A stretch of 64,000 nucleotides of DNA from Elusimicrobiota bacterium (GTDB lineage: Bacteria; Elusimicrobiota; Elusimicrobia; UBA1565; UBA9628): contig JACPFR010000010.1 in the NCBI GenBank assembly GCA_016182905.1, positions 62,001 to 126,000 on the forward strand, read 5' to 3'. Made by a program: the position numbers and the translations under genes. Below the pieces are notes generated by a model, which was given only the letters and a program-made list of their open reading frames with translations, searched no databases and had not been told where the DNA came from. This document shows positions 1 to 64,000 of this stretch, in pieces (the stretch's first letter is position 1; every line of letters starts with the position of its first letter).

Positions 1-543
1 CGCGGAGGGCGCGGGCGGGACCGCGGCGGCCGGCCGCGGGGCGGCGGCGGCGAAGGCGAAGCGGGGGCGCGCGGACGGGGCGCCGGCGCTCACGGATCGC
101 TCCTCCGCGCTCCGCCCGCCGTCGTAGAAGCGGTCCTGGCCGGAGCGGTCGAGCGGGCGGGGAGCGGCGTCGAGGCGGGCGCGGATCGCGTCGGTGCGGC
201 CGCGGAAGTCGAGGGCGGAGGGCGGCGGGACGAGGCCGCGGACTCCGGCGCCGGCAGCGGCGTCCTCCCGGACGGCGAGGCGGCGGCCCCACGAGGCCGA
301 AAGGGTCTGGAGCAGGCGCTCCCGCTCGGCGGGGGCGAGGCCGGCCTTCCAGGAGCTCGCCGTCAGGACCAGCCCTTGGGCGTGGGCGTCGCGGACGGGG
401 TATTCCAGGAGCTTGGCGGCGGCGGCCTCGGTGCGGGCGACGGCCTCGGGGGACAGCGGGCCGGGGGAGACGGAGAGCCGGACGGCGGCGGAGCCCGGAG
501 CGGCGAGGAGCAGGAGCAGCAGCAGCGCTCGGTTCAGGGCCAT
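1..543 (-). CDS. Exported hypothetical protein, C-terminus beyond window
   Basis: A minus-strand frame is open from an ATG at 543 to base 1 (181 codons, no stop), so the gene continues past the left edge. It begins with a clear signal peptide: MALNR, then a run of leucines, then a small-residue cleavage region (AAPGSAA). The mature part is Ala/Arg/Pro-rich with no motif I recognise; the visible end is low-complexity Ala/Pro. A TACTCT -10-like box lies 5 bases upstream of the ATG. The plus-strand frames in this stretch are shadows. No function is assigned. Confidence 0.6.
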   Translation of the reverse strand, partial: MALNRALLLLLLLAAPGSAAVRLSVSPGPLSPEAVARTEAAAAKLLEYPVRDAHAQGLVLTASSWKAGLAPAERERLLQTLSASWGRRLAVREDAAAGAGVRGLVPPPSALDFRGRTDAIRARLDAAPRPLDRSGQDRFYDGGRSAEERSVSAGAPSARPRFAFAAAAPRPAAAVPPAPSA

Positions 544-656
544 GACAGAGTATGGGCCCGGCGGGCCCAGGGATGAAGGGGCCTAGGGCCCGGTCAAGTG
601 GGAGGTCCAAGGACCTATGATGGGCGTCATGCTCGATGAGCCCGCCGGAGGCATGC

Positions 657-662
657 TAGAAT
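657..662 (+). promoter_or_regulatory. Extended -10 promoter of the efflux operon
   Basis: TAGAAT preceded by TGC gives an extended -10 (TGn-TAGAAT) 19 bases before the ATG at 682. No good -35 is visible at 17 bases. A 14-base palindrome (AGGTCC-AA-GGACCT, 603-616) lies about 40 bases upstream and could be an operator. Confidence 0.4.
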
Positions 663-681
663 AAGCCGCCCGGCCCCCGAG

Positions 682-1974
682 ATGAACCTCCTCTCCGCCC
701 TGACCTATCTGGTGCTGCTCTCCTCCCCGGTCCTGGCCGACGGCTTCACCGTCTCCTCCTACACGGCGTCCGCGCTCGCGTCCTCCCCGGAGGTTCGCTC
801 GGCGGAGGACGCGTTCACCGCGGCGGACGCCGCGCTCAAGGGGCAGGCCGCCGCGATGTTCCTTCCCACGCTCGGCTTCTCCTACACCCAATACTCCTAC
901 GGCCACGACCTCCTGGGCGGCTCCCGCTACCGCCGCGGCGAGTTCGCGCCGCGCCTGGGGCAAGCCGTGACGACGGCGAACTGGAACCTGTTCAACGGCT
1001 TCGAGGACCTGCAGAAGACGCGCGCGGCGGCGATGACGCGGCGCGCGGCCCGCGCCGCCTGGAACGCGGCCCGCCAGGACCGGGCCTTCGCGGCGATCTC
1101 CGCCTTCTACGACCTGGACTCGAAGACCGAGCTGCTCGGCGTGGCCCAGCAGAACCTGCGCGACCAGAAGCGGCAGTACGAGCAGTCCCTCGACCTGTAC
1201 AAGAACGGCATGAAGAGCTTGGCCGACCTGCTCAAGAGCGAGACCGACATGCGCTCCTCCGAGTTGCGCCTCATCTCGGCCGGGGCCGAGCGCAAGAAGG
1301 CCTTGGTCGAGTTCAACGACCTGATCGACCGCGGCGCCCTCGACGAGGCGGCGCTCACGGTGAACCTCCAGGCGGGCGCCACCGACCTGCCGCTCGTCGA
1401 GGCCGACTTCTCCCGCGCCCTCGAGCTCCGCCCCGAGGTGGTCCAGGCCCGGGAGGAGTTCGACCGCGCCCGCGTCGCCGTCCAGCAGGCCGTCCAGGGA
1501 GCCTTGCCGAGCCTCAAGGCCGACGCGACCTGGACCCGGACGCGCTACGCCGCCGGCGGCGGGACGGCTTCGCCGAACCCGAACCATCAGGTGGGCCTCT
1601 CGCTGTCTTTGCCCGTCGGCTTCAACGGCTTCACCCAGGGCTGGGCGGTCTCCTCGGCGCGGGCTCAGCAGAGACGGGCCGAGGCGGCGCGCCGCTCCGC
1701 CGAGCGGACGGTCAAGTCCGAAGTGTACAATGCGTACATCAATCTGGAGAGGGTCTCGAGCTCCTACACGGTCGCGCTCCTTAAGGAGGAGATCGCGGCG
1801 AGGTCCCTCGAGCTGGTGGGACGGCAGTATCAGCAGGGCGCGGCGGACGCGATCCGCATGAACCAGGCGCAGAACGACTACCTCAACGCCCGCGTCGAGC
1901 GCGCCCTGGCCCTGCACGACATTTTCATCGACCGCGCCCGCTACAAGCGCGCGGTGGGAGAGCCATTATGGTGA
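682..1974 (+). CDS. TolC-family outer membrane efflux protein
   Basis: 430 residues, normal for TolC/OEP proteins. An N-terminal signal peptide (MNLLSALTYLVLLSSPVLA) is followed by two copies of the OEP pattern: long amphipathic helices with spaced Ala and Leu, separated by short beta-forming stretches near residues 80-100 and 280-320. The role is the outer-membrane exit duct of a tripartite pump. The stop overlaps the start of the membrane fusion protein (ATG 1968), and the ATPase and permeases follow, so all five genes form one operon. The substrate cannot be told from sequence. Confidence 0.85.
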   Translation: MNLLSALTYLVLLSSPVLADGFTVSSYTASALASSPEVRSAEDAFTAADAALKGQAAAMFLPTLGFSYTQYSYGHDLLGGSRYRRGEFAPRLGQAVTTANWNLFNGFEDLQKTRAAAMTRRAARAAWNAARQDRAFAAISAFYDLDSKTELLGVAQQNLRDQKRQYEQSLDLYKNGMKSLADLLKSETDMRSSELRLISAGAERKKALVEFNDLIDRGALDEAALTVNLQAGATDLPLVEADFSRALELRPEVVQAREEFDRARVAVQQAVQGALPSLKADATWTRTRYAAGGGTASPNPNHQVGLSLSLPVGFNGFTQGWAVSSARAQQRRAEAARRSAERTVKSEVYNAYINLERVSSSYTVALLKEEIAARSLELVGRQYQQGAADAIRMNQAQNDYLNARVERALALHDIFIDRARYKRAVGEPLW

Positions 1975-2897
1975 AGCTGAGATCGTCGAAGACGGCCGTC
2001 GTCGTCCTCGTCGTCGCCGTCCTGCTCTGCGCCGCCGGCTGGAAGAAGTATAAAGGAGGCGCCGCCGAAGGCAGCGGCGCGGCGGTCGTTACCGTCGCGC
2101 GCGGGGACATCGAGCTCCACTTCATGGACTCCGGCGAGCTGACGCCGAAGACCTTCGTCGACGTGGCCTCGAAGGTGTCGGGCCGCGTCATCGAGCTCTT
2201 CGTCGACGAGGGGACGCGCGTGCGCAAGGGGGAGAAGCTGGCCGTCATCCAGCCCGGCCGCACCGAGGCCGAGGCCTACGTGCCCACGACCTTGACCGCG
2301 CCCATCGACGGCGTCGTCATGCGCTACCAGGACCGGGGCTCGAACAACTCCCAGGAAGGCCGTCTCTCCAAGCTCGGGGAGTACGTCACGGGGCTGATGG
2401 AGTCGCAGACGCCGACCTACCTGATGACCGTGGCGGACCTCTCCCGCCTCGTGGTGAAGATGAAGATCTCCGAGATGGATATTTTAAAGCTCAAGGAAGG
2501 CATGGACGTGAAGGTCACCGTCGACGCCCTGCCCGGCCAGGACTTCCCGTCCAAGGTGACCTTGGTCTCGCCCCAGGCGGAGAAGGACAACAACAACCTC
2601 AAGAACTTCAAAGTCGAGGTGACCTTGCTCAAGAGCGACGCGCGCCTGAAGCCCGGCATGACCGCCCGCGTCGACGGCCTGCTCGACTCGCGCAAGAAGG
2701 TCCTCAAGCTGGCCCTGTCCGGCGTCTTCGAGGAAGGGGGCAAGGAGTTCGCGTATGTCGTCGCCGGCGAGGAGAAGCCGAAGAAGACCCCGCTCAAGCT
2801 CGGCCTGCGCTCGGAGATGGACGTCGAGGTCCTCGAGGGCGTCAAGGAAGGCGACAAGCTCCTCACCGAGAAGCCGGACGACAAGCCCAAGTCGTGA
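1968..2897 (+). CDS. Periplasmic adaptor (membrane fusion protein, MacA/HlyD type)
   Basis: 309 residues. One N-terminal membrane anchor (about residues 8-24) is followed by a lipoyl-like half motif (VSGRVIELFVDEGTRVRKGEKL) and its partner (LTAPIDGVVM), then a beta-barrel and a membrane-proximal domain. The long alpha-hairpin of MacA is very short here. The protein links the inner-membrane transporter to the TolC-like duct. It overlaps the upstream gene by 7 bases and the ATPase by GTGA. The family is clear; the substrate is unknown. Confidence 0.85.
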   Translation: MVKLRSSKTAVVVLVVAVLLCAAGWKKYKGGAAEGSGAAVVTVARGDIELHFMDSGELTPKTFVDVASKVSGRVIELFVDEGTRVRKGEKLAVIQPGRTEAEAYVPTTLTAPIDGVVMRYQDRGSNNSQEGRLSKLGEYVTGLMESQTPTYLMTVADLSRLVVKMKISEMDILKLKEGMDVKVTVDALPGQDFPSKVTLVSPQAEKDNNNLKNFKVEVTLLKSDARLKPGMTARVDGLLDSRKKVLKLALSGVFEEGGKEFAYVVAGEEKPKKTPLKLGLRSEMDVEVLEGVKEGDKLLTEKPDDKPKS

Positions 2898-3550
2898 ACG
2901 CGATACACGTCGACGGTCTGACCCGGACTTATCAGGGGGGCTATCAGGCTCTCAAAGGGGTATCGTTCGCTATCGCGAACGCCGAATTCGTCGCGATCAT
3001 GGGTCCCTCGGGGTGCGGCAAGTCCACCCTCCTCAACATACTCGGCCTCCTCGACCGCCCCACCGGCGGCAAATACCTCCTCGAGGGCGCCGAGACCGCG
3101 CGCCTGACCGACGCCGAGATCACCGGCCTGCGACGCGCGCGCATCGGCTTCGTCTTCCAGGCCTTCAACCTCCTGCCGCGCCTCTCCGCGCTCGAGAACG
3201 TCGCCTTGCCCATGGCCTACGCGGGGACGGGCGTCGACGAGCGCCGCGCGCGCGCCCGCGAGCTGCTGACGCGCGTCGGCCTCGGCCGCAAGGCGGAGAA
3301 CACGCCGCTGCAGCTCTCCGGCGGCGAGCGCCAGCGCGTCGGCATCGCGCGGGCGCTCGCCAACAAGCCGGCGCTGCTGCTCGCCGACGAGCCCACGGGC
3401 AACCTCGACTCGAAGTCCTCCGTCGAGATCCTGGCCCTCTTCAAGGAGCTCAACGCCGAGGGCATGACCGTCGTCCTCGTCACCCACGACCCCGCCATCG
3501 GCGCGGCGGCGGGGCGCGTCATCCGCATCAAGGACGGCGCGCTCGCGTGA
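2894..3550 (+). CDS. ABC transporter ATPase, MacB/LolD type
   Basis: 218 residues, the usual size for a stand-alone MacB/LolD ATPase. Walker A GPSGCGKST is at 37-45, the Q-loop glutamine at about 89, the signature LSGGERQR at 141-148, Walker B LLLADE at 161-166, and the H-loop histidine in LVTHDP. The GTG start overlaps the previous stop (GTGA), and the stop overlaps the next start the same way. It powers the two permeases encoded downstream. Confidence 0.9.
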   Translation: MNAIHVDGLTRTYQGGYQALKGVSFAIANAEFVAIMGPSGCGKSTLLNILGLLDRPTGGKYLLEGAETARLTDAEITGLRRARIGFVFQAFNLLPRLSALENVALPMAYAGTGVDERRARARELLTRVGLGRKAENTPLQLSGGERQRVGIARALANKPALLLADEPTGNLDSKSSVEILALFKELNAEGMTVVLVTHDPAIGAAAGRVIRIKDGALA

Positions 3551-4818
3551 ACGCGGGCGAGGCCCTGCGCGCCGGCGCCCGCGAGATCTACGCCAACAAG
3601 TTCCGCTCCACGCTGTCGTTCGCGGCCGTCTCCGTCGGCGTCGCCTCCCTGCTTTACACGATGGCGCAGACGCAGGGGATGAAAGAGGCTCTCGAGAGGA
3701 ACCTGGAGCTGATGGGCCCGGGCCGCCTGACGATCGAGAAGAAGCGCAACTACGTCTCGAAAGGACTTTCCCAGGGGCTGACCTACGGGGACGCCCTGGC
3801 CCTGCGGCGCGAGCTCCCCGACCTGTACATGGTCGAGCCCGAGTCCACCAACTGGGCCAAGCTCGTCCACGGCCGCTCCTCGGTCGACGGGGTCAAGATC
3901 ACCGGCGGCACCTCCGATTTCGCGCGGCGCGACTGGGTGTACCGCCTGCGCGGGCGCTTCCTCAACGAGTGGGACGTCGAGCACCGCTCCCGCGTCGCGG
4001 TGATGATCGAGCCCGCGGTCTGGATCAAGAAGCCCTTCTGGGCGAGGTTCTGGATGGACGACAACGAGTACGACGCCTTCGCCAAGCGCCGCGACCTGCT
4101 GGGCGCCCAGGTGCGCCTGGAGAACTCCGTGTTCACCGTCGTCGGCGTGCTGACCCAGCCGCCGCGCGACAAGGACCCCCGCTGGGACAGCTGGAACACG
4201 CCCAACATCCTCGTGCCCATCACCGCCTACCAGCAGCATCTCGCCCAGGACTCGAACAACCCCGACGCCGTCGACGAGATCCGCATCGACACGGGCAGCG
4301 AGCGCACCTTGGCCTCGCGCCGCAGGCAGGTCGAGGCCATCCTCAAGCGCCGCCATCGCGGCGAGGAGGACTTCGAGGTCAAGGACGACCGCGAGGAGAT
4401 CGAGACCAAGATGGAGGAGATGCGCAAGTACGTGAAGGCCGGCCTCGCCCTCGGAGTCGTGGCTCTGCTCGCGGGCGGCATCGGCATCATGAACGTGACC
4501 TTGGCGACCATCTTCGCCCGCGTGCGGGAGATCGGCGTGCGCCGCGCCATCGGCGCCTCCCGCGCCGACATCCTCGCCCAGTTCCTCTTCGAGGCGGCCA
4601 TGCTCGGCGCCGCGGGCGGCGCGGCGGGCGTCGGACTCGGCCTCGGGGGCGTGAGGTGGCTCTCCGGGCTCGGCGGCTCCCGCGACATCGCGCAGATCAC
4701 CTGGCTCCAATGCCTGGCGGGCATCGCGCTCGCCGCGCTCGTGAGCGCCGCCTTCGCCTTCATCCCCGCCTACCGGGCCTCGCGGCTCGATCCCGTCGAG
4801 GCGCTCAAGGCCGAATGA
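3547..4818 (+). CDS. MacB-type ABC permease (FtsX-like), copy 1
   Basis: 423 residues, starting at a GTG that overlaps the ATPase stop. Topology is typical of MacB permeases: an N-terminal membrane helix (about 20-40), a large periplasmic domain, then three C-terminal helices carrying the FtsX signature (GGIGIMNVTLATIFARVREIG, then RRAIGASRADIL). It ends SRLDPVEALKAE, the common family ending. It is clearly paralogous to the next gene over its whole length (shared KRNYVSKGLS/KNNYKSKGLS and RHRGEEDFEVKD blocks). The two probably form a heterodimer. Confidence 0.88.
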   Translation: MNAGEALRAGAREIYANKFRSTLSFAAVSVGVASLLYTMAQTQGMKEALERNLELMGPGRLTIEKKRNYVSKGLSQGLTYGDALALRRELPDLYMVEPESTNWAKLVHGRSSVDGVKITGGTSDFARRDWVYRLRGRFLNEWDVEHRSRVAVMIEPAVWIKKPFWARFWMDDNEYDAFAKRRDLLGAQVRLENSVFTVVGVLTQPPRDKDPRWDSWNTPNILVPITAYQQHLAQDSNNPDAVDEIRIDTGSERTLASRRRQVEAILKRRHRGEEDFEVKDDREEIETKMEEMRKYVKAGLALGVVALLAGGIGIMNVTLATIFARVREIGVRRAIGASRADILAQFLFEAAMLGAAGGAAGVGLGLGGVRWLSGLGGSRDIAQITWLQCLAGIALAALVSAAFAFIPAYRASRLDPVEALKAE

Positions 4819-6092
4819 AGCTCTCCGAACTTGGACGCTCGGCGCTCGTCGAGATCCGCGCCCACAAGACGCGCTCCGCGATGACGAGCCTGTCCTTGGC
4901 CATCGGCATCGCCGCGATGCTGTTCACCTTCTCTCAGACCGCGGGCATGATGAAGCGCTACAACGACGCCCTGCGCCTCGCCGGCCCCGGCCGCATCGAG
5001 GTCTCCCAGAAGAACAACTATAAGTCGAAGGGGCTCTCCCCTGGGCTCACCTACGGCGACGCCCTCGAGATCCGCCGGCAGTACCCCGAGCTGTTCATGG
5101 TCTCGCCGATGATCTCCAGCTGGGGCACGCGCATGCGCCTCGACGACTTCAAGAACGACGGCATCCGCGCCCGCGGAGTCACCGCCGAATGGGCCAAGCG
5201 CGACTGGGTGTACGCCGTGCGGGGCCGCCTCATCAACGAGCGCGACGTCGCCGAGGCGGCGCGCGTGTGCGTCCTCATCCAGGCCGGCGGCTGGATCAAG
5301 AAGCCCTACTGGGCCAAGTACTGGCCCGAGCAGGCCCTGACCAAGCACATCTCCCGCCGCGACCCTCTCGGCCGCCGCGTCCTGCTCGGCGAGCACCTCT
5401 TCACCGTCGTGGGCGTCCTCAAGGAGCCGCCCCGAGACAAGGACCCGCGCTGGTTCGGCCGCTCCTGGGGCGGGCAGGGCGTCGCCCTCGTCCCGGCCAC
5501 CGCCTACCAGCGCTTCCTCGTCCCGCGCTACCAGCGCAACCCCGAGGTCATCGAGTCCATCAGCGTGGACACCGGCGACGCGGCGACGGCGTCGGCCTAC
5601 CTGCGCCGCATCAAGGTCCTGCTCAAGGCCCGCCACCGCGGCGAGGAGGACTTCGAGGTCAAGGACTACCGCGAGATCATGCAGAGCGCCCTGAGCCAGA
5701 TGCGGGAGTTCGTCGTCTCCATCATGATCATCGGCATCGTGGCCATCCTCGCCTCGGGCATCGGCATCATGAACGTGACGCTCGCCACCATCTTCTCGCG
5801 CGTGCGCGAGATCGGCATACGCCGCGCGCTGGGCGCGACGCGCGCCGACATCGTCTGGCAGTTCGTCTCCGAGGCGATGATGCTGGGCGTCATCGGCGGC
5901 GTCGGCGGCACGGGCCTGGGCATCCTCGGCATCTGGTATCTCGCGCCGAAGGAGGACCGCATGCTCGAGATCAGCCTGGTCCACGTCGCCGGGGCGCTTC
6001 TCATCGCGCTCGGCACCGGCTTCCTGTTCGCCTTATATCCCGCCTGGAAGGCCTCGCGCTTCGACCCCGTCGAGGCGCTGCACTACGAGTAG
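4815..6092 (+). CDS. MacB-type ABC permease (FtsX-like), copy 2
   Basis: 425 residues, starting at an ATG overlapping the previous stop (ATGA). It has the same architecture as copy 1: N-terminal helix, periplasmic domain, three C-terminal helices with GIGIMNVTLATIF and RRALGATRADIV, and the ending SRFDPVEALHYE. Conservation with copy 1 runs end to end, so the pair arose by tandem duplication. It is the last gene of the operon and is followed by a hairpin terminator at 6111-6135. Confidence 0.88.
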   Translation: MKLSELGRSALVEIRAHKTRSAMTSLSLAIGIAAMLFTFSQTAGMMKRYNDALRLAGPGRIEVSQKNNYKSKGLSPGLTYGDALEIRRQYPELFMVSPMISSWGTRMRLDDFKNDGIRARGVTAEWAKRDWVYAVRGRLINERDVAEAARVCVLIQAGGWIKKPYWAKYWPEQALTKHISRRDPLGRRVLLGEHLFTVVGVLKEPPRDKDPRWFGRSWGGQGVALVPATAYQRFLVPRYQRNPEVIESISVDTGDAATASAYLRRIKVLLKARHRGEEDFEVKDYREIMQSALSQMREFVVSIMIIGIVAILASGIGIMNVTLATIFSRVREIGIRRALGATRADIVWQFVSEAMMLGVIGGVGGTGLGILGIWYLAPKEDRMLEISLVHVAGALLIALGTGFLFALYPAWKASRFDPVEALHYE

Positions 6093-6110
6093 CGATACGC
6101 TCGCCGCGAC

Positions 6111-6135
6111 AAAACTGTTGTCAACAACAGTTTTT
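6111..6135. terminator. Bidirectional intrinsic terminator
   Basis: A perfect 10-bp stem (AAAACTGTTG / CAACAGTTTT) with a TCAA loop is followed by a T-run on the plus strand and, by symmetry, on the minus strand. It lies between convergent genes ending at 6092 (+) and 6171 (-). It is AT-rich against a very GC-rich background, so it stands out. Confidence 0.75.
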
Positions 6136-6170
6136 CCGGATTTGCCTGTGGATAGGGTGTATGACTCGGC

Positions 6171-7127
6171 TCAACGGCGCGCTTTCAAGATCAGTTCCTT
6201 CTCTTTCGCGGGCGTCAGCGGCAATGGAAGGTCCACTCCCGCGAGCCAGTCGCGCGTGTCCTTGACGGTGACCGCGAGGCCGCTCAATCTCAATCCCGCC
6301 GCGAGCGCCTTGGCGTTATCGACGTCCATCAAGCCCGCGTAGGCGCCGTGCTCGGGGCGATACAGGGGCAGCTCGGCTGAGTCCACGTCCTCGAGGATGT
6401 CCTTGGGCACCCAAACGGGGTCCTTCGGGGCCAGGATAGCCATGAACTCCGCCCAGGTGACGCGGTGCCCCGCCATGTTGAACGTCCCCGTGATGCCTTC
6501 CTCGAGCGTTTTGCGCGCGAAACGCGCCAGGTCGCGGCCGTCGATGACCTGGACGTGGTCGGTCCCGTCGCCGGGGGCAAGCATCGTCCCGCCCAAGGAC
6601 GCGCGCTTCACCCAATAAGTGAAGCGCCCGCTGGGGTCATGCGGCCCCGCGACGATCTGCGGTCTCAGGATGGTTGCCTTCGCCTCGTAGATGTCCCGGA
6701 CGATGTTCTCGCAGGTCACCTTGAGGGGGCCGTAGGTGTCGCCGTCGATGACCGTCACGTCCTCGGCGGCGGGGGGCATCGTGGGGTTCTCTTCGGTCAC
6801 CGGCCGCTGTTTCGCGTCGCCGTACACGCTCCCCGTGCTGATGAATACATAACGGCTGACTATGCCCCTGAGAGCCTCGGCGCTGGGGCGCACCTGCCGC
6901 GGTATGTAACCGCTCACGTCCACGCAGGCGTCCCAGGAGCGGCCCTTCAGGGCCGTGAGGCCGGCCGCCCCTTCGTCCCGGTCGCCGCGCAGGCGCTCGA
7001 CCCGCGGGGGGAGGTCGTCGGGCGTCTTGCCGCGCGTCAGGACGCCGACGGAGTGCCCGCCCGCGAGCAGGGCTTCGACGATGTGCCGCCCGACGAACTT
7101 CGTGCCGCCGAGTATGAGGACCTTCAT
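6171..7127 (-). CDS. NAD(P)-dependent epimerase/dehydratase (extended SDR)
   Basis: 318 residues. The N-terminal Rossmann motif GGTKFVG is at 8-14. A Ser/Thr-rich strand (FISTGSVYG) and a YGPLK motif supply the Ser-Tyr-Lys active site of extended SDRs. Similar proteins are annotated as nucleoside-diphosphate-sugar epimerases or CSP41-like. It is the last gene of a minus-strand group with the Sel1 protein and an RfbC-type epimerase, starting 8 bases after the preceding stop. This suggests, but does not prove, a role in sugar-nucleotide metabolism. Confidence 0.75.
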   Translation of the reverse strand: MKVLILGGTKFVGRHIVEALLAGGHSVGVLTRGKTPDDLPPRVERLRGDRDEGAAGLTALKGRSWDACVDVSGYIPRQVRPSAEALRGIVSRYVFISTGSVYGDAKQRPVTEENPTMPPAAEDVTVIDGDTYGPLKVTCENIVRDIYEAKATILRPQIVAGPHDPSGRFTYWVKRASLGGTMLAPGDGTDHVQVIDGRDLARFARKTLEEGITGTFNMAGHRVTWAEFMAILAPKDPVWVPKDILEDVDSAELPLYRPEHGAYAGLMDVDNAKALAAGLRLSGLAVTVKDTRDWLAGVDLPLPLTPAKEKELILKARR

Positions 7128-7135
7128 GCCGGCGG

Positions 7136-8914
7136 TCAGAGACCTCTGGGCGGCCGGGCTTTCCGTTCCAAGGCCCCGGCGCGCAGCCTTGCGGACGCGA
7201 TCTGCTCCGCGGTCAATTCCCGCTCCATTCGCGACATCATGTCTCCGACGAAGCGGATCCCCGGCTTATTCGCGAGCAGGCACCATGCGTACGCCTCGAT
7301 CAAGTCCTTGCGTACTCCCTTCCCGTCCGAATAGGCCGCGCAAAGGTTCGCCCGCGCTTCATCATCCCCGAGTCCGGCGGCCTTTCGAAACCATCCGATG
7401 GCTTTGACGTAATCCTGCGTTACGCCGTCCTCGGGGCTGCCCTTATAATGCATGCCGCCCAGGATCGTCTGCGCCAGCGTATCGTCGTGAGCGGCGGCAT
7501 GTCTCAACCACTGCATCGCTTTGGGAGCGTCGCGGGGAATCGCCTTCCCTTCCCGGTAGTGGCCCCAAAGATAGACCGCGGCTCGGGTATTCCCTCGTTC
7601 AGCGGCGGTCTCGAAGTGCCGGATCGCCGTCCCAATGTCTTTCTTCACGCCGCGTCCGGTTTGGTAGCACCTTCCCAGTTCGAGCAGGGCCTCGGCGTTC
7701 CCCTTTTTCGCCTCCGATTCGAATAGGATAACGGCCGTTTTGAGATCGCCGGAGCTCAAAGCCGCTTTCCCATCCTCGAGCGGCGCGCTCCATGCCATGC
7801 CGCAAAGAAAGAGCTGGCCTGCGGCCATCAACGCCCGGAGCGCGGAAGCGCCGCGGTCCTTGGCGACCTTGTTCGCCCACTGGGCTTCGAAGCGTTCCTG
7901 CGGGATGTCCATCGCCGCCTTGAGCGGTCCCGACTCCAGCATGCGCTGGTCCTTCGCGGGGAGGAGCTTGCCGAGCGCGCGCCGGCCGCCCGGGAACACC
8001 TCGAGTATGCCGGAGAGAGCGCGGGCGTAGCCCGCGGGCGCGTGCATGCGGACCCAGCCGTCGGTCAGCGCGCGCACGGCCTCGGCGACCTCCTCGGGCG
8101 TCAGCGCGGGATGGCGGCCGACGCGGCGGCCCCAGTCGTCGAAGAAAGGTCCGACGGGGAGGAGGAGGTCTGCGGACTTGCGCAGGCCTTTCGCGGAGCG
8201 CAGCGGGTAGTGGCGGTGGTTGTCGGCGCCCATGTGCTTCTGGTGGAGGAGCCCCGCGCGTCCGAGGCGGCCGCCGAACAGGGGCGAGCCGGGCTTGGCG
8301 GCGTCGTAGAGGGCGCGGCGCAGGGGGTCGCCGGGGGCGAGCTCCCATTGGTCGGCGACGCGGTCGAGGTCCCCGAAGTTGTGGGCGATCAGGGCCGAGG
8401 ACTTGAGGAGCTCGAGCGGGCCGCCGCTCGCGGCGTAGGCGCGGTCTTCCCGGTCGGCCTCGGTCCGCATCGCGTCGAGGACGATGGTCGAGAGGGCGGG
8501 ACGGGCCTCCAGGCAAGCGGCGTAGGCGCCGACCGCGACGGAGAACCAGGTCCCCTCGTGCGTGGAGAGCCTCCGCGCGCCCTCGCCGGTGATCTTGGCC
8601 GTGACCGGGGCGTAGTCCCAGGACAGCGACTCGAGCACGAGCTTCGCCTGCTCCTCGACGAGGCCGGGCTGGACGTCCTGCCAGTGCTTCCAGCGGATGC
8701 CGTTGTCCACGTCGGTCGGCACGAAGCTGCCCGCCGTCGCCCAGTGCGCGCACAGGCACAGCTCGTAGTATTCCAGCGCGTTGAGCTCCAGCCCGTCGTA
8801 GGCGCGCAGCACGCGCAGGTAGCGGCGGGCGGGCCCCTCGGGCTGCGGACCTTCGAACAGGAAAGGCGCCGCCATGCGGACCTGCTCGATGAGGAGGGAC
8901 GGGAGGATGGCCAC
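7136..8914 (-). CDS. Unknown N-terminal domain fused to Sel1-repeat protein
   Basis: 592 residues with two unlike parts. Residues 1 to about 350 match no family I recognise; they are rich in Trp, His and Tyr (LCLCAHWATAGSF, HMGADNHRHYPLRS). At about 365-380 comes a hydrophobic stretch ending AWSAP that looks like a signal peptide. It is followed by several Sel1 repeats of about 36 residues (ALLELGRCYQTGRGVKKD, AVYLWGHYREGKAIPRD, AQTILGGMHYKGSPEDG, ARANLCAAYSDGKGVRKD). The Sel1 half uses less GC-biased codons than its surroundings. The start is a GTG sharing one base with the RfbC stop. It may be two genes joined by loss of a stop. Confidence 0.7.
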   Translation of the reverse strand: MAILPSLLIEQVRMAAPFLFEGPQPEGPARRYLRVLRAYDGLELNALEYYELCLCAHWATAGSFVPTDVDNGIRWKHWQDVQPGLVEEQAKLVLESLSWDYAPVTAKITGEGARRLSTHEGTWFSVAVGAYAACLEARPALSTIVLDAMRTEADREDRAYAASGGPLELLKSSALIAHNFGDLDRVADQWELAPGDPLRRALYDAAKPGSPLFGGRLGRAGLLHQKHMGADNHRHYPLRSAKGLRKSADLLLPVGPFFDDWGRRVGRHPALTPEEVAEAVRALTDGWVRMHAPAGYARALSGILEVFPGGRRALGKLLPAKDQRMLESGPLKAAMDIPQERFEAQWANKVAKDRGASALRALMAAGQLFLCGMAWSAPLEDGKAALSSGDLKTAVILFESEAKKGNAEALLELGRCYQTGRGVKKDIGTAIRHFETAAERGNTRAAVYLWGHYREGKAIPRDAPKAMQWLRHAAAHDDTLAQTILGGMHYKGSPEDGVTQDYVKAIGWFRKAAGLGDDEARANLCAAYSDGKGVRKDLIEAYAWCLLANKPGIRFVGDMMSRMERELTAEQIASARLRAGALERKARPPRGL

Positions 8915-9468
8915 TAAAAGGGGCTGGCGGCGTCGGCGAGCAGGGGCAGGGCCGCGTCCTTGGCGGTCACGACGGCCTCGGCCGGGGTGACCGGCCAGGC
9001 GATGCCGAGGGCGGGGTCGTTCCAGCGGATGCCCGCGTCGACCGCCTTGCTCCAGTAGCCGGTGACCTTGTAGGTCACGTCCGCGGTCTCCGTCAGCGCG
9101 CAGAAGCCGTGAGCGAAGCCGGCGGGGACCCAGAACATGCGGTTGCCGGCGTCGTCGAGCTCGATCGAGACGGACTTACCGTAGGTCGGCGAGGCGCGGC
9201 GCAGGTCGACGACCGCGTCGAAGATCCTCCCGCGCGCGCAGCGCACGAGCTTGCCGATGGCCTGGGGGGGGATCTGATAATGGAGGCCGCGCACGACGCC
9301 CTTCCTCGAGCGGGACAGGTTGTCCTGCACCAGCGGTGGCAGGCCCGCCTCGGCCCACTCGTCGGCGCGGAAGGCCTCGAAGAAATATCCGCGCTCGTCC
9401 GGGAAAAAGGGGCCCTCGACGACCAGGAGGCCGTCGAGTCCGCCGTAGGGCTTGAAGGCGAGGGGCAT
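8914..9468 (-). CDS. rfbC: dTDP-4-dehydrorhamnose 3,5-epimerase family protein
   Basis: 184 residues, full length for RfbC. It carries the cupin family blocks in order: FPDERGYFFEAFR, GVVRGLHYQIPP (active-site His), GKLVRCARGRIFDAVVDLR, FWVPAGFAHGFCAL and the C-terminal IRWNDPALGIAWP. The family interconverts dTDP-4-keto-6-deoxy sugars in dTDP-rhamnose synthesis. RfbA, B and D are not in the window, so the exact sugar is uncertain. A TAAAAT -10-like box lies 17 bases before the start. Confidence 0.85.
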   Translation of the reverse strand: MPLAFKPYGGLDGLLVVEGPFFPDERGYFFEAFRADEWAEAGLPPLVQDNLSRSRKGVVRGLHYQIPPQAIGKLVRCARGRIFDAVVDLRRASPTYGKSVSIELDDAGNRMFWVPAGFAHGFCALTETADVTYKVTGYWSKAVDAGIRWNDPALGIAWPVTPAEAVVTAKDAALPLLADAASPF

Positions 9469-9511
9469 CGGCCCATCTTACCGATTTTAGGCCCTGCGCG
9501 TCACTCGCGGG

Positions 9512-10183
9512 TCAAACCGTGAGCCGGTAGCCTTCGCGCGTGGTGGTCAGCCGGTAGCCCTCGGCGCCGAGGTCCTCGCGCAGGCGCTGCACGGCCTTCT
9601 CGAGGTCGTTCTTCGTCCCGTCCCGGCCCCAGATGTTGCGCAGCAGCTCCTCCCAGGGGACCGGCCCGTCGCTCTGCAGGAGATGGAAGAGGACCTCGAA
9701 GCGCTTCGGGGCGAGGTTGGCGATCAAGGTCCCGCCGATCCAGACCGACTTCGACTCGGGCATGATCCGGAAGGCGCCGCGCCTCCAGACCGCGAACGGC
9801 GGCTTGGTCTTGCGGGAGGAGAGCAGGCGGCGCATGACCTTGACGAGGGCCTCCATCTGCACGGGCTTGCGCAGGTACTCGACCGCGCCGAGGGACTTGA
9901 TCGCGCTCTCGAAGAAATCGGCGTCGGTGGGATAGGCGGTCAGGACGACGATCGGGATGTCGCTCGTCGCCTTGTTCTTGGTCAGCCGCCTGACGACCTC
10001 CGCCCCGCTGAAGCCCGGCAGCATCATGTCGAGCAGGATCAGGTCGGGGTTGAGCGACAGGGCCTTCTCGACTCCCTCCGGGCCGGTGAACGCGTAATGG
10101 ACCTCGAAGCCCTGGTTGCGCAGCGCGATCGAGATCAGGTGCTGGAAGTCGGGGTCGTCCTCGACGCTCAGGATGCGCGGCAT
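9512..10183 (-). CDS. Response regulator with C-terminal winged-helix-like domain
   Basis: 223 residues. The receiver domain (1-120) has acidic residues at 8-10, phospho-acceptor D52 (LILLDMMLPG), the Thr in VLTAY and the Lys in LRKPV. Residues 130-223 resemble an OmpR-type output domain (LAPKRFEVLFHLLQSDGPVPWEELLRNIWG, then VQRLREDL and a terminal GYRLTV hairpin). TATAAT lies 8 bases before the ATG with no Shine-Dalgarno. The partner kinase is probably one of the three encoded just downstream on this map. Confidence 0.85.
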   Translation of the reverse strand: MPRILSVEDDPDFQHLISIALRNQGFEVHYAFTGPEGVEKALSLNPDLILLDMMLPGFSGAEVVRRLTKNKATSDIPIVVLTAYPTDADFFESAIKSLGAVEYLRKPVQMEALVKVMRRLLSSRKTKPPFAVWRRGAFRIMPESKSVWIGGTLIANLAPKRFEVLFHLLQSDGPVPWEELLRNIWGRDGTKNDLEKAVQRLREDLGAEGYRLTTTREGYRLTV

Positions 10184-10191
10184 CTTGCCGG

Positions 10192-10197
10192 ATTATA
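10192..10197 (-). promoter_or_regulatory. -10 box of the response regulator, leaderless type
   Basis: A perfect TATAAT on the minus strand ends 8 bases before the ATG at 10183. Transcription would start at or within a base or two of the start codon. No -35 match at 17 bases. Confidence 0.5.
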
Positions 10198-10237
10198 GAC
10201 GCGGGCGCGTCCGCGCGCCGCCAAACAAGCAGTTAAC

Positions 10238-10609
10238 TTACAATGCCTTCAGCAGGTCTTCGTCCTCGAACGGCTTGATGAGGAGGTCGGCGACCCCCTC
10301 GGAGAGGGCGCGCCGCCCCAGGTCCGGCGACAGCCAGGCGGTCATGATGACGACCTTGACCCCGCGCGTGCGCGGGTCTCCGCGCAGGCGGCGGCACAGC
10401 GCCCAGCCGTCGAGCTTGGGCATGGACAGGTCGATGAGCGCGACGTCGGGACGGAACTTCGCCGCTTTCGCGAGCCCCTCGGCGCCGTCGAACGCGACGG
10501 CCACCTCGTAGCGGCCGAGGGATCTCAGGCGCAGGGCGAGCGGCGCGACGAGGTCGCGCTCGTCGTCGACGATCAGGATCTTCTTGGTCTCAGTCGCCGG
10601 GGCGGGCAT
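10238..10609 (-). CDS. Single-domain response regulator (CheY-like)
   Basis: 123 residues, receiver domain only. Acidic pair at 15-16 (VDDE), phospho-acceptor D60 (ALIDLSMPKLDG), conserved Thr (IMTAW) and Lys (IKPFE). There is no output domain, so it probably acts through protein contacts or a phosphorelay. Its start overlaps the end of the hybrid kinase gene by 20 bases, which implies co-transcription and pairing with that kinase. Confidence 0.85.
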   Translation of the reverse strand: MPAPATETKKILIVDDERDLVAPLALRLRSLGRYEVAVAFDGAEGLAKAAKFRPDVALIDLSMPKLDGWALCRRLRGDPRTRGVKVVIMTAWLSPDLGRRALSEGVADLLIKPFEDEDLLKAL

Positions 10610-12056
10610 GGGAGTATTCCTCCGCCGGCGCGGCCTCCGTCTTCGACGAGAGCGGGAGCGTGAACCGGAAGCAGGCGCCGCGCCCGGAGGCGTTGTCCGC
10701 CCAGATCCGGCCGCCGTTGAGCGCCATGATCTCCCGCGAGATCGCGAGTCCGAGCCCCGTGCCCTTGTAGCCCTCGCCGCCTTTCGGCCGGTCGAGCTGG
10801 ACGAACTTGTCGAACAGCAGCGCGAGCTTCTCGGTCGGGATGCCCGGGCCGTCGTCGACGATGGAGATCTCGACCTCGTCCTCGGAGGCCTTGGCCCGCA
10901 CGGTCACGCGCCCGCGCGCGTAGCGCAGGGCGTTGTCCAGCAGGTTTCCCAGGACCTGCGCGATCATGTCCGGATCCACCCTCACGCTGGGGAGCCTCTT
11001 CGGGAGGTCGACGTTGAGCACCACGGCGCGCCCGCGGTGGGCCAGGCGCACGCCCTCGCACACCTCGAAGACGAGCGTCAGCGGATCGAGCGGCACGCGG
11101 TTGACGCGCGAGCGGCGCGACTCCAGGCGCGTGAGGTCGAGGAAGTTGTTGAGCAGGCGGGTCAGCCGGCCGATGTGGCGGTCGGCCGTGCCCACGAGGT
11201 CGGCCTGGTCCTGGGTCAACGGGCCGGCGAGGTGGTCGCGCAAGGTGCCGATGACGGCCTTGACCACGCTCAGCGGCGTGCGCAGCTCGTGGGCCACCGT
11301 GCTCAGGAGCTGGTCCTTGAGGCCGTCGGTGTGCCGGCGCTCCTTGACCTCGGCGCGGACCTGCTCGAGCTTCTTGAGCTCGCTGACGTCCCGGACCGTG
11401 GCGACCCAGGCCGGGTAGCCCTTCCATTCGATCTCGGCGGCGCGGACCTCGGCGCAGCGCGCCTCGCCGGAGGCGTCGGGGAGCTTGATCTCCAGGGCCT
11501 TGTCGGTCGACAGGGAGTGCTCGAACAGCCGGCCTACGAGCTGCTCCCTCTTGCGGCCGAACAGGGCCAGGGCCGCCGCGTTGGCGTAGCGCACCATGCG
11601 GCTGCGGTCGACGATGATCATGCCGTCGGGCAGGCCCTCGATGAGGTGCTCCATCTGATGGAACAGGCGGTCGCGGGCGAGCGCGAAGCCGATCGCGTGG
11701 CGCAGGCGCCCGGCGTCGAGCTTGTTCTTCGAGAGGAAGTCCTGGGCGCCGTGGGCGATCGCCTCCACGCCGAGGTCGTCCTGATCGAGGTTGGTCAGAA
11801 CGACGACGGGCATGCTGGGCGCCTTCGCGCGGACCTTGATCAAGGTGTCGAGGCCGCGGCTGTCGGGAAGCATCAGGTCGAGCAGGACGATGTCGTATTC
11901 CTGCCGGGACATCAGGTCCAGGCCGCTCTGCAGGCTGACGGCGCTCTCGATGAGGTATCTCACGGACGCGCCGCAGGCCTCGTTGACGTACACGTTGATG
12001 AGCATCGTGTAGTCGGGGTCGTCTTCGATCAATAGGATGCTGACTCGCTGCTCCAT
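10590..12056 (-). CDS. Histidine kinase with N-terminal receiver and PAS domain
   Basis: 488 residues, no membrane segment. Receiver 1-125 (phospho-acceptor D60 in VLLDLMLPDSRG), PAS domain about 130-235 (GLPDGMIIVDRSRMVRYAN), HisKA with phospho-His in TVAHELRTPLS, and HATPase_c with N-box NLLDNALRYA, G1 DDGPGI and G2 GTGLGLAI. The order receiver-PAS-kinase suggests that an upstream signal phosphorylates the receiver and tunes kinase activity. It lies 11 bases after the next kinase gene and overlaps the CheY-like gene, so the three are likely one unit. Confidence 0.88.
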   Translation of the reverse strand: MEQRVSILLIEDDPDYTMLINVYVNEACGASVRYLIESAVSLQSGLDLMSRQEYDIVLLDLMLPDSRGLDTLIKVRAKAPSMPVVVLTNLDQDDLGVEAIAHGAQDFLSKNKLDAGRLRHAIGFALARDRLFHQMEHLIEGLPDGMIIVDRSRMVRYANAAALALFGRKREQLVGRLFEHSLSTDKALEIKLPDASGEARCAEVRAAEIEWKGYPAWVATVRDVSELKKLEQVRAEVKERRHTDGLKDQLLSTVAHELRTPLSVVKAVIGTLRDHLAGPLTQDQADLVGTADRHIGRLTRLLNNFLDLTRLESRRSRVNRVPLDPLTLVFEVCEGVRLAHRGRAVVLNVDLPKRLPSVRVDPDMIAQVLGNLLDNALRYARGRVTVRAKASEDEVEISIVDDGPGIPTEKLALLFDKFVQLDRPKGGEGYKGTGLGLAISREIMALNGGRIWADNASGRGACFRFTLPLSSKTEAAPAEEYSHARPGD

Positions 12057-12067
12057 GGTGTTCTCCC

Positions 12068-13456
12068 TCAGATGAAGACCTTCTCCCGCGGCGCCGGCTC
12101 CGGACCGGCGGCCCGGACGGCCGGGAAGACGACGGTGACGCGCGTGCCGCGCTCGGGGGCGCTCTGGACCGAGATCGCCCCGCCGTGGCGCTCGGCGATC
12201 TTCCGGCAGATCGCGAGCCCCATCCCGCTTCCCGGGAAATCCCTGCGGCTGTGCAGCCGCTGGAACGGCTGGAAGAGCCGGCCGGCGAACGCCATGTCGA
12301 AGCCCACGCCGTCGTCCTCGACGACGAGCTCGCGCAGGCCCGCGTCGCGCGGGCCGCCGCGCAGGCGGACGCGGGGGGCGCGTCCCCGCGCCGCGAACTT
12401 GAGGGCGTTGCCGACGAGGTTGTGCAGCAGGCGGCGGAGCTGGCCGGGGTCTCCCATGACGACGGGCAGGTCGCCGCGTTCGACCGTCGCGCCGAGGCCG
12501 TCGATCGTCTCCTTGAGATCCTCGAGCACCTCGTCGGCGACGTCCGCGAGGCGCACCTCGCGGAGCTCCTCCGTGTTCGCGTCGACCCGGGCGAGCTCCA
12601 GAAGGCCCTCGATGAGGTCCTGCATCCCCGCGACCGAGCGCCCGATGCGGGCGAGATAATCCTGGACCGTCGCGTCCCGCTGCGCGGCGAGGCGCAGCGC
12701 GAGCTGTTCGGAGAAGGCCGCGATCTTGCGCAGCGGCGCCTGCAGGTCGTGGGAGGCGACGTAGGCGAACTGGGTGAGCTCGGCGTTGGAGCGGGCGAGG
12801 GCCTCCTCCGCTGCCTTGCGGGCGGTGACGTTCTCGAAGGCCACGCCGACGAAGGGCGCGCCCAGGGAGAAGACGTTGATCGCGAAGCGGGCGCCGGGCA
12901 CCCGGGCGCTGGAGAAGTCCGGGAGTCCGACGGACCGGTTGAGCCTCAGCGCCTCCGCGCAGGCCCGCGTCAGCTCGCCGCCGCGGAGGTCCGGGGCGAA
13001 ATCGAGCAGGCGCGTCCCCGCCGGGTCCTCGGCCGCGGCCCCGGCCAGGCGCAGGCCCGAGGGGTTGAGCTCGACGATGAGCCAGCCGTCGGGCTCGCCC
13101 GGGTCGTCGACGCGCAGGACGGCGAGGCCGACCGGGACCTCCGCGAAGATGCGGCGGTAGAGCTGTATGCGGCGCCCGTCCTCGCGGCGGCCGAGGGCCG
13201 CCACCCTCAGGTGGGCGTTCGCGGTCCAGAGGTCGTCGTCCTGCGCCGACACGCGCCGCTCCAGCGCCGCCCGGGCCGCGTCCTTCTCGGCGAGCAGGGC
13301 GCGAAGGCGGAGGGCCGTCAGGACCGCCCCGGCGGAGAGGACCAGGCTCGCGAACGGAAGCCCGAGCCCGAAGCGGGCCGATGCGTAGGCCGCCGCTCCC
13401 GCCGCGGCCACCGTCAAGATCACGCGCGACATCGGGTCCGAAGTCAGATCGTCCAT
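12068..13456 (-). CDS. Membrane-bound PAS histidine kinase, phytochrome-like H-box
   Basis: 462 residues. Two N-terminal membrane helices (about 10-28 and 34-52), a short coiled coil, a PAS-like domain (about 95-215) and a kinase core. The H-box is YVASHDLQAPLRKI, the variant seen in phytochrome-like and other soluble-signal kinases. The HATPase has NLVGNALKFA, DDGVGF and GSGMGLAI. A GGAGG Shine-Dalgarno precedes the ATG and a good promoter (TTGTAA-N17-TAAACT) lies upstream, divergent from the regulator gene at 13552. Confidence 0.88.
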   Translation of the reverse strand: MDDLTSDPMSRVILTVAAAGAAAYASARFGLGLPFASLVLSAGAVLTALRLRALLAEKDAARAALERRVSAQDDDLWTANAHLRVAALGRREDGRRIQLYRRIFAEVPVGLAVLRVDDPGEPDGWLIVELNPSGLRLAGAAAEDPAGTRLLDFAPDLRGGELTRACAEALRLNRSVGLPDFSSARVPGARFAINVFSLGAPFVGVAFENVTARKAAEEALARSNAELTQFAYVASHDLQAPLRKIAAFSEQLALRLAAQRDATVQDYLARIGRSVAGMQDLIEGLLELARVDANTEELREVRLADVADEVLEDLKETIDGLGATVERGDLPVVMGDPGQLRRLLHNLVGNALKFAARGRAPRVRLRGGPRDAGLRELVVEDDGVGFDMAFAGRLFQPFQRLHSRRDFPGSGMGLAICRKIAERHGGAISVQSAPERGTRVTVVFPAVRAAGPEPAPREKVFI

Positions 13457-13479
13457 TCGGCCTCCGCGTCCTTCTTCTC

Positions 13480-13508
13480 AGTTTAGAGGCGGCGTCCCAT
13501 GGTTACAA
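13480..13508 (-). promoter_or_regulatory. Sigma70-type promoter for the kinase operon
   Basis: On the minus strand TTGTAA (13503-13508) and TAAACT (13480-13485) are separated by exactly 17 bases. The leader before the ATG at 13456 is about 17 bases and contains GGAGG. Its -35 lies 8 bases from the -35 of the divergent promoter. Confidence 0.6.
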
Positions 13509-13516
13509 TGCGGGCA

Positions 13517-13545
13517 TTGTCAGCGGCGTCAGCGCTCCGTATAAT
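13517..13545 (+). promoter_or_regulatory. Sigma70-type promoter, leaderless, for the regulator at 13552
   Basis: TTGTCA (13517-13522) and a perfect TATAAT (13540-13545) have a 17-base spacer. Only 6 bases separate the -10 from the ATG, so the transcript should begin at the start codon. No Shine-Dalgarno is present. Confidence 0.65.
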
Positions 13546-13551
13546 ACGCGC

Positions 13552-14250
13552 ATGTCCTCCAAAGGCCGGATCCTGCTCGTCGATGACAACGCCGACATGC
13601 GCCGGGTATACGGCGACGTCCTCGCGACGGAAGGCTACGAGGTCGAGCGCGCCGCGGGCGGGCGAGAGGCGTTCGCCGCCGCCGTCGCGGACCTCCCCGA
13701 CCTCGTGCTCTCGGACGTGTCCATGCCGGGCGGAGGAGGGCTTTCCCTGCTCGCGAAGCTCCGCGCCGACAAGGTCACCGCGCGCGTCCCCGTCGTGCTG
13801 ATGTCGGGCGTCCACAAGGGCGCGGCGGACCAGGCGGACGGCCTCGACCAGGGCGCCGACGACTACCTGCCCAAGCCCGTGGCGCCGGCCCTGATGCTCG
13901 CCAAGGTCGCGGCCGTGCTGCGCCGCTACGCGGCTCCGGAGGAGCTCGGCGACCGCCTCAAGGCCCACGGCCTGGTCCTCGACGTGCTCGCGCGCACGGT
14001 GACGGTCTCGGGCAAGCGGGTGCGCCTGACGCGCAAGGAGTTCGACCTCCTCACGGCCCTGCTGCGCAAGGCGGGGACCGTGGTCTCGGTGCCTTTCCTC
14101 TTAGAGACCGTCTGGGGGTACGACCCCGCGGATTATTCCGATCCGCACACGATCGGGGTGCACGTCTCCACTTTGCGCCGCAAGATCGGCGCGAGGATCG
14201 GCGCTCGCATCGTCGCCGTCCCCGGCCTCGGCTACCGCTTCGAGGCCTAG
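13552..14250 (+). CDS. OmpR-family response regulator
   Basis: 232 residues. Receiver domain with acidic pair DD (11-12), phospho-acceptor D55 (LVLSDVSMPGGG), and Lys in YLPKPV. The C-terminal winged helix has the standard pattern: LVLDVLARTVTVSGKRVRLTRKEFDLL in brief, LETVWGYDPADYSD, VHVSTLRRKIG and VPGLGYRFEA. A longer frame is open upstream, but the TTGTCA-N17-TATAAT promoter ends 6 bases before this ATG, which fixes the start. It is divergent from the kinase gene at 12068-13456, a likely partner. Confidence 0.9.
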   Translation: MSSKGRILLVDDNADMRRVYGDVLATEGYEVERAAGGREAFAAAVADLPDLVLSDVSMPGGGGLSLLAKLRADKVTARVPVVLMSGVHKGAADQADGLDQGADDYLPKPVAPALMLAKVAAVLRRYAAPEELGDRLKAHGLVLDVLARTVTVSGKRVRLTRKEFDLLTALLRKAGTVVSVPFLLETVWGYDPADYSDPHTIGVHVSTLRRKIGARIGARIVAVPGLGYRFEA

Positions 14251-14310
14251 AGGAATTTGGCGGAAATTTGGTGGCCTCCCCGCGCGCCGCGGGGCTACCC
14301 TATCAGTGTG

Positions 14311-14709
14311 ATGGACAACAAGACCGACGACCGTCCGAAGATCGTCATCGTCGACGATGAATCCGACTTCCTCACGACGATGGAGCGCTCCCTGAGCCCG
14401 CTCTACCGCGTGACGGCGCTGTACGGCAGCGAGTGGACCGTCAAGCAGGTCGCCGCGATCGACCCGGACCTGATCCTGCTCGACATCAACATGCCGGAGC
14501 AGGGCGGCTTCGAGCTGTGCCGCGACCTGCGCGCCGACCCGCACTTCGCCGACACGCCGATCATCTTCCTGACCGCCTCGAGCTCGGGCGCGGACTACCG
14601 CCGCCATCTGAAGGCGGGAGGCACGCGCTTCCTCAACAAGACGATCGACCGGCGGCGCCTGCTGGAGGCGCTGGCGGAGGCGCTCTCCGGCGCCGGCTCG
14701 CTCAAGTAA
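14311..14709 (+). CDS. Single-domain response regulator (CheY-like)
   Basis: 132 residues, receiver only: acidic residues in VDDESD (14-19), phospho-acceptor D58 (LILLDINMPEQGG), Thr in FLTAS, and Lys in FLNKTID. The usual Lys-Pro is Lys-Thr here. The ATG at 14311 is preferred to an upstream in-frame codon because the receiver begins right after it; a GTG at 14308 is possible. The 3' end overlaps the convergent kinase gene by 8 bases. A 7-bp GC inverted repeat (14278-14294) lies just upstream. Confidence 0.8.
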   Translation: MDNKTDDRPKIVIVDDESDFLTTMERSLSPLYRVTALYGSEWTVKQVAAIDPDLILLDINMPEQGGFELCRDLRADPHFADTPIIFLTASSSGADYRRHLKAGGTRFLNKTIDRRRLLEALAEALSGAGSLK

Positions 14710-16192
14710 ACAGGTCCTCGCCGGGCCCGGTCCAGGGGGGCAAGAGGAAGGAGAAGCGCGAGCCTTTCCCGGGAGCCCCTTCGATCTCGAGCTTCGCGCC
14801 GTGGGCGTCGAGGATCTTCTTGACGAGCACGAGGCCCACGCCGAAGCCGGGCGCGGCCTGGCGTCCCTGCTCGGTGCGGTGGCCGGTCAGGATCGCCTCC
14901 CGGTCCTCCGGCGCGACGCCGATGCCGTCGTCGGCGACGTAGACCCGCAGGCGGCCGTCCGGCTCGACCGACACGCCGGCGTCGACGCTCCCGCCCTCGG
15001 GCGCGTACTTGACGGCGTTGCCGACGAGGTTCGTCGCGACCATCACCAGGGCCTCGGGGTCGGCCTTGGCGGGGGGCGTCCCCTCGGGTATGTCGAGCGT
15101 GAAGCGCAGCCCCTTGCGCTCGTGCAGCGGCTGCAGCGCCTTGGCGGCGGCGGACAGCACGAGGCCGAGGTCGGCCCGGTGGGGACGGACCGCGAAGCGG
15201 CCCGATTCGAGCAGGCCGAGGTCGAGGAGGTTTCGCGTGGCCAGCGACAGCGACCTGAGGTTGGTCTCGACGATAAGATAGTAATCGGCGCGCCGTCCCG
15301 CGGGCTTGGCCTCCTCCGTCTGCTTCAGGAGGTTGACGGTGGTCCCCAGCACGCTGAGCGCGTTGTTGAACTCGTGGCTGGCCATCGAGACGAGGCTGCC
15401 TTTGAGCTTCCCGAGCTCGGCCTCGCGCTCGAACTGCGCGTTGAGGCGCGTCGCCATCTCGCCCATCGTCTCGTGGAGGTCGCGGACCTCGGGGCCGGCG
15501 CCGCGCGGCGGCGGGAAGTCCCAGGGCTTGCCGAGCGTCCACTTGCGCGCGTTCTCGCGCAAGGTCGCGACGGGCCCGATCAGGGCGCGGGAGAGCATGA
15601 AGGCGACGAAGGCCGCGGCGGACGCGCCGGCGAGGAGGATGAGGCGCAGCGCGGAGCGCGAGGCCTCCTCGGTCTCGAGCCGCCGCGCCCGGAGGTCGGC
15701 GACGTTGACGTTCTTGAGCTCGTTGAGCGGCTCGGCGACGGCGTCGAGCTCGCGGGCGCGCCTCGTCGCCCGCGAGGCGTCGGAGGGCGAGAGCCGGCCG
15801 GCGCGGCGGCGGGAGATCCACGGGCTGCGCTCGGCGAGGTAGGCGGTCAGACGCCGGTCCGCCTCGGCGATCGTGGCCCGGTCGCGGGGATCGGAGACGG
15901 ACTCCTCGAGCTCGCGCAGGGCCGCGCGCACGCGGTCGAGGGATTCCTCCCGGCGCTCGAGCCACGCGGGCAGGCCGGACAGCAGGTACTGGTCCCCGCT
16001 CTGGTCGACCCGGCGCAGCTCGTCGCGCAGGCGGGGCAAGGACGAGAGCACCGCGAGCCCCTGATGGAACGCCGCCTCGAGCCTCCCGTGGGCCCGGCTC
16101 TGCCGCCAGTACGACGCGCCGACGCCGAGCGAATACAGCCAGACCAGGCCCGAGGCGAGGACGAGCTGGGTGCGCAGGTTCGGGGTCTTCAC
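14702..16192 (-). CDS. Membrane sensor histidine kinase with extracytoplasmic helical sensor
   Basis: 496 residues. Membrane helix near 10-28, a helical extracytoplasmic region of about 150 residues (4HB-like, Arg/Glu-rich), a second helix near 180-200 (LILLAGASAAAFVAFML), a HAMP-like linker, then HisKA and HATPase_c. The phospho-His lies in SMASHEFNNALSVL, an unusual H-box in which the common RTPL is NNAL. The ATPase has NLVGNAVKYA, DDGIGV and GVGLVLVKKI. The GTG start overlaps the stop of the TPR lipoprotein (GTGA), so the two are co-translated and may form one sensing unit. Confidence 0.87.
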   Translation of the reverse strand: MKTPNLRTQLVLASGLVWLYSLGVGASYWRQSRAHGRLEAAFHQGLAVLSSLPRLRDELRRVDQSGDQYLLSGLPAWLERREESLDRVRAALRELEESVSDPRDRATIAEADRRLTAYLAERSPWISRRRAGRLSPSDASRATRRARELDAVAEPLNELKNVNVADLRARRLETEEASRSALRLILLAGASAAAFVAFMLSRALIGPVATLRENARKWTLGKPWDFPPPRGAGPEVRDLHETMGEMATRLNAQFEREAELGKLKGSLVSMASHEFNNALSVLGTTVNLLKQTEEAKPAGRRADYYLIVETNLRSLSLATRNLLDLGLLESGRFAVRPHRADLGLVLSAAAKALQPLHERKGLRFTLDIPEGTPPAKADPEALVMVATNLVGNAVKYAPEGGSVDAGVSVEPDGRLRVYVADDGIGVAPEDREAILTGHRTEQGRQAAPGFGVGLVLVKKILDAHGAKLEIEGAPGKGSRFSFLLPPWTGPGEDLFT

Positions 16193-17118
16193 GGGCGCGC
16201 CTTCGCGCGCGGGAGCAGGGCGCGCGCGCGCGCCTCCAGCGCCGCGGCCTGGGCGGCGCGGCCGCGCCGGCGCAGCAGGTGCGCGTAATGTCCCAAGGTC
16301 GCCGCGAGGCGGGGGCTGCTCTTGCCGTGCGCGCGCTCGAGCTGGGCGAGGGCGCGGGCGTAGGCCGCCTCGGCCTCGTCGAGCTTGTCCTGCGCCTCGA
16401 GGAACAGCGCGAGGTCGTTCAAGGCGGCCTCGGTCTCCGGATGCCCGGGGCCGAGGACCTTCTCCTTGACGGTGAGCGCGCGCTGATAGTACCCGTCGGC
16501 TTCGGCGAAGTCTCCCCGCGCGTGATGGAACAGGGCCAGGTCCGTGAGGCGGTCGGCCGTGAAGCGGTTCTCCGGGCCGATCGCCTTCTCCGTGACGGCG
16601 AGCGCCCGCCGGTACGCCGCCGCCGCCTCGTCGTCGCGGCCGCGTGAGCGCTGGAGCCCGGCCAATTCGGCGAGCCGCGCGGCGGCCTCGGCGTGGCGCT
16701 TGGGGTCCTTCTCGGCGGAGGCAAGGGCCCGGTGCAGGAACCTCGCCGCGTCGACGTCCTTGCCGGCGGCGGCGCAGGCCTCGGCGAGGTAGGCGACCGC
16801 GGCGGCGGTCTGCGGCGAATCGGGGCCGTAGCGCTTCTCCATGACGGTCAGCGCGCGGCGGTAGAGCTTCTCGGCCTTCGCCGGCGCCCCCTGGGCCATG
16901 CGCAGGTCCCCGAGGGAGTTCAGCGAGGCGGCCAGCCGCGGGTCCTCCGGGCCGAAGGTCTCCGCCCGGGCGAGTGCCGCGCTCAGCGCGGGCTCGGCCT
17001 CCGACAGGCGCCCGCGGCTCAGGGCGCGGCCGCCCAGCTCCTGGTCACGGCGCCATTCGGCGCCGCCGGCGCAGGCGCTCAACAGAATGCACAAGGACAA
17101 GGTCAGTTCGCGGCGCAC
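16189..17118 (-). CDS. TPR-repeat lipoprotein (kinesin-light-chain-type TPR)
   Basis: 309 residues. The N-terminus is a lipoprotein signal (MRRELTLSLCILLSAC, lipobox LSAC, lipidated Cys at about 16). It is followed by six or so 42-residue TPR units of the TPR_12 type (LYRRALTVMEKRYGPDSPQTAAAVAYLAE pattern in part, AYRRALAVTEKAIGPENR, YYQRALTVKEKVLGPGHPET). It probably works as a periplasmic, membrane-tethered scaffold. It is translationally coupled to the downstream sensor kinase. The start is a GTG with TATCAT 5 bases upstream. Confidence 0.8.
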   Translation of the reverse strand: MRRELTLSLCILLSACAGGAEWRRDQELGGRALSRGRLSEAEPALSAALARAETFGPEDPRLAASLNSLGDLRMAQGAPAKAEKLYRRALTVMEKRYGPDSPQTAAAVAYLAEACAAAGKDVDAARFLHRALASAEKDPKRHAEAAARLAELAGLQRSRGRDDEAAAAYRRALAVTEKAIGPENRFTADRLTDLALFHHARGDFAEADGYYQRALTVKEKVLGPGHPETEAALNDLALFLEAQDKLDEAEAAYARALAQLERAHGKSSPRLAATLGHYAHLLRRRGRAAQAAALEARARALLPRAKARP

Positions 17119-17135
17119 GCCTCATGATAGCGATT

Positions 17136-18881
17136 TCAAACGCCCGCCGGGAGGCGCACGGCCGCGAGCTCCGTGATCAGGTTGGCCGACCAGCGGTAGA
17201 TGTTGTTCTCCCGGACCTCGCGGCGCAGCCGGACCATGCGCAGGGCCTGATCGTCCGGCCGCATCGTGAGCGCCGTCTTGAGCGCCTCGGCGACGGCGTC
17301 GGCGTCGTAGGGGTTGACGATCAGGGCGTCGCGCAGCGCCCGCGCGGCGCCGGCGAAGCGGCTCAGGATCAGCACCCCGCGCTCGTCCTCCCGCGCGGCG
17401 ACGAACTCCTTGGCCACGAGGTTCATGCCGTCGTGCAGGGACGTCACCAGGCAGGCGTCGGCGGCCAGGTAGTAGGGCTTCAGCTCGTCATGGCTGTGGT
17501 GGCGGGAGAGCACGACGATCGGCGGCGGTCCCTTGAAGCGCGCGTTGATGCGGGCGGCCTCCGCCGCCACGGCCGCCTCGAAATCCCGGTAGCCCGCCAG
17601 CGCCATGCGGCTCGGCGCGCCGATCTGGAAGAGGACGAACCGTCCCTGGTACTCGGGATAGAGCTCGAGCAGCCGTTCCGCGCCGCGGAAGCGCTCGAGG
17701 ATGCCCTTGGTGTAGTCGAGCCGGTCGACGCCGACGGCGACGAACTCGTCCTTGCGTCCGGCCGCGCGCAGCACGCTCTCCCTCGCGGCGCGGGCCGCGG
17801 CGGCCGGCTCTTTGGCCGGGGTCTCCGGGAAGGCCACGCTGATGGGGAAAGGCTTGATCAAGGTCTCGTGCCCGGCGCGCTTGACCGCGAACCGGGCCCG
17901 GTCGACCCGCGACTCGAGGACGCGGTCCACGGTGTCGAGGAAGTTGTTGCAGTGGTCCTGCGTGTGGAAGCCGATGAGGTCCGCTCCGAGCAGGCCGTCG
18001 AGGAGCTCCTGCTGCCAGGGGCAGATGCCGAAGGCTTCGGGGTTGGGCCAGGGGATGTGCCAGAACAGCGCGACGCGCGCGTCCGGCCGGCGCTCCTTGA
18101 TCATCCGCGGCAGCAAGGTGAAGTGGTAGTCCTGCACGAGGACGCACGGCTCGCTCTGCCCCTCGATCTCCTCGAACACGGCCTCGGCGAACTTCTCGTT
18201 GACCTGGCGGTAGTACTTCCAATCGTCCGGCCGGAACACCGGACGGGTGTGCGCGATGTGGCACAGCGGCCACAGCCCCTCGTTGGCGAAGCCGGAGTAA
18301 TAGCCTTTCTCCTCGTCGGCGCCGAGCCACACGCGGCGCAGCGCGTACTGCGGGTTGTCCGGAGGCACCTTCAGGCGGCCGCGCTCGTCCGCCGTCTCGC
18401 GGTCGGCGTCGCCGTCCCCGTGGGCGATCCAGGTCCCGCCGCAGGCGCGCAGGAGCGGTTCGAGCCCCGTCACCAGGCCGCTGGCGGGCATGACGACCTC
18501 GATCTTCGACCCGCTGCGCGTGTGGCGGTACGGCTCGCGGTTGGCCACGACGACGAGGGGGCGGCCGGCGAGCTTCGCGTGGACGTCCCCGCGCAGGCGC
18601 TCCGCCGTCCAGAGCGCGTCGGCCTGGGACCGCAGCCGCGCCTCCTGCACGGCGCTCTCCTGCGCCTTGGCCAGATCCTTGGCCAGCGCCTCGGCCTCCT
18701 GGATCAGGGGGTTCATCAGCGCCCCGGCCCGCGTCCGGGGCGGGGGGGGCGGCTCCCCGGTCCGGGAGAGCCTCAGCCATTCCGCGAGGCGACGCACCTG
18801 CCTGCGCATGATGAGGCGCGAGGCCAGGACGGTCCCGAGCAGGGCCGCCGCGGCCAGCAGTATCGGCTGGAGGTCGTTCAT
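17136..18881 (-). CDS. GT20 glycosyltransferase, trehalose-6-phosphate synthase-like
   Basis: About 581 residues. The GT20 core (from about residue 105) has [52 protein letters not shown] and [12 protein letters not shown], all matching OtsA landmarks. It should transfer glucose from a nucleotide sugar to glucose-6-phosphate or a similar acceptor. Unusually, about 100 residues precede the core: a membrane helix (8-24) and a charged coiled coil. No trehalose-phosphate phosphatase is nearby. Glucosylglycerol-phosphate synthase is an alternative in the same family. The ATG at 18881 is adjacent to an in-frame GTG at 18884. Confidence 0.82.
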
Positions 18882-18973
18882 CACGCCTCAGTTTAACTCC
18901 GGGGCGGCGCTCCGGACAAGAGGCCGAGACCTGATTTAGGGATCATTTGATGGCCGTCTTTTCGAGTCGGGGC

Positions 18974-18979
18974 TATAAT
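18974..18979 (+). promoter_or_regulatory. -10 box of the small exported protein gene
   Basis: A perfect TATAAT lies 23 bases before the ATG at 19003, with GGAGG (18994-18998) between them. This unit has a conventional short leader and Shine-Dalgarno, unlike most unit-first genes in the window. Confidence 0.5.
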
Positions 18980-19002
18980 CTCGGAGCTCGACCGGAGGCG
19001 AT

Positions 19003-19458
19003 ATGAAGAACATCCTGATCGCGTTGACCTTGGCCTTCGCGGCCGTCCCCGCCTCGGCGCAGCCTCCCGTGAAGGAAGCCGGCTTCGGCATCATCGCCGG
19101 CGACCCGATCGGCGGCACGGCCAAGCTGTGGCTCGACGACGACTACGCCCTGGACCTCGGCGTCGGCTTCAGCGGCGACACCGTGATGTGGGGCGACGTC
19201 CTGTACCACATGTGGAACCTGCTGCCCCAGCCCGAGGAAGGCAAGCTCGGCGTGTACGCCGGCGCCGGCCCGCGCATCGAGACCCGCCGCGACGCGGAGT
19301 TCGGCGTGCGCACGATCGCGGGCCTGACCTGGCGCATCACGCGCCAGCCGATCGAGTTCTTCGTCGAGGCCGGCCCGGTGTTCCGCATGACGCCGTCGGG
19401 CGGCGTCGACGCCGACGGCGGGATCGGCGTGAGGTTCTACCTCGGCTCAGCGCGCTAA
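19003..19458 (+). CDS. Small exported protein, probable outer-membrane beta-barrel
   Basis: 151 residues. Signal peptide MKNILIALTLAFAAVPASA, then alternating hydrophobic/polar strands rich in Gly (AGFGIIAGDPIGGTAKLW, LGVYAGAGPRIETRR, VFRMTPSGGVDADGG) ending GIGVRFYLGSAR. The pattern fits a small beta-barrel surface protein of unknown function. It has a strong Shine-Dalgarno and promoter. Its last 12 bases overlap the convergent aminomutase gene. Confidence 0.7.
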   Translation: MKNILIALTLAFAAVPASAQPPVKEAGFGIIAGDPIGGTAKLWLDDDYALDLGVGFSGDTVMWGDVLYHMWNLLPQPEEGKLGVYAGAGPRIETRRDAEFGVRTIAGLTWRITRQPIEFFVEAGPVFRMTPSGGVDADGGIGVRFYLGSAR

Positions 19459-20808
19459 GGCCGCGGCTTCCTTCCGCCAGTACTCCTGGCCCTCGGCGGG
19501 CAAGGTGTACACGGGGTCCAGGTACTCGTAGCGCCGCGTCAGCGCGTCCGCGTCGTCGGCCTCGATGCCGGTCCGGTAGGACTTCGTCCAGTAGGAGATG
19601 CCCTTGACCTTGTCGTAGTCGGCGAGCTGATGGATCCAGCGCTTGCCGACGTACGGCACGTCCACGGTCACGCGCGGCGTCGCGAAGCCGGGCAGGTAGC
19701 CCATGATGTCGTGCTGCAGCTTCTGGCCCTCGGCGATGGACAGGCGCCAGTGCTCGGAGTTCGGGATCATGTCGGCCATATAGAAGTAGTACGGCATGAT
19801 CTTCGCGTGGTCGAGCAGCATGAAGCACAGCTCGAGGAGGTCTTTTTGAGTGGTGTTCACTCCCCGCAGCAGGACGCCTTGGTTGCGCACGTCCCTGAAC
19901 CCCATCTCGAGGAGCTTGCGCACGGCCTTGCCGACGAGCGGCGTCACCTGCTGGGCGTGGTTGACGTGGGTGTGCACCGCGATGTCGATGCCCCGGTCCC
20001 ATGCGCGCTTGGAGATGCGCTCGAGCGCTCTCAGGACCTCGTCCTGCAGGAAGTGCTGGGGCAGGCCTTGAAGACCTTTGGTGGCCAGACGGATATCCTT
20101 GATGTTGGGGATGTCCATCAGCTCCATCAGGAAAGTCTCGAGCTGGGCGATCGGCACGTTGGCGATGTCGCCGCCGGAGACGACCACGTCGCGCACGGAC
20201 GGCGTCTTGCGCAGGTACTCGAGCATCGCGCCGTAGCGGTCCTTGGGCAGGCCCTCGAACTTGTGCTTGGTCACCTGCGGCACGGAGTTCCCGACGAGGT
20301 CCATGCGCGTGCAGTGGCCGCAGTACTGCGGGCAGGTCGCGATCATCTCGGCGAGCACCTTGGTGGGGTAGCGGTGCGTGAGGCCCTCGGTGGCCCACAT
20401 CTCCGACTCGTGCAGGCTGTCGCGGCTCGCCTTGGGGTGGTTCGGCCACTCCGGATGCCGGTCGGACACGATCGGGATCATGTAGCGGCGGACCGGGTCG
20501 TTGCGCAGGTCGGCCTCGTTCATCGTGTTGAGCATCTGAGGAGGGATCAGAAGCGACATCGTCGCCTTCTCGTTCTGGTCCTTGACGATCTCCTCGGCGA
20601 GCTCGTCCGAGAGGAAAGAGCCGAACACGTCCTTCAGATCCTTGAGGTTCTTGGCCGAGTGCTGGCGCTGCCACAACGCCGACTCCCACTGCTCCTTGGT
20701 GACGCCCTTATACCGGGGCAGGCGCGTCCAATCCGGTTCCCGGAACTCCCTCTTCAACGGGTACTGGAACGGCTGTCGCGACGCGTCGGCTTTGACTTTC
20801 TTGGCCAT
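19447..20808 (-). CDS. kamA: KamA-family radical SAM aminomutase (lysine 2,3-aminomutase-like)
   Basis: 453 residues, the size of clostridial lysine 2,3-aminomutase. The radical SAM Cys motif CPQYCGHC is at C159, C163 and C166; SGGDIANVP follows near 211. A candidate PLP-binding Lys is K389, in PYVGKRW. In characterised lysine aminomutases this loop is glycine-rich (GGGGK-type), so substrate or chemistry may differ. Other KamA-family members act on glutamate or make beta-lysine. KamDE and other lysine-fermentation genes are not seen here. TAGAAT ends 5 bases before the ATG. Confidence 0.8.
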   Translation of the reverse strand: MAKKVKADASRQPFQYPLKREFREPDWTRLPRYKGVTKEQWESALWQRQHSAKNLKDLKDVFGSFLSDELAEEIVKDQNEKATMSLLIPPQMLNTMNEADLRNDPVRRYMIPIVSDRHPEWPNHPKASRDSLHESEMWATEGLTHRYPTKVLAEMIATCPQYCGHCTRMDLVGNSVPQVTKHKFEGLPKDRYGAMLEYLRKTPSVRDVVVSGGDIANVPIAQLETFLMELMDIPNIKDIRLATKGLQGLPQHFLQDEVLRALERISKRAWDRGIDIAVHTHVNHAQQVTPLVGKAVRKLLEMGFRDVRNQGVLLRGVNTTQKDLLELCFMLLDHAKIMPYYFYMADMIPNSEHWRLSIAEGQKLQHDIMGYLPGFATPRVTVDVPYVGKRWIHQLADYDKVKGISYWTKSYRTGIEADDADALTRRYEYLDPVYTLPAEGQEYWRKEAAALAR

Positions 20809-20813
20809 AGTTC

Positions 20814-20819
20814 ATTCTA
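20814..20819 (-). promoter_or_regulatory. Extended -10 of kamA, leaderless type
   Basis: Minus-strand TGC-TAGAAT ends 5 bases before the ATG at 20808, and no Shine-Dalgarno is present. The same TGC-TAGAAT string occurs before the TolC-like gene at 657. Confidence 0.45.
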
Positions 20820-20865
20820 GCAAACTCAGCCAAATCCGGCGCCTGCCCCGTCGGCGCCAGAGGGA

Positions 20866-22020
20866 TTAAGCCGGTTGGGGAGTCTTCGTTTCGACCCAGG
20901 CGACGAGCTCGTCGAAGGCGGCGTGGGCGCGGGGCATGAGGGGTTCCGCGAACGAGAAGGCGCCGGCGTTCGCGTCGATGTGCGCGGCGTCGTCGACGAC
21001 GACGAGGCGGTGGCGCTCGATCCGCCCCTTGGAGCGTACGAACTCGCGGTAGGCCTCGGCGTGGCCCGCGCAGGGGATCAGGTAGTCGCGGCGCCCCGCG
21101 ATGGAGATCAGGGGGGCCTTGAGGTCTCCGGTGTTCTCGAAGGAGCGGACGGCGGCCAGGGCCTCCGGGCGCGAATCGAGGTCGTAGTCGGCGGGGGCGC
21201 CCGCGTACGACGGGTCGAGGTCGCTCAGGAAGAACGCGAGCGACGACTCCCAGAACGCGAGCTTGTAGAGGTCGGCGAGGGGCTTCCATTTCGCGTCGAC
21301 GCGCGGGAAGCCCGCGCGGGCGATCGCCTCCTGGTCCCAGGGGTCCCGGGAGACGGCGCGCAGCAGCGCGGGCAGCTCGCGGAGGATGTTCCCCTGGCCG
21401 GCCCGCCACAGCACGCCGGAGACGTCCACCGCGCCGTCGACGAAGCCGAGCTCGGCGGCGCGGCGCGCGAGGAAGCCTCCGTTGGACAGGCCGACCGCGT
21501 AGACCTTGCTCGGCGCCGACCCGCGCAGGCGCAGAAGACGCTCCCGCGCGGTCGCGGCCAAGGTCTCGAGACGCTCGGCCCAGCGGAGCACGGAGCTCTC
21601 GGGGGTCATCGCCATGACCATGGTGTCGCCGTCGATCACGGCGCGGCGCACGCCCTTGTCCGTCGCGGCGAAGGCGTAGCCGCGGGCGAGGAGGAAGTCG
21701 GAGAAATACAGGTCGTAGCAGGTCTCGTCCGTGAGCCCGGCGGACGCGGCGACGACGAGCTTGCCGTTCCAGGCGCGCGGCACGCGCAGGAGGAAGCGCG
21801 CGCGATGGTCGGGCGGCAGCGCGCCGGCGACGAGCGTGCCCGGGACGGCCGCGGCCAGCGGCGTCCAGCGGTCCCTCGGCGGGGCCACGTTGACGGCGTC
21901 GGCGGAGAGGGTGCCGGCCGCGCGCTGAGGCGCGGTGGTCAGGTCCGGCAGCTCGTATTCGACGATCCCCGGCTCGCGGGGCAGGTCGACGCGGAAGGCG
22001 AAGGCGCGGGGGACGCTCAC
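20866..22020 (-). CDS. Alpha/beta hydrolase (tannase/feruloyl-esterase-like)
   Basis: 384 residues from a GTG at 22020 that overlaps the upstream stop (GTGA). The nucleophile elbow is VGLSNGG (Ser in a GxSxG-like setting), the oxyanion region is GKLVVAASAG, and the likely catalytic His is in DAAHIDAN near the C-terminus. The early part (FLLRVPRAWNGKLVV) recalls tannase and 3-hydroxybutyrate-oligomer hydrolase families. No signal peptide is visible. It is translationally coupled to the secreted hydrolase-like gene at 22017-23453. The substrate is unknown. Confidence 0.65.
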   Translation of the reverse strand: MSVPRAFAFRVDLPREPGIVEYELPDLTTAPQRAAGTLSADAVNVAPPRDRWTPLAAAVPGTLVAGALPPDHRARFLLRVPRAWNGKLVVAASAGLTDETCYDLYFSDFLLARGYAFAATDKGVRRAVIDGDTMVMAMTPESSVLRWAERLETLAATARERLLRLRGSAPSKVYAVGLSNGGFLARRAAELGFVDGAVDVSGVLWRAGQGNILRELPALLRAVSRDPWDQEAIARAGFPRVDAKWKPLADLYKLAFWESSLAFFLSDLDPSYAGAPADYDLDSRPEALAAVRSFENTGDLKAPLISIAGRRDYLIPCAGHAEAYREFVRSKGRIERHRLVVVDDAAHIDANAGAFSFAEPLMPRAHAAFDELVAWVETKTPQPA

Positions 22021-23453
22021 GGCTTGAGGATCTTGGCCAGCTCGTCGCGCTTCTTGAGCGGCCAGTAGTGATCGCCGGCGACGATGCGGGCGCGGAACCG
22101 GCCGGTCTTGTCGGTCAGCACGGTGCCCGAGGGCGGTGCCTTCTCGGGGGCCTCGATGCCGAGGCGCTCGAAGAGGACCTTGGCGCTCTCCCAGTTCAGG
22201 AGCTTGTCGTCGTCCGCGTGGATGAGCTCGAGGCGGATCCCGAGCGTCCGGATGCGGGCCGCGTCCTCGGGCGAAAACTCGAGGCGGAACATGTCGCTCG
22301 AGCGGCGCAGCATCGCCTCCTGCCAGCCCGCGTCCTTGGCGTCGTTCTTGAGGTCCTTGATGAACGCCTTGCGGATGTGGTCGTAGGCCTTGTCCCACGG
22401 GTCCTTGAGGTCGGCCAGCATCATGCCGGCGGCGTCCTTCGCGGCGAGCGCGATGACCTGGCCGCGCTGGAAGCGCCAGGTCTCGAGCCAGGCGGCGATG
22501 GCCGGCCCGAGGAAGGGGTTCATGCGGGCCGTCTGCTCCCAGAGGTCGGCGGTCGCGTCGCCGGCGTTGAGCCAGTCCACGACCGCGCGCGTGGCCTGGC
22601 CCATGCGCTCGAAGTCCGGCCCGGCCTTCTTCTCGCTGCCTTCGAAGTGCGTCGTCGCGTGCAGCAGGAAGACGCTGGAGCCGGACAGCGCCTTGAGCGC
22701 CGCGGCGACGGCGGGCTCGGCGTGGAGCTGGGTCATGCGCTGGAAGACGAGCGTGCCGAAGGAATGGAGGGCGAGCTCGACCTTCCCGCCGGGAGAGTTT
22801 TTCGCCGCGATGAGGACCGCGCGCGCGAGGTCGCGGGCGTCGGCGTCGAGGGGGCTCTTCGTCATGAGCCACGCGGAGGGCGCGTGGCCGCGGGTCCACA
22901 CGAAAAGCTCGTCGCCGGCGGGCTTCTGGGCTCGCGCGAACAGGGGCTCGAAGCTCTCCGTCAGGGCGAGGCCGCCGGCGTACACGCGCGACGGCGTGCC
23001 GCCGGTCCCTTCCCGGGACTTGTAGTGGATCGGGGCTCCGCCGTCGCCCTCGAAGGAGCCGAGCGTCCAGCCCTCGCCCGGAGCGGCGGCGCGGCCGCCG
23101 TCGAACAGCGCCTTGGCCTCCGCGGCGGAGTCGTCGAGCGATTTCGACCGGGCCTCCGCCTTGGCGGACGGGCCGGCGACGCTCGCCAGGCCCGACGCCG
23201 CGATCACTGGCGGAGCGGGCAGCGCGGGGATGGCGGTCGGCAGCATGAGGCGTGGAGCGTCCGAGATCACGGGCGCCGACAAGGAGAGGGGGGCGGACAG
23301 CGCCGCGGGCGAGAGGGCGGGAGCGGACACGCCGGCCGCGATCGCGGGGACGCCGCCGGGGGCGAGCGACCCGGTCAGCCTCGGGGCGGCGACGACGCCG
23401 GCGCGAGCCGGGGACGCGAACCCCATCGCGATGGAGAGAAGGAGAGCGTTCAT
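22017..23453 (-). CDS. Exported alpha/beta-hydrolase-like protein with Ala/Pro/Ser-rich N-terminus
   Basis: 478 residues. Signal peptide MNALLLSIAMGFASPARA is followed by about 90 residues of Ala/Pro/Ser/Leu-rich low complexity. The folded part (from about 120) has LALHSFGTLVF, a nucleophile-elbow-like GxSxG variant (H-S-F-G), and a possible catalytic His in VAGDHYWPLKK. TAAAAT (23461-23466) ends 7 bases before the ATG at 23453; an in-frame ATG at 23459 is too close to the -10. It is co-translated with the cytoplasmic-type hydrolase downstream. The specific function is unknown. Confidence 0.6.
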   Translation of the reverse strand: MNALLLSIAMGFASPARAGVVAAPRLTGSLAPGGVPAIAAGVSAPALSPAALSAPLSLSAPVISDAPRLMLPTAIPALPAPPVIAASGLASVAGPSAKAEARSKSLDDSAAEAKALFDGGRAAAPGEGWTLGSFEGDGGAPIHYKSREGTGGTPSRVYAGGLALTESFEPLFARAQKPAGDELFVWTRGHAPSAWLMTKSPLDADARDLARAVLIAAKNSPGGKVELALHSFGTLVFQRMTQLHAEPAVAAALKALSGSSVFLLHATTHFEGSEKKAGPDFERMGQATRAVVDWLNAGDATADLWEQTARMNPFLGPAIAAWLETWRFQRGQVIALAAKDAAGMMLADLKDPWDKAYDHIRKAFIKDLKNDAKDAGWQEAMLRRSSDMFRLEFSPEDAARIRTLGIRLELIHADDDKLLNWESAKVLFERLGIEAPEKAPPSGTVLTDKTGRFRARIVAGDHYWPLKKRDELAKILKP

Positions 23454-23563
23454 CACCATTATTTTAAGGCGAGGCGCCGGTATTCCCCTGGGCCGAACGG
23501 TCCGCGAGAGTCCGGCAATGGGCCCAGTCCGTTTCGGGTGGTTCATGTCTCTCTCCTCGACGT

Positions 23564-24592
23564 CTACGCCGGGCCCCATCTCACGACGTTGGCGGCCCAT
23601 GAGTAGCCTATCCCGGCGGCGGTCATGACGACGACCGTGCCGTCCTTGATCTTCCCCGACTTGAGGCCGAGGTCCAGCGAGAGCACCTGATCGATCTGGC
23701 CCAGGTGCCCGTAATCGCGCAGGTAGGTGCTGCGGTCCTCGCTCAGCCCGAGTTCGGCCAGGAGGGCCTTGTGCATCGACTGCTTGAAGTGCAGCACGGC
23801 CACGTAGCCGATGTCCTGGCGCGTCAACCTTGATTTCGCGAGGGCCTTGTCGATGCAGGCGTACCAGTTGGGCAGCGAGACGAGGTTCAAGCGGTCCTTC
23901 ATGTGCGCGGCGTCCATGAGGTCGAGGGAGCGGTACGCGCCGTCGAGGTTCTCGCGGGTGATCGGCGCCGCCGTGCCGCCGACGCGCACGCCGACGTCGC
24001 GGGCCAGGCTGCCGTCGGACATGAGGTGGGAGCCGAGCAGGAGGTTGCGGTCGGCGTCCTTCTCCAGGATCATCGCGCAGGCGCCGGCCCCGAGGTTGTA
24101 CATCATGGACATACGGGGGTTGGCGTAATCGACGAAGTCCCCGTTCCGGTAGCCGCCGACGATCATGACCGAGCGGACCTCGTCGTCGGCGAGGAGCATG
24201 TCCTTGGCCATCTTCATCGCGGAGACCTGGCTGCAGCAGCGCTGCTGGAGGTCCAGGGCCCAGGCGTTCTTCGCTCCGATCTTCTCCTGGATGTATATCC
24301 CCGAGGTCGTCAGCGGGTACTCCTTCCACTCCTCGCCGGTGCAGAGGACGACGTCGATCTTCGCGGCGTCGTAATCGAAGCGCTTCAGGCAGTCGAGGCC
24401 CGCCTTCACGCCCATCTCCTGCGTCCCGTCGTCCGGCCCGGGGATCGGCTTGCGGTCGAACCCCAGCTTGTCCTTGACCGCCGCCTCGGTCCACGCGCCG
24501 TTGGTCGCGGCCGCCACCTGCGCGGCGGTCATGCGCGTCTCGGGGATGTACAATCCGTATGCCGCGATGCCGACGCGTGCCTGAGTCTTCAT
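23564..24592 (-). CDS. KASIII-like condensing enzyme (FabH/HMG-CoA-synthase superfamily)
   Basis: 342 residues, starting at an ATG that overlaps the CoA-transferase stop (ATGA). The thiolase-fold Cys lies in LQQRCCSQVSAM. The second-half His is in VLHFKQSMHK, and the usual Asn position reads DYGHLGQIDQ, with His in place of the YGN of FabH. C-terminal GTVVVMTAAGIGYSWAANVVRW is typical of the family. In context (CoA transferase and SDR) it may make or cleave a beta-ketoacyl-CoA. It is the last gene of the TetR-SDR-CoA-transferase unit. Confidence 0.7.
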   Translation of the reverse strand: MKTQARVGIAAYGLYIPETRMTAAQVAAATNGAWTEAAVKDKLGFDRKPIPGPDDGTQEMGVKAGLDCLKRFDYDAAKIDVVLCTGEEWKEYPLTTSGIYIQEKIGAKNAWALDLQQRCCSQVSAMKMAKDMLLADDEVRSVMIVGGYRNGDFVDYANPRMSMMYNLGAGACAMILEKDADRNLLLGSHLMSDGSLARDVGVRVGGTAAPITRENLDGAYRSLDLMDAAHMKDRLNLVSLPNWYACIDKALAKSRLTRQDIGYVAVLHFKQSMHKALLAELGLSEDRSTYLRDYGHLGQIDQVLSLDLGLKSGKIKDGTVVVMTAAGIGYSWAANVVRWGPA

Positions 24593-25887
24593 ATGTAGCC
24601 GAGCTTCCTGGCCTGAGCCGTGAGGTCGCCGCGGAAGTCCGGATGCGCCACGGCGATGAGGTTGCGGGTCCGCTCCCGGACCGTGCGGCCGCGCATGTAG
24701 GCGATGCCGAACTCCGTGACCACGTGGTCGCAGTTGGCGCGGTGCAAGGTCACGGCCGCCCCCTCGGGCAAGGTCGGCACGATGCAGCTCAAGGTCCCGT
24801 TCCGGGCCGTGGACGCCGTGGCGATGACGGACTTGCCCTCGCCGTCGAAGGCCTCCTTGGCGCCGACCGCGGTGTCCGTCTGGCCGCCGGTCCCCGAGTA
24901 CTGCGCCGTGCCGATGGACTCGCTGGCCACCTGGCCGGTGAAGTCCACCATCAGCGCGGTGTTGAGGGAGACCATCTTCGAGTTGCGCCGGATGATGGCG
25001 GGGTCGTTGACCCAGGAGCCGCGCCGCAGCTCCACGGTCGGGTTGTCGTCGAGCCAGTCGTAGAGCTTTCGCGAGCCCATCGCGAAGGTGGCGACGAACT
25101 TGTCCTTGAGCAGGGTCTTGCGGCGGTTGGTGATGACGCCGAGTTCGTAGAGCTCCATGACGGAATCCACCAGCATCTCCGTGTGCACGCCGAGGTCCTT
25201 CTTGCCCTTGAGGGCCATCGCCGCGGCGTTGGGGATGCCGCCGATGCCGAGCTGGAGGGTGGCCCCGTCCGGCACCAGCTCGGCGAAGTGCGCGCCGATC
25301 GCCTGGTCCACCGGCCCCGAGGGGAGGACGGGGAGCGTGGGCACGTCCTGCGCGTGCTCGACGAAGAGGTCGACGTCGCGCACGTGCATCATGGTGTCGC
25401 CGAAGGTGCGCGGCAGGTTCGGGTTGACCTCCAGGACGACGGTCCCGGCCGCGTCGATGACGTCCTTCTCGTAGGTCACGCCCAGCGAGAGCGAAACGAA
25501 CCCGTGGCGGTCCGGCGGCGTGCAGGTCCCGAAGAAGACGTCCGGCTTGTGCGCGTAGATGCGGTCCAGGGCCGCGCGATGGAGCATGTTGGGCACGTAG
25601 GTGACCGTGCCCGTCCCCGCCTTCATCGCCTGGCGCGCGCCGTGCGAGTGGAACCAGGAGCACAGCTCGAAGCGCCCCTTCATCGCCGGGTCCATGAAGA
25701 AGGGATACGGCTTCAGGGTCAGGACCGCGAAGACGCGGACGTCCTCTCGGTCCGTGAGCGTGTGGAACCGGGCCATGCAGCCCTGCGGCTCCGAGGCGCA
25801 CTGGGCGACGATCACGTCGTCGCCGGACTTGATCCGGGAGACGGCCTCCTCGATGGAGACGAGCTTGCCGAGGTAAGGGTCGGCCAT
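24589..25887 (-). CDS. Acetyl-CoA hydrolase/transferase family (4-hydroxybutyrate CoA-transferase-like)
   Basis: 432 residues, the length of AbfT/Cat-type CoA transferases. N-terminal IKSGDDVIVAQCASEPQG, middle ELVPDGATLQLGIGGIPNA, the active-site region VDFTGQVASESIG, the oxyanion GTGGQ motif, and C-terminal VTEFGIAYMRGRTVRER are all family blocks. It would move CoA between acyl-CoA and a free acid such as acetate or butyrate. It starts 1 base after the SDR stop and overlaps the KASIII-like gene, so the three are co-expressed. Confidence 0.85.
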   Translation of the reverse strand: MADPYLGKLVSIEEAVSRIKSGDDVIVAQCASEPQGCMARFHTLTDREDVRVFAVLTLKPYPFFMDPAMKGRFELCSWFHSHGARQAMKAGTGTVTYVPNMLHRAALDRIYAHKPDVFFGTCTPPDRHGFVSLSLGVTYEKDVIDAAGTVVLEVNPNLPRTFGDTMMHVRDVDLFVEHAQDVPTLPVLPSGPVDQAIGAHFAELVPDGATLQLGIGGIPNAAAMALKGKKDLGVHTEMLVDSVMELYELGVITNRRKTLLKDKFVATFAMGSRKLYDWLDDNPTVELRRGSWVNDPAIIRRNSKMVSLNTALMVDFTGQVASESIGTAQYSGTGGQTDTAVGAKEAFDGEGKSVIATASTARNGTLSCIVPTLPEGAAVTLHRANCDHVVTEFGIAYMRGRTVRERTRNLIAVAHPDFRGDLTAQARKLGYI

Positions 25888-25888
25888 C

Positions 25889-26632
25889 TCAGATGACCAG
25901 GCCGCCGTCCACCCCGAGCACCTGGCCGGTGACGAAGGCCGCCGCGTCGGAAGCCAGGAACAGGTAGGCGTTGCCGATGTCGTCCTGGGTGCCCAGGCGC
26001 TGCAAGGGGGTCTTCTCCTTGATCGCGTCCAAGATCTTCTCCGGGACCGTGGCGAGCATGTCGGTCATGGTGAACCCCGGGGCCACCGCGTTGACCGTGA
26101 TCCCCTTGCGGCCGAGCTCCTTGGCCCACGTCTTGGTCATCCCGATCACGCCGGACTTGGCGGCCGCGTAGTTGGTCTGCCCCACGTTGCCGTAGACGCC
26201 CACGATGGAGCTGGTGTTGATGATGGCGCCCTTGCGCTGGGACGACATCACCGGCAGGACGGCCTGGGTGCAGTTGAACACGCCCTTGAGGTTGACGCCG
26301 ATGACGCTGTCGAAGTCGGCCTCCGACATCTTGGCCAGGAGCGAGTCCCGCGTGATGCCCGCGTTGTTGATGAGCACGTCCACCCGGCCCCACTTCTCGG
26401 TCACCGTCCTGACCGCCTTGTCCATGGAGGCCCGGTCCGCGACGTTCGCGGCGACGGTCAGCAGCGGCAGGGCGCCGGTCGGGTCGAGTTCCCGGCCCGC
26501 GTCCGCGAGCTGGGCCTCGTTGACGTCGCAGACGGCGACCTTGGCGCCGTTGGCGAGGAACATCCTGGCCGCGTTCTTGCCGATCCCGCGCGCCGCTCCG
26601 GTGATCATCACGACCTTGTCTTTGACTTGCAA
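25889..26632 (-). CDS. SDR, 3-oxoacyl-ACP / acetoacetyl-CoA reductase type
   Basis: 247 residues, classical FabG/PhaB size. Cofactor motif TGAARGIG (11-18), NNAG (about 90), catalytic Ser in INTSSIVG, and YAAAK. Members reduce 3-oxoacyl-ACP or acetoacetyl-CoA; the neighbouring CoA genes favour a CoA substrate. The start codon is TTG (26632), fixed by a strong AAGGAGG at 26638-26644 five bases upstream. The gene overlaps the end of the TetR regulator by 25 bases. Confidence 0.85.
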   Translation of the reverse strand: MQVKDKVVMITGAARGIGKNAARMFLANGAKVAVCDVNEAQLADAGRELDPTGALPLLTVAANVADRASMDKAVRTVTEKWGRVDVLINNAGITRDSLLAKMSEADFDSVIGVNLKGVFNCTQAVLPVMSSQRKGAIINTSSIVGVYGNVGQTNYAAAKSGVIGMTKTWAKELGRKGITVNAVAPGFTMTDMLATVPEKILDAIKEKTPLQRLGTQDDIGNAYLFLASDAAAFVTGQVLGVDGGLVI

Positions 26633-27261
26633 TTGAGCCTCCTTGTCGGTTGCGTCTCCGGCGACACGCCGCGGCGGTAGATCCGGGCGAAGAGCCGTAT
26701 GGCGGAATCCTCGGACATGCCGTAATGCCCCGTCACCCTGAAGAGCTTCTCCATGATGAAGAAGTTCGAGAAGCCGAAGGACACCATCATCATCGCGGCG
26801 ACGGGGTCCACGTCCGAGGCGACGGCGGTCCCGGTCTTCGCCTGGATATTCCGGTAGCGCTCGCGCATGGCCAGGAAGATCCTGCGGATGTGCCGGGCGT
26901 CGAACTCGACCATGTCCACGTAGATCAGCCGCATGTAGTCGGCGAAGTTCTCCACGGTCGCGCGGCTCGCCCGGCCCATCGCCTCGATGTTCTCGGGAAA
27001 GGGGATCTCGGAGAGGACGCGGGCGAGCGGCTGCTCGGGGGAGAAGTACTCCCGCTCGTATTCCTTCAGGAGCGTGGCGAAGAGCTGCTCCTTGGTGGGG
27101 AAGTGGTTGTAGATGTTGCCCAGGCTGACGCCGGCCTTCTCGGCGATCTCGCGGATGGACGTCCCGTGGAAGCCCTGGCGCCGGAAGAGCGCCGCGGCGG
27201 CCTTGAGGATGGCGGCCCGGTTGCCGGACTCTCCGCCGCGGGTGAATGAACGATCGTTCAT
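26608..27261 (-). CDS. TetR/AcrR-family transcriptional regulator
   Basis: 217 residues from the ATG at 27261. The N-terminal helix-turn-helix is textbook TetR (AILKAAAALFRRQGFHGTSIREIAEKAGVSLGNIYNHFPTKEQLF region, residues about 15-60); the ligand domain is helical and Met/Phe-rich. Longer in-frame starts are rejected because the TATACT -10 and a 16-bp palindrome sit on this ATG. It heads the SDR/CoA-transferase/KASIII unit and is divergent from 3-hydroxyacyl-CoA dehydrogenase, so it probably senses an acyl-CoA or fatty acid and controls both sides. Confidence 0.85.
   Translation of the reverse strand: MNDRSFTRGGESGNRAAILKAAAALFRRQGFHGTSIREIAEKAGVSLGNIYNHFPTKEQLFATLLKEYEREYFSPEQPLARVLSEIPFPENIEAMGRASRATVENFADYMRLIYVDMVEFDARHIRRIFLAMRERYRNIQAKTGTAVASDVDPVAAMMMVSFGFSNFFIMEKLFRVTGHYGMSEDSAIRLFARIYRRGVSPETQPTRRLNCKSKTRS
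27246..27261. promoter_or_regulatory. Probable TetR operator overlapping the tetR start codon
   Basis: A perfect 16-bp palindrome, ATGAACGATCGTTCAT, spans 27246-27261 and includes the start codon of the TetR gene. The minus-strand -10 TATACT (27268-27273), extended by TGG, ends 6 bases upstream, so the palindrome covers the predicted transcription start. This is the expected position for autorepression. Confidence 0.65.
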
Positions 27262-27303
27262 GTTCTCAGTATACCACGCTCCGGCGCGGGCGCGGCGTCT
27301 ATT

Positions 27304-27331
27304 TTGGACCGCGGGTGAGATGTGATAGACT
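27304..27331 (+). promoter_or_regulatory. Promoter of the hydroxyacyl-CoA dehydrogenase operon
   Basis: TTGGAC (27304-27309) and TAGACT (27326-27331) have a 16-base spacer, and the -10 is also extended by TGA. Only 6 bases separate it from the ATG at 27338, so the mRNA is probably leaderless. It lies within 75 bases of the TetR palindrome. Confidence 0.5.
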
Positions 27332-27337
27332 CGGCCC

Positions 27338-28195
27338 ATGGACATCACCCGCGTCTGCGTCGTCGGCGGCGGCACGATGGGCAACGGCATCGCCCACGTC
27401 TTCGCCTCGAAAGGCTATCACGTCACCCTCGTCGAGGCGAAGAAGGAGCTCGCGGACAAGGCCGTGGCGACGATCTCGAAGAACATGGACCGCCAGGTCG
27501 CCAAGGGCGGCATGACGGCCGCCGACAAGGACGCGGCCCTGGCGCGTCTGAAGACCGCGACCTCCATCGCGGAGGCGGCCGGCTTCCAGTTCGCGGTCGA
27601 GGCCGTCCCGGAGCGCCTCGACGTCAAGACCGCGGTGTTCAAGGAACTCGAGGCCCACGGCGCGCCCGGCGCGATCCTCGCGACGAACACCTCGTCCTTG
27701 CCCATCACCGACATCGCCGCTTCCTTAAAAGACCCGTCGCGCGTCATCGGCATGCACTTCATGAATCCGGTCCCGGTCATGAAGCTCGTCGAGATCATCC
27801 GCGGCAAGAGGACCTCGGACGCGGCGACCGAGGCGACGAAGGCGCTGACCGCCGCCTTGGGGAAGATCCCGGCCGTCGCCAACGATTTCCCGGGCTTCGT
27901 CTCGAACCGCGTCCTCATGCCCATGATCAACGAGGCGATCCTGTGCCTCGAGGAAGGCGTCTCGACGAAGGAGGACATCGACACCATCATGAAGCTCGGC
28001 ATGGCGCACCCGATGGGGCCCATCGCGCTCGCCGACTACATCGGCCTCGACGTGTGCCTGGCCATCATGGAGGTCCTCGACAAGGGCTTCGGCGGCGTGA
28101 AGTACAAGCCGGCCGGCCTGCTGCGCAGGATGGTCGCGGAAGGCAGGCTGGGCGTCAAGTCGGGCGCCGGCTTCTACGAGTACCCGAAAAAATAA
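27338..28195 (+). CDS. 3-hydroxyacyl-CoA dehydrogenase (3-hydroxybutyryl-CoA type)
   Basis: 285 residues, the length of clostridial Hbd. The NAD site is GGGTMGNGIAHVFA (10 onward), EAVPERLDVK and NTSSLPITDIA follow, then GMHFMNPVPVMKLVEI with the catalytic His and NDFPGFVSNRVLMP. The C-terminal helical domain ends with KSGAGFYEYP. It catalyses NAD-linked oxidation or reduction of 3-hydroxyacyl-CoA. One base separates it from the acyl-CoA dehydrogenase, and it faces the TetR/CoA-transferase unit. Together these resemble the middle of a butyrate or beta-oxidation pathway. Confidence 0.9.
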   Translation: MDITRVCVVGGGTMGNGIAHVFASKGYHVTLVEAKKELADKAVATISKNMDRQVAKGGMTAADKDAALARLKTATSIAEAAGFQFAVEAVPERLDVKTAVFKELEAHGAPGAILATNTSSLPITDIAASLKDPSRVIGMHFMNPVPVMKLVEIIRGKRTSDAATEATKALTAALGKIPAVANDFPGFVSNRVLMPMINEAILCLEEGVSTKEDIDTIMKLGMAHPMGPIALADYIGLDVCLAIMEVLDKGFGGVKYKPAGLLRRMVAEGRLGVKSGAGFYEYPKK

Positions 28196-28196
28196 C

Positions 28197-29336
28197 ATGG
28201 ATTTCAATTACACCGAATCGATGGCGATGCTGCGCGACTCCGCGCGGGAGTTCGCCGACAAGCGCCTCAAGCCCGGAGCCCTGGAGTGGGACGAGCACGA
28301 GGCGATCCCCGCCGAGGTTTATAAAGAGGGCGCCGAGCTGGGCTTCTTCGGCCTGTCCGTGCCCGAGGAGTTCGGCGGGCTGGGCGTCGATCCTCTCGCC
28401 TACGCGGCGGCGATGGAGGAGCTTGCGCGCGGCTCGGCCTCCTTCCAGGTCTGCGCCACGGTGCACAACTCCCTCGTCTGCGCGGCGATCGCCAAGCACG
28501 GCACCGACGAGCAGAAGAAGCGGTACCTGCCCAAGCTGGCCTCCGGCGAATGGATCGGCGCGTACTCGCTGTCCGAGCCCGGCGCCGGGACCGATGCCGG
28601 CTCGCTGTCCACCTCGGCCGTCGACGCGGGCGACCACTGGCTCGTCAACGGGACCAAGTCGTGGGTCACCAACGGCGGTTTCGCGACCGTGTTCCTGACC
28701 TTCGTCTCCACGAACAAGGAGGCGGGCTCCCGCGGCATCACCTGCCTGCTCGTCGAGAAGGGCATGCCCGGCTTCACCGTCGGCAAGAAGGAGAAGAAGA
28801 TGGGCCTGCGCGCCTCCGACACGCGCGAGATCAACTTCAACGGCGCGAAGATCCCGAAGACGGCCCTGCTCGGCGGGGTCGGGGGCGGCTTCAAGATCGC
28901 GATGAGCCAGCTGGACTCCGGCCGCATCGGCATCGCCGCGCAGGCCGTCGGCATCGCCCAGGCGGCGCTCGAGGAGGCGGTCTCCTACGCGAAGCAGCGC
29001 AAGCAGTTCGGCAAGAAGCTCTCCGAGTTCCAGCTCACCCAGGCCAAGCTCTCCGACATGGCGACCAACATCGCCGCGGCGCGCCTGCTCGTCTACCGCG
29101 CGGCGTCGCGCCTGGCGAACGGGGAGAAATGCACGATGGAGGCGTCGATGGCGAAGTCCTTCGCCTCGCGCATCGCCAACAAGGCCTGCTTCGACGCCGT
29201 GCAGATACACGGCGGCAACGGCTTCGTGCGCGAGTTCCCCGTCGAGCGCTACTACCGCGACGTGCGCGTCACCGAGATCTACGAGGGCACGACCGAGATC
29301 CAGAGCCTCATCGTCGCCCGCGAGGTCCTCGGATGA
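28197..29336 (+). CDS. Acyl-CoA dehydrogenase (short-chain/butyryl-CoA type)
   Basis: 379 residues, standard length. Blocks present: YSLSEPGAGTDAGS (FAD/substrate contact), WVTNGG, LGVGGGFKIAMSQLDSGR-type region, RKQFGKKLSEFQLTQ, and the C-terminal IHGGNGFVREFPVERYYRDVRVTEIYEGTTEIQ, where the Glu in YEGT is the usual catalytic base. It oxidises acyl-CoA to enoyl-CoA or the reverse with an electron-transfer partner. No EtfAB is in the window. It starts one base after Hbd and its stop overlaps the next ATG. Confidence 0.9.
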   Translation: MDFNYTESMAMLRDSAREFADKRLKPGALEWDEHEAIPAEVYKEGAELGFFGLSVPEEFGGLGVDPLAYAAAMEELARGSASFQVCATVHNSLVCAAIAKHGTDEQKKRYLPKLASGEWIGAYSLSEPGAGTDAGSLSTSAVDAGDHWLVNGTKSWVTNGGFATVFLTFVSTNKEAGSRGITCLLVEKGMPGFTVGKKEKKMGLRASDTREINFNGAKIPKTALLGGVGGGFKIAMSQLDSGRIGIAAQAVGIAQAALEEAVSYAKQRKQFGKKLSEFQLTQAKLSDMATNIAAARLLVYRAASRLANGEKCTMEASMAKSFASRIANKACFDAVQIHGGNGFVREFPVERYYRDVRVTEIYEGTTEIQSLIVAREVLG

Positions 29337-29917
29337 CGGCCGGGCTTCTCCTGACGCTCGCGTTGGCCTGCCCGGCTCCGGCGGCGGCGCCGCACCGGGC
29401 CGCGGAGCATGGGGAGCATTATCTCCCGGTCACGATCGGTCCCGAATACATCGACCTGGTGACCCAGCTCCGGGCCAAGAGCGGGCGCAAGCCGGACTTC
29501 GAGTACCGGCAGAACGCGATCAAGGGCCTGCGCGTGACCGAGTCGATCGACCGCAGCCAGGCGCCGGGAGGGCATACCTCTGCCCTTCTCGTCGTGCGCG
29601 ACGCGAAGGACAAGAAACGCGCCCGCGCGCTGGCGCGCGAGGTGATCGAGCCGGAGGATTGGGCCGACGTCGCTGCGACTCTGGCTCGGAGGACCTTGAC
29701 CGTCGCGGAGCACCTGAAGGCCGTGAGGAAGAACGTCGCCTTCATCGACGGCCACGTCTCTCCGGGGTATGTGACGGTGGACCTCGTCTGGGTCGAGCGG
29801 CAGCTGGGGCGCGACCTGGACGGCGTCGCCGCCGCGCTCTACCTCGCCCGTTCGCCTCGGGGCGTGAGCAAGACCAAGGAGTCCAAGCCGTTGCCGGCCA
29901 GCGGCGTCGCGCCGTAG
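29333..29917 (+). CDS. Exported hypothetical protein
   Basis: 194 residues, ATG overlapping the dehydrogenase stop (ATGA). Signal peptide MTAGLLLTLALACPAPAAA. The rest is a small mixed alpha/beta domain with no family I recognise (EYIDLVTQLRAKSGRKPDF, SPGYVTVDLVWVERQLG). The last 79 bases overlap the convergent membrane-protein gene. Position suggests co-transcription with the CoA genes, but the content does not connect it to them. Confidence 0.55.
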   Translation: MTAGLLLTLALACPAPAAAPHRAAEHGEHYLPVTIGPEYIDLVTQLRAKSGRKPDFEYRQNAIKGLRVTESIDRSQAPGGHTSALLVVRDAKDKKRARALAREVIEPEDWADVAATLARRTLTVAEHLKAVRKNVAFIDGHVSPGYVTVDLVWVERQLGRDLDGVAAALYLARSPRGVSKTKESKPLPASGVAP

Positions 29918-31283
29918 CCGGCGGAGAGGGCCTTCTCGAGGCGGGCAGCCGCTTCCGGACGGGAGCGCCAGGCCCAATCCTTGTAGAGCACCAGCCGCGG
30001 GTCCGCGCCGACGCGCGCGCGTTGGAGCTCGAAGGCGGGGAGGTCCTCGAGGAGCAGGAACGCCGCGGCCGCGGGACGCCGCGCCACCTCGCGCACGAAC
30101 GGGGGGTTGAAGGCGGCCACGAAGGCGCGCTCCGGGATCAGGTGCGCCGACTTCTCCAGGAAGCGCCGCGAGGCCTCGTGCTCCGCCTCGGGCGCCGCCG
30201 GCGGGGCGAAGGCGAGCCCCGCCGCGAGCAGGGCCGCGGGGACGGCCGCGCCGGAAAGCCAGGCCGAGGCCGAGACGGCGAGCGGCAGGAGCACGGCGAG
30301 AGCGTAGCGGTCCTCGGTCCCCGTGTCGAAGCGCCCTCGGAAAAAACAGCCGTACAGCAGGAACAGCGCCGCCGACAGGGCCGCGAGCCGGGCGGCGGGG
30401 CGCTTCGTGAAGGCGGCTAGGGCCGCCGGGACGAGGAGGAGCAGGAACTCGGCCCGCGAAGCGAGAAAGGAGACGTTGGGCCCGATCTGGCGGGCCAGGT
30501 GCGAGAGCGGCGCGGTCGTCGCGGCGGAATAGCCCGGCAGGGCGTCGGCGCGATTGGCGAGCGCGATGGCGGCGGGAAAGGCGGCGCCGAGGAGCGCGGG
30601 CAGATAAACGGCGAAGGGCGCCCGGATCAGCGCGGCATACCCGATGAGCAGGGAGTTCTCGGGACGGACCTGGACGGCGAAGGCGACGGTGCATGCCGCG
30701 AAGGCGTCGAGACGCGGCTCCTTCTCCCGGGCGTGGAGGGCGGCGAGCGCGGCGGCGAGCCAGAATATCGACGAGCTGGTGAGGTCGCTCGCCCTTCCGT
30801 AGCGCACGGCCAGCGGCAGGGCCGCCCAGGCGAACGCGGCGGCCAGGGCCCCGCGCTCGTCGTCGAACAGCTCGAGGGCCGCCCAGAACACGAACAGCGC
30901 GGTGAGCGTCGACAGGAGCGCGCTCCAGAGGAAGGCGCCGCCGCCGGTCAGCCTCATGAACGCGGCCAAGGCGACATGGTGTCCTCCCGGCCACGTCGGA
31001 CGCGAGAGGACGTCCCAGCCGGGAAGGCCGCCCGCCAGCGTTTCCACGAACCGCCCCGACGCGGCGAGGTGGCGCGCGATGTCGAGGTGCTCGAACTCGT
31101 CGTTGTAGACGAGATGGGCCCCGCCCGCGGCGAGGCGCAGGGCCAGGGCCGCGAGCAGGAGCGCGCCGAGCAGGCACCCGGCGCGCGCGCTCAGGCGCTC
31201 CCGCAGGCGGCCGAGCGCCGCGGGGAGCAAAGCGAGCCACCCCGCGAGGAGCAGAGCCAGCGCCGCGGGATAGGCCTCCGCCA

Positions 31284-31284
<1 letters not shown>
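29839..31284 (-). CDS. Polytopic membrane protein, GT39/ArnT-like glycosyltransferase
   Basis: 481 residues with about ten hydrophobic helices. Near the N-terminus, after the first two helices, is HLVYNDEFEHLDIARHL. An acidic motif in the first extracytoplasmic loop is typical of GT-C enzymes of the PMT/ArnT kind. Such enzymes move a sugar from a polyprenyl-phosphate donor outside the inner membrane. The C-terminal part is soluble. The ATG overlaps the EttA stop. The family is an inference from topology and the acidic motif. Confidence 0.6.
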
Positions 31285-32978
<1,694 letters not shown>

Positions 32979-32984
32979 GTCGGG

Positions 32985-33581
32985 TTACCTCTTCGGGGGA
33001 TGAGCCTGGAGCCAGGCGCGTTGGACGGCCCAGGCGGAGACGGCGGCGAGTAAAGAGAGCGCGGCGTGCTTCGCGATCGGAGGAAGCGAGGCGGCCTGCG
33101 CCGCGGCCAGCGCCAGGACGCCGAGCTGGATCTGCGCGGCGCCGACGAAGGCGACGAAGGAGTCCTCGTCGGCGGCGGCCATCAGGGCGAGGGGCAGCAC
33201 CGCGACGCAGTAGGCCCAGAGGAGGCGCAGGAGGAAGGGCAGGTGCTCCCGCTCGAGCACGGGGGAGGAGGCGGCCCAGGTCCAGGCACACAGCGCGCCG
33301 GCCGTCATCACCGCCGCGCCGAGCGCGTACAGGCGGCCGTGGCGCCGGGCGAGGAGGTGGCCGGGCAGCAGGATCATCTGCAGGACGAGCGGCATCAGCG
33401 CCGCGCCGAGCACGCCGGCGGCGAGGAGCTTGAGCTCGTCGGCGACGACGAGCCACACCGCGGTCGGCAAGGTCAGCCAGGAGGACAGGTACAGGGCGAC
33501 TCGGCCGCGCTCGGCGGCGCGCGACCATTCCGGGGGGACGCGCAGGAAGGACAGGGGCAGCTTCGAGGTCGGCGGGGTCAT
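32985..33581 (-). CDS. Hypothetical polytopic membrane protein
   Basis: 198 residues with about six hydrophobic helices (from WLTLPTAVWLVV to SLLAAVSAWAVQ). The ATG overlaps the stop of the HAD gene (ATGA). I recognise no family. The helices are Ala/Leu-rich without charged residues that would mark a transporter. It lies between ettA and the HAD gene on the same strand. Confidence 0.6.
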   Translation of the reverse strand: MTPPTSKLPLSFLRVPPEWSRAAERGRVALYLSSWLTLPTAVWLVVADELKLLAAGVLGAALMPLVLQMILLPGHLLARRHGRLYALGAAVMTAGALCAWTWAASSPVLEREHLPFLLRLLWAYCVAVLPLALMAAADEDSFVAFVGAAQIQLGVLALAAAQAASLPPIAKHAALSLLAAVSAWAVQRAWLQAHPPKR

Positions 33582-34333
33582 TTGACCGTCTCCCGGCCGT
33601 GAAAGAGCATCTCGGCGCTCGCCTTGTCGGACGCCTCGCTCATGACCTCTTTGAACGCCCGGACCTTCTCGTCGGCCGCGCCGTAGCGGAACGCGACGCA
33701 GGGGATGCCCACCGCCGTCATCGCCGCGTCCACGCTCTTCGCGTGCCGCGGCTTGTCGTCGACGTAGACGACGCGCGTCGGGCGCATGCCGATCTTCTCC
33801 AGGAAGGCGAGCAGCGCCTTCCCCTTGTCCGGGCCGTCCCCGACGAAGTAGACGCCCCGGCTGTAGCGCCCCGTCGGCGCGAAGGTCAGGCCGCCCTTGG
33901 CCGCGGCGCTCTTCTCCAAGTCCAAGCCGATCGCCTCGAGCTGGGCGAATGTGGCGGCGGCGTCCTCGGGCCCGCGCGCGGTCAGGGCGAGGACCTTGAC
34001 CCCGCGCTTCTGCTCCTCGCGCACGAGGACCGGCGTGAGGTCCTCGACGGGCTTGACCTTGACCGTCCCGAGCGTCTTGGTCCACAGCTCTCCGGCCTTC
34101 TTCTCGGCGGAGTCCGCGTCGAGCCCGTCGCGCCGGAGGGCCTTCACGACGTAGTCGTACCACTGGTCCGAGCCGATGTTCCCGACGGGCTCGACGAGCG
34201 TGTTGTCGATGTCGAAGACGAGCAAGGTCGTGGGCCGGATGTCGGCGGCGATCTCGGACATCGACTTGATCTCGCGCACCTCCGCGCGGGCGGCGGCGGC
34301 CGGCAGCAGAAGGGCGAGAGCGAGCGCCTTCAT
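33578..34333 (-). CDS. Exported HAD-superfamily protein (DUF2608-like)
   Basis: 251 residues. Signal peptide MKALALALLLPAAAARA. HAD motif I is LVFDIDNTLVEP (Asp nucleophile in DxDNT), motif II VLALTARGP, and motif III/IV YFVGDGPDKGKAL with RVVYVDDKPRH. The arrangement matches periplasmic DUF2608 HAD proteins, whose substrates are mostly unknown. Its start overlaps the end of the CoA-transferase beta gene, and its stop overlaps the next gene, so the three are one transcription unit. Confidence 0.75.
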   Translation of the reverse strand: MKALALALLLPAAAARAEVREIKSMSEIAADIRPTTLLVFDIDNTLVEPVGNIGSDQWYDYVVKALRRDGLDADSAEKKAGELWTKTLGTVKVKPVEDLTPVLVREEQKRGVKVLALTARGPEDAAATFAQLEAIGLDLEKSAAAKGGLTFAPTGRYSRGVYFVGDGPDKGKALLAFLEKIGMRPTRVVYVDDKPRHAKSVDAAMTAVGIPCVAFRYGAADEKVRAFKEVMSEASDKASAEMLFHGRETVK

Positions 34334-35067
34334 TTGATGTGGAGCCGCTTCTGGTCGAGCGTGTTGCGCAGCAGGTCGATCTCCCGGGCCGTCGGCAGCG
34401 CGACCTCGGCGAGGCGGGGCGCCTTCTTGAGGGCCCAGCCGATGTTCTCCTGGACCTTCTCGAACGTCACGCCGGGATAGAGGGCGGTCAAGGTCAGCTC
34501 GCCGTCGGCGCCGGGCTCGAGTATGCCCATGTTGGTGATGACCTTCTTGACGCGCCTGCCATTGGAGGTGATGAAGTCCACCTTGTCGGGGAAGGCGCGC
34601 TTATCGAGCTTGGTCACGATGAGCACGCGCTGCGCGTGCTGGGCGATCTCGCAGGCGCCGCCGGAGCCGGGCAGGCGCACCTTCGGGGAGGCGTACGGGC
34701 CGACGGCCGTCGTGTTGATGTTCCCGCGCTTGTCGACCTGCGCGCCGCCGAGGAAGCCGATCTGGATCTTGCCGTTCTGCAGGAAGCTCTGAAAAATATC
34801 GGACATCGAGGTGACCATCAGCGAGCCGGTGACCAAAGCGGGGTCGCCGATCGACGGGGGCACGCGGTCGGGCACGGCGCCGACGGCGCCGGACTCGTAG
34901 ATCAAGGTCATGTTCGGCGCGTGGGTCGCGCGCGCCAGGTTGCAGGCGAGGTTCGGCAGGCCGATGCCCACGAACACCACGTCGCCGTCGCCGATCTCGC
35001 GCGCGGCCAGCACGCACATGAGCTCATTGAGGGTATAGTCGGTCGAAGCCTGGGTCGCGGCGGTCAT
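34330..35067 (-). CDS. CoA-transferase subunit B (glutaconate/3-oxoacid CoA-transferase-like)
   Basis: 245 residues, beta-subunit size. Blocks: GDVVFVGIGLPNLACNLAR, the active-site region LIYESGAVGA (Glu in the family ESG/ENG motif), GFLGGAQVDKRGNINTTAVG, and LPGSGGACEIA. The matching alpha subunit lies 1.1 kb upstream on the same strand (36186-37091), separated by two unrelated genes. TAAAAT ends 6 bases before the ATG with no Shine-Dalgarno, so this gene has its own promoter inside the end of the XRE gene. Confidence 0.85.
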   Translation of the reverse strand: MTAATQASTDYTLNELMCVLAAREIGDGDVVFVGIGLPNLACNLARATHAPNMTLIYESGAVGAVPDRVPPSIGDPALVTGSLMVTSMSDIFQSFLQNGKIQIGFLGGAQVDKRGNINTTAVGPYASPKVRLPGSGGACEIAQHAQRVLIVTKLDKRAFPDKVDFITSNGRRVKKVITNMGILEPGADGELTLTALYPGVTFEKVQENIGWALKKAPRLAEVALPTAREIDLLRNTLDQKRLHIK

Positions 35068-35071
35068 GGGT

Positions 35072-35452
35072 CTATTTTAGAATGTTTTGCCCTTTCCAGG
35101 GACATCTCTCGTGCCCGTAATACCGCCGATAGGCCTCGATCTCTCCCAGGGCGTCGGTCGGGCGCTTGCGCGGCCGGGGAAGGATGAGCAGGTCGCAGAA
35201 AAGCCCGTCGAAGAGCGTCCTGAGAGTCTCCAGGCGCGGGTCGATCCTGCCGCGCTCGATGCGCGAGATCTCCGCCTGATCGATCCCACAGCGGACGGAC
35301 AACTGCTCCTGGCTCATCCGCATGCGGGCCCGCAAGGCCCTCAGGTAAGTCCCCAAAGGATAGGTCAACGCCTTGGGCGGGTCCTTGAGCAGGACGACGA
35401 GCTCGTTGAGGGCCTGGTGCTGCGGCAGCGTGACGCGGACGAGTCGGGGCAT
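35072..35452 (-). CDS. XRE-family helix-turn-helix regulator
   Basis: 126 residues. The HTH_3 domain runs from about 34 to 90 (LGTYLRALRARMRMSQEQLSVRCG, then IDQAEISRIERGR). Flanks are short and basic; the C-terminus contains RRYYGHERCPWKG. It is likely a DNA-binding repressor or the antitoxin-like half of a pair, but no toxin is adjacent. A TATGAT box embedded in CTCGATCGTATGAT lies just before the ATG; the same 14-mer precedes the HNH gene at 37160. Confidence 0.7.
   Translation of the reverse strand: MPRLVRVTLPQHQALNELVVLLKDPPKALTYPLGTYLRALRARMRMSQEQLSVRCGIDQAEISRIERGRIDPRLETLRTLFDGLFCDLLILPRPRKRPTDALGEIEAYRRYYGHERCPWKGQNILK
35074..35079 (-). promoter_or_regulatory. -10 box of the CoA-transferase beta gene, leaderless type
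   Basis: Minus-strand TAAAAT ends 6 bases before the ATG at 35067. It lies in the last codons of the XRE regulator gene. No convincing -35 is seen. Confidence 0.4.
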
Positions 35453-35498
35453 ACCATCATACGATCGAGGGGGGCGTTTTGTTCCATGACCTTGTCGT

Positions 35499-35544
35499 GC
35501 CCCTCACGGGGTTATGGGTCTAAACCCATGACTTCATGAGGGGC
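35499..35544. other. Nested inverted repeats (double hairpin) in intergenic DNA
   Basis: An outer perfect 8-bp stem (GCCCCTCA 35499-35506 / TGAGGGGC 35537-35544) encloses an inner perfect 6-bp stem (ATGGGT 35514-35519 / ACCCAT 35524-35529) with a CTAA loop. It lies in the 120-base gap between the XRE and AlkA-like genes. There is no T-run, so it is not a standard terminator. It could be a folded regulatory or recombination site. Confidence 0.45.
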
Positions 35545-35572
35545 TCGCAGGGGTGATGCCGGCCGCCGGAGG

Positions 35573-36211
35573 TCAGCCTTGGCCGACCGTGTCGAGGCGC
35601 CGCCACAGGTACCAGCTGGCGACGGTGCGGTAGGGCGCCCACAGCTTCCCGTGCTTCTCGACGGCGGAGGGCGGCGGGAGCTTGGCGCTCTTGCGGTACA
35701 GCAGGCCGAAGGCTTTGCGCACGCCGTAATCGCCGGAAGGCAATACGTCGGGACGGCCGAGCTTGAACATCAGGAACATCTGGACGGTCCACTCGCCGAT
35801 GCCGCGCACCTCGGTGAGGCGGGCGACGATCTCGGCGTCGGGCAGGGCCTCGAGCTCCTTGCGCGGCTTCACGATCCCCGACAGCGTCTTCTCGGCCAGG
35901 TCGCGCATGGCGAGCAGCTTGTTTCCGGACAGGCCGGCGCCGCGCAGCTTCGCCTCAGGCGTTTTCAGGAGGCCCTCCGGCGTCAGCGACTTGCCGTCGT
36001 CGAACAGCGCGAGGACGCGGCCGTGGATGGTGGCGGCCGCCTTCCCGTTCAGCTGCTGGTAGACGATGGACTGGACCAAAGACTCGAAGGTGTCCTGGTC
36101 CTTGGGCACGAGGCCGTAGGCGCCGACGGCCTCGATGTGGCGCGCGAGGACCGGATCCGCCTTCTTCAGGTGGCGGAGCGCGGCCTTAATATCCGTAGTC
36201 GACGCCCGCAC
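35573..36211 (-). CDS. DNA-3-methyladenine glycosylase II family (AlkA-like)
   Basis: 212 residues from a GTG at 36211; an earlier in-frame start would overlap the CoA-transferase gene by about 100 bases and adds only Arg/Ser-rich sequence. The HhH-GPD domain is clear: SLVQSIVYQQLNGKAA, the hairpin LTEVRGIGEWTVQMFLMF, and the catalytic Asp in LPSGDYGVRKAF. It excises alkylated bases such as 3-methyladenine. It overlaps the end of the CoA-transferase alpha gene by 26 bases, an odd partner functionally. Confidence 0.85.
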   Translation of the reverse strand: MRASTTDIKAALRHLKKADPVLARHIEAVGAYGLVPKDQDTFESLVQSIVYQQLNGKAAATIHGRVLALFDDGKSLTPEGLLKTPEAKLRGAGLSGNKLLAMRDLAEKTLSGIVKPRKELEALPDAEIVARLTEVRGIGEWTVQMFLMFKLGRPDVLPSGDYGVRKAFGLLYRKSAKLPPPSAVEKHGKLWAPYRTVASWYLWRRLDTVGQG

Positions 36212-37091
36212 AGACCTGGGGCTCGGCCTTGAGCTTCTCGGCGAGGCCGGCGTTTTTCGCCATGTATTCCGAACGATCCTTGACGCCATAGACGAATTCG
36301 TCGAGATATTTCTTGAACGACGATTCCTCTCGGGCGATCTTGTCCCAGGCCACGTAGAAGTCGTTGTCGCGGTCGTAGTAGCCCTGCGCGTAGGATGGGT
36401 GCGCGCCCCAGGGCTCGACGACGACGGCGTCGACCTGCAGGCCGGGGATCAAGGTCCGGTTCGGGTCCTGGCGGATGACGGACTCGTCGACGAGCTCCTC
36501 GACGACGACGATCACGCGCTTGGAGGCGAACGCGGCCTCTTTCTGCACGCCCATCAGGCCCCAGACCTGGGAGTTGCCGCCCGCGTCCGCGCGCTGGGCA
36601 TGGACGATGGTGACGTCGGGGCGCAGCGCCGGGACCGTCGCGAGCTTCTCTCCGGTGTAGGGGCACTCGACCGACTTGATCAGCGGGTTGACCTTGGGGA
36701 TGTCGGTGCCCTCGTAGTTCTTCAGCGGCCAGAACGGGAGGTTCGCCGCCCCGGCCGAGAGGCGGGAGACCATGCCGAAGTGGGAGTACTCCTCGATCTC
36801 GAGCGTCGGGGGCTTGGACTCCACGGCGCGGCGGAAGGCGTGCAAGGACCCGACGCCGGGGTTTCCCGCCCAGGAGAAGATCAGCTTGCGGGCGACGCCG
36901 GCCTGGATCATCTGGTCGTAGATGAGATCCGGCGTCAGGCGGGCGAGGGTCAGGTCCTTCTTCTTCTGGCGGATGATCTCGTGGCCCGCGGCGAAGCAGA
37001 TCAGGTGGGTGAAGCCCTCGATGACGACCGTATCCCCATCGTGGACCAAGGACGCGACCGCGTCCTTCATGGACAGCACTTTGTTCTTCAC
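36186..37091 (-). CDS. CoA-transferase subunit A (glutaconate CoA-transferase-like)
   Basis: 301 residues. Blocks: LVHDGDTVVIEGFTHLICFAAGHEIIRQ, TPDLIYDQMIQAG with ARKLIFSWAGNPGVG, RPDVTIVHAQRADAGGN and KRVIVVVEELVDES, all typical of GctA-type alpha subunits. With the beta subunit at 34330 it would transfer CoA between dicarboxylic or oxo acids. The GTG start has TAGAAT 6 bases upstream (37098-37103) and no Shine-Dalgarno. Having AlkA and XRE genes between the subunits is unusual. Confidence 0.85.
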   Translation of the reverse strand: MKNKVLSMKDAVASLVHDGDTVVIEGFTHLICFAAGHEIIRQKKKDLTLARLTPDLIYDQMIQAGVARKLIFSWAGNPGVGSLHAFRRAVESKPPTLEIEEYSHFGMVSRLSAGAANLPFWPLKNYEGTDIPKVNPLIKSVECPYTGEKLATVPALRPDVTIVHAQRADAGGNSQVWGLMGVQKEAAFASKRVIVVVEELVDESVIRQDPNRTLIPGLQVDAVVVEPWGAHPSYAQGYYDRDNDFYVAWDKIAREESSFKKYLDEFVYGVKDRSEYMAKNAGLAEKLKAEPQVCAGVDYGY

Positions 37092-37097
37092 GTCGCT

Positions 37098-37103
37098 ATT
37101 CTA
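37098..37103 (-). promoter_or_regulatory. -10 box of the CoA-transferase alpha gene, leaderless type
   Basis: Minus-strand TAGAAT ends 6 bases before the GTG start at 37091, with no Shine-Dalgarno. Confidence 0.4.
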
Positions 37104-37159
37104 CGAAAAATCACGGGCATGGACGCCCGCGGCTGAAACTTTTCGGGAGGCTCGATCGT

Positions 37160-38237
37160 ATGATAGGAATGGAGAACAAGGGAAGCCTCGCCGTTGTTTT
37201 ATCTCAAGATAATCCCGGTCTGCCGACGGCGGCGGAGATCGGAGCGCTCACCGACGCCGAACTGGTCTCGGCATTGGACGCCGCCGCCGCCGGAGAGCGG
37301 GAGAAGCTTTGCCACTTGCTGAAGTACCTGGCCGAGGTGGAGAGCCGCGGCGTCCATCTCGACATGGGCTACCGCACCGCGTTCGATTTCTGCGTGCTGC
37401 GGCTGAAGCTCTCCGAGGGCTCCGCGATGCGCCGCATCTACTCCGCCCGCGCCGCGGCGAAGGTGCCGGAACTCTACGATAAGCTGCGCAGCGGCGAGTT
37501 GAGCCTGTCGTCGGTGTCGCGCCTGGCGCCGCATTTGACGACGGAGAACGCTCGGGACCTGATCGCCCGCGCCTCGGGGCGCGCGGTTGAGGGAGGTCGA
37601 GACCATCGTCGCCGAGCTCGCTTACAAGGAGGCTCGGCTAATCCCTGAGCCGGCGCCGGAGATCTCTCAAGCCGAGCTTGGGTTCGCCGCCATCGTCGGA
37701 GCGACGACGGGCTGCGCCGAGGCTCCTAGCTGCTCCGCTGAGGAAGGGGCTGCGGGAAAGCAAGGGGCGGTGGAACCTGCGGCCCAGGGCTCGCCGGAGG
37801 GGCATCCGTCGCCGCCGCCGAGACCGGCGATGCCCCCGCGCGAGGCGGCGATCCTGAAGCGAGATGCGATCCACGTAGAAGCCCCCGGGGTGATCCGATA
37901 CGTTTTCCGGTCGCGTCCGGCCCTTCTCGAGAAGGAAGATCCTTTTCGCCGCAAGGCGCGCGCGACGCGGCGCTCGAAGAACCGGGTGCGCCGCGTGGCC
38001 CGCGCGGTTCGCGACGCGGTGTGGCGCCGCGACGGAGGGCGCTGTGCGTTCGTCTCGCCGGACGGGGTCCGCTGCGCCGCCCTCACGAAGCTCGAGTACG
38101 ATCACATCGTGCCTTGGTCGCTCGGCGGCGCGTCGGACGACCCGGCGAACATCCGGCTGCTTTGCCGCCCGCACAACCTTCAGCGGGCGCGGGCGATGTT
38201 CGGAGGCCGCGTTCCGCGGCCGCCGTGTTTATCTTGA
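37160..38237 (+). pseudogene. HNH endonuclease-domain protein, frameshifted
   Basis: Two overlapping frames together make one family protein. Frame 1 (37160 to about 37585) has the helical N-terminal domain (GVHLDMGYRTAFDFCVLRLKLSEG, LSLSSVSRLAPHLTTENARDLI). The sequence then continues naturally as REVETIVAEL in the frame that ends at 38237. That frame carries the HNH domain WRRDGGRCAF, LEYDHIVPWSLGG and NIRLLCRPHN. The shift lies near 37585-37595. It is either an inactivating indel or a programmed shift. GGGAGG precedes the ATG at 37160. A 15-base inverted repeat sits at both ends of the gene (37198-37212 and 38226-38240). Confidence 0.75.
37198..37212 (+). repeat. Left copy of inverted repeat at HNH gene
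   Basis: TTTATCTCAAGATAA, in the first codons of the HNH gene. The reverse complement of its core appears at 38226-38240. Each copy is itself nearly palindromic (TTATCT..AGATAA). Confidence 0.6.
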
Positions 38238-38240
38238 GAT
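38226..38240 (-). repeat. Right copy of inverted repeat at HNH gene
   Basis: TTTATCTTGAGATAA on the plus strand, overlapping the HNH stop codon. Its core TTATCTTGAGATAA is the exact reverse complement of the left core. It is AT-rich against a GC-rich background. Confidence 0.6.
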
Positions 38241-38251
38241 AAACGTACGCC

Positions 38252-39580
38252 TCAGGCCGTCAGCTCCGTGAGGCACGCGTCGAAGATCTCGAGGCCCTTG
38301 TCGACGTCATATGAAGTAAGAACGAGCGGCGGAGCAACTCGTATGGTGGACTTGCCGCAGCCGAGCAGGAGCAGGCCTTTGGTGAAAGCCAACTGCTCGA
38401 GGTCGCCCATGAGCTCGCCGGCGGGCTCCTTGGTCTCCCGGTCCTCGACGAGCTCGACGCCGACGAAGAGGCCGAGGCCGCGGACGTCGCCGATGCAGTC
38501 GTGCTTGGCCTGGAGCTTCTTCATGCCCGCTATGAGCCGCTCTCCCATCTTCGTCGCGTTGTCCGCGAGCTCGCCCTTGATGAGCGAGATGGTGGCGAGC
38601 GCCGCGGCGCAGGCGACGGGGTTGCCGCCGTACGTCGAGCCGTGCGAGCCGCGCGGCCAGGTCATCACGGCTTCCTTGGCGACGATCGCGCCGATCGGCA
38701 TGCCGGAGCCGATGCCCTTGGCGGTGACGAATACGTCGGGTGCTAAGCCGTAGTGCTCGGCGGCCCACATCTTGCCGGTGCGTCCCGCGCCGCACTGCAC
38801 CTCGTCGAAAATGAGGAGGATGCCGTTGTCGGTGCAGAACTTGCGCCAGAACTGGAGGAACTCCTTCGAGGGCATCACGTAGCCGCCCTCGCCCTGCAGC
38901 GGCTCCATGATCACCGCGGCGACGTCGGACGGGTCGAGCTTGGTCGCGAAGAGGTCCTTCGCGGCGCTGATGCACTCCTCGACCGTGTTGCGGTACGGGT
39001 TGTGGAACGGGAGGTGGTAGGCGGTCTCCGGCAGCAGGGGCCCGAAGCCCTTGCGGTACTTGACCTTCGAGGTCGTCAGCGACATCGCCGCGTACGAGCG
39101 CCCGTGGAAGGAGCTGTGGAACGAGACGATCGCCGCGCGCTTGGTGTGCTGGCGCGCGAGCTTGACCGCGCCTTCGATGGCCTCGGTGCCGGAGTTCGAC
39201 AGGAAGGTCCGCCACTTGCCGCCGCCGGGGGCGGACTTGGCCAGCGCCTCGCACAGGTCGCTGAAGCCCTGGTAATAGAAGTCGGTCCCGCAGATGTGGA
39301 GGAACTTCCCGGCCGCGTCCTGCACGGCTTTGGTCACCACCGGGTGCTGGTAGCCCGTCGACGAGACGGCGATGCCCGCCATCCAGTCGATGTAGCGGTT
39401 GCCGTCGACGTCCTCGACCATCGCGCCCTTGCCGCCGGCGATCGCCAGCGGGTACTCCTTTATATACGAGGGCGAGGAGAACTCCTTGTCCTTGGCGATG
39501 ACGAGCTTCGCCTTCGGCCCGGGAGGGGCGACGAGGATGCGGGGATAATCGGGCTTCACCGGCGCGAGTTTCGTGGCCAT
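38252..39580 (-). CDS. Class III aminotransferase (4-aminobutyrate aminotransferase-like)
   Basis: 442 residues. PLP class III blocks: DVDGNRYIDWMAGIAVSSTGYQHP, FLSNSGTEAIEGAVKLAR, SFHSSFHGRSYAAMSLT, LIFDEVQCGAGRTGK and the PLP-Lys loop TAKGIGSGMPIGA, then GSHGSTYGGNPVACAAAL. The sequence style is closest to GABA and omega-amino acid transaminases, with 2-oxoglutarate as acceptor. It lies 4 bases after the aldehyde dehydrogenase gene, so amine to aldehyde to acid oxidation is a sensible pairing. The exact substrate is open. Confidence 0.83.
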   Translation of the reverse strand: MATKLAPVKPDYPRILVAPPGPKAKLVIAKDKEFSSPSYIKEYPLAIAGGKGAMVEDVDGNRYIDWMAGIAVSSTGYQHPVVTKAVQDAAGKFLHICGTDFYYQGFSDLCEALAKSAPGGGKWRTFLSNSGTEAIEGAVKLARQHTKRAAIVSFHSSFHGRSYAAMSLTTSKVKYRKGFGPLLPETAYHLPFHNPYRNTVEECISAAKDLFATKLDPSDVAAVIMEPLQGEGGYVMPSKEFLQFWRKFCTDNGILLIFDEVQCGAGRTGKMWAAEHYGLAPDVFVTAKGIGSGMPIGAIVAKEAVMTWPRGSHGSTYGGNPVACAAALATISLIKGELADNATKMGERLIAGMKKLQAKHDCIGDVRGLGLFVGVELVEDRETKEPAGELMGDLEQLAFTKGLLLLGCGKSTIRVAPPLVLTSYDVDKGLEIFDACLTELTA

Positions 39581-39584
39581 AGTC

Positions 39585-41159
39585 TTACTCCATGATGGTG
39601 CGGCTCTGCTCGCGCATGAACTGCGTGACGTAGTACGGTCCGCAGCCGCCCTTGCCGGTCGACCCGGAGCCCTTCCAGCCGCAGAAGGACTGCACGCCGG
39701 GCCACGCCCCGGTGGTCGCGCCCGTGCGGCGGTTGGCGTAGCAGACGCCGGATTCGATCTCGTCGAAGAACTTCTGGATCTCCTCCTTCTTGCCCGTGAA
39801 GATGCCCGCGGTCAGGCCGTACTCGGCCCGGTTGCCCTCGGCGATGGCCTGGTCGATGTCCTTGACCTTGCCCACGGCGAGGATCGGGACGAACAGCTCG
39901 CGCATGAAGATCTCGTGGTCGAGCGGGAGCTCGACGATGGTCGGGGCGACGAACTGGCCCTTGTCGAAGACGCCGCCCTTCAGGCGCTCGCCGCCGGCGA
40001 GGATCCGGCCGCCCTTCTTGGCGGAGACGATCGCGTCCTCGAACGTCTTGACCGCGCGGGAGTTCACCACGGGCCCGAAGAAGACATCCTTCTCGGTCGG
40101 GTCGCCGCACTTGAGGGCCTGCGTCTTCTCGACGAGCTTCGCGACGAACGCGTCGTAGACCTTCTCGTGAGCGTACACGCGCGAGCAGGCCGAGCACTTC
40201 TGGCCCTGCAGGCCGAAGGCGGACTTCATCACGCCTTCCGCGGCCATGTCGAGGTCCGCGGTCTCGGAGACGTAGGTCGGGTTCTTGCCTCCGAGCTCCA
40301 TCAGGGCCGGCTTCGGGTAGAGGGTGGAGAACTCCTTGACCATCTTCATGCCTACTTCCTTGGAGCCGGTGAAGACGATGCCGTCCACGCACGGGTGCTT
40401 CCAGAAGGTGTCGCCGATGACGGAGCCCTTGCCGGTGATGAAGTGGAAGGCTCCGACGGGGACGCCCGCGTCGCGGTAGACTTCGTAGAGCATCAGGCCG
40501 GTCCAAGGCGTGTCCTGCGCGGGCTTGTACACCACCGTGTTGCCGGCGAGCAAGGCCGCGGCGGACATGCCCGTCGACAGCGCCATCGGGAAGTTGAAGG
40601 GCGCGATGCAGACGAACACGCCGAACGGGCGCAGGACCGAGCGCGTGTTCTCGTTGGGGGAGAGCTTGCCCAGCGGCACGACGTAGCCGTTGTTGTCCTC
40701 GATGTTCTTGGCGTAGTACTCGATGAGGTCGGCCGACTCCTCGGCGTCGCCCATGGCCTCCATGCGGCTCTTGCCGACCTCGAGGCTCATCACCGCGCCG
40801 ATCTCATACTTGCGCTCGCGGATGAGCGCGGCGGCCCGGCGCATGATCTCCACGCGCTTCTGCCAGCCGAGCGCTCCCCACGCCTTCTGCGCCTTCTTCG
40901 CCGAGCGGCAGGCCTGGTCCACGTGCTCCGGCGTCGCGGCGGCGAACTGGTTGAGCAGGGAGCCGTCGATGGGCGAGTAGTCGGGGAGGGGCTCCGAGTC
41001 GGAGCCGACGGCCTTGTAGTCGATCCAGAGGGGGTGCTGCTTGCCGGCCTTGGAGCGGACGAGCTTGAGCGCCGCGTCGAAATCCTTGTGGAACTGCGTC
41101 AGGTCCGCGTTGGCGGACGAGTAGGTGATCTTGAACGGCGCGGCGCTAGCGGTGGACAT
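39585..41159 (-). CDS. Aldehyde dehydrogenase, 1-pyrroline-5-carboxylate dehydrogenase-like
   Basis: 524 residues. ALDH motifs: PFNFPMALSTGMSAAALLAGN, FTGSKEVG, catalytic Glu in LMELGGKNP, and catalytic Cys in GLQGQKCSACSR, the form found in RocA-type P5C dehydrogenases rather than generic ALDHs. The C-terminus ANRRTGATTGAWPGVQSFCGWKGSGSTGK also fits RocA. It would oxidise glutamate semialdehyde or a similar semialdehyde. Its end is 4 bases from one aminotransferase and its start overlaps the other by 14 bases, giving a three-gene catabolic unit. Confidence 0.83.
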   Translation of the reverse strand: MSTASAAPFKITYSSANADLTQFHKDFDAALKLVRSKAGKQHPLWIDYKAVGSDSEPLPDYSPIDGSLLNQFAAATPEHVDQACRSAKKAQKAWGALGWQKRVEIMRRAAALIRERKYEIGAVMSLEVGKSRMEAMGDAEESADLIEYYAKNIEDNNGYVVPLGKLSPNENTRSVLRPFGVFVCIAPFNFPMALSTGMSAAALLAGNTVVYKPAQDTPWTGLMLYEVYRDAGVPVGAFHFITGKGSVIGDTFWKHPCVDGIVFTGSKEVGMKMVKEFSTLYPKPALMELGGKNPTYVSETADLDMAAEGVMKSAFGLQGQKCSACSRVYAHEKVYDAFVAKLVEKTQALKCGDPTEKDVFFGPVVNSRAVKTFEDAIVSAKKGGRILAGGERLKGGVFDKGQFVAPTIVELPLDHEIFMRELFVPILAVGKVKDIDQAIAEGNRAEYGLTAGIFTGKKEEIQKFFDEIESGVCYANRRTGATTGAWPGVQSFCGWKGSGSTGKGGCGPYYVTQFMREQSRTIME

Positions 41160-42486
41160 TGAGCTTCTCCTGTGTGCGGTCGAGCGCGGTCTTGAAGCGG
41201 GCGACGATCTCGTCGAGCTCCGCTTCGGTCACGATGAAAGAGGGGGCGAGCATGACGAGGTCGCCGTTCTCGCCGTCGGCATGGCCGGTGTTGGGCCAGA
41301 CGATGAGGCCGGCGTCCTGGGCGGCGGCGACGAAGGCCTCCGCGAACTTGAGCGAGCGGGGGAACGGCGCCTTCGTCTTCTTGTCGGCGACGAACTCGAT
41401 GCCGGCGAGCAGGCCGAGGCCGCGGGTGTCGCCGACGGCCGGGAGCTCGCGCAGGGCGGCGATCTTGTCCTGGAGCACGGCGCCCATCTTCGCGCAGCGC
41501 TCGACGAGCTTGTGCTTCTTGATGTGGCGCACGGCGGCGAGGCCGGCGGCGCAGATGGCGGGGGAGTGGGAGAAGGTCTGGGCGTGCTTGAAGGCGCCGG
41601 AGCCCTTGGCGATCGGATCGATGACCTTGCGCGAAGCCAAAACGGCGGACAACGGAACATAACCGCCGGAGAGCCCCTTGCCCATGGTCATGATGTCGGG
41701 AAGAACGCCGAAGTGCTCGATGGCGGCCCATTTGCCGGTGCGGCCCGCGCCGGACAGGACCTCGTCCGCGACGAACAAAACGTCATGCTTGTCGCAGATC
41801 TCCCGGACCCGCTTGAAGTAGTCCTTCGGCGGCACCGAGCCGCCCGTGGAGGAGCCGCCGACCGGCTCGGCGATGAAGGCGGCGACGGTGCCGGCGCCCT
41901 CTTTGAGGATGGCCGCCTCGAGGGCCTCGGCCGTCATCGCGGGCGAGCCGGGCTCGCAGCGGTAGGGATACGGCGCGGGGATCATGGTCACCGGCACGAG
42001 CCACGGCGCGTACATCTTCTTGTACGCGCCGCGCGCGGACGCGGAGAGCGCGAGCAAGGTGTTGCCGTGGTAGCCGGGGCTGCGCGCGATGATCTTGTGC
42101 TTGTCCGGCTTGCCGGACTCGACCCAGTGCTGGCGGGCGAGCTTCAAGGCGGCCTCGACGGCCTCGGAGCCGGAGGAGAGGAAGTAGGCGAAATCGAGCC
42201 CTTTCGGGCTGAGCGAGCGCAGCTCGGCGGCGAGGAGCTCGGCGGGCTCGTTGGTGAAGGCCGTGCCGTTGACGTAGGCGACCTTGCGGATCTGCTCGGC
42301 GACCGCGTCGGCGACCTCGGAGACGCCATGGCCCAGATTGGCGACGTAGGCGCCGCCGCAGGCGTCCAGGTAGCGCTTTCCCGCGTCGTCGACCAGCCAG
42401 CACCCCTCGCCGCGCACGATCAGGGGGAACTCCCGGTCGAGAGCTCGGTAGAAGACGCCGGTGTCGGGGTAGCGCCGGGGCGGCAT
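41146..42486 (-). CDS. Class III aminotransferase (omega-amino acid / BioA-like group)
   Basis: 446 residues. Blocks: WLVDDAGKRYLDACGGAYVANLGHG, FLSSGSEAVEAALKLARQ, RSPGYHGNTLLALS, FVADEVLSGAGRTGK and PLP-Lys loop TMGKGLSGGYVPLSAVL. It belongs to the omega-transaminase group and is not close to the other class III enzyme downstream. First gene of the unit with the ALDH. Its start lies 7 bases from a -10 box shared with the divergent gene at 42510. Confidence 0.83.
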   Translation of the reverse strand: MPPRRYPDTGVFYRALDREFPLIVRGEGCWLVDDAGKRYLDACGGAYVANLGHGVSEVADAVAEQIRKVAYVNGTAFTNEPAELLAAELRSLSPKGLDFAYFLSSGSEAVEAALKLARQHWVESGKPDKHKIIARSPGYHGNTLLALSASARGAYKKMYAPWLVPVTMIPAPYPYRCEPGSPAMTAEALEAAILKEGAGTVAAFIAEPVGGSSTGGSVPPKDYFKRVREICDKHDVLFVADEVLSGAGRTGKWAAIEHFGVLPDIMTMGKGLSGGYVPLSAVLASRKVIDPIAKGSGAFKHAQTFSHSPAICAAGLAAVRHIKKHKLVERCAKMGAVLQDKIAALRELPAVGDTRGLGLLAGIEFVADKKTKAPFPRSLKFAEAFVAAAQDAGLIVWPNTGHADGENGDLVMLAPSFIVTEAELDEIVARFKTALDRTQEKLNVHR

Positions 42487-42493
42487 GAATTTT

Positions 42494-42503
42494 ATTGTAA
42501 CAT
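42494..42503. promoter_or_regulatory. Overlapping divergent -10 boxes
   Basis: In a 23-base gap, ATTGTAACAT carries TAACAT for the plus strand (42498-42503, 6 bases before ATG 42510) and TACAAT for the minus strand (42494-42499, 7 bases before ATG 42486). Both mRNAs would be leaderless and cannot be initiated from the same duplex at once. Confidence 0.5.
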
Positions 42504-42509
42504 AAGCCC

Positions 42510-43067
42510 ATGAGCCTGAGGCTGCTCGCCGCGGACGGGACCTTGGCGGCGTGGGCGCCCGCCTCGCCCCCGACAGTCGTCCTCCACGTGGAGGGGGCGG
42601 GCGCGCGGGCTCGCGCCGTGAGCGCCGCCGCCCGGGGCGCCTTGACCTTCCTCGGCTACGAACCGGCGCAAGGCGGGGGGAAGCCCGACCTGACCGTTCT
42701 CCTCGGCCCCTCGACGGGCGGGGACTTCGCCTACTCCGAGGAGCTTCATTACCTGTGCTTGAAGACCCACCCGCGCAAGCCCCTGAGCGTCACCCGCGAG
42801 GGGCTGGCGGCGGCCCGGGGGGAACTGCTCGCGCTCAAGTCCTCGGCCCGGGCTTTGTCCGGCGTGACGCTGGAGCCCAGTTCGCGGGGCGTCACCGGCT
42901 ATCTGCACCGCTTCCGCGAGGCCCTGAGCCGGGACCTCGACTTCCCAGAGGCGCTGTCCTGCGTCTGGGACGGCCTGCGTCCGGGGGCGCTGTCCCCGGG
43001 CTCCAAAGCCGCGTTATTGAGAGCCGCCTTGCCCGCCTTGGGCATCGACGCCCCGTTCCCGGGATAG
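42510..43067 (+). CDS. Hypothetical protein resembling the C-terminal part of cysteinyl-tRNA synthetase
   Basis: 185 residues. The second half reads like the helical DALR-type region of CysRS: ELHYLCLKTHPRKPLSVTREGLAAAR recalls the HYRSPLNFT...GLEAA stretch, and LSRDLDFPEALSCVW recalls DDLNTPEALAVLW. The catalytic HIGH/KMSKS core is absent. The first 60 residues are not recognisable. It may be a degenerate paralogue or a tRNA-binding stand-alone domain. The likeness is my own reading and is weak. Confidence 0.4.
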   Translation: MSLRLLAADGTLAAWAPASPPTVVLHVEGAGARARAVSAAARGALTFLGYEPAQGGGKPDLTVLLGPSTGGDFAYSEELHYLCLKTHPRKPLSVTREGLAAARGELLALKSSARALSGVTLEPSSRGVTGYLHRFREALSRDLDFPEALSCVWDGLRPGALSPGSKAALLRAALPALGIDAPFPG

Positions 43068-43070
43068 GCC

Positions 43071-43099
43071 TTGACTCAGGCCCTCTCCGGGGCTACACT
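43071..43099 (+). promoter_or_regulatory. Strong sigma70-type promoter of the tail-fibre-like gene
   Basis: TTGACT (43071-43076) and TACACT (43094-43099) with a 17-base spacer, 18 bases before the ATG at 43118. It closely resembles the promoter at 51203-51231 (TTGACA, same spacer, same TACACT within GCTACACTT). Confidence 0.65.
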
Positions 43100-43117
43100 T
43101 CGACTGTCGGGGGTATT

Positions 43118-43822
43118 ATGACCGAAATCAGGGTTAAGTTCGATTTGACCTTCAGCCGGCGCGTGATCGTCGCCATGGGCGCCTTCGCGATGATGCTCTG
43201 CGCGGTCCCGGAGTTGGACTCGGAGAGCGTCACCTTGTCCACCTACTACCCGGCGCCTTCCGGCGTGTACACGAAAATGATCACGACGGGGGACACGACC
43301 TTGGCCCGCGACGGCGGCATGGTCGGCATCGGAACGACCGCCCCCAACGAGAAGCTCACCGTCATCGGCCGCGGCGTCTTCACGGATAAGGTCTACGCCG
43401 CGGGATATTACGGCACCGGCGCCGGCGGCGTGAACAGCTACTCGATGGAGGTCGGCGGCCCCGGCCCGACCTCGGTCAACGGCAACGCGACGCTCTTCCT
43501 GCACCATCACGGGGTCATCGCGCATCAGCTGCGCTACACGAACGGCGACCTCAACCTGGAGTCCGCGGGCAACGGGTACGGAACCAACGTCTCGCCTAAT
43601 TTTTTCGCGGGGGGGAACCTCGTCACCCGCGCCGGCCAGGCGGGTTACGGCAGCTGCACGATGACGACCTACGGCCTGGGCGTCCAGAACTGCCCGGCCG
43701 GCCGGTACGCCACGTTCACCAGCGGCGTGGTGACCAAGTGGCAGACGTCCGCCGGCACCACCGACCCCGGGGGAACGATGCTTTGCTGCGCCTGCCCGAC
43801 GAGCGGCTGCCCCAGCCTCTAG
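43118..43822 (+). CDS. Exported tail-fibre-like protein with Cys-rich C-terminus
   Basis: 234 residues. N-terminal hydrophobic segment (about 15-31, VIVAMGAFAMMLCAV), then SVTLSTYYPAPSGVYTKM and GMVGIGTTAPNEKLTV, the opening I associate with Elusimicrobiota tail-fibre/pilin-associated proteins. The middle is Gly/Asn-rich beta-type sequence. The C-terminus has several Cys (YGSCTMTTYG, NCPAGRYA, MLCCACPTSGCPSL). It is probably a surface protein. It stands just upstream of the Hxs-like cluster and shares a promoter type with it, so co-regulation is possible. Confidence 0.6.
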   Translation: MTEIRVKFDLTFSRRVIVAMGAFAMMLCAVPELDSESVTLSTYYPAPSGVYTKMITTGDTTLARDGGMVGIGTTAPNEKLTVIGRGVFTDKVYAAGYYGTGAGGVNSYSMEVGGPGPTSVNGNATLFLHHHGVIAHQLRYTNGDLNLESAGNGYGTNVSPNFFAGGNLVTRAGQAGYGSCTMTTYGLGVQNCPAGRYATFTSGVVTKWQTSAGTTDPGGTMLCCACPTSGCPSL

Positions 43823-43856
43823 CCGTCGCGGGACATCCGGGCCGTTAAATAGAATG

Positions 43857-43865
43857 TGGTATAGT
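43857..43865 (+). promoter_or_regulatory. Extended -10 promoter of the Hxs-like cluster
   Basis: TGG-TATAGT (extended -10) ends 10 bases before the ATG at 43876, within a local AT-rich patch. No Shine-Dalgarno lies between them, so the first transcript is probably leaderless or has a leader of a few bases. No clear -35. Confidence 0.5.
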
Positions 43866-43875
43866 TTTCCCCCCA

Positions 43876-44739
43876 ATGGCACTGCATCTCCCGGTCAACG
43901 GTGTCTGCAACATCAAGTGCGTTTTTTGCTCCTCCGAGGGCCGCGCCGGGACCTTCGCCCTCAAGTCGCTCCTCGATGAGATAGACCGGGACAGGACCGG
44001 CCACGTCCAGATCTCCGGCGGGGACCCGATGCTCAAGGACCCGGCCGAGCTTCTCGAGATCCTGCTCCATTGCCGCAAGAAGGGGAAGATCATCGAGTTC
44101 CAGACGAACGGGGTCCTTCTGACGCGCTACGACCCCAAGCGCCTCAAGCTGATCCGGGGCCTGGTGAACTTCTTCAACATCAACTTCTCCGCCCACGACG
44201 CCGCGCTCGACGTGCAGGTGACGGAGACTCCGGGCGCCTTCGATCTGCGCGTCGCGGGAGTCAAGCAGCTCATCGCGCAGGGCTCCAGGGTCCGGCTGAA
44301 CTACATCGTGCACGCGCTGAACTACCGCCATTGCGAGGATTTCGTGCGCTTCGCGGCGAAGGAGATGCCGGGCTTCGAGTGGATCCAGTTCAGCTACTGC
44401 AAGGGCATGGGCCGGGCCAAGGGCAACGAGCTCGTCATGCCCCGCTTCGAGGAGGCCGCCCCGTTCCTCAACGCCGCCTTCAAGGCCTGCGGCGAGAAGG
44501 GCGTCGATTTCGACGTGGACCACATCCCGGTGTGCTTCGTCATCGACCACCGGGAGCACCACGCCGATTACCGGAAGATGCGCGAGCACAAGCCCGGCGT
44601 CCACCTCGCGGAGAAGCAGCAGATCGCCGACTGCGACGGCTGCGTGATGCGCGAGGCCTGCCCGGGCCCGCGCCGCGACTATCTCGAGATCTACGGCGAG
44701 CTCAAGCCCATGCCGCTGGTCAAGGCGGTCCTCCCCTGA
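43876..44739 (+). CDS. Radical SAM protein, first gene of the Hxs-like cluster
   Basis: 287 residues. The 4Fe-4S motif CNIKCVFC (C11, C15, C18) starts almost at the N-terminus, followed by ISGGDPML and QTNGVLL strands of the radical SAM barrel. A C-terminal Cys set (CDGCVMREACPGP) suggests a twitch/SPASM-like auxiliary cluster. The sequence resembles the radical SAM genes at 46012 and 47280 (shared GAF...-N-YIVHALNYRH pattern). The substrate is unknown; context points to a peptide. Its stop overlaps the start of the cysteine-desulfurase-like gene. Confidence 0.82.
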   Translation: MALHLPVNGVCNIKCVFCSSEGRAGTFALKSLLDEIDRDRTGHVQISGGDPMLKDPAELLEILLHCRKKGKIIEFQTNGVLLTRYDPKRLKLIRGLVNFFNINFSAHDAALDVQVTETPGAFDLRVAGVKQLIAQGSRVRLNYIVHALNYRHCEDFVRFAAKEMPGFEWIQFSYCKGMGRAKGNELVMPRFEEAAPFLNAAFKACGEKGVDFDVDHIPVCFVIDHREHHADYRKMREHKPGVHLAEKQQIADCDGCVMREACPGPRRDYLEIYGELKPMPLVKAVLP

Positions 44740-46019
44740 CTCCCGCCTCCGCGGCCGCGGCCGCCTTCGACGTCGAGGCCGTCCGCGCCCTCTACCCGGC
44801 CCTCGGCCGGGAGATCGGCGGCAAGCGTCTCGTCTACCTCGACAGCGCGTGCACCGCGCTCAAGCCCGCCCGCGTCGCCGCGCGCCTCGCGGACTTCTAC
44901 GCGAACTGGGGCGGCTGCGGCGGGAAGCGCTCGACGCATCTGCTGAGCCAGCAGGTCGAGGACTGGTTTCAAGAGGCGCGGCGTTCCGCCGCTTCGTTCC
45001 TGAACGCCGAGACCCCCAACGAGATCGTCTTCACCTCCGGCACGACCGAGGCGGCGAACATCGTCTGCGGCGCCTTCCCGTTCGACGCCGAGCGCCGCAA
45101 GGTCGTCATCACCGACCTCGAGCATAACGCCGTCGCGCTCCCGTTCATGGAAGCAGCTCGAGCGGGCCGCTTGGAGCTCTCGATCTGCCCCACGGACGAG
45201 GGGCGGCTCGACCTCGACCGCCTGGCGTCGATGCTCGACGAGCGGACCGCGCTGCTGGCGATCACGCACGCGTCCAACGTGATGGGGGGCGTCGTCCCCG
45301 TCGCGGAGGCCGCGAAGCTGGCGCGCCGCAAGGGCGTCAAGGTCTTCGTCGACGACGCTCAGTACCTGGGCACCCATCGCGAGGACGTGTCCACGCTCGG
45401 CGCGGACTTCGTCGCGTTCTCCGCGCACAAGCTCGGCGGGCCCTTCGGCGTCGGCGTCCTGTGGGGCCACGAGACCGAGCTCAACCGCCTCAGGACCTGG
45501 AAGCTCGGCGGAGGGACCGTGAAGTCGGTCTCCTGGGACCTGGTGAGCGCGCCCGTGCCCGTCTATCTCGACGCGCCCGGGCGCTTCGAGGCCGGGGTGC
45601 AGAACTTCGGGGGGGCGATCGGCCTGCACGAGGCGCTCGAGGTCCGCGGATCCCTGCCCGCCGCGGGGCTGCGCGCCCACGTCGGCGGCCTCGTCCGGCG
45701 CCTGGCCGAGGGGCTGGCGAAGCTCGACGCGGTCCGCGTGCTCGGGCGGGTCGAGGACCTGGAGAAGGGCAGCCTGGTGACCTTCGCGGCCGCGCACGAC
45801 GACTTCTCCCCGGTGGACTTCAACCTTTTCCTGAACCACGAGCTGCCCGGGCGCTTCATCGCGATCCGCGTCGGGGAGCACTGCGCGCACCTGCAGCACA
45901 GGCGGCTCGGCGTCGACGCGACGGCGCGCGCCTCTCTCGGCGCGTACAACACCGCCGCCGAGGTCGACCTCTTCATCGACGCGGCGCGCGCGTACATCCG
46001 GGAGGCCTGCGGTGGCTGA
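44736..46019 (+). CDS. SufS-like cysteine desulfurase / class V aminotransferase
   Basis: 427 residues. Class V PLP fold with YLDSACTALKP, FTSGTTEAANIV, a HASNVMGGV-type strand, VDDAQYLG, PLP-Lys in SAHKLGGPFG, and the SufS-type catalytic Cys in RVGEHCAHLQHRRLG followed by ARASLGAYNT. It should mobilise sulfur from cysteine as a persulfide. No ATG, GTG or TTG lies near the conserved start; the best candidate is a CTG at 44736 overlapping the previous stop (CTGA). It may supply sulfur for the clusters of the many radical SAM enzymes or for modifying the peptide. Confidence 0.82.
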   Translation: MTPASAAAAAFDVEAVRALYPALGREIGGKRLVYLDSACTALKPARVAARLADFYANWGGCGGKRSTHLLSQQVEDWFQEARRSAASFLNAETPNEIVFTSGTTEAANIVCGAFPFDAERRKVVITDLEHNAVALPFMEAARAGRLELSICPTDEGRLDLDRLASMLDERTALLAITHASNVMGGVVPVAEAAKLARRKGVKVFVDDAQYLGTHREDVSTLGADFVAFSAHKLGGPFGVGVLWGHETELNRLRTWKLGGGTVKSVSWDLVSAPVPVYLDAPGRFEAGVQNFGGAIGLHEALEVRGSLPAAGLRAHVGGLVRRLAEGLAKLDAVRVLGRVEDLEKGSLVTFAAAHDDFSPVDFNLFLNHELPGRFIAIRVGEHCAHLQHRRLGVDATARASLGAYNTAAEVDLFIDAARAYIREACGG

Positions 46020-47283
46020 CGCTCCCCGGATCATGACGGAGCTGCCGAAGCTCGAGCGGATCGACCGCGAGAGCTTCGACGGCACGAAGTGCTTCGACAT
46101 CCTGCTCAACTACAACTGCTCGGCGAAATGCCTGTTCTGCTCCCAGGACTTCGAGTGGCGCAAGGAGCCCAACGACCTGCCCTTTGAGAAGGCCGTGGAG
46201 TTCATGTACATGGCTTACAAGAACGGCTATCGCCGCCTGGGCTTCACCGGCGGTGAACCGACCATCCGGCCGGAACTCCCCAAGCTCATCGCGCTGGCCA
46301 AGAAGATAGGCTACGGCTACGTGCGCATCCAGACGAACGGGATCCGCATCGCGGATTACGAGTACGCGAAGACGCTCAGGGACGCTGGACTGACCTTCGT
46401 GAAGTACTCGCTGCACGGCCACACGGCCGAGCTCCATGACAGATTGGTGGCCGTTCCCGGCGCCTTCGAGAAGAATCTCCGCTCGATCGAGAACCTCAAA
46501 AAACTGAACGTCGGCATCGGCGTCAACATCGTCTTGAACGAGCTGAACTATAGACATCTGGTCGAGTTCTACGAGCTGTTCCTGCTCAAGCTCCAGCTGT
46601 CGAACTTCGTGATCATCGCGCCCCTGTACGAGGGCAACATGAAGCTCAACGCGAAGGTCGGCGCCAAGATCGGCGTGACGATGACGGAGATCGCGCCGTA
46701 CATCAAGAAGGCCTACGAGGTCTTCACCAAGATCAACTACCCGAAGCCTCCTCTCCTCCTCCATTTCACGCCCTGCGTCCTGCCCGGCTACGAGCAGCAG
46801 ATGCTGGGCTGGTCCGCCTTCAACACGATGGTCGTCAATCCTCTGGGCGAGAAGCGCGACCTCGACCAGACGGCGCAGGCGCACACGATGAAGACCGACG
46901 AGTGCAAGAAGTGCGTCTACAACGACCGCTGCATCGGCTGGGACGCGAGCTACGCGCGCTACTTCGGCACCGACGAGATCAAGCCGATCCTCGAGGTCCC
47001 CGAGCGCTACGACGCCCGCGCGCCGCGCATGGAGAAGCACGAGGGCCGCGGCGGCGTCCTGACCGACAACGAGCAGTGCGTGCTCGAGGTCCTCAAGATC
47101 AAGAACAACGTCACGACCAAGCAGTTCCTCGCCGTGGCCGAGTCCCTCCCGCTGTGCAAGGACTGCAAGGACGAGAACGCGGTCATCCACGCCGCGGAGA
47201 CCTTGATCAAGATGGGCGTCGTCGCGCGCGAGTTCGTGAAGGGCAAGTACCTGTGGTCGCTGAAAGGGGAGCTCCGCTCATGA
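46012..47283 (+). CDS. Radical SAM protein with C-terminal extension
   Basis: 423 residues from a GTG overlapping the previous gene by 8 bases. Motif CSAKCLFC (C36, C40, C43), GFTGGEPTIRPE and QTNGIRI follow. A CKKCVYNDRC set near 300 suggests an auxiliary cluster. The last 80 residues (from LTDNEQCVLEVL to YLWSLKG) look like a small winged-helix or recognition domain with a further CKDC pair. Role inferred: peptide modification within the cluster. Confidence 0.82.
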   Translation: MADAPRIMTELPKLERIDRESFDGTKCFDILLNYNCSAKCLFCSQDFEWRKEPNDLPFEKAVEFMYMAYKNGYRRLGFTGGEPTIRPELPKLIALAKKIGYGYVRIQTNGIRIADYEYAKTLRDAGLTFVKYSLHGHTAELHDRLVAVPGAFEKNLRSIENLKKLNVGIGVNIVLNELNYRHLVEFYELFLLKLQLSNFVIIAPLYEGNMKLNAKVGAKIGVTMTEIAPYIKKAYEVFTKINYPKPPLLLHFTPCVLPGYEQQMLGWSAFNTMVVNPLGEKRDLDQTAQAHTMKTDECKKCVYNDRCIGWDASYARYFGTDEIKPILEVPERYDARAPRMEKHEGRGGVLTDNEQCVLEVLKIKNNVTTKQFLAVAESLPLCKDCKDENAVIHAAETLIKMGVVAREFVKGKYLWSLKGELRS

Positions 47284-48227
47284 GCGACTGGACGCCGCCG
47301 CAGGGCGGGCGCACGCAGAAGCTGGTGCTCTTCACGGGCTTCTCCTGCAACAGCCACTGCCACTTCTGCATCGACCTCAACAAGCGCGACCTGCCGGACA
47401 AGTCCACGCGCCAGATCGTGGAGGAGATGGTCCAGGCCAAAGCCCAGGGCGTCGAGTACCTCGAGATGATCGGCGGCGAGACGACCATCCGCCGGGACTT
47501 CATCCCGCTGGTCAAGACCGCCAAGAAGCTCGGCTTCAAGGACATCGTCGTCGTGACCAACGGCCGCATGCTCGCGTATCCCGAGTTCGCGAAGGAGACC
47601 GTCGCGGCGGGAGTGACCGACCTCGTTTTCTCCGTCCACGGCCACGACGCCAAGCTGCACGACGAGCTGACGTACGCCGAGGGCTCGTTCGACGACCTCC
47701 TGAAGGGCATCGAGAACGTCCGGAAGGAGGGCCTGGAGCGCATCTTCGGGAACTGCACGGTCATCAAGCAGAACATGAGGCACCTGCCGGACATAGCCCG
47801 GCTTTTTTTGAAGCTCAAGATACACCACGTCGAGTATATCTTCGTCGACCCGACCTACGGCGGCGCCTACACCAACTTCAACGGCCTGGTGCCCCGTATC
47901 TCCGACGCAGCTCCGTTTATGAGAGAAGCGCTCGACATCGGCCGCGCCGGGGGGACCAAGGACTTCGTCGCCCGCTACGTCCCGCTGTGCCACTTCCCGG
48001 ACCACCTCGACCAGATCTCGGAGATCCGCGAGGTCGCGACCTTCCGCACGCGCCACTGGGCCCCGGACTTCAAGAACGACGACGTCGGGGCGGGCCGCGC
48101 GGTCGCCGGCCGCAGCAAGCCCGCGAAATGCGCCGGCTGCTCGCTGTTCGACCGCTGCGAGGGCGTCTGGAACGAGTACCTCAAGCGCGTCGGAGACGAC
48201 GAGCTCAAGCCCCTGGTCCATGCCTGA
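47280..48227 (+). CDS. Radical SAM protein
   Basis: 315 residues, ATG overlapping the previous stop. Motif CNSHCHFC (C23, C27, C30), MIGGETTIRRDF (GGE with Thr for the usual Pro), VVTNGRM, and a C-terminal CAGCSLFDRCEGVW. Related to its neighbours at 43876 and 46012 (shared HGH.A.LHD..T pattern). Its 3' end overlaps the HxsC-like gene. Confidence 0.82.
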   Translation: MSDWTPPQGGRTQKLVLFTGFSCNSHCHFCIDLNKRDLPDKSTRQIVEEMVQAKAQGVEYLEMIGGETTIRRDFIPLVKTAKKLGFKDIVVVTNGRMLAYPEFAKETVAAGVTDLVFSVHGHDAKLHDELTYAEGSFDDLLKGIENVRKEGLERIFGNCTVIKQNMRHLPDIARLFLKLKIHHVEYIFVDPTYGGAYTNFNGLVPRISDAAPFMREALDIGRAGGTKDFVARYVPLCHFPDHLDQISEIREVATFRTRHWAPDFKNDDVGAGRAVAGRSKPAKCAGCSLFDRCEGVWNEYLKRVGDDELKPLVHA

Positions 48228-49161
48228 CTTCCCGATCTGGCCTCAATGCAATATCGCGTGCGTGTTCTGCTCGAACCCGGTCGAGGGCTTCCGGCACACG
48301 ACGGACAAGTATTCCCTCAACGAGCTCAAGAAGAAGCTGGCCGACTACAAGTCCGGCCTGCGCACCTTCGTCAAGTTCGACGAGGAGCGCGACTACTTCA
48401 ACCTGACCGGCGGCGAGCCGACGAACCACCCCGATTTCCTGAAGCTGCTCGCCCACATCCGCACCGAGTTCCCGCGGAACCTGATCCGCCTGCTCAGCAA
48501 CGGGCGCATGTTCGCCTACGAGGATTTCGCGCGGCGGACCTGCGGCATCGGCCAGCACCCGTTCGAGATCGCGGTGCCGATGTTCGGCCCGACGGCGGCG
48601 ACGCACGAGAGCACCTCTCGCACCCCCGGGAGCTTCGCTCAGACGACGCTCGGCCTGCGTCACCTTCAGCGGCACCGCAAGCCCGGACAGCTCGTCGAGA
48701 TCCGGATCATCATGACGAAGGTGCAGGCGCGCTACCTCGACGGCTTGCTGGACTTCCTGCTCGCCGAGTTCCCATGGGTCGACCGCGTCGTCTTCCTGTT
48801 CGAGGAGATCGAGGGCTTCGCGGAGCAGTACAAGGGCCAGCTGAAGTTCACGCAGTCCGAGTGCTCCGCTCATCTCGACCGCAACTACGAGAAGCTCAAG
48901 CGCTTCAAGGACGCCCGCCTCTACCACTTCTCGCTGTGCACGGTGCCGACCCGGCTGTGGCCCTTCGTCTGGAACACGCTCGCGGGGTTCAAGGTGACGT
49001 ACCAGGAGGGCTGCCGGACGAAGTGCGCGTACAAGGCCCAGTGCGTCGGCGTCCATCGCAGCTACATCAAGCACATGGGCGCGCCCGACATCGCCCCCAT
49101 CGTCGAGCCGCGCGCGGTGACCCTGACCGGCGATCCCTTCCACCCGGTGGACGCGGCGTGA
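48220..49161 (+). CDS. hxsC: Radical SAM protein, HxsC-like maturase
   Basis: 313 residues. Motif CNIACVFC (C10, C14, C17), NLTGGEPTNHPDFL, LLSNGRMF, then PGSFAQTTLGLRHL and VEIRIIMTK, VFLFEEIEGFA, FSLCTVPTRLWPF and a Cys-rich end with CRTKCAYKAQC. This block order matches my memory of the His-Xaa-Ser system maturase HxsC, though the protein is somewhat short because it begins almost at the Cys motif. It directly precedes HxsD-like genes, as expected in Hxs loci. A profile search would settle the family. Confidence 0.65.
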   Translation: MPDFPIWPQCNIACVFCSNPVEGFRHTTDKYSLNELKKKLADYKSGLRTFVKFDEERDYFNLTGGEPTNHPDFLKLLAHIRTEFPRNLIRLLSNGRMFAYEDFARRTCGIGQHPFEIAVPMFGPTAATHESTSRTPGSFAQTTLGLRHLQRHRKPGQLVEIRIIMTKVQARYLDGLLDFLLAEFPWVDRVVFLFEEIEGFAEQYKGQLKFTQSECSAHLDRNYEKLKRFKDARLYHFSLCTVPTRLWPFVWNTLAGFKVTYQEGCRTKCAYKAQCVGVHRSYIKHMGAPDIAPIVEPRAVTLTGDPFHPVDAA

Positions 49162-49580
49162 AGGCCCTCGTGCGCCTGCCGTCCGTCGACGAGGAGGCCC
49201 TGCTGGGGGCGGCCTACGTCATGACGGAGGACGCGTACGTCCTCGTGAGCCGCAAGGGAAAGGGCGGGGCGGTCGAGCTCTGGCCCAAGAAGAAGGCCAA
49301 GCCCGCGGCCCTGGCGGCGGCGTTCCGCCGCGAGTACGCGAACCAGGTCCTGCGCTGGTCGTTGACGCGGGACGGCCTCGGCCTGCGCGCGGAGACCCTG
49401 CGCCGCGCCCTGCTGCTGGCCGAGGCGGCGGGCGGCCGCGCCGAGGCGCCGCCGGCCTCGCTGACGCCGGAGCAGAAGGCCGAGATCGCGGCCCTGCTGG
49501 CCGAGGCCGACGCCGACACGGGCCCGCGGGATCCGCTGGGCATCACGGTGCCGTGGGAAGAATCCCGGAAGGACCGATGA
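49158..49580 (+). CDS. HxsD-like small protein, alpha subtype
   Basis: 140 residues, GTG start overlapping the previous stop. The N-terminal two-thirds are a small alpha/beta domain (LLGAAYVMTEDAYVLVSRK, AAFRREYANQVLRWSL, LRAETLRRALLLAE). It is paralogous to the gene at 51274: both end with a DP.GI....WEE motif (DPLGITVPWEES here). The region FRREYANQVLRW aligns loosely with the LLNQEYR helix of the HxsD-like genes. Probably a partner protein, not an enzyme. Confidence 0.6.
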   Translation: MKALVRLPSVDEEALLGAAYVMTEDAYVLVSRKGKGGAVELWPKKKAKPAALAAAFRREYANQVLRWSLTRDGLGLRAETLRRALLLAEAAGGRAEAPPASLTPEQKAEIAALLAEADADTGPRDPLGITVPWEESRKDR

Positions 49581-49978
49581 GGATCTCAAGGGGCGCCGTC
49601 GTCCTCACGCTCGGCAAGCCGCTGTACGGCGCCGAGGCGCTCGCGGCCGGAGCGCTGACGCTGGGCACGCGCGCCCAGGTGTTCGTCGCCGAGACGAAGT
49701 CGGCGTTCTCCGTCGAGATCAAGCCGGCCGCGAAGCTCCCTCCGGAACGGCTGCTCGCGCTCGGGGGGGAGTTCCTCAACGAGGCCCTGAACCACGAGTA
49801 CCGCCAGCGGGTCGTGCGCGCGAACGCGCCCCTGACCCAGGCCGTGCTCGCCCCGCTGTTCGCCAAGGGCTTCCCGGCTGTTCCCGCCGACCCGCTCGAG
49901 GAGCTCGAGCCTCAGGTGAAGGCCGACCGCGCGCGGGACCTCGCGGAGCTGCTGGCTCAGGCCCGGAGCATGAAGTGA
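49577..49978 (+). CDS. hxsD: HxsD-like protein
   Basis: 133 residues, ATG in an ATGA overlap with GGAAGGA just upstream. The core QVFVAETKSAFSVEIK followed by GGEFLNEALNHEYRQRV matches the HxsD pattern (a short sheet, then a helix of the LLNDYxLRE kind). It is a paralogue of the gene at 53372. HxsD is a conserved small partner of the HxsB/HxsC maturases, of unknown mechanism. It is placed directly before the catalytically dead HxsB paralogue. Confidence 0.68.
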   Translation: MRISRGAVVLTLGKPLYGAEALAAGALTLGTRAQVFVAETKSAFSVEIKPAAKLPPERLLALGGEFLNEALNHEYRQRVVRANAPLTQAVLAPLFAKGFPAVPADPLEELEPQVKADRARDLAELLAQARSMK

Positions 49979-51216
49979 GCAGGCTCACCTCGTTCGAAAA
50001 GCCGCCGAAGGCGCGGGCCGGCGCGGCCGCGCCTCACCAGTATCGCCTCCTGGGCGAGAAGGTGCTGATCGCCGACGAGCACGGGCGATGGGCGCTGCTG
50101 ACGCGTCCGGAGTACGACCGCTTCGTCGCCGGGATCGGGCCGTCGGACCCGCTGTGGCCGGTCCTGCAGCCGCGCGGCTTCCTGGCCGGGGCCTTCGACT
50201 TCGACGCCGCCGCCCGCCGCCAGTTCGAGCGGGGCCTGCTTTCGTGGAAGGGCCCGGGCTTGCATGTCCTTCTGCTCGACGGCGCCGCCGGCGCGATGGA
50301 TCTCGACGCGGCGCGCGCGACGGTGGACTTCGTCTTCTCCTGCCCGGGGCCGCAGCTCACGCTCGAGCTCGTCTTCGACGACGCGGACGCGGTCTGGCCC
50401 GTGGTCTGGTTCATCGTGCAGTACGCCCGGCGCAAGGGCGAGTGGTCGCGGCGCCCGGTGTTCCTGATCGCGCGGGCGCGGACGATGTCGCCGGATCGCG
50501 CGGATTTCCTCCGCTCGCACGGCGTGACGCGCCGCGCCGTCCTCGAGCTCGACGGGAAGCCCGACATGGGCAAGGCTCCGGCCTTCCGCGCGCAGCGCGC
50601 GCTCGCGCGCCTCGGCTCCGGCGCCGCGGAGCCGGCGGCGTGGGCGCGGTGGTTCGAGAAGTGGGGCTTCGAATCGGCGCGCCTGATCCCCGCGTCCCTC
50701 GACGAGGAAGGCGCGGCGGCCTTCGCGGAGTTCCACTCCGGCTTCCTCTCCTGGCTGGTCGAGCATGGGGAGGGCGTCAACCTGCGCGACGAGTGGGTCC
50801 TCGGCCTTCTCGGCGGACGGCTGTGGGACCTGCCCGGCATGGACGTCCTCGAGCAGCTCGCGTACGACGGGGCGGGGACGGTGTACGCCTCGGAGGAGGC
50901 GGCCGGCGACGCGGAGCTCGCGCTCGGCTCGATCGCGACCTTGCGCTACCGCGACCTCCCCGGCCTTCCCGCGACCGGCGCGGTGATCGCCGCGAGCCAC
51001 CCCGACGATCAGCCTCTGTGCTCGCAGTGCGCGTACCGGCCGTTCTGCGCGGTGCCGCCCTCGATCAATAAAAAACAACAAGGCAGCCTCTGGGGGCAGA
51101 CGCCGTCGAGCGCCGCGTGCTCGGTCCAGATGGGAATAATGGACCGTATTTTGGAAAGCCTGAATGACGAAAAATGCTTGAATCTGTTGAATAAATGGAG
51201 TGTTGACATGGTGTGA
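49975..51216 (+). CDS. HxsB paralogue lacking the radical SAM cluster motif
   Basis: 413 residues, GTG start (GTGA overlap). It aligns with the HxsB-like proteins at 51849 and 53814 through the N-terminal domain (LIADEHGRWALLTRPEYDRFVAG), LSWKGPGLHV, WPVVWFIVQYAR and the C-terminal CSQCAYRPFC cluster. The stretch that should hold CNxxCxYC is replaced by LLDGAAGAMDL, about 18 residues shorter, and GGEPLLNW has become FDDADAVW. So both the 4Fe-4S ligands and the GGE motif are gone while both ends remain. I read it as a pseudoenzyme, perhaps a recognition or scaffold subunit. The gene is intact. Confidence 0.8.
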   Translation: MSRLTSFEKPPKARAGAAAPHQYRLLGEKVLIADEHGRWALLTRPEYDRFVAGIGPSDPLWPVLQPRGFLAGAFDFDAAARRQFERGLLSWKGPGLHVLLLDGAAGAMDLDAARATVDFVFSCPGPQLTLELVFDDADAVWPVVWFIVQYARRKGEWSRRPVFLIARARTMSPDRADFLRSHGVTRRAVLELDGKPDMGKAPAFRAQRALARLGSGAAEPAAWARWFEKWGFESARLIPASLDEEGAAAFAEFHSGFLSWLVEHGEGVNLRDEWVLGLLGGRLWDLPGMDVLEQLAYDGAGTVYASEEAAGDAELALGSIATLRYRDLPGLPATGAVIAASHPDDQPLCSQCAYRPFCAVPPSINKKQQGSLWGQTPSSAACSVQMGIMDRILESLNDEKCLNLLNKWSVDMV

Positions 51217-51231
51217 CTATCCTGCTACACT
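51203..51231 (+). promoter_or_regulatory. Near-consensus sigma70 promoter inside the cluster
   Basis: TTGACA (51203-51208) and TACACT (51226-51231) with a 17-base spacer, starting in the last codons of the HxsB paralogue. It should drive the second module from 51274 on, giving a leader of about 36 bases. Nearly identical in design to 43071-43099. Confidence 0.7.
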
Positions 51232-51236
51232 TTCGC

Positions 51237-51252
51237 GAAGGCCGCAGCCTTC
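51237..51252 (+). other. Perfect hairpin at the predicted 5' end of the second-module mRNA
   Basis: GAAGGC-CGCA-GCCTTC, 6-bp stem and 4-base loop, begins about where transcription from the 51203 promoter would start. It could stabilise the mRNA 5' end or bind a regulator. No T-run follows, so it is not a terminator. Confidence 0.45.
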
Positions 51253-51273
51253 CCTAATAGTTCAGGATTTGGA

Positions 51274-51849
51274 ATGAAATCAAAGAAGAAAACCGCCGTA
51301 AAAGCCTCCAAGATTTCGCCGAAGAAGAAGCCCTCCGCCGCCGCTCCCAAGATCTCCGCCGCCGAAGTCGAGATATCCCTCGACGTGAAGACCGACGGTC
51401 TCGAGCCCGTCTTCGGCGCCGCCTATCTGATGATGGACAAGGCCTACGTCGCGCTGTCGGGCGATCGCGCCGCGAAGGTCGTCGTGACCCTTCGCGCGAA
51501 GGATCCGAAGGCGGTCAAGCCCAAGGCGCTCGCCGACGAATTCCTGTCCGACCTCGCCTCGCAGAAGGTCCGCTGGGCCATCTCCAAGAACAATCTTCCC
51601 ATCCGCGAGTTCGTCGCGGAGCAGGCCGTGCTCATCGCCAACGGGACCGTGCCGCCGCCGTCCGCCGCGCAGGCGGCGCCGGAGCCCGCCGCCGAGGAGC
51701 TGACCGACGATCAGCGCGCCGAGATCGAGAAGCTGATCGCGGAGGTCGAGTCCGAGATCAAGACGATGAACGAGAAGAAGTCCGTCTTGGACCCGAAGGG
51801 CATCAAGGCCTCGTGGGAAGAAAAGCAGGAGCAGGGGAACAAGGCCTGA
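51274..51849 (+). CDS. HxsD-like small protein, alpha subtype, Lys-rich N-terminus
   Basis: 191 residues. The first 30 residues are strongly basic (MKSKKKTAVKASKISPKKK), like the start of the HxsA precursor. The core (FGAAYLMMDKAYVALS, ADEFLSDLASQKVRWAI, IREFVAEQAVLIA) and the end (LDPKGIKASWEEK) pair it with the gene at 49158. An acidic helical stretch (TDDQRAEIEKLIAEVESEI) lies between. First gene of the second module, with its own promoter and weak AGGA Shine-Dalgarno. Likely a partner or carrier protein. Confidence 0.6.
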   Translation: MKSKKKTAVKASKISPKKKPSAAAPKISAAEVEISLDVKTDGLEPVFGAAYLMMDKAYVALSGDRAAKVVVTLRAKDPKAVKPKALADEFLSDLASQKVRWAISKNNLPIREFVAEQAVLIANGTVPPPSAAQAAPEPAAEELTDDQRAEIEKLIAEVESEIKTMNEKKSVLDPKGIKASWEEKQEQGNKA

Positions 51850-53375
51850 TGAGCCGCCTCACCGCGCTGGCGAAGGGCGCCGCCGTCGAGACGGGGAACC
51901 TTTCCGCGTTCAACTTCCGCGACATGGGCGGCTGGCATCTGCTGACGAACGACTGGGGCCAGTTCCTGATGGTGTCGACGGAGGATTTTCACCGCTTCAT
52001 GGCCGGCGAGGTCGAGCCCGCCGATCCTCTCTACCCCGAGCTCGAGAGCCGCGGCTTCCTGAAGGCCCGCCTCGATTTCCGGCAGCTGGCCGCGAACGTG
52101 GTCAAGAAGAGCTCGTTCCAGTGGTTCCCCGGGCCGAGCCTGCACATGATCGTCGTGACGCTGCGCTGCAACCAGAAATGCCAGTACTGCCACTCGAGCG
52201 TCGTCGACCCGTCGCGCACCGACACCGACATGGACATCGCGACGGCCAAGAAGACCGTCGACTTCATCTTCTCGACGCCGAACCCGACGGTCTGCATCGA
52301 GTTCCAGGGCGGCGAGCCGCTGCTGAACTGGCCGGTCGTGAAGTTCATCACGGAGTACGCGCAGGCGAAGGCGAAGGCCGGCGACCGCAAGCTGCTGATG
52401 GCGCTGGTCTGCAACTTCACTTTGATGACCGAGGACAAGCTCGACTTCCTCTTCGACCATCACGTCTCGATCTGCACCTCCCTCGATGGACCGGCGGAGC
52501 TGCATAATAAGAATCGCCCGTTCCTCGGCGGCGGCGAGGCCCAGCCGAAGGTCGTGCATTGGCTCGAGAAGATCCAGGAGCGCTGCAGCGCCGACCCGAA
52601 GAAGAAGTACTACCTCCCGGGCGCGCTGATGACGACGACGCGGTTCTCGTTCGACTACGGCCCGCAGATCGTCGACCTGTACGTGAAGCTCGGCCTCGAG
52701 CAGATATTCCTGCGGCCGCTGTCGCCGATCGGCTACGCGAAGCGCGTGTGGAAGGACGTCGGCTACGAGGCCGATGAGTTCGTCCGCTTCTACGAGGATA
52801 CGCTCGACTACATCATCGACCTCAACGTCTCCGGCAAATCCGACATCATGGAGCGCATGGCCCTGATCCTGCTCAGCAAGATCGTCAAGGGCGAGGACCC
52901 CGGCTTCATGGACCTGCGCTCGCCCGCGGGCGCGGTGCTCGGCTGCCTCGCGTACAACTACAACGGGCAGATCTTCGTCAGCGACGAGGGGCGCATGGTG
53001 GACCACCAGGGCGACCCGATCTTCAACGTCGGCGACGTGGCCAAGAACGACTGGCTCTCCGTCATCGACCACCCGACGACGCGCGCCTGCGTGACCGCGT
53101 CCACGCTCGACAACCAGCCGATGTGCCAGCAATGCGCGTACAAGCCGTACTGCGGCGTCGAGCCCGTCTTTCATTACGAGACGCAGAAGAGCGTCTTCGG
53201 CCAGATGCCCACGAGCGGCTGGTGCGTCTCCCACATGGGCGTCTTCGACGTGATCTTCCGCAAGCTGCGCGACCCGCGCGCGCGCAAGGTGATGGACAAG
53301 TGGCTCGAGCGGGACCAGTGCCGCTGGCAGGAGAGCGGGAACGTCCCCGCCGGCGAACCGGAGGTCGTGCGATGA
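51849..53375 (+). CDS. hxsB: Radical SAM maturase HxsB
   Basis: 508 residues, ATG overlapping the previous stop. The N-terminal domain (HLLTNDWGQFLMVSTEDFHRFMAGE) is typical of HxsB and may bind substrate. The radical SAM motif is CNQKCQYC (C107, C111, C114), with FQGGEPLLNW at 152-161 and SLDGPAELHNKNR. The C-terminal part has YNYNGQIFVSDEGRMV and CQQCAYKPYCGVEP for an auxiliary cluster, as in SPASM proteins. It is the most canonical HxsB of the three copies. In Hxs systems HxsB acts with HxsC on the His-Xaa-Ser repeat protein; the product chemistry is not known to me. Confidence 0.8.
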   Translation: MSRLTALAKGAAVETGNLSAFNFRDMGGWHLLTNDWGQFLMVSTEDFHRFMAGEVEPADPLYPELESRGFLKARLDFRQLAANVVKKSSFQWFPGPSLHMIVVTLRCNQKCQYCHSSVVDPSRTDTDMDIATAKKTVDFIFSTPNPTVCIEFQGGEPLLNWPVVKFITEYAQAKAKAGDRKLLMALVCNFTLMTEDKLDFLFDHHVSICTSLDGPAELHNKNRPFLGGGEAQPKVVHWLEKIQERCSADPKKKYYLPGALMTTTRFSFDYGPQIVDLYVKLGLEQIFLRPLSPIGYAKRVWKDVGYEADEFVRFYEDTLDYIIDLNVSGKSDIMERMALILLSKIVKGEDPGFMDLRSPAGAVLGCLAYNYNGQIFVSDEGRMVDHQGDPIFNVGDVAKNDWLSVIDHPTTRACVTASTLDNQPMCQQCAYKPYCGVEPVFHYETQKSVFGQMPTSGWCVSHMGVFDVIFRKLRDPRARKVMDKWLERDQCRWQESGNVPAGEPEVVR

Positions 53376-53821
53376 AGAGGACGCTGTCGAAGAAGATCTA
53401 CTCCAAGGACGCGCTGCTCATCGCGGCGCAGGTCCTCTCGAACAAGATCAACGTCTATCTCGAGGAATCGAAGTCCGCTTACACGGTCACGATCGAGGCC
53501 AAGCGCCGCGGCGTCGACCAGGCCCAGCTGGCCGCGCTGGCCGGGGAGTTCGGCAACGAGCTTCTGAACCAGGAGTACCGCTTCCTCGTCGGCCGCTTCA
53601 ACTCGAAGATCTCGAGCCTGATCGTGACGCAGACCTTGATGGCCGCGCGCGGCGGCGAGACGCCCGCCGCCGCGCCCGCCGCGGAGGGGACGCCCGAGTT
53701 CAAGAAGCTCGTCGCGGACCTGGTCAGGAACGCGGAGGCCGAGGTCGCCCGCACGATGCCGAGGAAGATCCCGGACCAGGGCACGGTCCTGCCGCCGGTG
53801 AAGGAGGACGCGGGTGTCTAG
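53372..53821 (+). CDS. hxsD: HxsD-like protein
   Basis: 149 residues, ATG in an ATGA overlap. Core INVYLEESKSAYTVTIEAK, then AGEFGNELLNQEYRFLVGRF, the clearest LLNxxYxLR-type HxsD motif in the window. The tail is Ala/Pro-rich, then a charged helix. Paralogue of 49577. It lies between the two intact HxsB copies and overlaps the second, so each active HxsB copy is directly adjacent to an HxsD-like gene. Confidence 0.72.
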   Translation: MKRTLSKKIYSKDALLIAAQVLSNKINVYLEESKSAYTVTIEAKRRGVDQAQLAALAGEFGNELLNQEYRFLVGRFNSKISSLIVTQTLMAARGGETPAAAPAAEGTPEFKKLVADLVRNAEAEVARTMPRKIPDQGTVLPPVKEDAGV

Positions 53822-55244
53822 GCTGACGGAGCCCGCCGGCGTCCTCGAGGCCTCGCCGTCGAAGGTCGCGGCCCACAACGCCCGGACGGTCGGCTCCTCC
53901 GTCCTGATCACCAACGACGTCGGCGAGCACGCGCTCCTCTCGCCCGCCGACTACGCGTCGTACCTCGCCGGCCGTCACGAGACGCCGGAGCTCGTCAAGA
54001 AGGACTTCATCCGCGACCAGCACGAGTTCGGCCATCTGGCGGACCGCACCGTGGCCCGCAACCTGCTCGACTGGAAGGGCCCCAACGTCCACACCGTCGT
54101 CGTCACGCTGCGCTGCAACTTCAAGTGCCTGTACTGCCACGCGAGCGTCGTCGGCCAGGAGCGGACCGACAAGGACATGAGCGTCGCGACCGCGAAGGCG
54201 GTCGTCGACCTGATCTTCCAGAGCCCCAACCCGAACCTGATGATCGAGTTCCAGGGCGGCGAGCCGCTGCTCAACTGGCCGGTCGTCAAGTTCATCGTGC
54301 AGTACGCGCGCGAGAAGAACAAGCATCACAAGCGCGCCCTGCACTTCGGGCTCATCTCCAACTTCAGCCTGCTCGACGACGCGAAGATCGATTTCCTCGT
54401 CGCCAACGGCGTCTCCTTCTGCACCTCGCTCGACGGCCCGAAGGACCTGCACGACAAGAACCGGATCTATCTCGGCGGCAACAGCCACGAGAGCGTGCTG
54501 GTCGGCCTCCAGAAGGTCCTCGCGCGCAAGGCGGCCGGCGCGAAGACGGACACGCCGAACGCCATCTGCACGATCACCCGGCACTCGCTCGGCCGCGCGC
54601 CGGAGATCGTCGATCAGCTGGTCGCGCTGGGCCTGGAGCGCATCCAGTTCGGCCCGCTCGACCCGATCGGCTTCGCCAAGAAGAGCTGGGGCACGATCGG
54701 CTACTCCTCGGCGGAGTTCGTCGAGTTCTACTCGGACGCGCTCGACTACATCATCGCGCTCAACAAGAAGGGCGTGAAGGCGTACGAGAAGATGGCGCTC
54801 ATCTTCATCATCCGCATCCTCGAGGGCGGCCACTGGCGCTTTCCCAACGCCGACGGCGTGGCGCGCCTGGCCTACGACCACGACGGCTCGGTCTACACCT
54901 GCGAGGAGGGCCGCCTGCTCGCCAACGAGGGCGACGAGTTCTTCAAGATCGGCCACGCCGCGACCTCGGCGTTCTCCGACTTCCTGGACCACCCGACGGT
55001 GCGCGCGAGCCTGCTCGCCTCGAGCTCGAACGCCCAGCCGATGTGCTTCCACTGCGCGTACAACCCTTTCTGCAGCGTCCTGCCGGTGTACAACCAGGGC
55101 ACGCAGGGCGGCGTCTTCGGCCGCATGCCGGACAACGGCTGGTGCGAGAAGATGATGGGGCTTTTCGACGTCGTTTTCACGAAGCTGCAGGATCCGGAGG
55201 CCAGGAAGGTCCTTGAGTCCTGGCTCGAGTATAAATCGCGGTAG
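53814..55244 (+). CDS. hxsB: Radical SAM maturase, second HxsB copy
   Basis: 476 residues, GTG start with AAGGAGG upstream. N-terminal LITNDVGEHALLSPADYASYLAG, radical SAM motif CNFKCLYC (C101, C105, C108), FQGGEPLLNW at about 146-155, SLDGPKDLHDKNR, and C-terminal CFHCAYNPFCSVLP. Same family as the gene at 51849. Differences include an extra Cys (YTCEEGR where the other has FVSDEGR), which may change auxiliary cluster ligation. It lies 19 bases before the precursor gene. Confidence 0.8.
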   Translation: MSRLTEPAGVLEASPSKVAAHNARTVGSSVLITNDVGEHALLSPADYASYLAGRHETPELVKKDFIRDQHEFGHLADRTVARNLLDWKGPNVHTVVVTLRCNFKCLYCHASVVGQERTDKDMSVATAKAVVDLIFQSPNPNLMIEFQGGEPLLNWPVVKFIVQYAREKNKHHKRALHFGLISNFSLLDDAKIDFLVANGVSFCTSLDGPKDLHDKNRIYLGGNSHESVLVGLQKVLARKAAGAKTDTPNAICTITRHSLGRAPEIVDQLVALGLERIQFGPLDPIGFAKKSWGTIGYSSAEFVEFYSDALDYIIALNKKGVKAYEKMALIFIIRILEGGHWRFPNADGVARLAYDHDGSVYTCEEGRLLANEGDEFFKIGHAATSAFSDFLDHPTVRASLLASSSNAQPMCFHCAYNPFCSVLPVYNQGTQGGVFGRMPDNGWCEKMMGLFDVVFTKLQDPEARKVLESWLEYKSR

Positions 55245-55263
55245 CGCCGCGGAGGGATAGAGC

Positions 55264-55782
55264 ATGGCCAAGAAGACTCCGAAGAAGGGGAAGAAGTCGA
55301 AGAAGCCCCAGCTGTTGCCTCAGATCAAGAAGGACGCCTCGGTGTTCCTGAGCTCCGAGGAAGGCAAGATCACGAAGGAGAACGTCATCAAGACGGCGGC
55401 GGCGCTCGGCATCATCGGCGCGGCCCTGCTCAAGGCGACGCCCGCTCCGGCCGCGCACTCGAACTACCTGCACAACTCCGGCGGCACGGGCTCCCATACG
55501 AGCCACGGCTCGCACGGGTCGCACGGGTCCCACGGGTCCCACGGGTCTCACGGCTCGCACGGCTCGCACGGGTCCCACGGGTCTCACGGCTCGCACGGCT
55601 CGCACGGGTCCCACGGCTCGCACGGCTCGCACGGGTCCCACGGGTCCCACGGCTCGCACGGCTCGCACGGGTCCCACGGCTCGCACGGGTCCCACGGCTC
55701 GCACGGGTCCCACGGCTCGCACGGGTCCCACGGCTCGCACGGCTCCCACTGCCGCGGCGGCTGGTGTAATCCGCGCTGCTAA
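55264..55782 (+). CDS. hxsA: His-Xaa-Ser repeat precursor HxsA, (SHG)27 with Cys tail
   Basis: 172 residues. Lys-rich start ([14 protein letters not shown]), a helical leader (24-56) ending in the hydrophobic GIIGAALL, an Ala/Pro hinge, then 27 exact Ser-His-Gly triplets (residues 80-160), and a tail [12 protein letters not shown] with Cys at 163, 168 and 172. Read as His-Gly-Ser this is the HxsA pattern. GGAGGG precedes the ATG. It is the only precursor-like gene among eight radical SAM enzymes, so it is the obvious substrate. The repeats may bind metal if unmodified; the Cys tail is a second possible target. Confidence 0.82.
55501..55743 (+). repeat. 9-base tandem repeat encoding (SHG)27
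   Basis: 27 in-phase units of 9 bases. At DNA level the units fall into blocks: A = GGCTCGCAC, B = GGGTCCCAC, C = GGGTCTCAC, D = GGGTCGCAC. The order A D B B C A A B C A A B A A B B A A B A B A B A B A shows a repeated BCAA 36-base block and a terminal (AB)4 18-base run. This indicates recent expansion by slippage or unequal crossover while the peptide is held constant. Confidence 0.9.
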
Positions 55783-55800
55783 GGGCCCGCGTATGGGCGT

Positions 55801-56907
55801 ATGGGGAAACTCGATCATCTGGCCGTCTACCTGTCCGATAGCTGCAACTTGGCCTGCAGCTATTGCTACGTAGCGGTCAACCAAGGTCCCGGCGCCCGCC
55901 TCGGCTTCGAGCAGATCAAGGCGGCGATCGACGAGTTCTGCTCGAAGCTGCCCCCGGAGGAGCGGAAGATCACCTTCATCGGGGGCGAGCCGCTCCTCGA
56001 CTGGCCCCTGTTCGTGAAGGCAGCGCGCTACGCGCGCGAGAAGGCCGGAGAGCGGGCGGTCCTGCAGACCTTCACCAACGGCACCTTGCTCACCCCGGAG
56101 AAGGCCGCGTTCATGCGGGACGTCGGCGTCCACTGCACGATCAGCCTCGACGGGCGCAAGGAGGACAACGACAAGCACCGGGTCTACTTCAAGACGAAGG
56201 AGCGTTCCGTCCACGACGACGTGATGGCCCGCCTGGCGCCGTTGGACAAGTCGAACCTCGGCGTGAGCCTGGTCTTCACCGCGCACACCGTCGACCGCCT
56301 GCTCAGCAACGTCGACGCCTTCTACCGCGCGGGCTTCGGCCGCATCACCTTCAATCCCGAGCTGTACGAGGTCTGGCCGGAGGCCAAGATCGCCGTTATG
56401 CGCAAGGCCCTCTCCGGCCTGGCGCGCTGGTACAAGGCCGTCCTCGACTCCGGCGCGCGCGCGCCGCAGCTGCAGATCCTCTTCGCCGTCCTCGAGTCCC
56501 TCGAGCACAACCGCGCCGGCGAGCGCTGGTGGCACTCCTGCCACAACATGACGCTCGGGCCCGACGGGAAATACTACTCCTGCGACAAAGCCCTCTCCTT
56601 CCCCGTCGGGACCGCCCCGGCCTTGCGCGCCGGCTCCCCGGGGACGGGCATGGACTGGGACGGCGCCGCGAAGCAGATCGACGGCTTCGTGGACTGGATC
56701 GAGCGGCGAGGCGGCGGGGACCAGGAGGTCTTCTGCCCGATCGGCGTCGTCGCCCACGCCCGCATCGCGGGACGCGACCCCGACGCGGCGCTGGCCAACT
56801 TCCGGCGCGTCGCCGCCGTCTTCGCCGAGGGGCTCTCCGAGCTCGTCGACTCGTGCCAGGACCATCCGCAGTTCCAGGAGCTCTATGTCCGCGTCCGCGT
56901 CGTCTGA
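55801..56907 (+). CDS. Radical SAM/SPASM-like protein downstream of HxsA
   Basis: 368 residues. Motif CNLACSYC (C15, C19, C22) near the N-terminus, [14 protein letters not shown], and [14 protein letters not shown], the SPASM-family anchor. C-terminal Cys residues ([33 protein letters not shown]) can ligate auxiliary clusters. It starts 18 bases after hxsA and shows no obvious Shine-Dalgarno. It may be a second-stage maturase for the array or Cys tail. I do not assign it to HxsC. Confidence 0.8.
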
Positions 56908-58042
56908 TCTGGACGCCGCCTACGGGCCCAAGGCGCTCGAGCGTCTGCGCGCGCGGGGCCTCGCGTCGAACAAGGAGATCCGCCGCTTCAAGGTGGCGAT
57001 CAACACCGCGTGCCCGCTGCGCTGCGAGTACTGCTTCATCGACAAGGACTCCGGCGAGACCATCGCCTGGAAGCACGTCGAGAACCTCGTCCGCTTCCAG
57101 CTGTCTTCGCCGGGCCAGGTCAAGAAGCTTTTGCTGTACGGCGGCGAGCCGTTCATGAACTTCGAGATCGTGCGCGAGATCTCATTGTTCGCGCGCGCGG
57201 AGGCCCTCAAGGCGGGCAAGGACCTCGACCTGTCCATCTGCACGAGCGCGGGCCTGCCGATCAAGAGGGAATGGCTCGAATTCCTCGCCGCGCAGCGCTT
57301 CTTCATCTCCGTGAGCATGGACGGCGACGAGCAGACTCACGACAAGCGCCGCGTGCTGAAGGGGGGCGGCGGCTCGTGGAAGAAGATGCTGCCCGCCCTG
57401 CCGGCGATCTTCGACACGATCGGCAGGCGCCGCGCGATGGCGATCCAGTGCGTGCACCCCGACAACGTCGAGAAGATGCTCGACAACTTCAAGACGCTCG
57501 CCGGACTCGGCTTCGAGAACATCGAGATCGAGGTGATCCACGGCTTCGGCTGGAAGGACGCGAAGCGGCATTTCCGTCCGATGCTGCGGAAGGTGTTCGA
57601 GTGGATCTGGCAGGAGGCTCACGAGGGCCGCTTCCGCTTCGTGGTCTGCTCCCTGGTGCCGCTCATGCTCAAGGAGGCCGTCGTCCTCGAGGATTGGTGC
57701 CCGTTCCATTCTTCCATGGAGACTTATCCCGACGGGAACTTTTCTTTCTACCCCTTCGCGTTCGTGGATCGGGAAGGCCGCGAGAGAGCGAAGGTGGGGA
57801 GCGCCGCGGAAGGCGTGCCGGAACGCTACCGGGACTGCACCTTCGACCTGGCCTCGGATCCGTGCAGGACCTGCACCTCGGATTATTACCGCGATCCGGC
57901 GGTGAACGAGGGCAACGATCCCTATCGCTGGCGCACCGAGATGGCGCGCGCCTTCATGGAACGGGCGGCGCTCGCCGCGAAGAGCGACCCGGTGATGCGC
58001 GCCTACTTCAAGGAAGCGATGATCCGCTGCCGGATCAGCTGA
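56885..58042 (+). CDS. Radical SAM/SPASM-like protein, last gene of the cluster
   Basis: 385 residues. Motif CPLRCEYC (C43, C47, C50), LLLYGGEPFMNFEIV, SMDGDEQTHDKRR, and C-terminal Cys (EDWCPFHSSMETYPDGNFSFYPF, RDCTFDLASDPCRTCTSDYY) that fit SPASM auxiliary clusters. It overlaps the preceding gene by 23 bases, the longest overlap in the cluster, so the two are probably partners. Its 3' end overlaps the convergent TPR gene by 40 bases. Confidence 0.8.
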   Translation: MSASASSDLDAAYGPKALERLRARGLASNKEIRRFKVAINTACPLRCEYCFIDKDSGETIAWKHVENLVRFQLSSPGQVKKLLLYGGEPFMNFEIVREISLFARAEALKAGKDLDLSICTSAGLPIKREWLEFLAAQRFFISVSMDGDEQTHDKRRVLKGGGGSWKKMLPALPAIFDTIGRRRAMAIQCVHPDNVEKMLDNFKTLAGLGFENIEIEVIHGFGWKDAKRHFRPMLRKVFEWIWQEAHEGRFRFVVCSLVPLMLKEAVVLEDWCPFHSSMETYPDGNFSFYPFAFVDREGRERAKVGSAAEGVPERYRDCTFDLASDPCRTCTSDYYRDPAVNEGNDPYRWRTEMARAFMERAALAAKSDPVMRAYFKEAMIRCRIS

Positions 58043-59346
58043 GCCTCCGGGTACGACGGATTGAGCGTGAGCGACCGTTCCACGTCGTTCAGGGCTTCCT
58101 TCAGGCGGCCCTCGCCCAGGCGCAGCTCGCCCCGCCAGGCCCAGGCCCAGGCGAGGATCGGATCGAGGGCGATGGCGCGGCTCAGATCGGATTGCGACCG
58201 GCGCGCGCCCCCGCGCCAGGCCCAGGCGGGCGCGTAGCTCTCGTCGGCGCCGACGGCGCGCGTGAAGTCGCGCAGCGCGCCGGCGCGGTCGCCGAGCATC
58301 AGGCGCGCGCGTCCGCGCCAGACCAGCGGCCAGGCGCGGCGAGCCGAGCCGAGGTCGGCCAGCGCCTCGGCCGGGCGCCCCGCCTCCAGGCGGGTCCAGC
58401 CGCGCCAGGCGCGCGCCCAGGCGTGCCTCGGGCGGCGGCGCAGGAAACGGCTCAGCTCCGCGTCGGCGGCGTCGAAGTCGCTTCCGCCCGGCCGCGACCA
58501 GCCGTAGCGGCTGTTGAGGGCGTGCGCGGCGTTGAGGTCGGCGAGCGCGCCGGCGACGTCGCCCAGCGCGCGGCGGACGCGCATGCGCTCGTTGTAGATC
58601 CAGGAAAGGCTCGGCTCCCCCGGCGGCGCGGCGGACAGCGCGCGATCGAGGTCGGCCAGCGCGAGCGCGCGGCTCCCCCGGGAGGCGCGGATGCCGCCGC
58701 GCCAGGCGAAGGCGCGGAAGTAGCTCGGGTCGAGGGCGATCGCCTTCTCCAGCGCCGCCAGCGCCTCGTCCGGGCGTCCCAGGTGGCGCAGGGCCTCGCC
58801 CTTCCAGGCATGGAGCCAGCCGCAGGAGGGATCGAGGCGCAGCGCGGCGTTCAGGTCGGAGAGGCCTTTCTTCGGGAAGCGGTTGACGAAGCGCACGCGC
58901 GACAGCAGCCCGCGCAGGCCCGCGTCGCGCGGGGCCGCGGCGACCGCGCGCTCCATCGCGGCGACGGCCTCGGGGAAACGGTGCGACTCGCGCAGGGCGA
59001 AGGCGCGCAGGACGAACCCCCATGCGGGCGCCCCGCGCCGCGCCAGAAGCCGGTCCACGGCGGCCGGATAGGAGGGCCAGCGCAGCGCCGCAGGCGCGTC
59101 GAACTCGCGGTAGCGCACGATCGCGGACGCGGGCAGGCGTCCGAGCGCGTCGAGGTCGGCCTCGGCCCCGCGCCGGTCCCGCAGCAGGACGCGCACGCCC
59201 GCGCGCAGGAACCAGGCGTAGGCGCAGGCGGGATCCTCGGCCAGGGCGCGAGCGAGCGGGGGCAAGGCGGCGGCGGGGCGCCCGGAGTCCAGGGCCCCGC
59301 GGGCCTCTCTCAGACGCCGGTGCACGACGGGCGATTCTCCGCGCAT
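58003..59346 (-). CDS. TPR-repeat protein (cytoplasmic)
   Basis: 447 residues, no signal peptide. Made of 34-residue TPR units with a recurring AWAWRGELR / RAWRGWTRLEAGRP signature, about eleven in all. The style matches the divergent gene at 59378 and the edge gene at 63365, so they are one paralogous set. Longer upstream frames are rejected: TAGACT (59354-59359) ends 7 bases before the ATG at 59346. Function unknown; position beside the Hxs-like cluster may be incidental. Confidence 0.75.
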   Translation of the reverse strand: MRGESPVVHRRLREARGALDSGRPAAALPPLARALAEDPACAYAWFLRAGVRVLLRDRRGAEADLDALGRLPASAIVRYREFDAPAALRWPSYPAAVDRLLARRGAPAWGFVLRAFALRESHRFPEAVAAMERAVAAAPRDAGLRGLLSRVRFVNRFPKKGLSDLNAALRLDPSCGWLHAWKGEALRHLGRPDEALAALEKAIALDPSYFRAFAWRGGIRASRGSRALALADLDRALSAAPPGEPSLSWIYNERMRVRRALGDVAGALADLNAAHALNSRYGWSRPGGSDFDAADAELSRFLRRRPRHAWARAWRGWTRLEAGRPAEALADLGSARRAWPLVWRGRARLMLGDRAGALRDFTRAVGADESYAPAWAWRGGARRSQSDLSRAIALDPILAWAWAWRGELRLGEGRLKEALNDVERSLTLNPSYPEAQLIRQRIIASLK

Positions 59347-59353
59347 GGACCGA

Positions 59354-59359
59354 AGTCTA
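59354..59359 (-). promoter_or_regulatory. -10 box of the TPR gene, leaderless type
   Basis: Minus-strand TAGACT ends 7 bases before the ATG at 59346. A plus-strand TATACG (59370-59375) faces the other way, so the two TPR genes are fired from a gap of about 30 bases. Confidence 0.4.
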
Positions 59360-59377
59360 GCAGAAACTTTATACGAT

Positions 59378-61444
59378 GTGAGCGTGAGCCCGGATATCCT
59401 CGCCGCCACGGAGAGGGCGCTGGACGCCCTCGGCCACCTCGACGTCCTCGACGAGGCCGACTCGATGTCTCCCGCCCGCGGGCTCGGCCTGCGCGCGCTC
59501 AAGGCCTTCGGCGCCGTGTTCACCCGCGAGCTCGCGGAGCTCGAGGGCCGGCTGGCCGGCGCTCGGAAGCCGCGCGAGCTCGCTTTGCGCGGACGCCTGC
59601 GGCGCCTGCGCGGCGACCTTCCGGGCGCGCGGGTCGACCTGTCCCGGGCCGCGGCGGCGGCGCCGCGCGACGCGCGGATCCTGGCCTGGCTCGGGGAACT
59701 CGACGTCGTCGCCGCTCCGGGCCGCGCGGCGAGGCGCCTCGAGCGCGCGGCGGCGCTCGACCCCGCCGACGGCCGCGCGCGGATGTGGCTGGGGCTGGCG
59801 CGTCTCGAGCTCAAGCGCTTCTCCCGGGCCGGCCGCGACTTCGACGCCGCGCTCGAGCGTTTCGCCCGTCCTCCCCATGTCCTCCTGCTTCTGAAAGGCG
59901 CGGCGCTGTTCCACCGGGGCGATTTCGAGGGCGCGGCGGCCGCCGCCGAGCGGGCCGTCGCCGCCGATCCCGGCAGCCCCGCCGGGCACGTTCTTCTCAG
60001 CAGCAGCCGCCACCGGCAAGGGAGGTCGGGCGAGGCGCAGGCGGCGTGCCACCGGGCGCGCGACCGCGATCTCGAGGTCGGGGCGTCCTATCTTCTGCCT
60101 GAGTTCGGGTTCGATCCCTGGACGAACGCGCCCGCTTATCTCAGGCGCTTGGACCGGGAGATCGCGCGGCGCCCGTCGGCGCTGCTCCTCGCCGAGCGGG
60201 GCGAGCTCAAGCGCGACCCGCGGATCTGCCGGTACGAGGAGGCGCTCCAGGACTACGAGGCCGCCGCGCGGCGCGCGCCCGGGATCGCCTGGATCAGGGC
60301 GCTCGTCGGCCGCGCGCGCAACAACGCCGCCGGCGGCGAGGCCGGGCTCGCGGACTTCGATCGCGCGGTCGCGCTGGGGCCGGACAGCGGCTGGATCCGG
60401 GCTTGGAGGGGCGCCGCGCTGGCGCGCCTCGGACGCGCCGCGCCGGCGTTCGCCGATTTCGATTCGGCGCGGCGGCTCATGCCCTGGTATCCTTACACCT
60501 ACGCCTGGCGCGGCGCCTTGCTCGTGCGGGCGGGACGCCACGGCGAGGCGTGCGCGGATCTCGACCGGGCCGTGCTCCTCGATCCGGACTATATCTTCGC
60601 CCGCTTCGAGCGCTTCAAGGCCCGGCTCGGAGCCGGGGACATCGAGGGAGCCGCGGCGGACCTCGTCGCGGCGCGCCGGGCCGATCCGAAGTTCGACTGG
60701 CCGGGCCTGGCGCCCGGCGCTCCGGCTGAGACGGTCGCGCGCGGCCGCGCGCTCCTGAGGAAGGCGCTGCGCGCCCGTCCCGAGCTCGGCTGGCTGCGGG
60801 CTTGGCGGGGGAGACTCCTGCTCGCGGAGGGCCGTTTCGAGGAGGCGCTCGCCGAATTCGACGTCGCGGCGAGGAAGCTGCCGGGAGAGGCGGACCCGCG
60901 GGTCTGGCGCGGCGAGGCGTTGGCGCGGCTCGGCAGGACTTCGGCCGCCCGGCGCGCCCTGGAAGCCGCGGCGCGGCTGTCGCCGCGCGCGTGGAGCGCT
61001 CATAAGGCCCTGGCCGATCTGCTTGCCGCGCGGGGGCTGAAGCGCGAGGCGTTGTCCCGGATGCGCCGCGTGACGGCGCTCGCTCCGACGACGGTGACGC
61101 ATCTCGTCGATCGGGCGCGGCTCGAGGCCGCGCTCGAGCGCCCGAAGGAGGCGCTCGAGTCCCTGGAGCGCGCCCTCGAGCTCGATCCCCGCTACACCGC
61201 GGCCCGGGCCCTGGCCGCGCGCGCGCGCTGGGCGCTGGGGGATCGCGCCGGCGCCGAGCGCGACGCCGAGGCGGCGCTCGCGTCTCCCGACGCCCCGGCC
61301 ATGGCCTTCCTCGTCCGGGCCGCGGCGCGCGCGGCGCGAGGCGACGTCCGCGGACAAGCCGCGGATCTCAAGCGCGCGCTGGAGCTCGAGCCGGAGCTGT
61401 TCTCTCCCGAGCAGAGCCGGTCGATACTGGCGGCCGCGACCTAG
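59378..61444 (+). CDS. Large TPR-repeat protein (cytoplasmic)
   Basis: 688 residues from a GTG at 59378. An in-frame ATG at 59345 is also possible but would overlap the divergent start, and a GTG at 59384 fits the TATACG box best. The whole protein is TPR-like helices with the AWRGAALARLGR and RAWRGRLLLAEGRFEEAL signatures seen in its neighbours. No enzymatic domain and no signal peptide. Probably a protein-interaction scaffold. Confidence 0.72.
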   Translation: MSVSPDILAATERALDALGHLDVLDEADSMSPARGLGLRALKAFGAVFTRELAELEGRLAGARKPRELALRGRLRRLRGDLPGARVDLSRAAAAAPRDARILAWLGELDVVAAPGRAARRLERAAALDPADGRARMWLGLARLELKRFSRAGRDFDAALERFARPPHVLLLLKGAALFHRGDFEGAAAAAERAVAADPGSPAGHVLLSSSRHRQGRSGEAQAACHRARDRDLEVGASYLLPEFGFDPWTNAPAYLRRLDREIARRPSALLLAERGELKRDPRICRYEEALQDYEAAARRAPGIAWIRALVGRARNNAAGGEAGLADFDRAVALGPDSGWIRAWRGAALARLGRAAPAFADFDSARRLMPWYPYTYAWRGALLVRAGRHGEACADLDRAVLLDPDYIFARFERFKARLGAGDIEGAAADLVAARRADPKFDWPGLAPGAPAETVARGRALLRKALRARPELGWLRAWRGRLLLAEGRFEEALAEFDVAARKLPGEADPRVWRGEALARLGRTSAARRALEAAARLSPRAWSAHKALADLLAARGLKREALSRMRRVTALAPTTVTHLVDRARLEAALERPKEALESLERALELDPRYTAARALAARARWALGDRAGAERDAEAALASPDAPAMAFLVRAAARAARGDVRGQAADLKRALELEPELFSPEQSRSILAAAT

Positions 61445-61473
61445 TTGCGCGTGCGCCGCAAGTACGTTATACT
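61445..61473 (+). promoter_or_regulatory. Promoter of the Cys-containing exported protein gene
   Basis: TTGCGC (61445-61450) and TATACT (61468-61473) with a 17-base spacer. A leader of about 36 bases ends in GAGG five bases before the GTG at 61516. Confidence 0.5.
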
Positions 61474-61515
61474 CCGGCTAGGCGGCTTTCATCCATCGTG
61501 TCAAACGAGGTACCC

Positions 61516-62580
61516 GTGAGACAAGTCATCGCGCTGTCGATCGCCCTTGCGGTCTCTCCCGCGCACGCGGCGGACCCGACCCTCGACGCCCAGTTGACCG
61601 CGGCGGAGAGGGGCGCTCAGCAGCTCGGCCTCCTCGCGGCCGACGCCGTGCGCGCCTTCGCGGCGCCGCTTCCGAAGCCGGAGGCCGCCCGGGCCCGCGT
61701 CGTCGCCGGCTTGTACAGCCGCTTCATCGATGAGTGCCGCCGGAGCTTCAAGATCGAGATGGCGCTCGAAGCGAAAGACCAGCAGCATCAAGACGCGCTC
61801 GTGGCGCACCTCGCCTGCACGGCCGCGGCCGCCAAGTCCCTGGCGCCCTGCGACAAGCTCGCTCCCCTCGCTCAATACATCAAGAACACCTGCGCGCCCG
61901 ACGACAAGTGCGTGCCCCAGACCCGATGCCGGCGCGTCGCCGGCCGCCTGCTCATCTACGCGGCGCTGATCGGCAACGAGGGCCCGGGGATCTGCGCCGT
62001 GGCGGCGGACAGCTACGACGACGTTCCCGTCCAGCTCCGGCTGAACGCCTGCCGGGCGCAGTTCGCCGCCGGAAACGCGGACACGGTCTGCGCCGGCGTC
62101 GGCGCGGCGTTAGGCGGCCACGAAGACGCCTCCGACATGGCGCTGTGCCGGGCGGAGACGGCCATGCGCGGGGCGGCGTCCGAGGCGGCGTGCGCCGAGA
62201 AGAATTTCCCGATGAAAGGAGAGGGCGACAGCTTCACGGAAGCCCCGTCGTACGCGTGCAAGGAGGCTTTCCGGGCGCGCAAGGACCGGACCTGCGCCGC
62301 GACCGGCGACGCGCTCGCGACGAGCGTCTGTTCCGCCGCCGCCGTCGAGCGCCATGGGAAGTTCGCGGCGGAGGCGGCTCAGGCGAAGGACGTCAACCCC
62401 CGGGTCGCGGCGCTCGAGGCGTTCAAGAACAAGCACCTCGAATTGGAAGCGCTGCTCGCGCGCCTCGACGCCGCGCTCAAAGCCTCGCCTCGGGACGAGA
62501 AGCAGCTCGAGCGCCATCGGAGCGCGCGCGCGTCGGTGGCGGCGTCCGTCAAAAGCATGAAGGCCGGCATCGGGCGGTAG
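61516..62580 (+). CDS. Exported Cys-containing hypothetical protein
   Basis: 354 residues from the GTG at 61516, chosen because GAGG lies five bases upstream and the signal peptide (MRQVIALSIALAVSPAHA) begins there; an in-frame GTG at 61498 adds six residues. The mature part is helical and holds about 16 Cys in pairs (NTCAPDDKCVPQTRCRR, ALCRAETAM, CAEKNF). It is likely a disulfide-bonded periplasmic protein. I do not recognise the family. The next gene has the same style. Confidence 0.65.
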   Translation: MRQVIALSIALAVSPAHAADPTLDAQLTAAERGAQQLGLLAADAVRAFAAPLPKPEAARARVVAGLYSRFIDECRRSFKIEMALEAKDQQHQDALVAHLACTAAAAKSLAPCDKLAPLAQYIKNTCAPDDKCVPQTRCRRVAGRLLIYAALIGNEGPGICAVAADSYDDVPVQLRLNACRAQFAAGNADTVCAGVGAALGGHEDASDMALCRAETAMRGAASEAACAEKNFPMKGEGDSFTEAPSYACKEAFRARKDRTCAATGDALATSVCSAAAVERHGKFAAEAAQAKDVNPRVAALEAFKNKHLELEALLARLDAALKASPRDEKQLERHRSARASVAASVKSMKAGIGR

Positions 62581-62601
62581 CCGGACTCGCAAGGAGATGC
62601 G

Positions 62602-63360
62602 ATGATGAGGGAACGTGGATTCGCGCTGTTCGCCGCGCTGGTCCTGGCGGCGGCGTCGAGCGCCCGGCCGGCGGCCGCGCAGGCCCTGGTCGCGAGGTGC
62701 GACGCGGCGCTGGCCGCCGCGGACGAGATGCTGAATAAGGTCGCCGAATGCTCGAGCGGGCTGCAGGCCGGGGCGTTCGAGGCGGGGGGCGGTCCCGCGG
62801 AGGCCCAGCTGCTTCACCGTATCCGTTCCTACGCCGGCGTCGCGGGCTACCTCGAAGACGTCCCGAATCCTTGCGCGAAGCTGGCCGACGACGCGGTGCC
62901 CCGGGACGTCGAGCAGTGCCAGGTTTTTTTCAGAGGCCTGCGGGGCGGCGCCGCCGCGTGTAAAAAACTGCCGGCCATTTCCGCCGTCCTTTGCCGCGAC
63001 GCCGCGGCTTACGCGCTGGCCTCCAAGGCCGGGAACTCCGCCGCGTGCGGCCGCTCGGCGCGGTGCCGCGTCCTGATGGGAGAGGCTCCCCCGGCCGCGC
63101 CGGCGAAGCCCGCGGACTTCAGGGGCTTCGTGTGCCAGGCGCCGATCCAGTCGCCCGAGAACTGGAAGGCGGTCAACGGCGCGATCAGCCACGCCCAGTT
63201 GTGCCTGACGGATCTGGAGACCGCCATGGCGAAGGTCGAACGCCCCGTCGCGCTCGCCCTGGATGAGCGCGCGGAGCGGCTCGCCCGGCTGCGGCTGAGC
63301 CTGAACGCGCATTTCGCGGCGGCCGAGACGCCGGGGCCGCGGCCCGCTCGAGCCCCCTAG
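62602..63360 (+). CDS. Exported Cys-containing hypothetical protein
   Basis: 252 residues; AAGGAG precedes ATGATG. Signal peptide ends near ARPAAAQA. The mature part is helical with about ten Cys (ARCDAAL, AECSSG, NPCAKL, EQCQVFF, AACKKL, VLCRDA, SARCRVL), similar in composition to the gene 21 bases upstream. The two probably share an operon and a compartment. Function unknown. The stop is 4 bases from the convergent TPR gene. Confidence 0.65.
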   Translation: MMRERGFALFAALVLAAASSARPAAAQALVARCDAALAAADEMLNKVAECSSGLQAGAFEAGGGPAEAQLLHRIRSYAGVAGYLEDVPNPCAKLADDAVPRDVEQCQVFFRGLRGGAAACKKLPAISAVLCRDAAAYALASKAGNSAACGRSARCRVLMGEAPPAAPAKPADFRGFVCQAPIQSPENWKAVNGAISHAQLCLTDLETAMAKVERPVALALDERAERLARLRLSLNAHFAAAETPGPRPARAP

Positions 63361-63364
63361 GATC

Positions 63365-64000
63365 CTAGCCCGCCGCGAGCCGGGCGCGTTCGCGCCGGGC
63401 CTGCTCGAAGCCCGCGTCGAGCGCGAGGCAGGCGTCGAGGTCGCGCAGGGCCTCGGACGCGCGGCCCAACGCCGCGAGGAGGCGCCCGCGCTGGAACAGG
63501 GCCCAGGCCCAATCCGGCTCGAGCTTCAAGGCGCGTTCGCAGGCCTCCAGCGCCGGGCGCGGGCGGCCGAGCTCGAAACGCACTTGAGCCAGCGCCGCCC
63601 AGGCGCGCGCGTAGCGCGGCGCGGCCGCCGCGCAGGCGAGCAGAGCCTTCTCCGCCGCCGCTTTCTCCCCGAGCGCGCCGAGGGCCTCGCCCCGCCAGGC
63701 CTGGGCCCAGGCGAAGCGGGGGGAGACGCCTAAGGCCTCGTCGAGACGGGCCAGGGCGAGGGCGGGCTCTCCGCGGGAGAGCAGGCGTTCGCCGCTCCAC
63801 GCGAGCAGCCGGCCTCGCGTGGACGCGTCGCCCGGCAAAGTCTCCGGGTCGGGCGCGGGCGCGCCGTGTCTCTCGCCGAGGCTCGACCAGCCGAGCCCGC
63901 TGGCGCGGCGCGCGGCGCGCTCGAGCCAGGTCAGGACGGCGGGGACGTCGCCGAGAGCGAGGCCGGCGCGCGCCGCTTCCAGGGGGGCGATCTCGTACGC
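63365..64000 (-). CDS. TPR-repeat protein, N-terminus beyond window
   Basis: The frame is open from base 64000 down to a TAG at 63365 (211 residues visible), so the true start lies outside the window; the internal TTG at 63838 is not needed. TPR units with RFAWAQAWRGEALGALGEKAA and LEPDWAWALFQRGRLLAALGRA match the paralogues at 58003 and 59378. The upstream part (LTWLERAARRASGLGWSSLG) continues the helical pattern. Confidence 0.7.
   Translation of the reverse strand, partial: AYEIAPLEAARAGLALGDVPAVLTWLERAARRASGLGWSSLGERHGAPAPDPETLPGDASTRGRLLAWSGERLLSRGEPALALARLDEALGVSPRFAWAQAWRGEALGALGEKAAAEKALLACAAAAPRYARAWAALAQVRFELGRPRPALEACERALKLEPDWAWALFQRGRLLAALGRASEALRDLDACLALDAGFEQARRERARLAAG

Follow-up and report, generated by a model that had tools for sequence, protein, structure and literature searches.

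Organization and conservation of the operon

The window, a stretch of 64,000 nucleotides of DNA from an uncultured Elusimicrobiota bacterium, carries fifteen co-directional genes on its plus strand between positions 43876 and 58042 (Table 1), and all fifteen named in the initial annotation are present. Eleven of the 14 gene junctions are overlaps of 1-23 bases, a range that had first been given as 1-20 bases, while at the remaining three the genes are separated by 57, 19 and 18 bases (after positions 51216, 55244 and 55782). The count of eight CX3CX2C motifs was likewise confirmed, with intact copies in r1, r3, r4, r5, B1, B2, r14 and r15. The operon encodes one (SHG)27 precursor, two HxsB proteins above the curated cut-off and one HxsB, termed Bx, without the Fe-S motif, four HxsD-like and four HxsC-like proteins, two PapB-like radical SAM proteins and one SufS-like desulfurase. 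No transporter or peptidase gene is encoded within it. Genes were called with a finder trained on the cluster; self-training on the longest open reading frames gave antisense frames at 70% GC. The initial annotation did not separate the roles of the two PapB-like proteins and of one HxsB copy from those of the other enzymes.

Table 1 Genes of the hxs operon and the adjoining upstream gene, with their scores against curated or purpose-built profiles.
Gene	Assignment	Position	Strand	Profile match or remark
up	Secreted/anchored protein, probable first operon gene	43118..43822	+	Outside 43876-58042
r1	Radical SAM, HxsC-like (CNIKCVFC, C-terminal CX2CX5C)	43876..44739	+	TIGR03977 77 bits, cut-off 268
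Desulfurase	SufS-like cysteine desulfurase	44736..46019	+	TIGR01979 314.7 bits, cut-off 475.1
r3	Radical SAM, HxsC4/HxsC-like (CSAKCLFC)	46012..47283	+	NF038332 116 bits, cut-off 500
r4	Radical SAM, HxsC4/HxsC-like (CNSHCHFC)	47280..48227	+	NF038332 142 bits, cut-off 500
r5	Radical SAM, closest to HxsC (CNIACVFC)	48220..49161	+	TIGR03977 164 bits, cut-off 267.9
Da	HxsD-like, C-terminal DPLGI..PWE	49158..49580	+	TIGR03976 19.9 bits; independent HxsD model 76 bits
Db	HxsD-like, second subtype	49577..49978	+	No NCBIfam match; independent HxsD model 41 bits, E 5e-13
Bx	HxsB without radical-SAM Cys loop	49975..51216	+	TIGR03978 89 bits, C-terminus only
Dc	HxsD-like (DPKGI..SWEE C-terminus)	51274..51849	+	TIGR03976 37.0 bits, cut-off 50
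B1	HxsB radical SAM/SPASM maturase (CNQKCQYC)	51849..53375	+	TIGR03978 474.9 bits, cut-off 370
Dd	HxsD-like, second subtype	53372..53821	+	TIGR03976 48.6 bits, cut-off 50
B2	HxsB radical SAM/SPASM maturase (CNFKCLYC)	53814..55244	+	TIGR03978 409.7 bits, cut-off 370
HxsA4	Precursor	55264..55782	+	NF038313 133.1 bits, cut-off 55
r14	PapB-like radical SAM (CNLACSYC)	55801..56907	+	NF047865 118.8 bits, cut-off 340
r15	PapB-like radical SAM (CPLRCEYC), last operon gene	56885..58042	+	NF047865 92.1 bits, cut-off 340

A survey of Elusimicrobiota genomes for the same gene order had been proposed together with the cluster, and the phylum was well chosen, as the named relatives belong to it. The whole order recurs within the genus (G007, G011, G017) and, at contig ends, in part (G005, G010, G013); a second genus (G020) and a MAG from peatland (L085) have it too, and the homologous clusters do contain HxsA. 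Comparison of the window with G007 gave a dN/dS of 0.03-0.30 for every one of the 15 genes, all of which are under purifying selection. With the same order repeated in at least seven further contigs and dN/dS in this range, the operon is not a product of chance. These data show that the genes for the precursor, HxsB, HxsD and the additional radical SAM enzymes are conserved and selected as a unit. More distantly related HxsA4 loci were found in Patescibacteria, a Woesearchaeote, a Spirochaete and Myxococcota.

Other arrangements vary the same parts. Family f2 has part of the array with a GSHFSF tail on its precursor and without r14/r15. In G006 a GQW-tail cluster occupies the same chromosomal site, flanked by aldehyde dehydrogenase and aminotransferase genes that are 80-87% identical to those of the window, which looks like cassette replacement. 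In family f8 the hxs parts lie in single-strand arrays of ~38 kb, the three most complete of which contain a desulfurase along with 12-16 intact radical SAM genes. In some type I relatives the operon is extended by genes for a TPR-radical SAM fusion, two additional radical SAM proteins and a flavoprotein resembling tryptophan halogenase. Radical-SAM arrays of remarkable size, all on one strand and with one apparent peptide each, occur in this phylum. The description of the cluster as a larger, multi-step Hxs variant is supported; however, the cluster is by no means unique, as the phylum has several large hxs arrangements, of which some exceed it in size, and the precursor class had been named before.

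The upstream gene

While the extent of fifteen genes stands, the gene directly upstream, up, is a probable sixteenth member of the operon. The protein has an N-terminal hydrophobic segment, a ESVTLSTYYPAPSGVYT motif and a Cys-Cys pair near the C-terminus, and Pfam holds no family for it. The host genome has only two copies, one beside each of its two hxs clusters. In 42 hxs loci a copy of up lies upstream of the first HxsD, at a distance of no more than 9 kb; 11 loci, mostly outside Elusimicrobiota, have none. The protein evolves fast with conserved cysteines, and its central part varies too much to be modelled usefully. We rejected up as an hxs-only gene, because relatives without hxs carry standalone copies; it is associated with these clusters, not exclusive to them.

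The precursor and its tail types

HxsA4 consists of a Lys-rich N-terminus, a leader, a hydrophobic segment with A-x-A, the (SHG)27 repeat and a C-terminal tail. Its score over the NF038313 cut-off places it in a precursor class already named HxsA4 by NCBI curators. The repeat runs uninterrupted over nucleotides 55501-55743, in agreement with the initial annotation, and is written in several different 9-base codings, so it is held at the protein level and is not a pure DNA repeat. Slippage as the origin of (SHG)n is ruled out by these varied codons together with a dN/dS of 0.03 for the precursor protein. HxsA precursors have the leader and repeat in common, and their C-termini fall into a few fixed tail types (GGWC, GQW-like, GSHFSF/HFSF and SGT). 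The tail cysteine is invariant in the GGWC-type precursors, which are otherwise Cys-poor, and the type I tail has gained further Cys.

HxsB- and HxsD-like proteins

Profile searches, suggested with the first description of the cluster, placed HxsA4 and HxsB over their curated cut-offs and left HxsC and HxsD below. The HxsB-like assignment holds for B1 and B2; the third copy, Bx, lacks the motif. Bx retains the N-terminal domain and the SPASM cysteines, of which 349, 352, 358 and 382 are invariant or nearly so across Bx and its orthologs. In all of these proteins the Cys loop is deleted and CX3CX2C is absent. Plain decay was rejected, as the loss of the loop is conserved and the comparison with G007 gives a dN/dS of 0.22. 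An AlphaFold2 model of Bx (pLDDT 88.8) aligned with CteB (5WHY) over 345 residues (19-398, including the N-terminal domain) with a Z-score of 24.8 and an rmsd of 3.9; because the alignment behind the model is rich in intact HxsB, a CteB-like fold is partly expected. The most plausible reading of Bx is a conserved partner without catalytic activity.

All four HxsD-like proteins score below the TIGR03976 cut-off. An independent HxsD model, constructed solely from loci of other cluster types, nevertheless recovered them: of all the proteins of the window it matched these four and no others (E 2e-30 to 5e-13). The model of Dc (pLDDT 90.5) is a beta-alpha-beta-beta-alpha arrangement plus C-terminal helices. 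In the PDB the fold search returned weak matches to a common small-domain arrangement (Pcc1, KH, Rpb11, ferredoxin-like; Z ≤7) and no match at E 0.001 or better, and an HxsD profile matched no PDB sequence. As the fold matches are weak and the arrangement is common, we make no functional claim for HxsD.

HxsC-like enzymes and the desulfurase

The proteins r1, r3, r4 and r5 are related to HxsC but score below the HxsC cut-offs, and for this reason we call them HxsC-like and file the cluster as a variant. The initial annotation of HxsC-like proteins is thereby kept for these four, while r14 and r15 at the end of the operon are PapB-like and not HxsC-like.

A cysteine desulfurase had also been annotated, and its catalytic residues are indeed in place: the Lys (SAHK) and Cys (G[ED]HCA) are kept in six orthologs, and the window protein reads SAHK and GEHCAH. 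Nevertheless, it misses the TIGR01979 cut-off and has no ATG, GTG or TTG start near its N-terminus. Translation likely starts at a CTG at 44736 that overlaps the preceding stop. A separate housekeeping SufS over the curated cut-off is encoded elsewhere in the genome (C13).

r15 follows the GGWC tail

Of the 49 loci that have both HxsB and a tail, all 11 with a GGWC tail contain an r15 homolog and none of the 38 others does; a homolog here means a score above 100 bits, a threshold chosen post hoc, and the flanks are limited. The HxsB tree has four tail switches and r15 is concordant at each, although four independent switches are too few to reach 0.05 in a sign test. The r15-type proteins (15 rows) form one clade with an SH-aLRT of 98, from GGWC-tail loci only, and the r14 clade draws 16 of its 17 rows from such loci. 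One locus (L156) has kept the GGWC tail and its enzymes although its repeat is mainly HGN, not SHG.

Because the 100-bit threshold had been set after the data were known, we used r15 as the sole query against 295 genomes of the phylum and then scanned the surroundings of the matches for precursors. All 19 further precursors, from family f8, end in [S/A/Q]RGGWC; five r15 loci (G291, G148, G251, G122, G283) have no HxsA in the flanking DNA covered. Genome-wide, r15 has no match at E 1e-15 in G002, G006, G012, G023 and G024, where HxsA ends in a GQW-like, HFSF or SGT tail. The link between r15 and RGGWC survived this prospective test and is the most useful new result: r15 invariably accompanies one tail, in different families and also outside the main Elusimicrobiota clade. 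This link points the enzyme at a five-residue site, so a simple direct test is possible.

A proposed route from HxsA4 to product

On balance, the evidence favours an operon that makes one secreted RiPP of the HxsA4 class in several radical-SAM steps. The N-terminal leader of HxsA (FLSSEEGKI...) would be bound by the HxsB N-terminal domain and/or HxsD, and the HxsB/HxsD pairs (Dc-B1 and Dd-B2) would then modify the Ser-His-Gly repeat, a role suggested by the presence of HxsA, HxsB and HxsD in nearly all HxsA4 loci, whatever their tail. Bx with Da/Db may serve as a docking or leader-binding subunit. For the C-terminal (C)RGGWC tail we propose modification by r15 acting with r14, most likely through a bond made at its conserved Cys, based on the tested tail association and on analogy to related PapB-type enzymes. 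The weakest step is that of r1, r3, r4 and r5, which may make further changes, the dedicated desulfurase supplying sulfur either for the clusters of these enzymes or for the product. As the operon has no transporter or peptidase, the peptide would be exported via its own signal-like hydrophobic segment, which ends in A-x-A in front of the mature part. That none of the HxsC-like, PapB-like and SufS-like members reaches the curated cut-off of its family counts against this explanation.

The competing view to be taken most seriously, though we think it unlikely, is that the desulfurase and the extra HxsC-like proteins amount to iron-sulfur supply and redundant duplicates, leaving a minimal Hxs product plus a tail change. 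A desulfurase with SufS-type catalytic residues would suit eight cluster-bearing enzymes, and several SGT-tail clusters have relatives of r1, r3, r4 and r5 without a desulfurase; however, the genome's own SufS exceeds the curated cut-off, and these four proteins are distinct from each other, each conserved one-to-one in order and with low dN/dS. We are still less inclined to see the GGWC tail as a tag by which the peptide is recognised or sorted, whether in r15 docking, in export or in anchoring, with r15 working elsewhere on the peptide. The tail is short, rigidly conserved and at the extreme C-terminus, as tags are, and association alone does not separate a site from a tag. Against this, PapB/SPASM-class enzymes (ranthipeptide and sactipeptide maturases) act on Cys, this tail carries the invariant Cys of an otherwise Cys-poor precursor, and further Cys was gained in type I.

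Improbable, in our judgement, is a role of the operon's radical SAM proteins on other targets too, such as up or distant precursors, with HxsA4 as one of several substrates. Eight radical SAM enzymes are many for one simple repeat, and up, fast-evolving with conserved cysteines, precedes 42 hxs loci; yet it also stands alone in genomes without hxs clusters, and all 15 enzyme and precursor genes are kept together as a unit. A secreted poly-(thio)histidine, with sulfur put on the repeat by the HxsC-like module and desulfurase and the C-terminus closed by an r15-made Cys crosslink, is a long shot that, if true, would be a new radical-SAM product class and would put a desulfurase to a new use in RiPP biosynthesis.

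What is new here is the gene-for-gene conservation, the conserved Cys-less HxsB, the tail types, the link between r15 and GGWC, the larger relatives and up. Together the HxsA precursors offer a natural series in which the same leader and repeat carry different tails, each with its own enzyme set.

Comparison with known systems

Hxs systems were predicted from sequence more than 10 years ago. Our literature search found no characterised Hxs product and no chemistry for any Hxs system, nor anything specific on Elusimicrobiota radical SAM clusters or PapB substrates. In a published network HxsB and HxsC form separate clusters, and no Hxs product is described (PMC9062424). By sequence, the operon is a conserved variant of this known, chemically uncharacterised system. 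With HxsABCD (TIGR03976/03977/03978, NF038313) it shares an H-x-S-periodic repeat precursor with leader, HxsB above cut-off, HxsD-like proteins adjoining HxsB and HxsC-like radical SAM proteins. It differs in having three HxsB (one without the Cys loop), four HxsD and four HxsC-like proteins, the latter below cut-off, and in adding two PapB-like proteins, a desulfurase and a C-terminal Cys tail.

The PapB ranthipeptide maturases (NF047865) are the best NCBIfam match of r14 and r15 and also have Cys in the substrate region. Both scores are, however, far below the 340-bit cut-off, the SPASM Cys set is reduced in r14/r15, and the HxsA tail has no Asp/Glu partner. The SCIFF thioether maturase CteB (PDB 5WGG/5WHY) is, among proteins of solved structure, the best match to B1 and r14 in sequence and to Bx in fold, whereas Bx has no CX3CX2C loop and the substrates are unrelated. 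The desulfurase shares the class V fold, PLP lysine and catalytic Cys of SufS (TIGR01979) but is below cut-off and sits in a peptide-maturation operon, with the housekeeping SufS separate. Finally, the repeat RiPP system TvgA/TvgB has in common with our proposal a radical SAM enzyme that alters a repeat core many times, although its enzymes are unrelated and its chemistry converts Val to cyclopropylglycine (PMC9062424).

Organization of hxs cassettes in the window's genome and its relatives

The chromosomal site that is occupied in some genomes by the type I cluster, the type found in the window (HxsA tail (C)RGGWC), holds a GQW-type cluster in the relative G006, which suggests that entire hxs cassettes are swapped there. 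Besides the cluster in the window, the window's genome has a second one, whose tail is of the GQW type and which is accompanied by numerous further radical SAM genes. The repeat of its HxsA carries a frameshift, and the open reading frame extends to 803 aa, reflecting either an assembly error or a real phase change.

In some relatives the type I cluster extends further. The flavoprotein of this extension is Trp-halogenase-like (PF04820 match, 101 bits) and is noteworthy because the HxsA tail contains an invariant Trp.

Downstream of the window's cluster, a further radical SAM gene, related at 175 bits to the HxsC-like r3, lies ~6.5 kb beyond r15, the last operon gene, on the opposite strand; in relatives a gene of this kind is located within the cluster. 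The acyl carrier, acyl-CoA dehydrogenase, AMP-ligase and flavin halogenase-like genes probably form a separate natural-product cluster.

Features of hxs loci and flanking DNA
Feature	Location	Remarks
Site of type I or GQW-type cluster	window 39585-42486; L050	
Second hxs cluster	G000:C5 about 248880-251291 (L040)	
Type I extension	L047:4376-13476, L048/L049, L085, L087	TPR-radical SAM fusion (about 1260 aa), two radical SAM genes, flavoprotein
r3-related gene	L042:606-1547 (C10:126606-127547)	minus strand
tRNA-Trp (cca)	window 62992-63067	downstream of hxs cluster
Acyl carrier, acyl-CoA dehydrogenase, AMP-ligase, flavin halogenase-like genes	L042:11279-14998	assigned by sequence look only

hxs loci in other families and phyla

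Loci L131-L141, from Myxococcota/Deltaproteobacteria, encode HxsA-like precursors that contain (SHG)n and end in GSW tails, for most of which no HxsB match was found in the flanking DNA examined at the thresholds used. Family f8 (L186-L225) displays single-strand arrays of about 38 kb, in which 12-16 intact radical SAM genes surround one HxsA with an RGGWC end.
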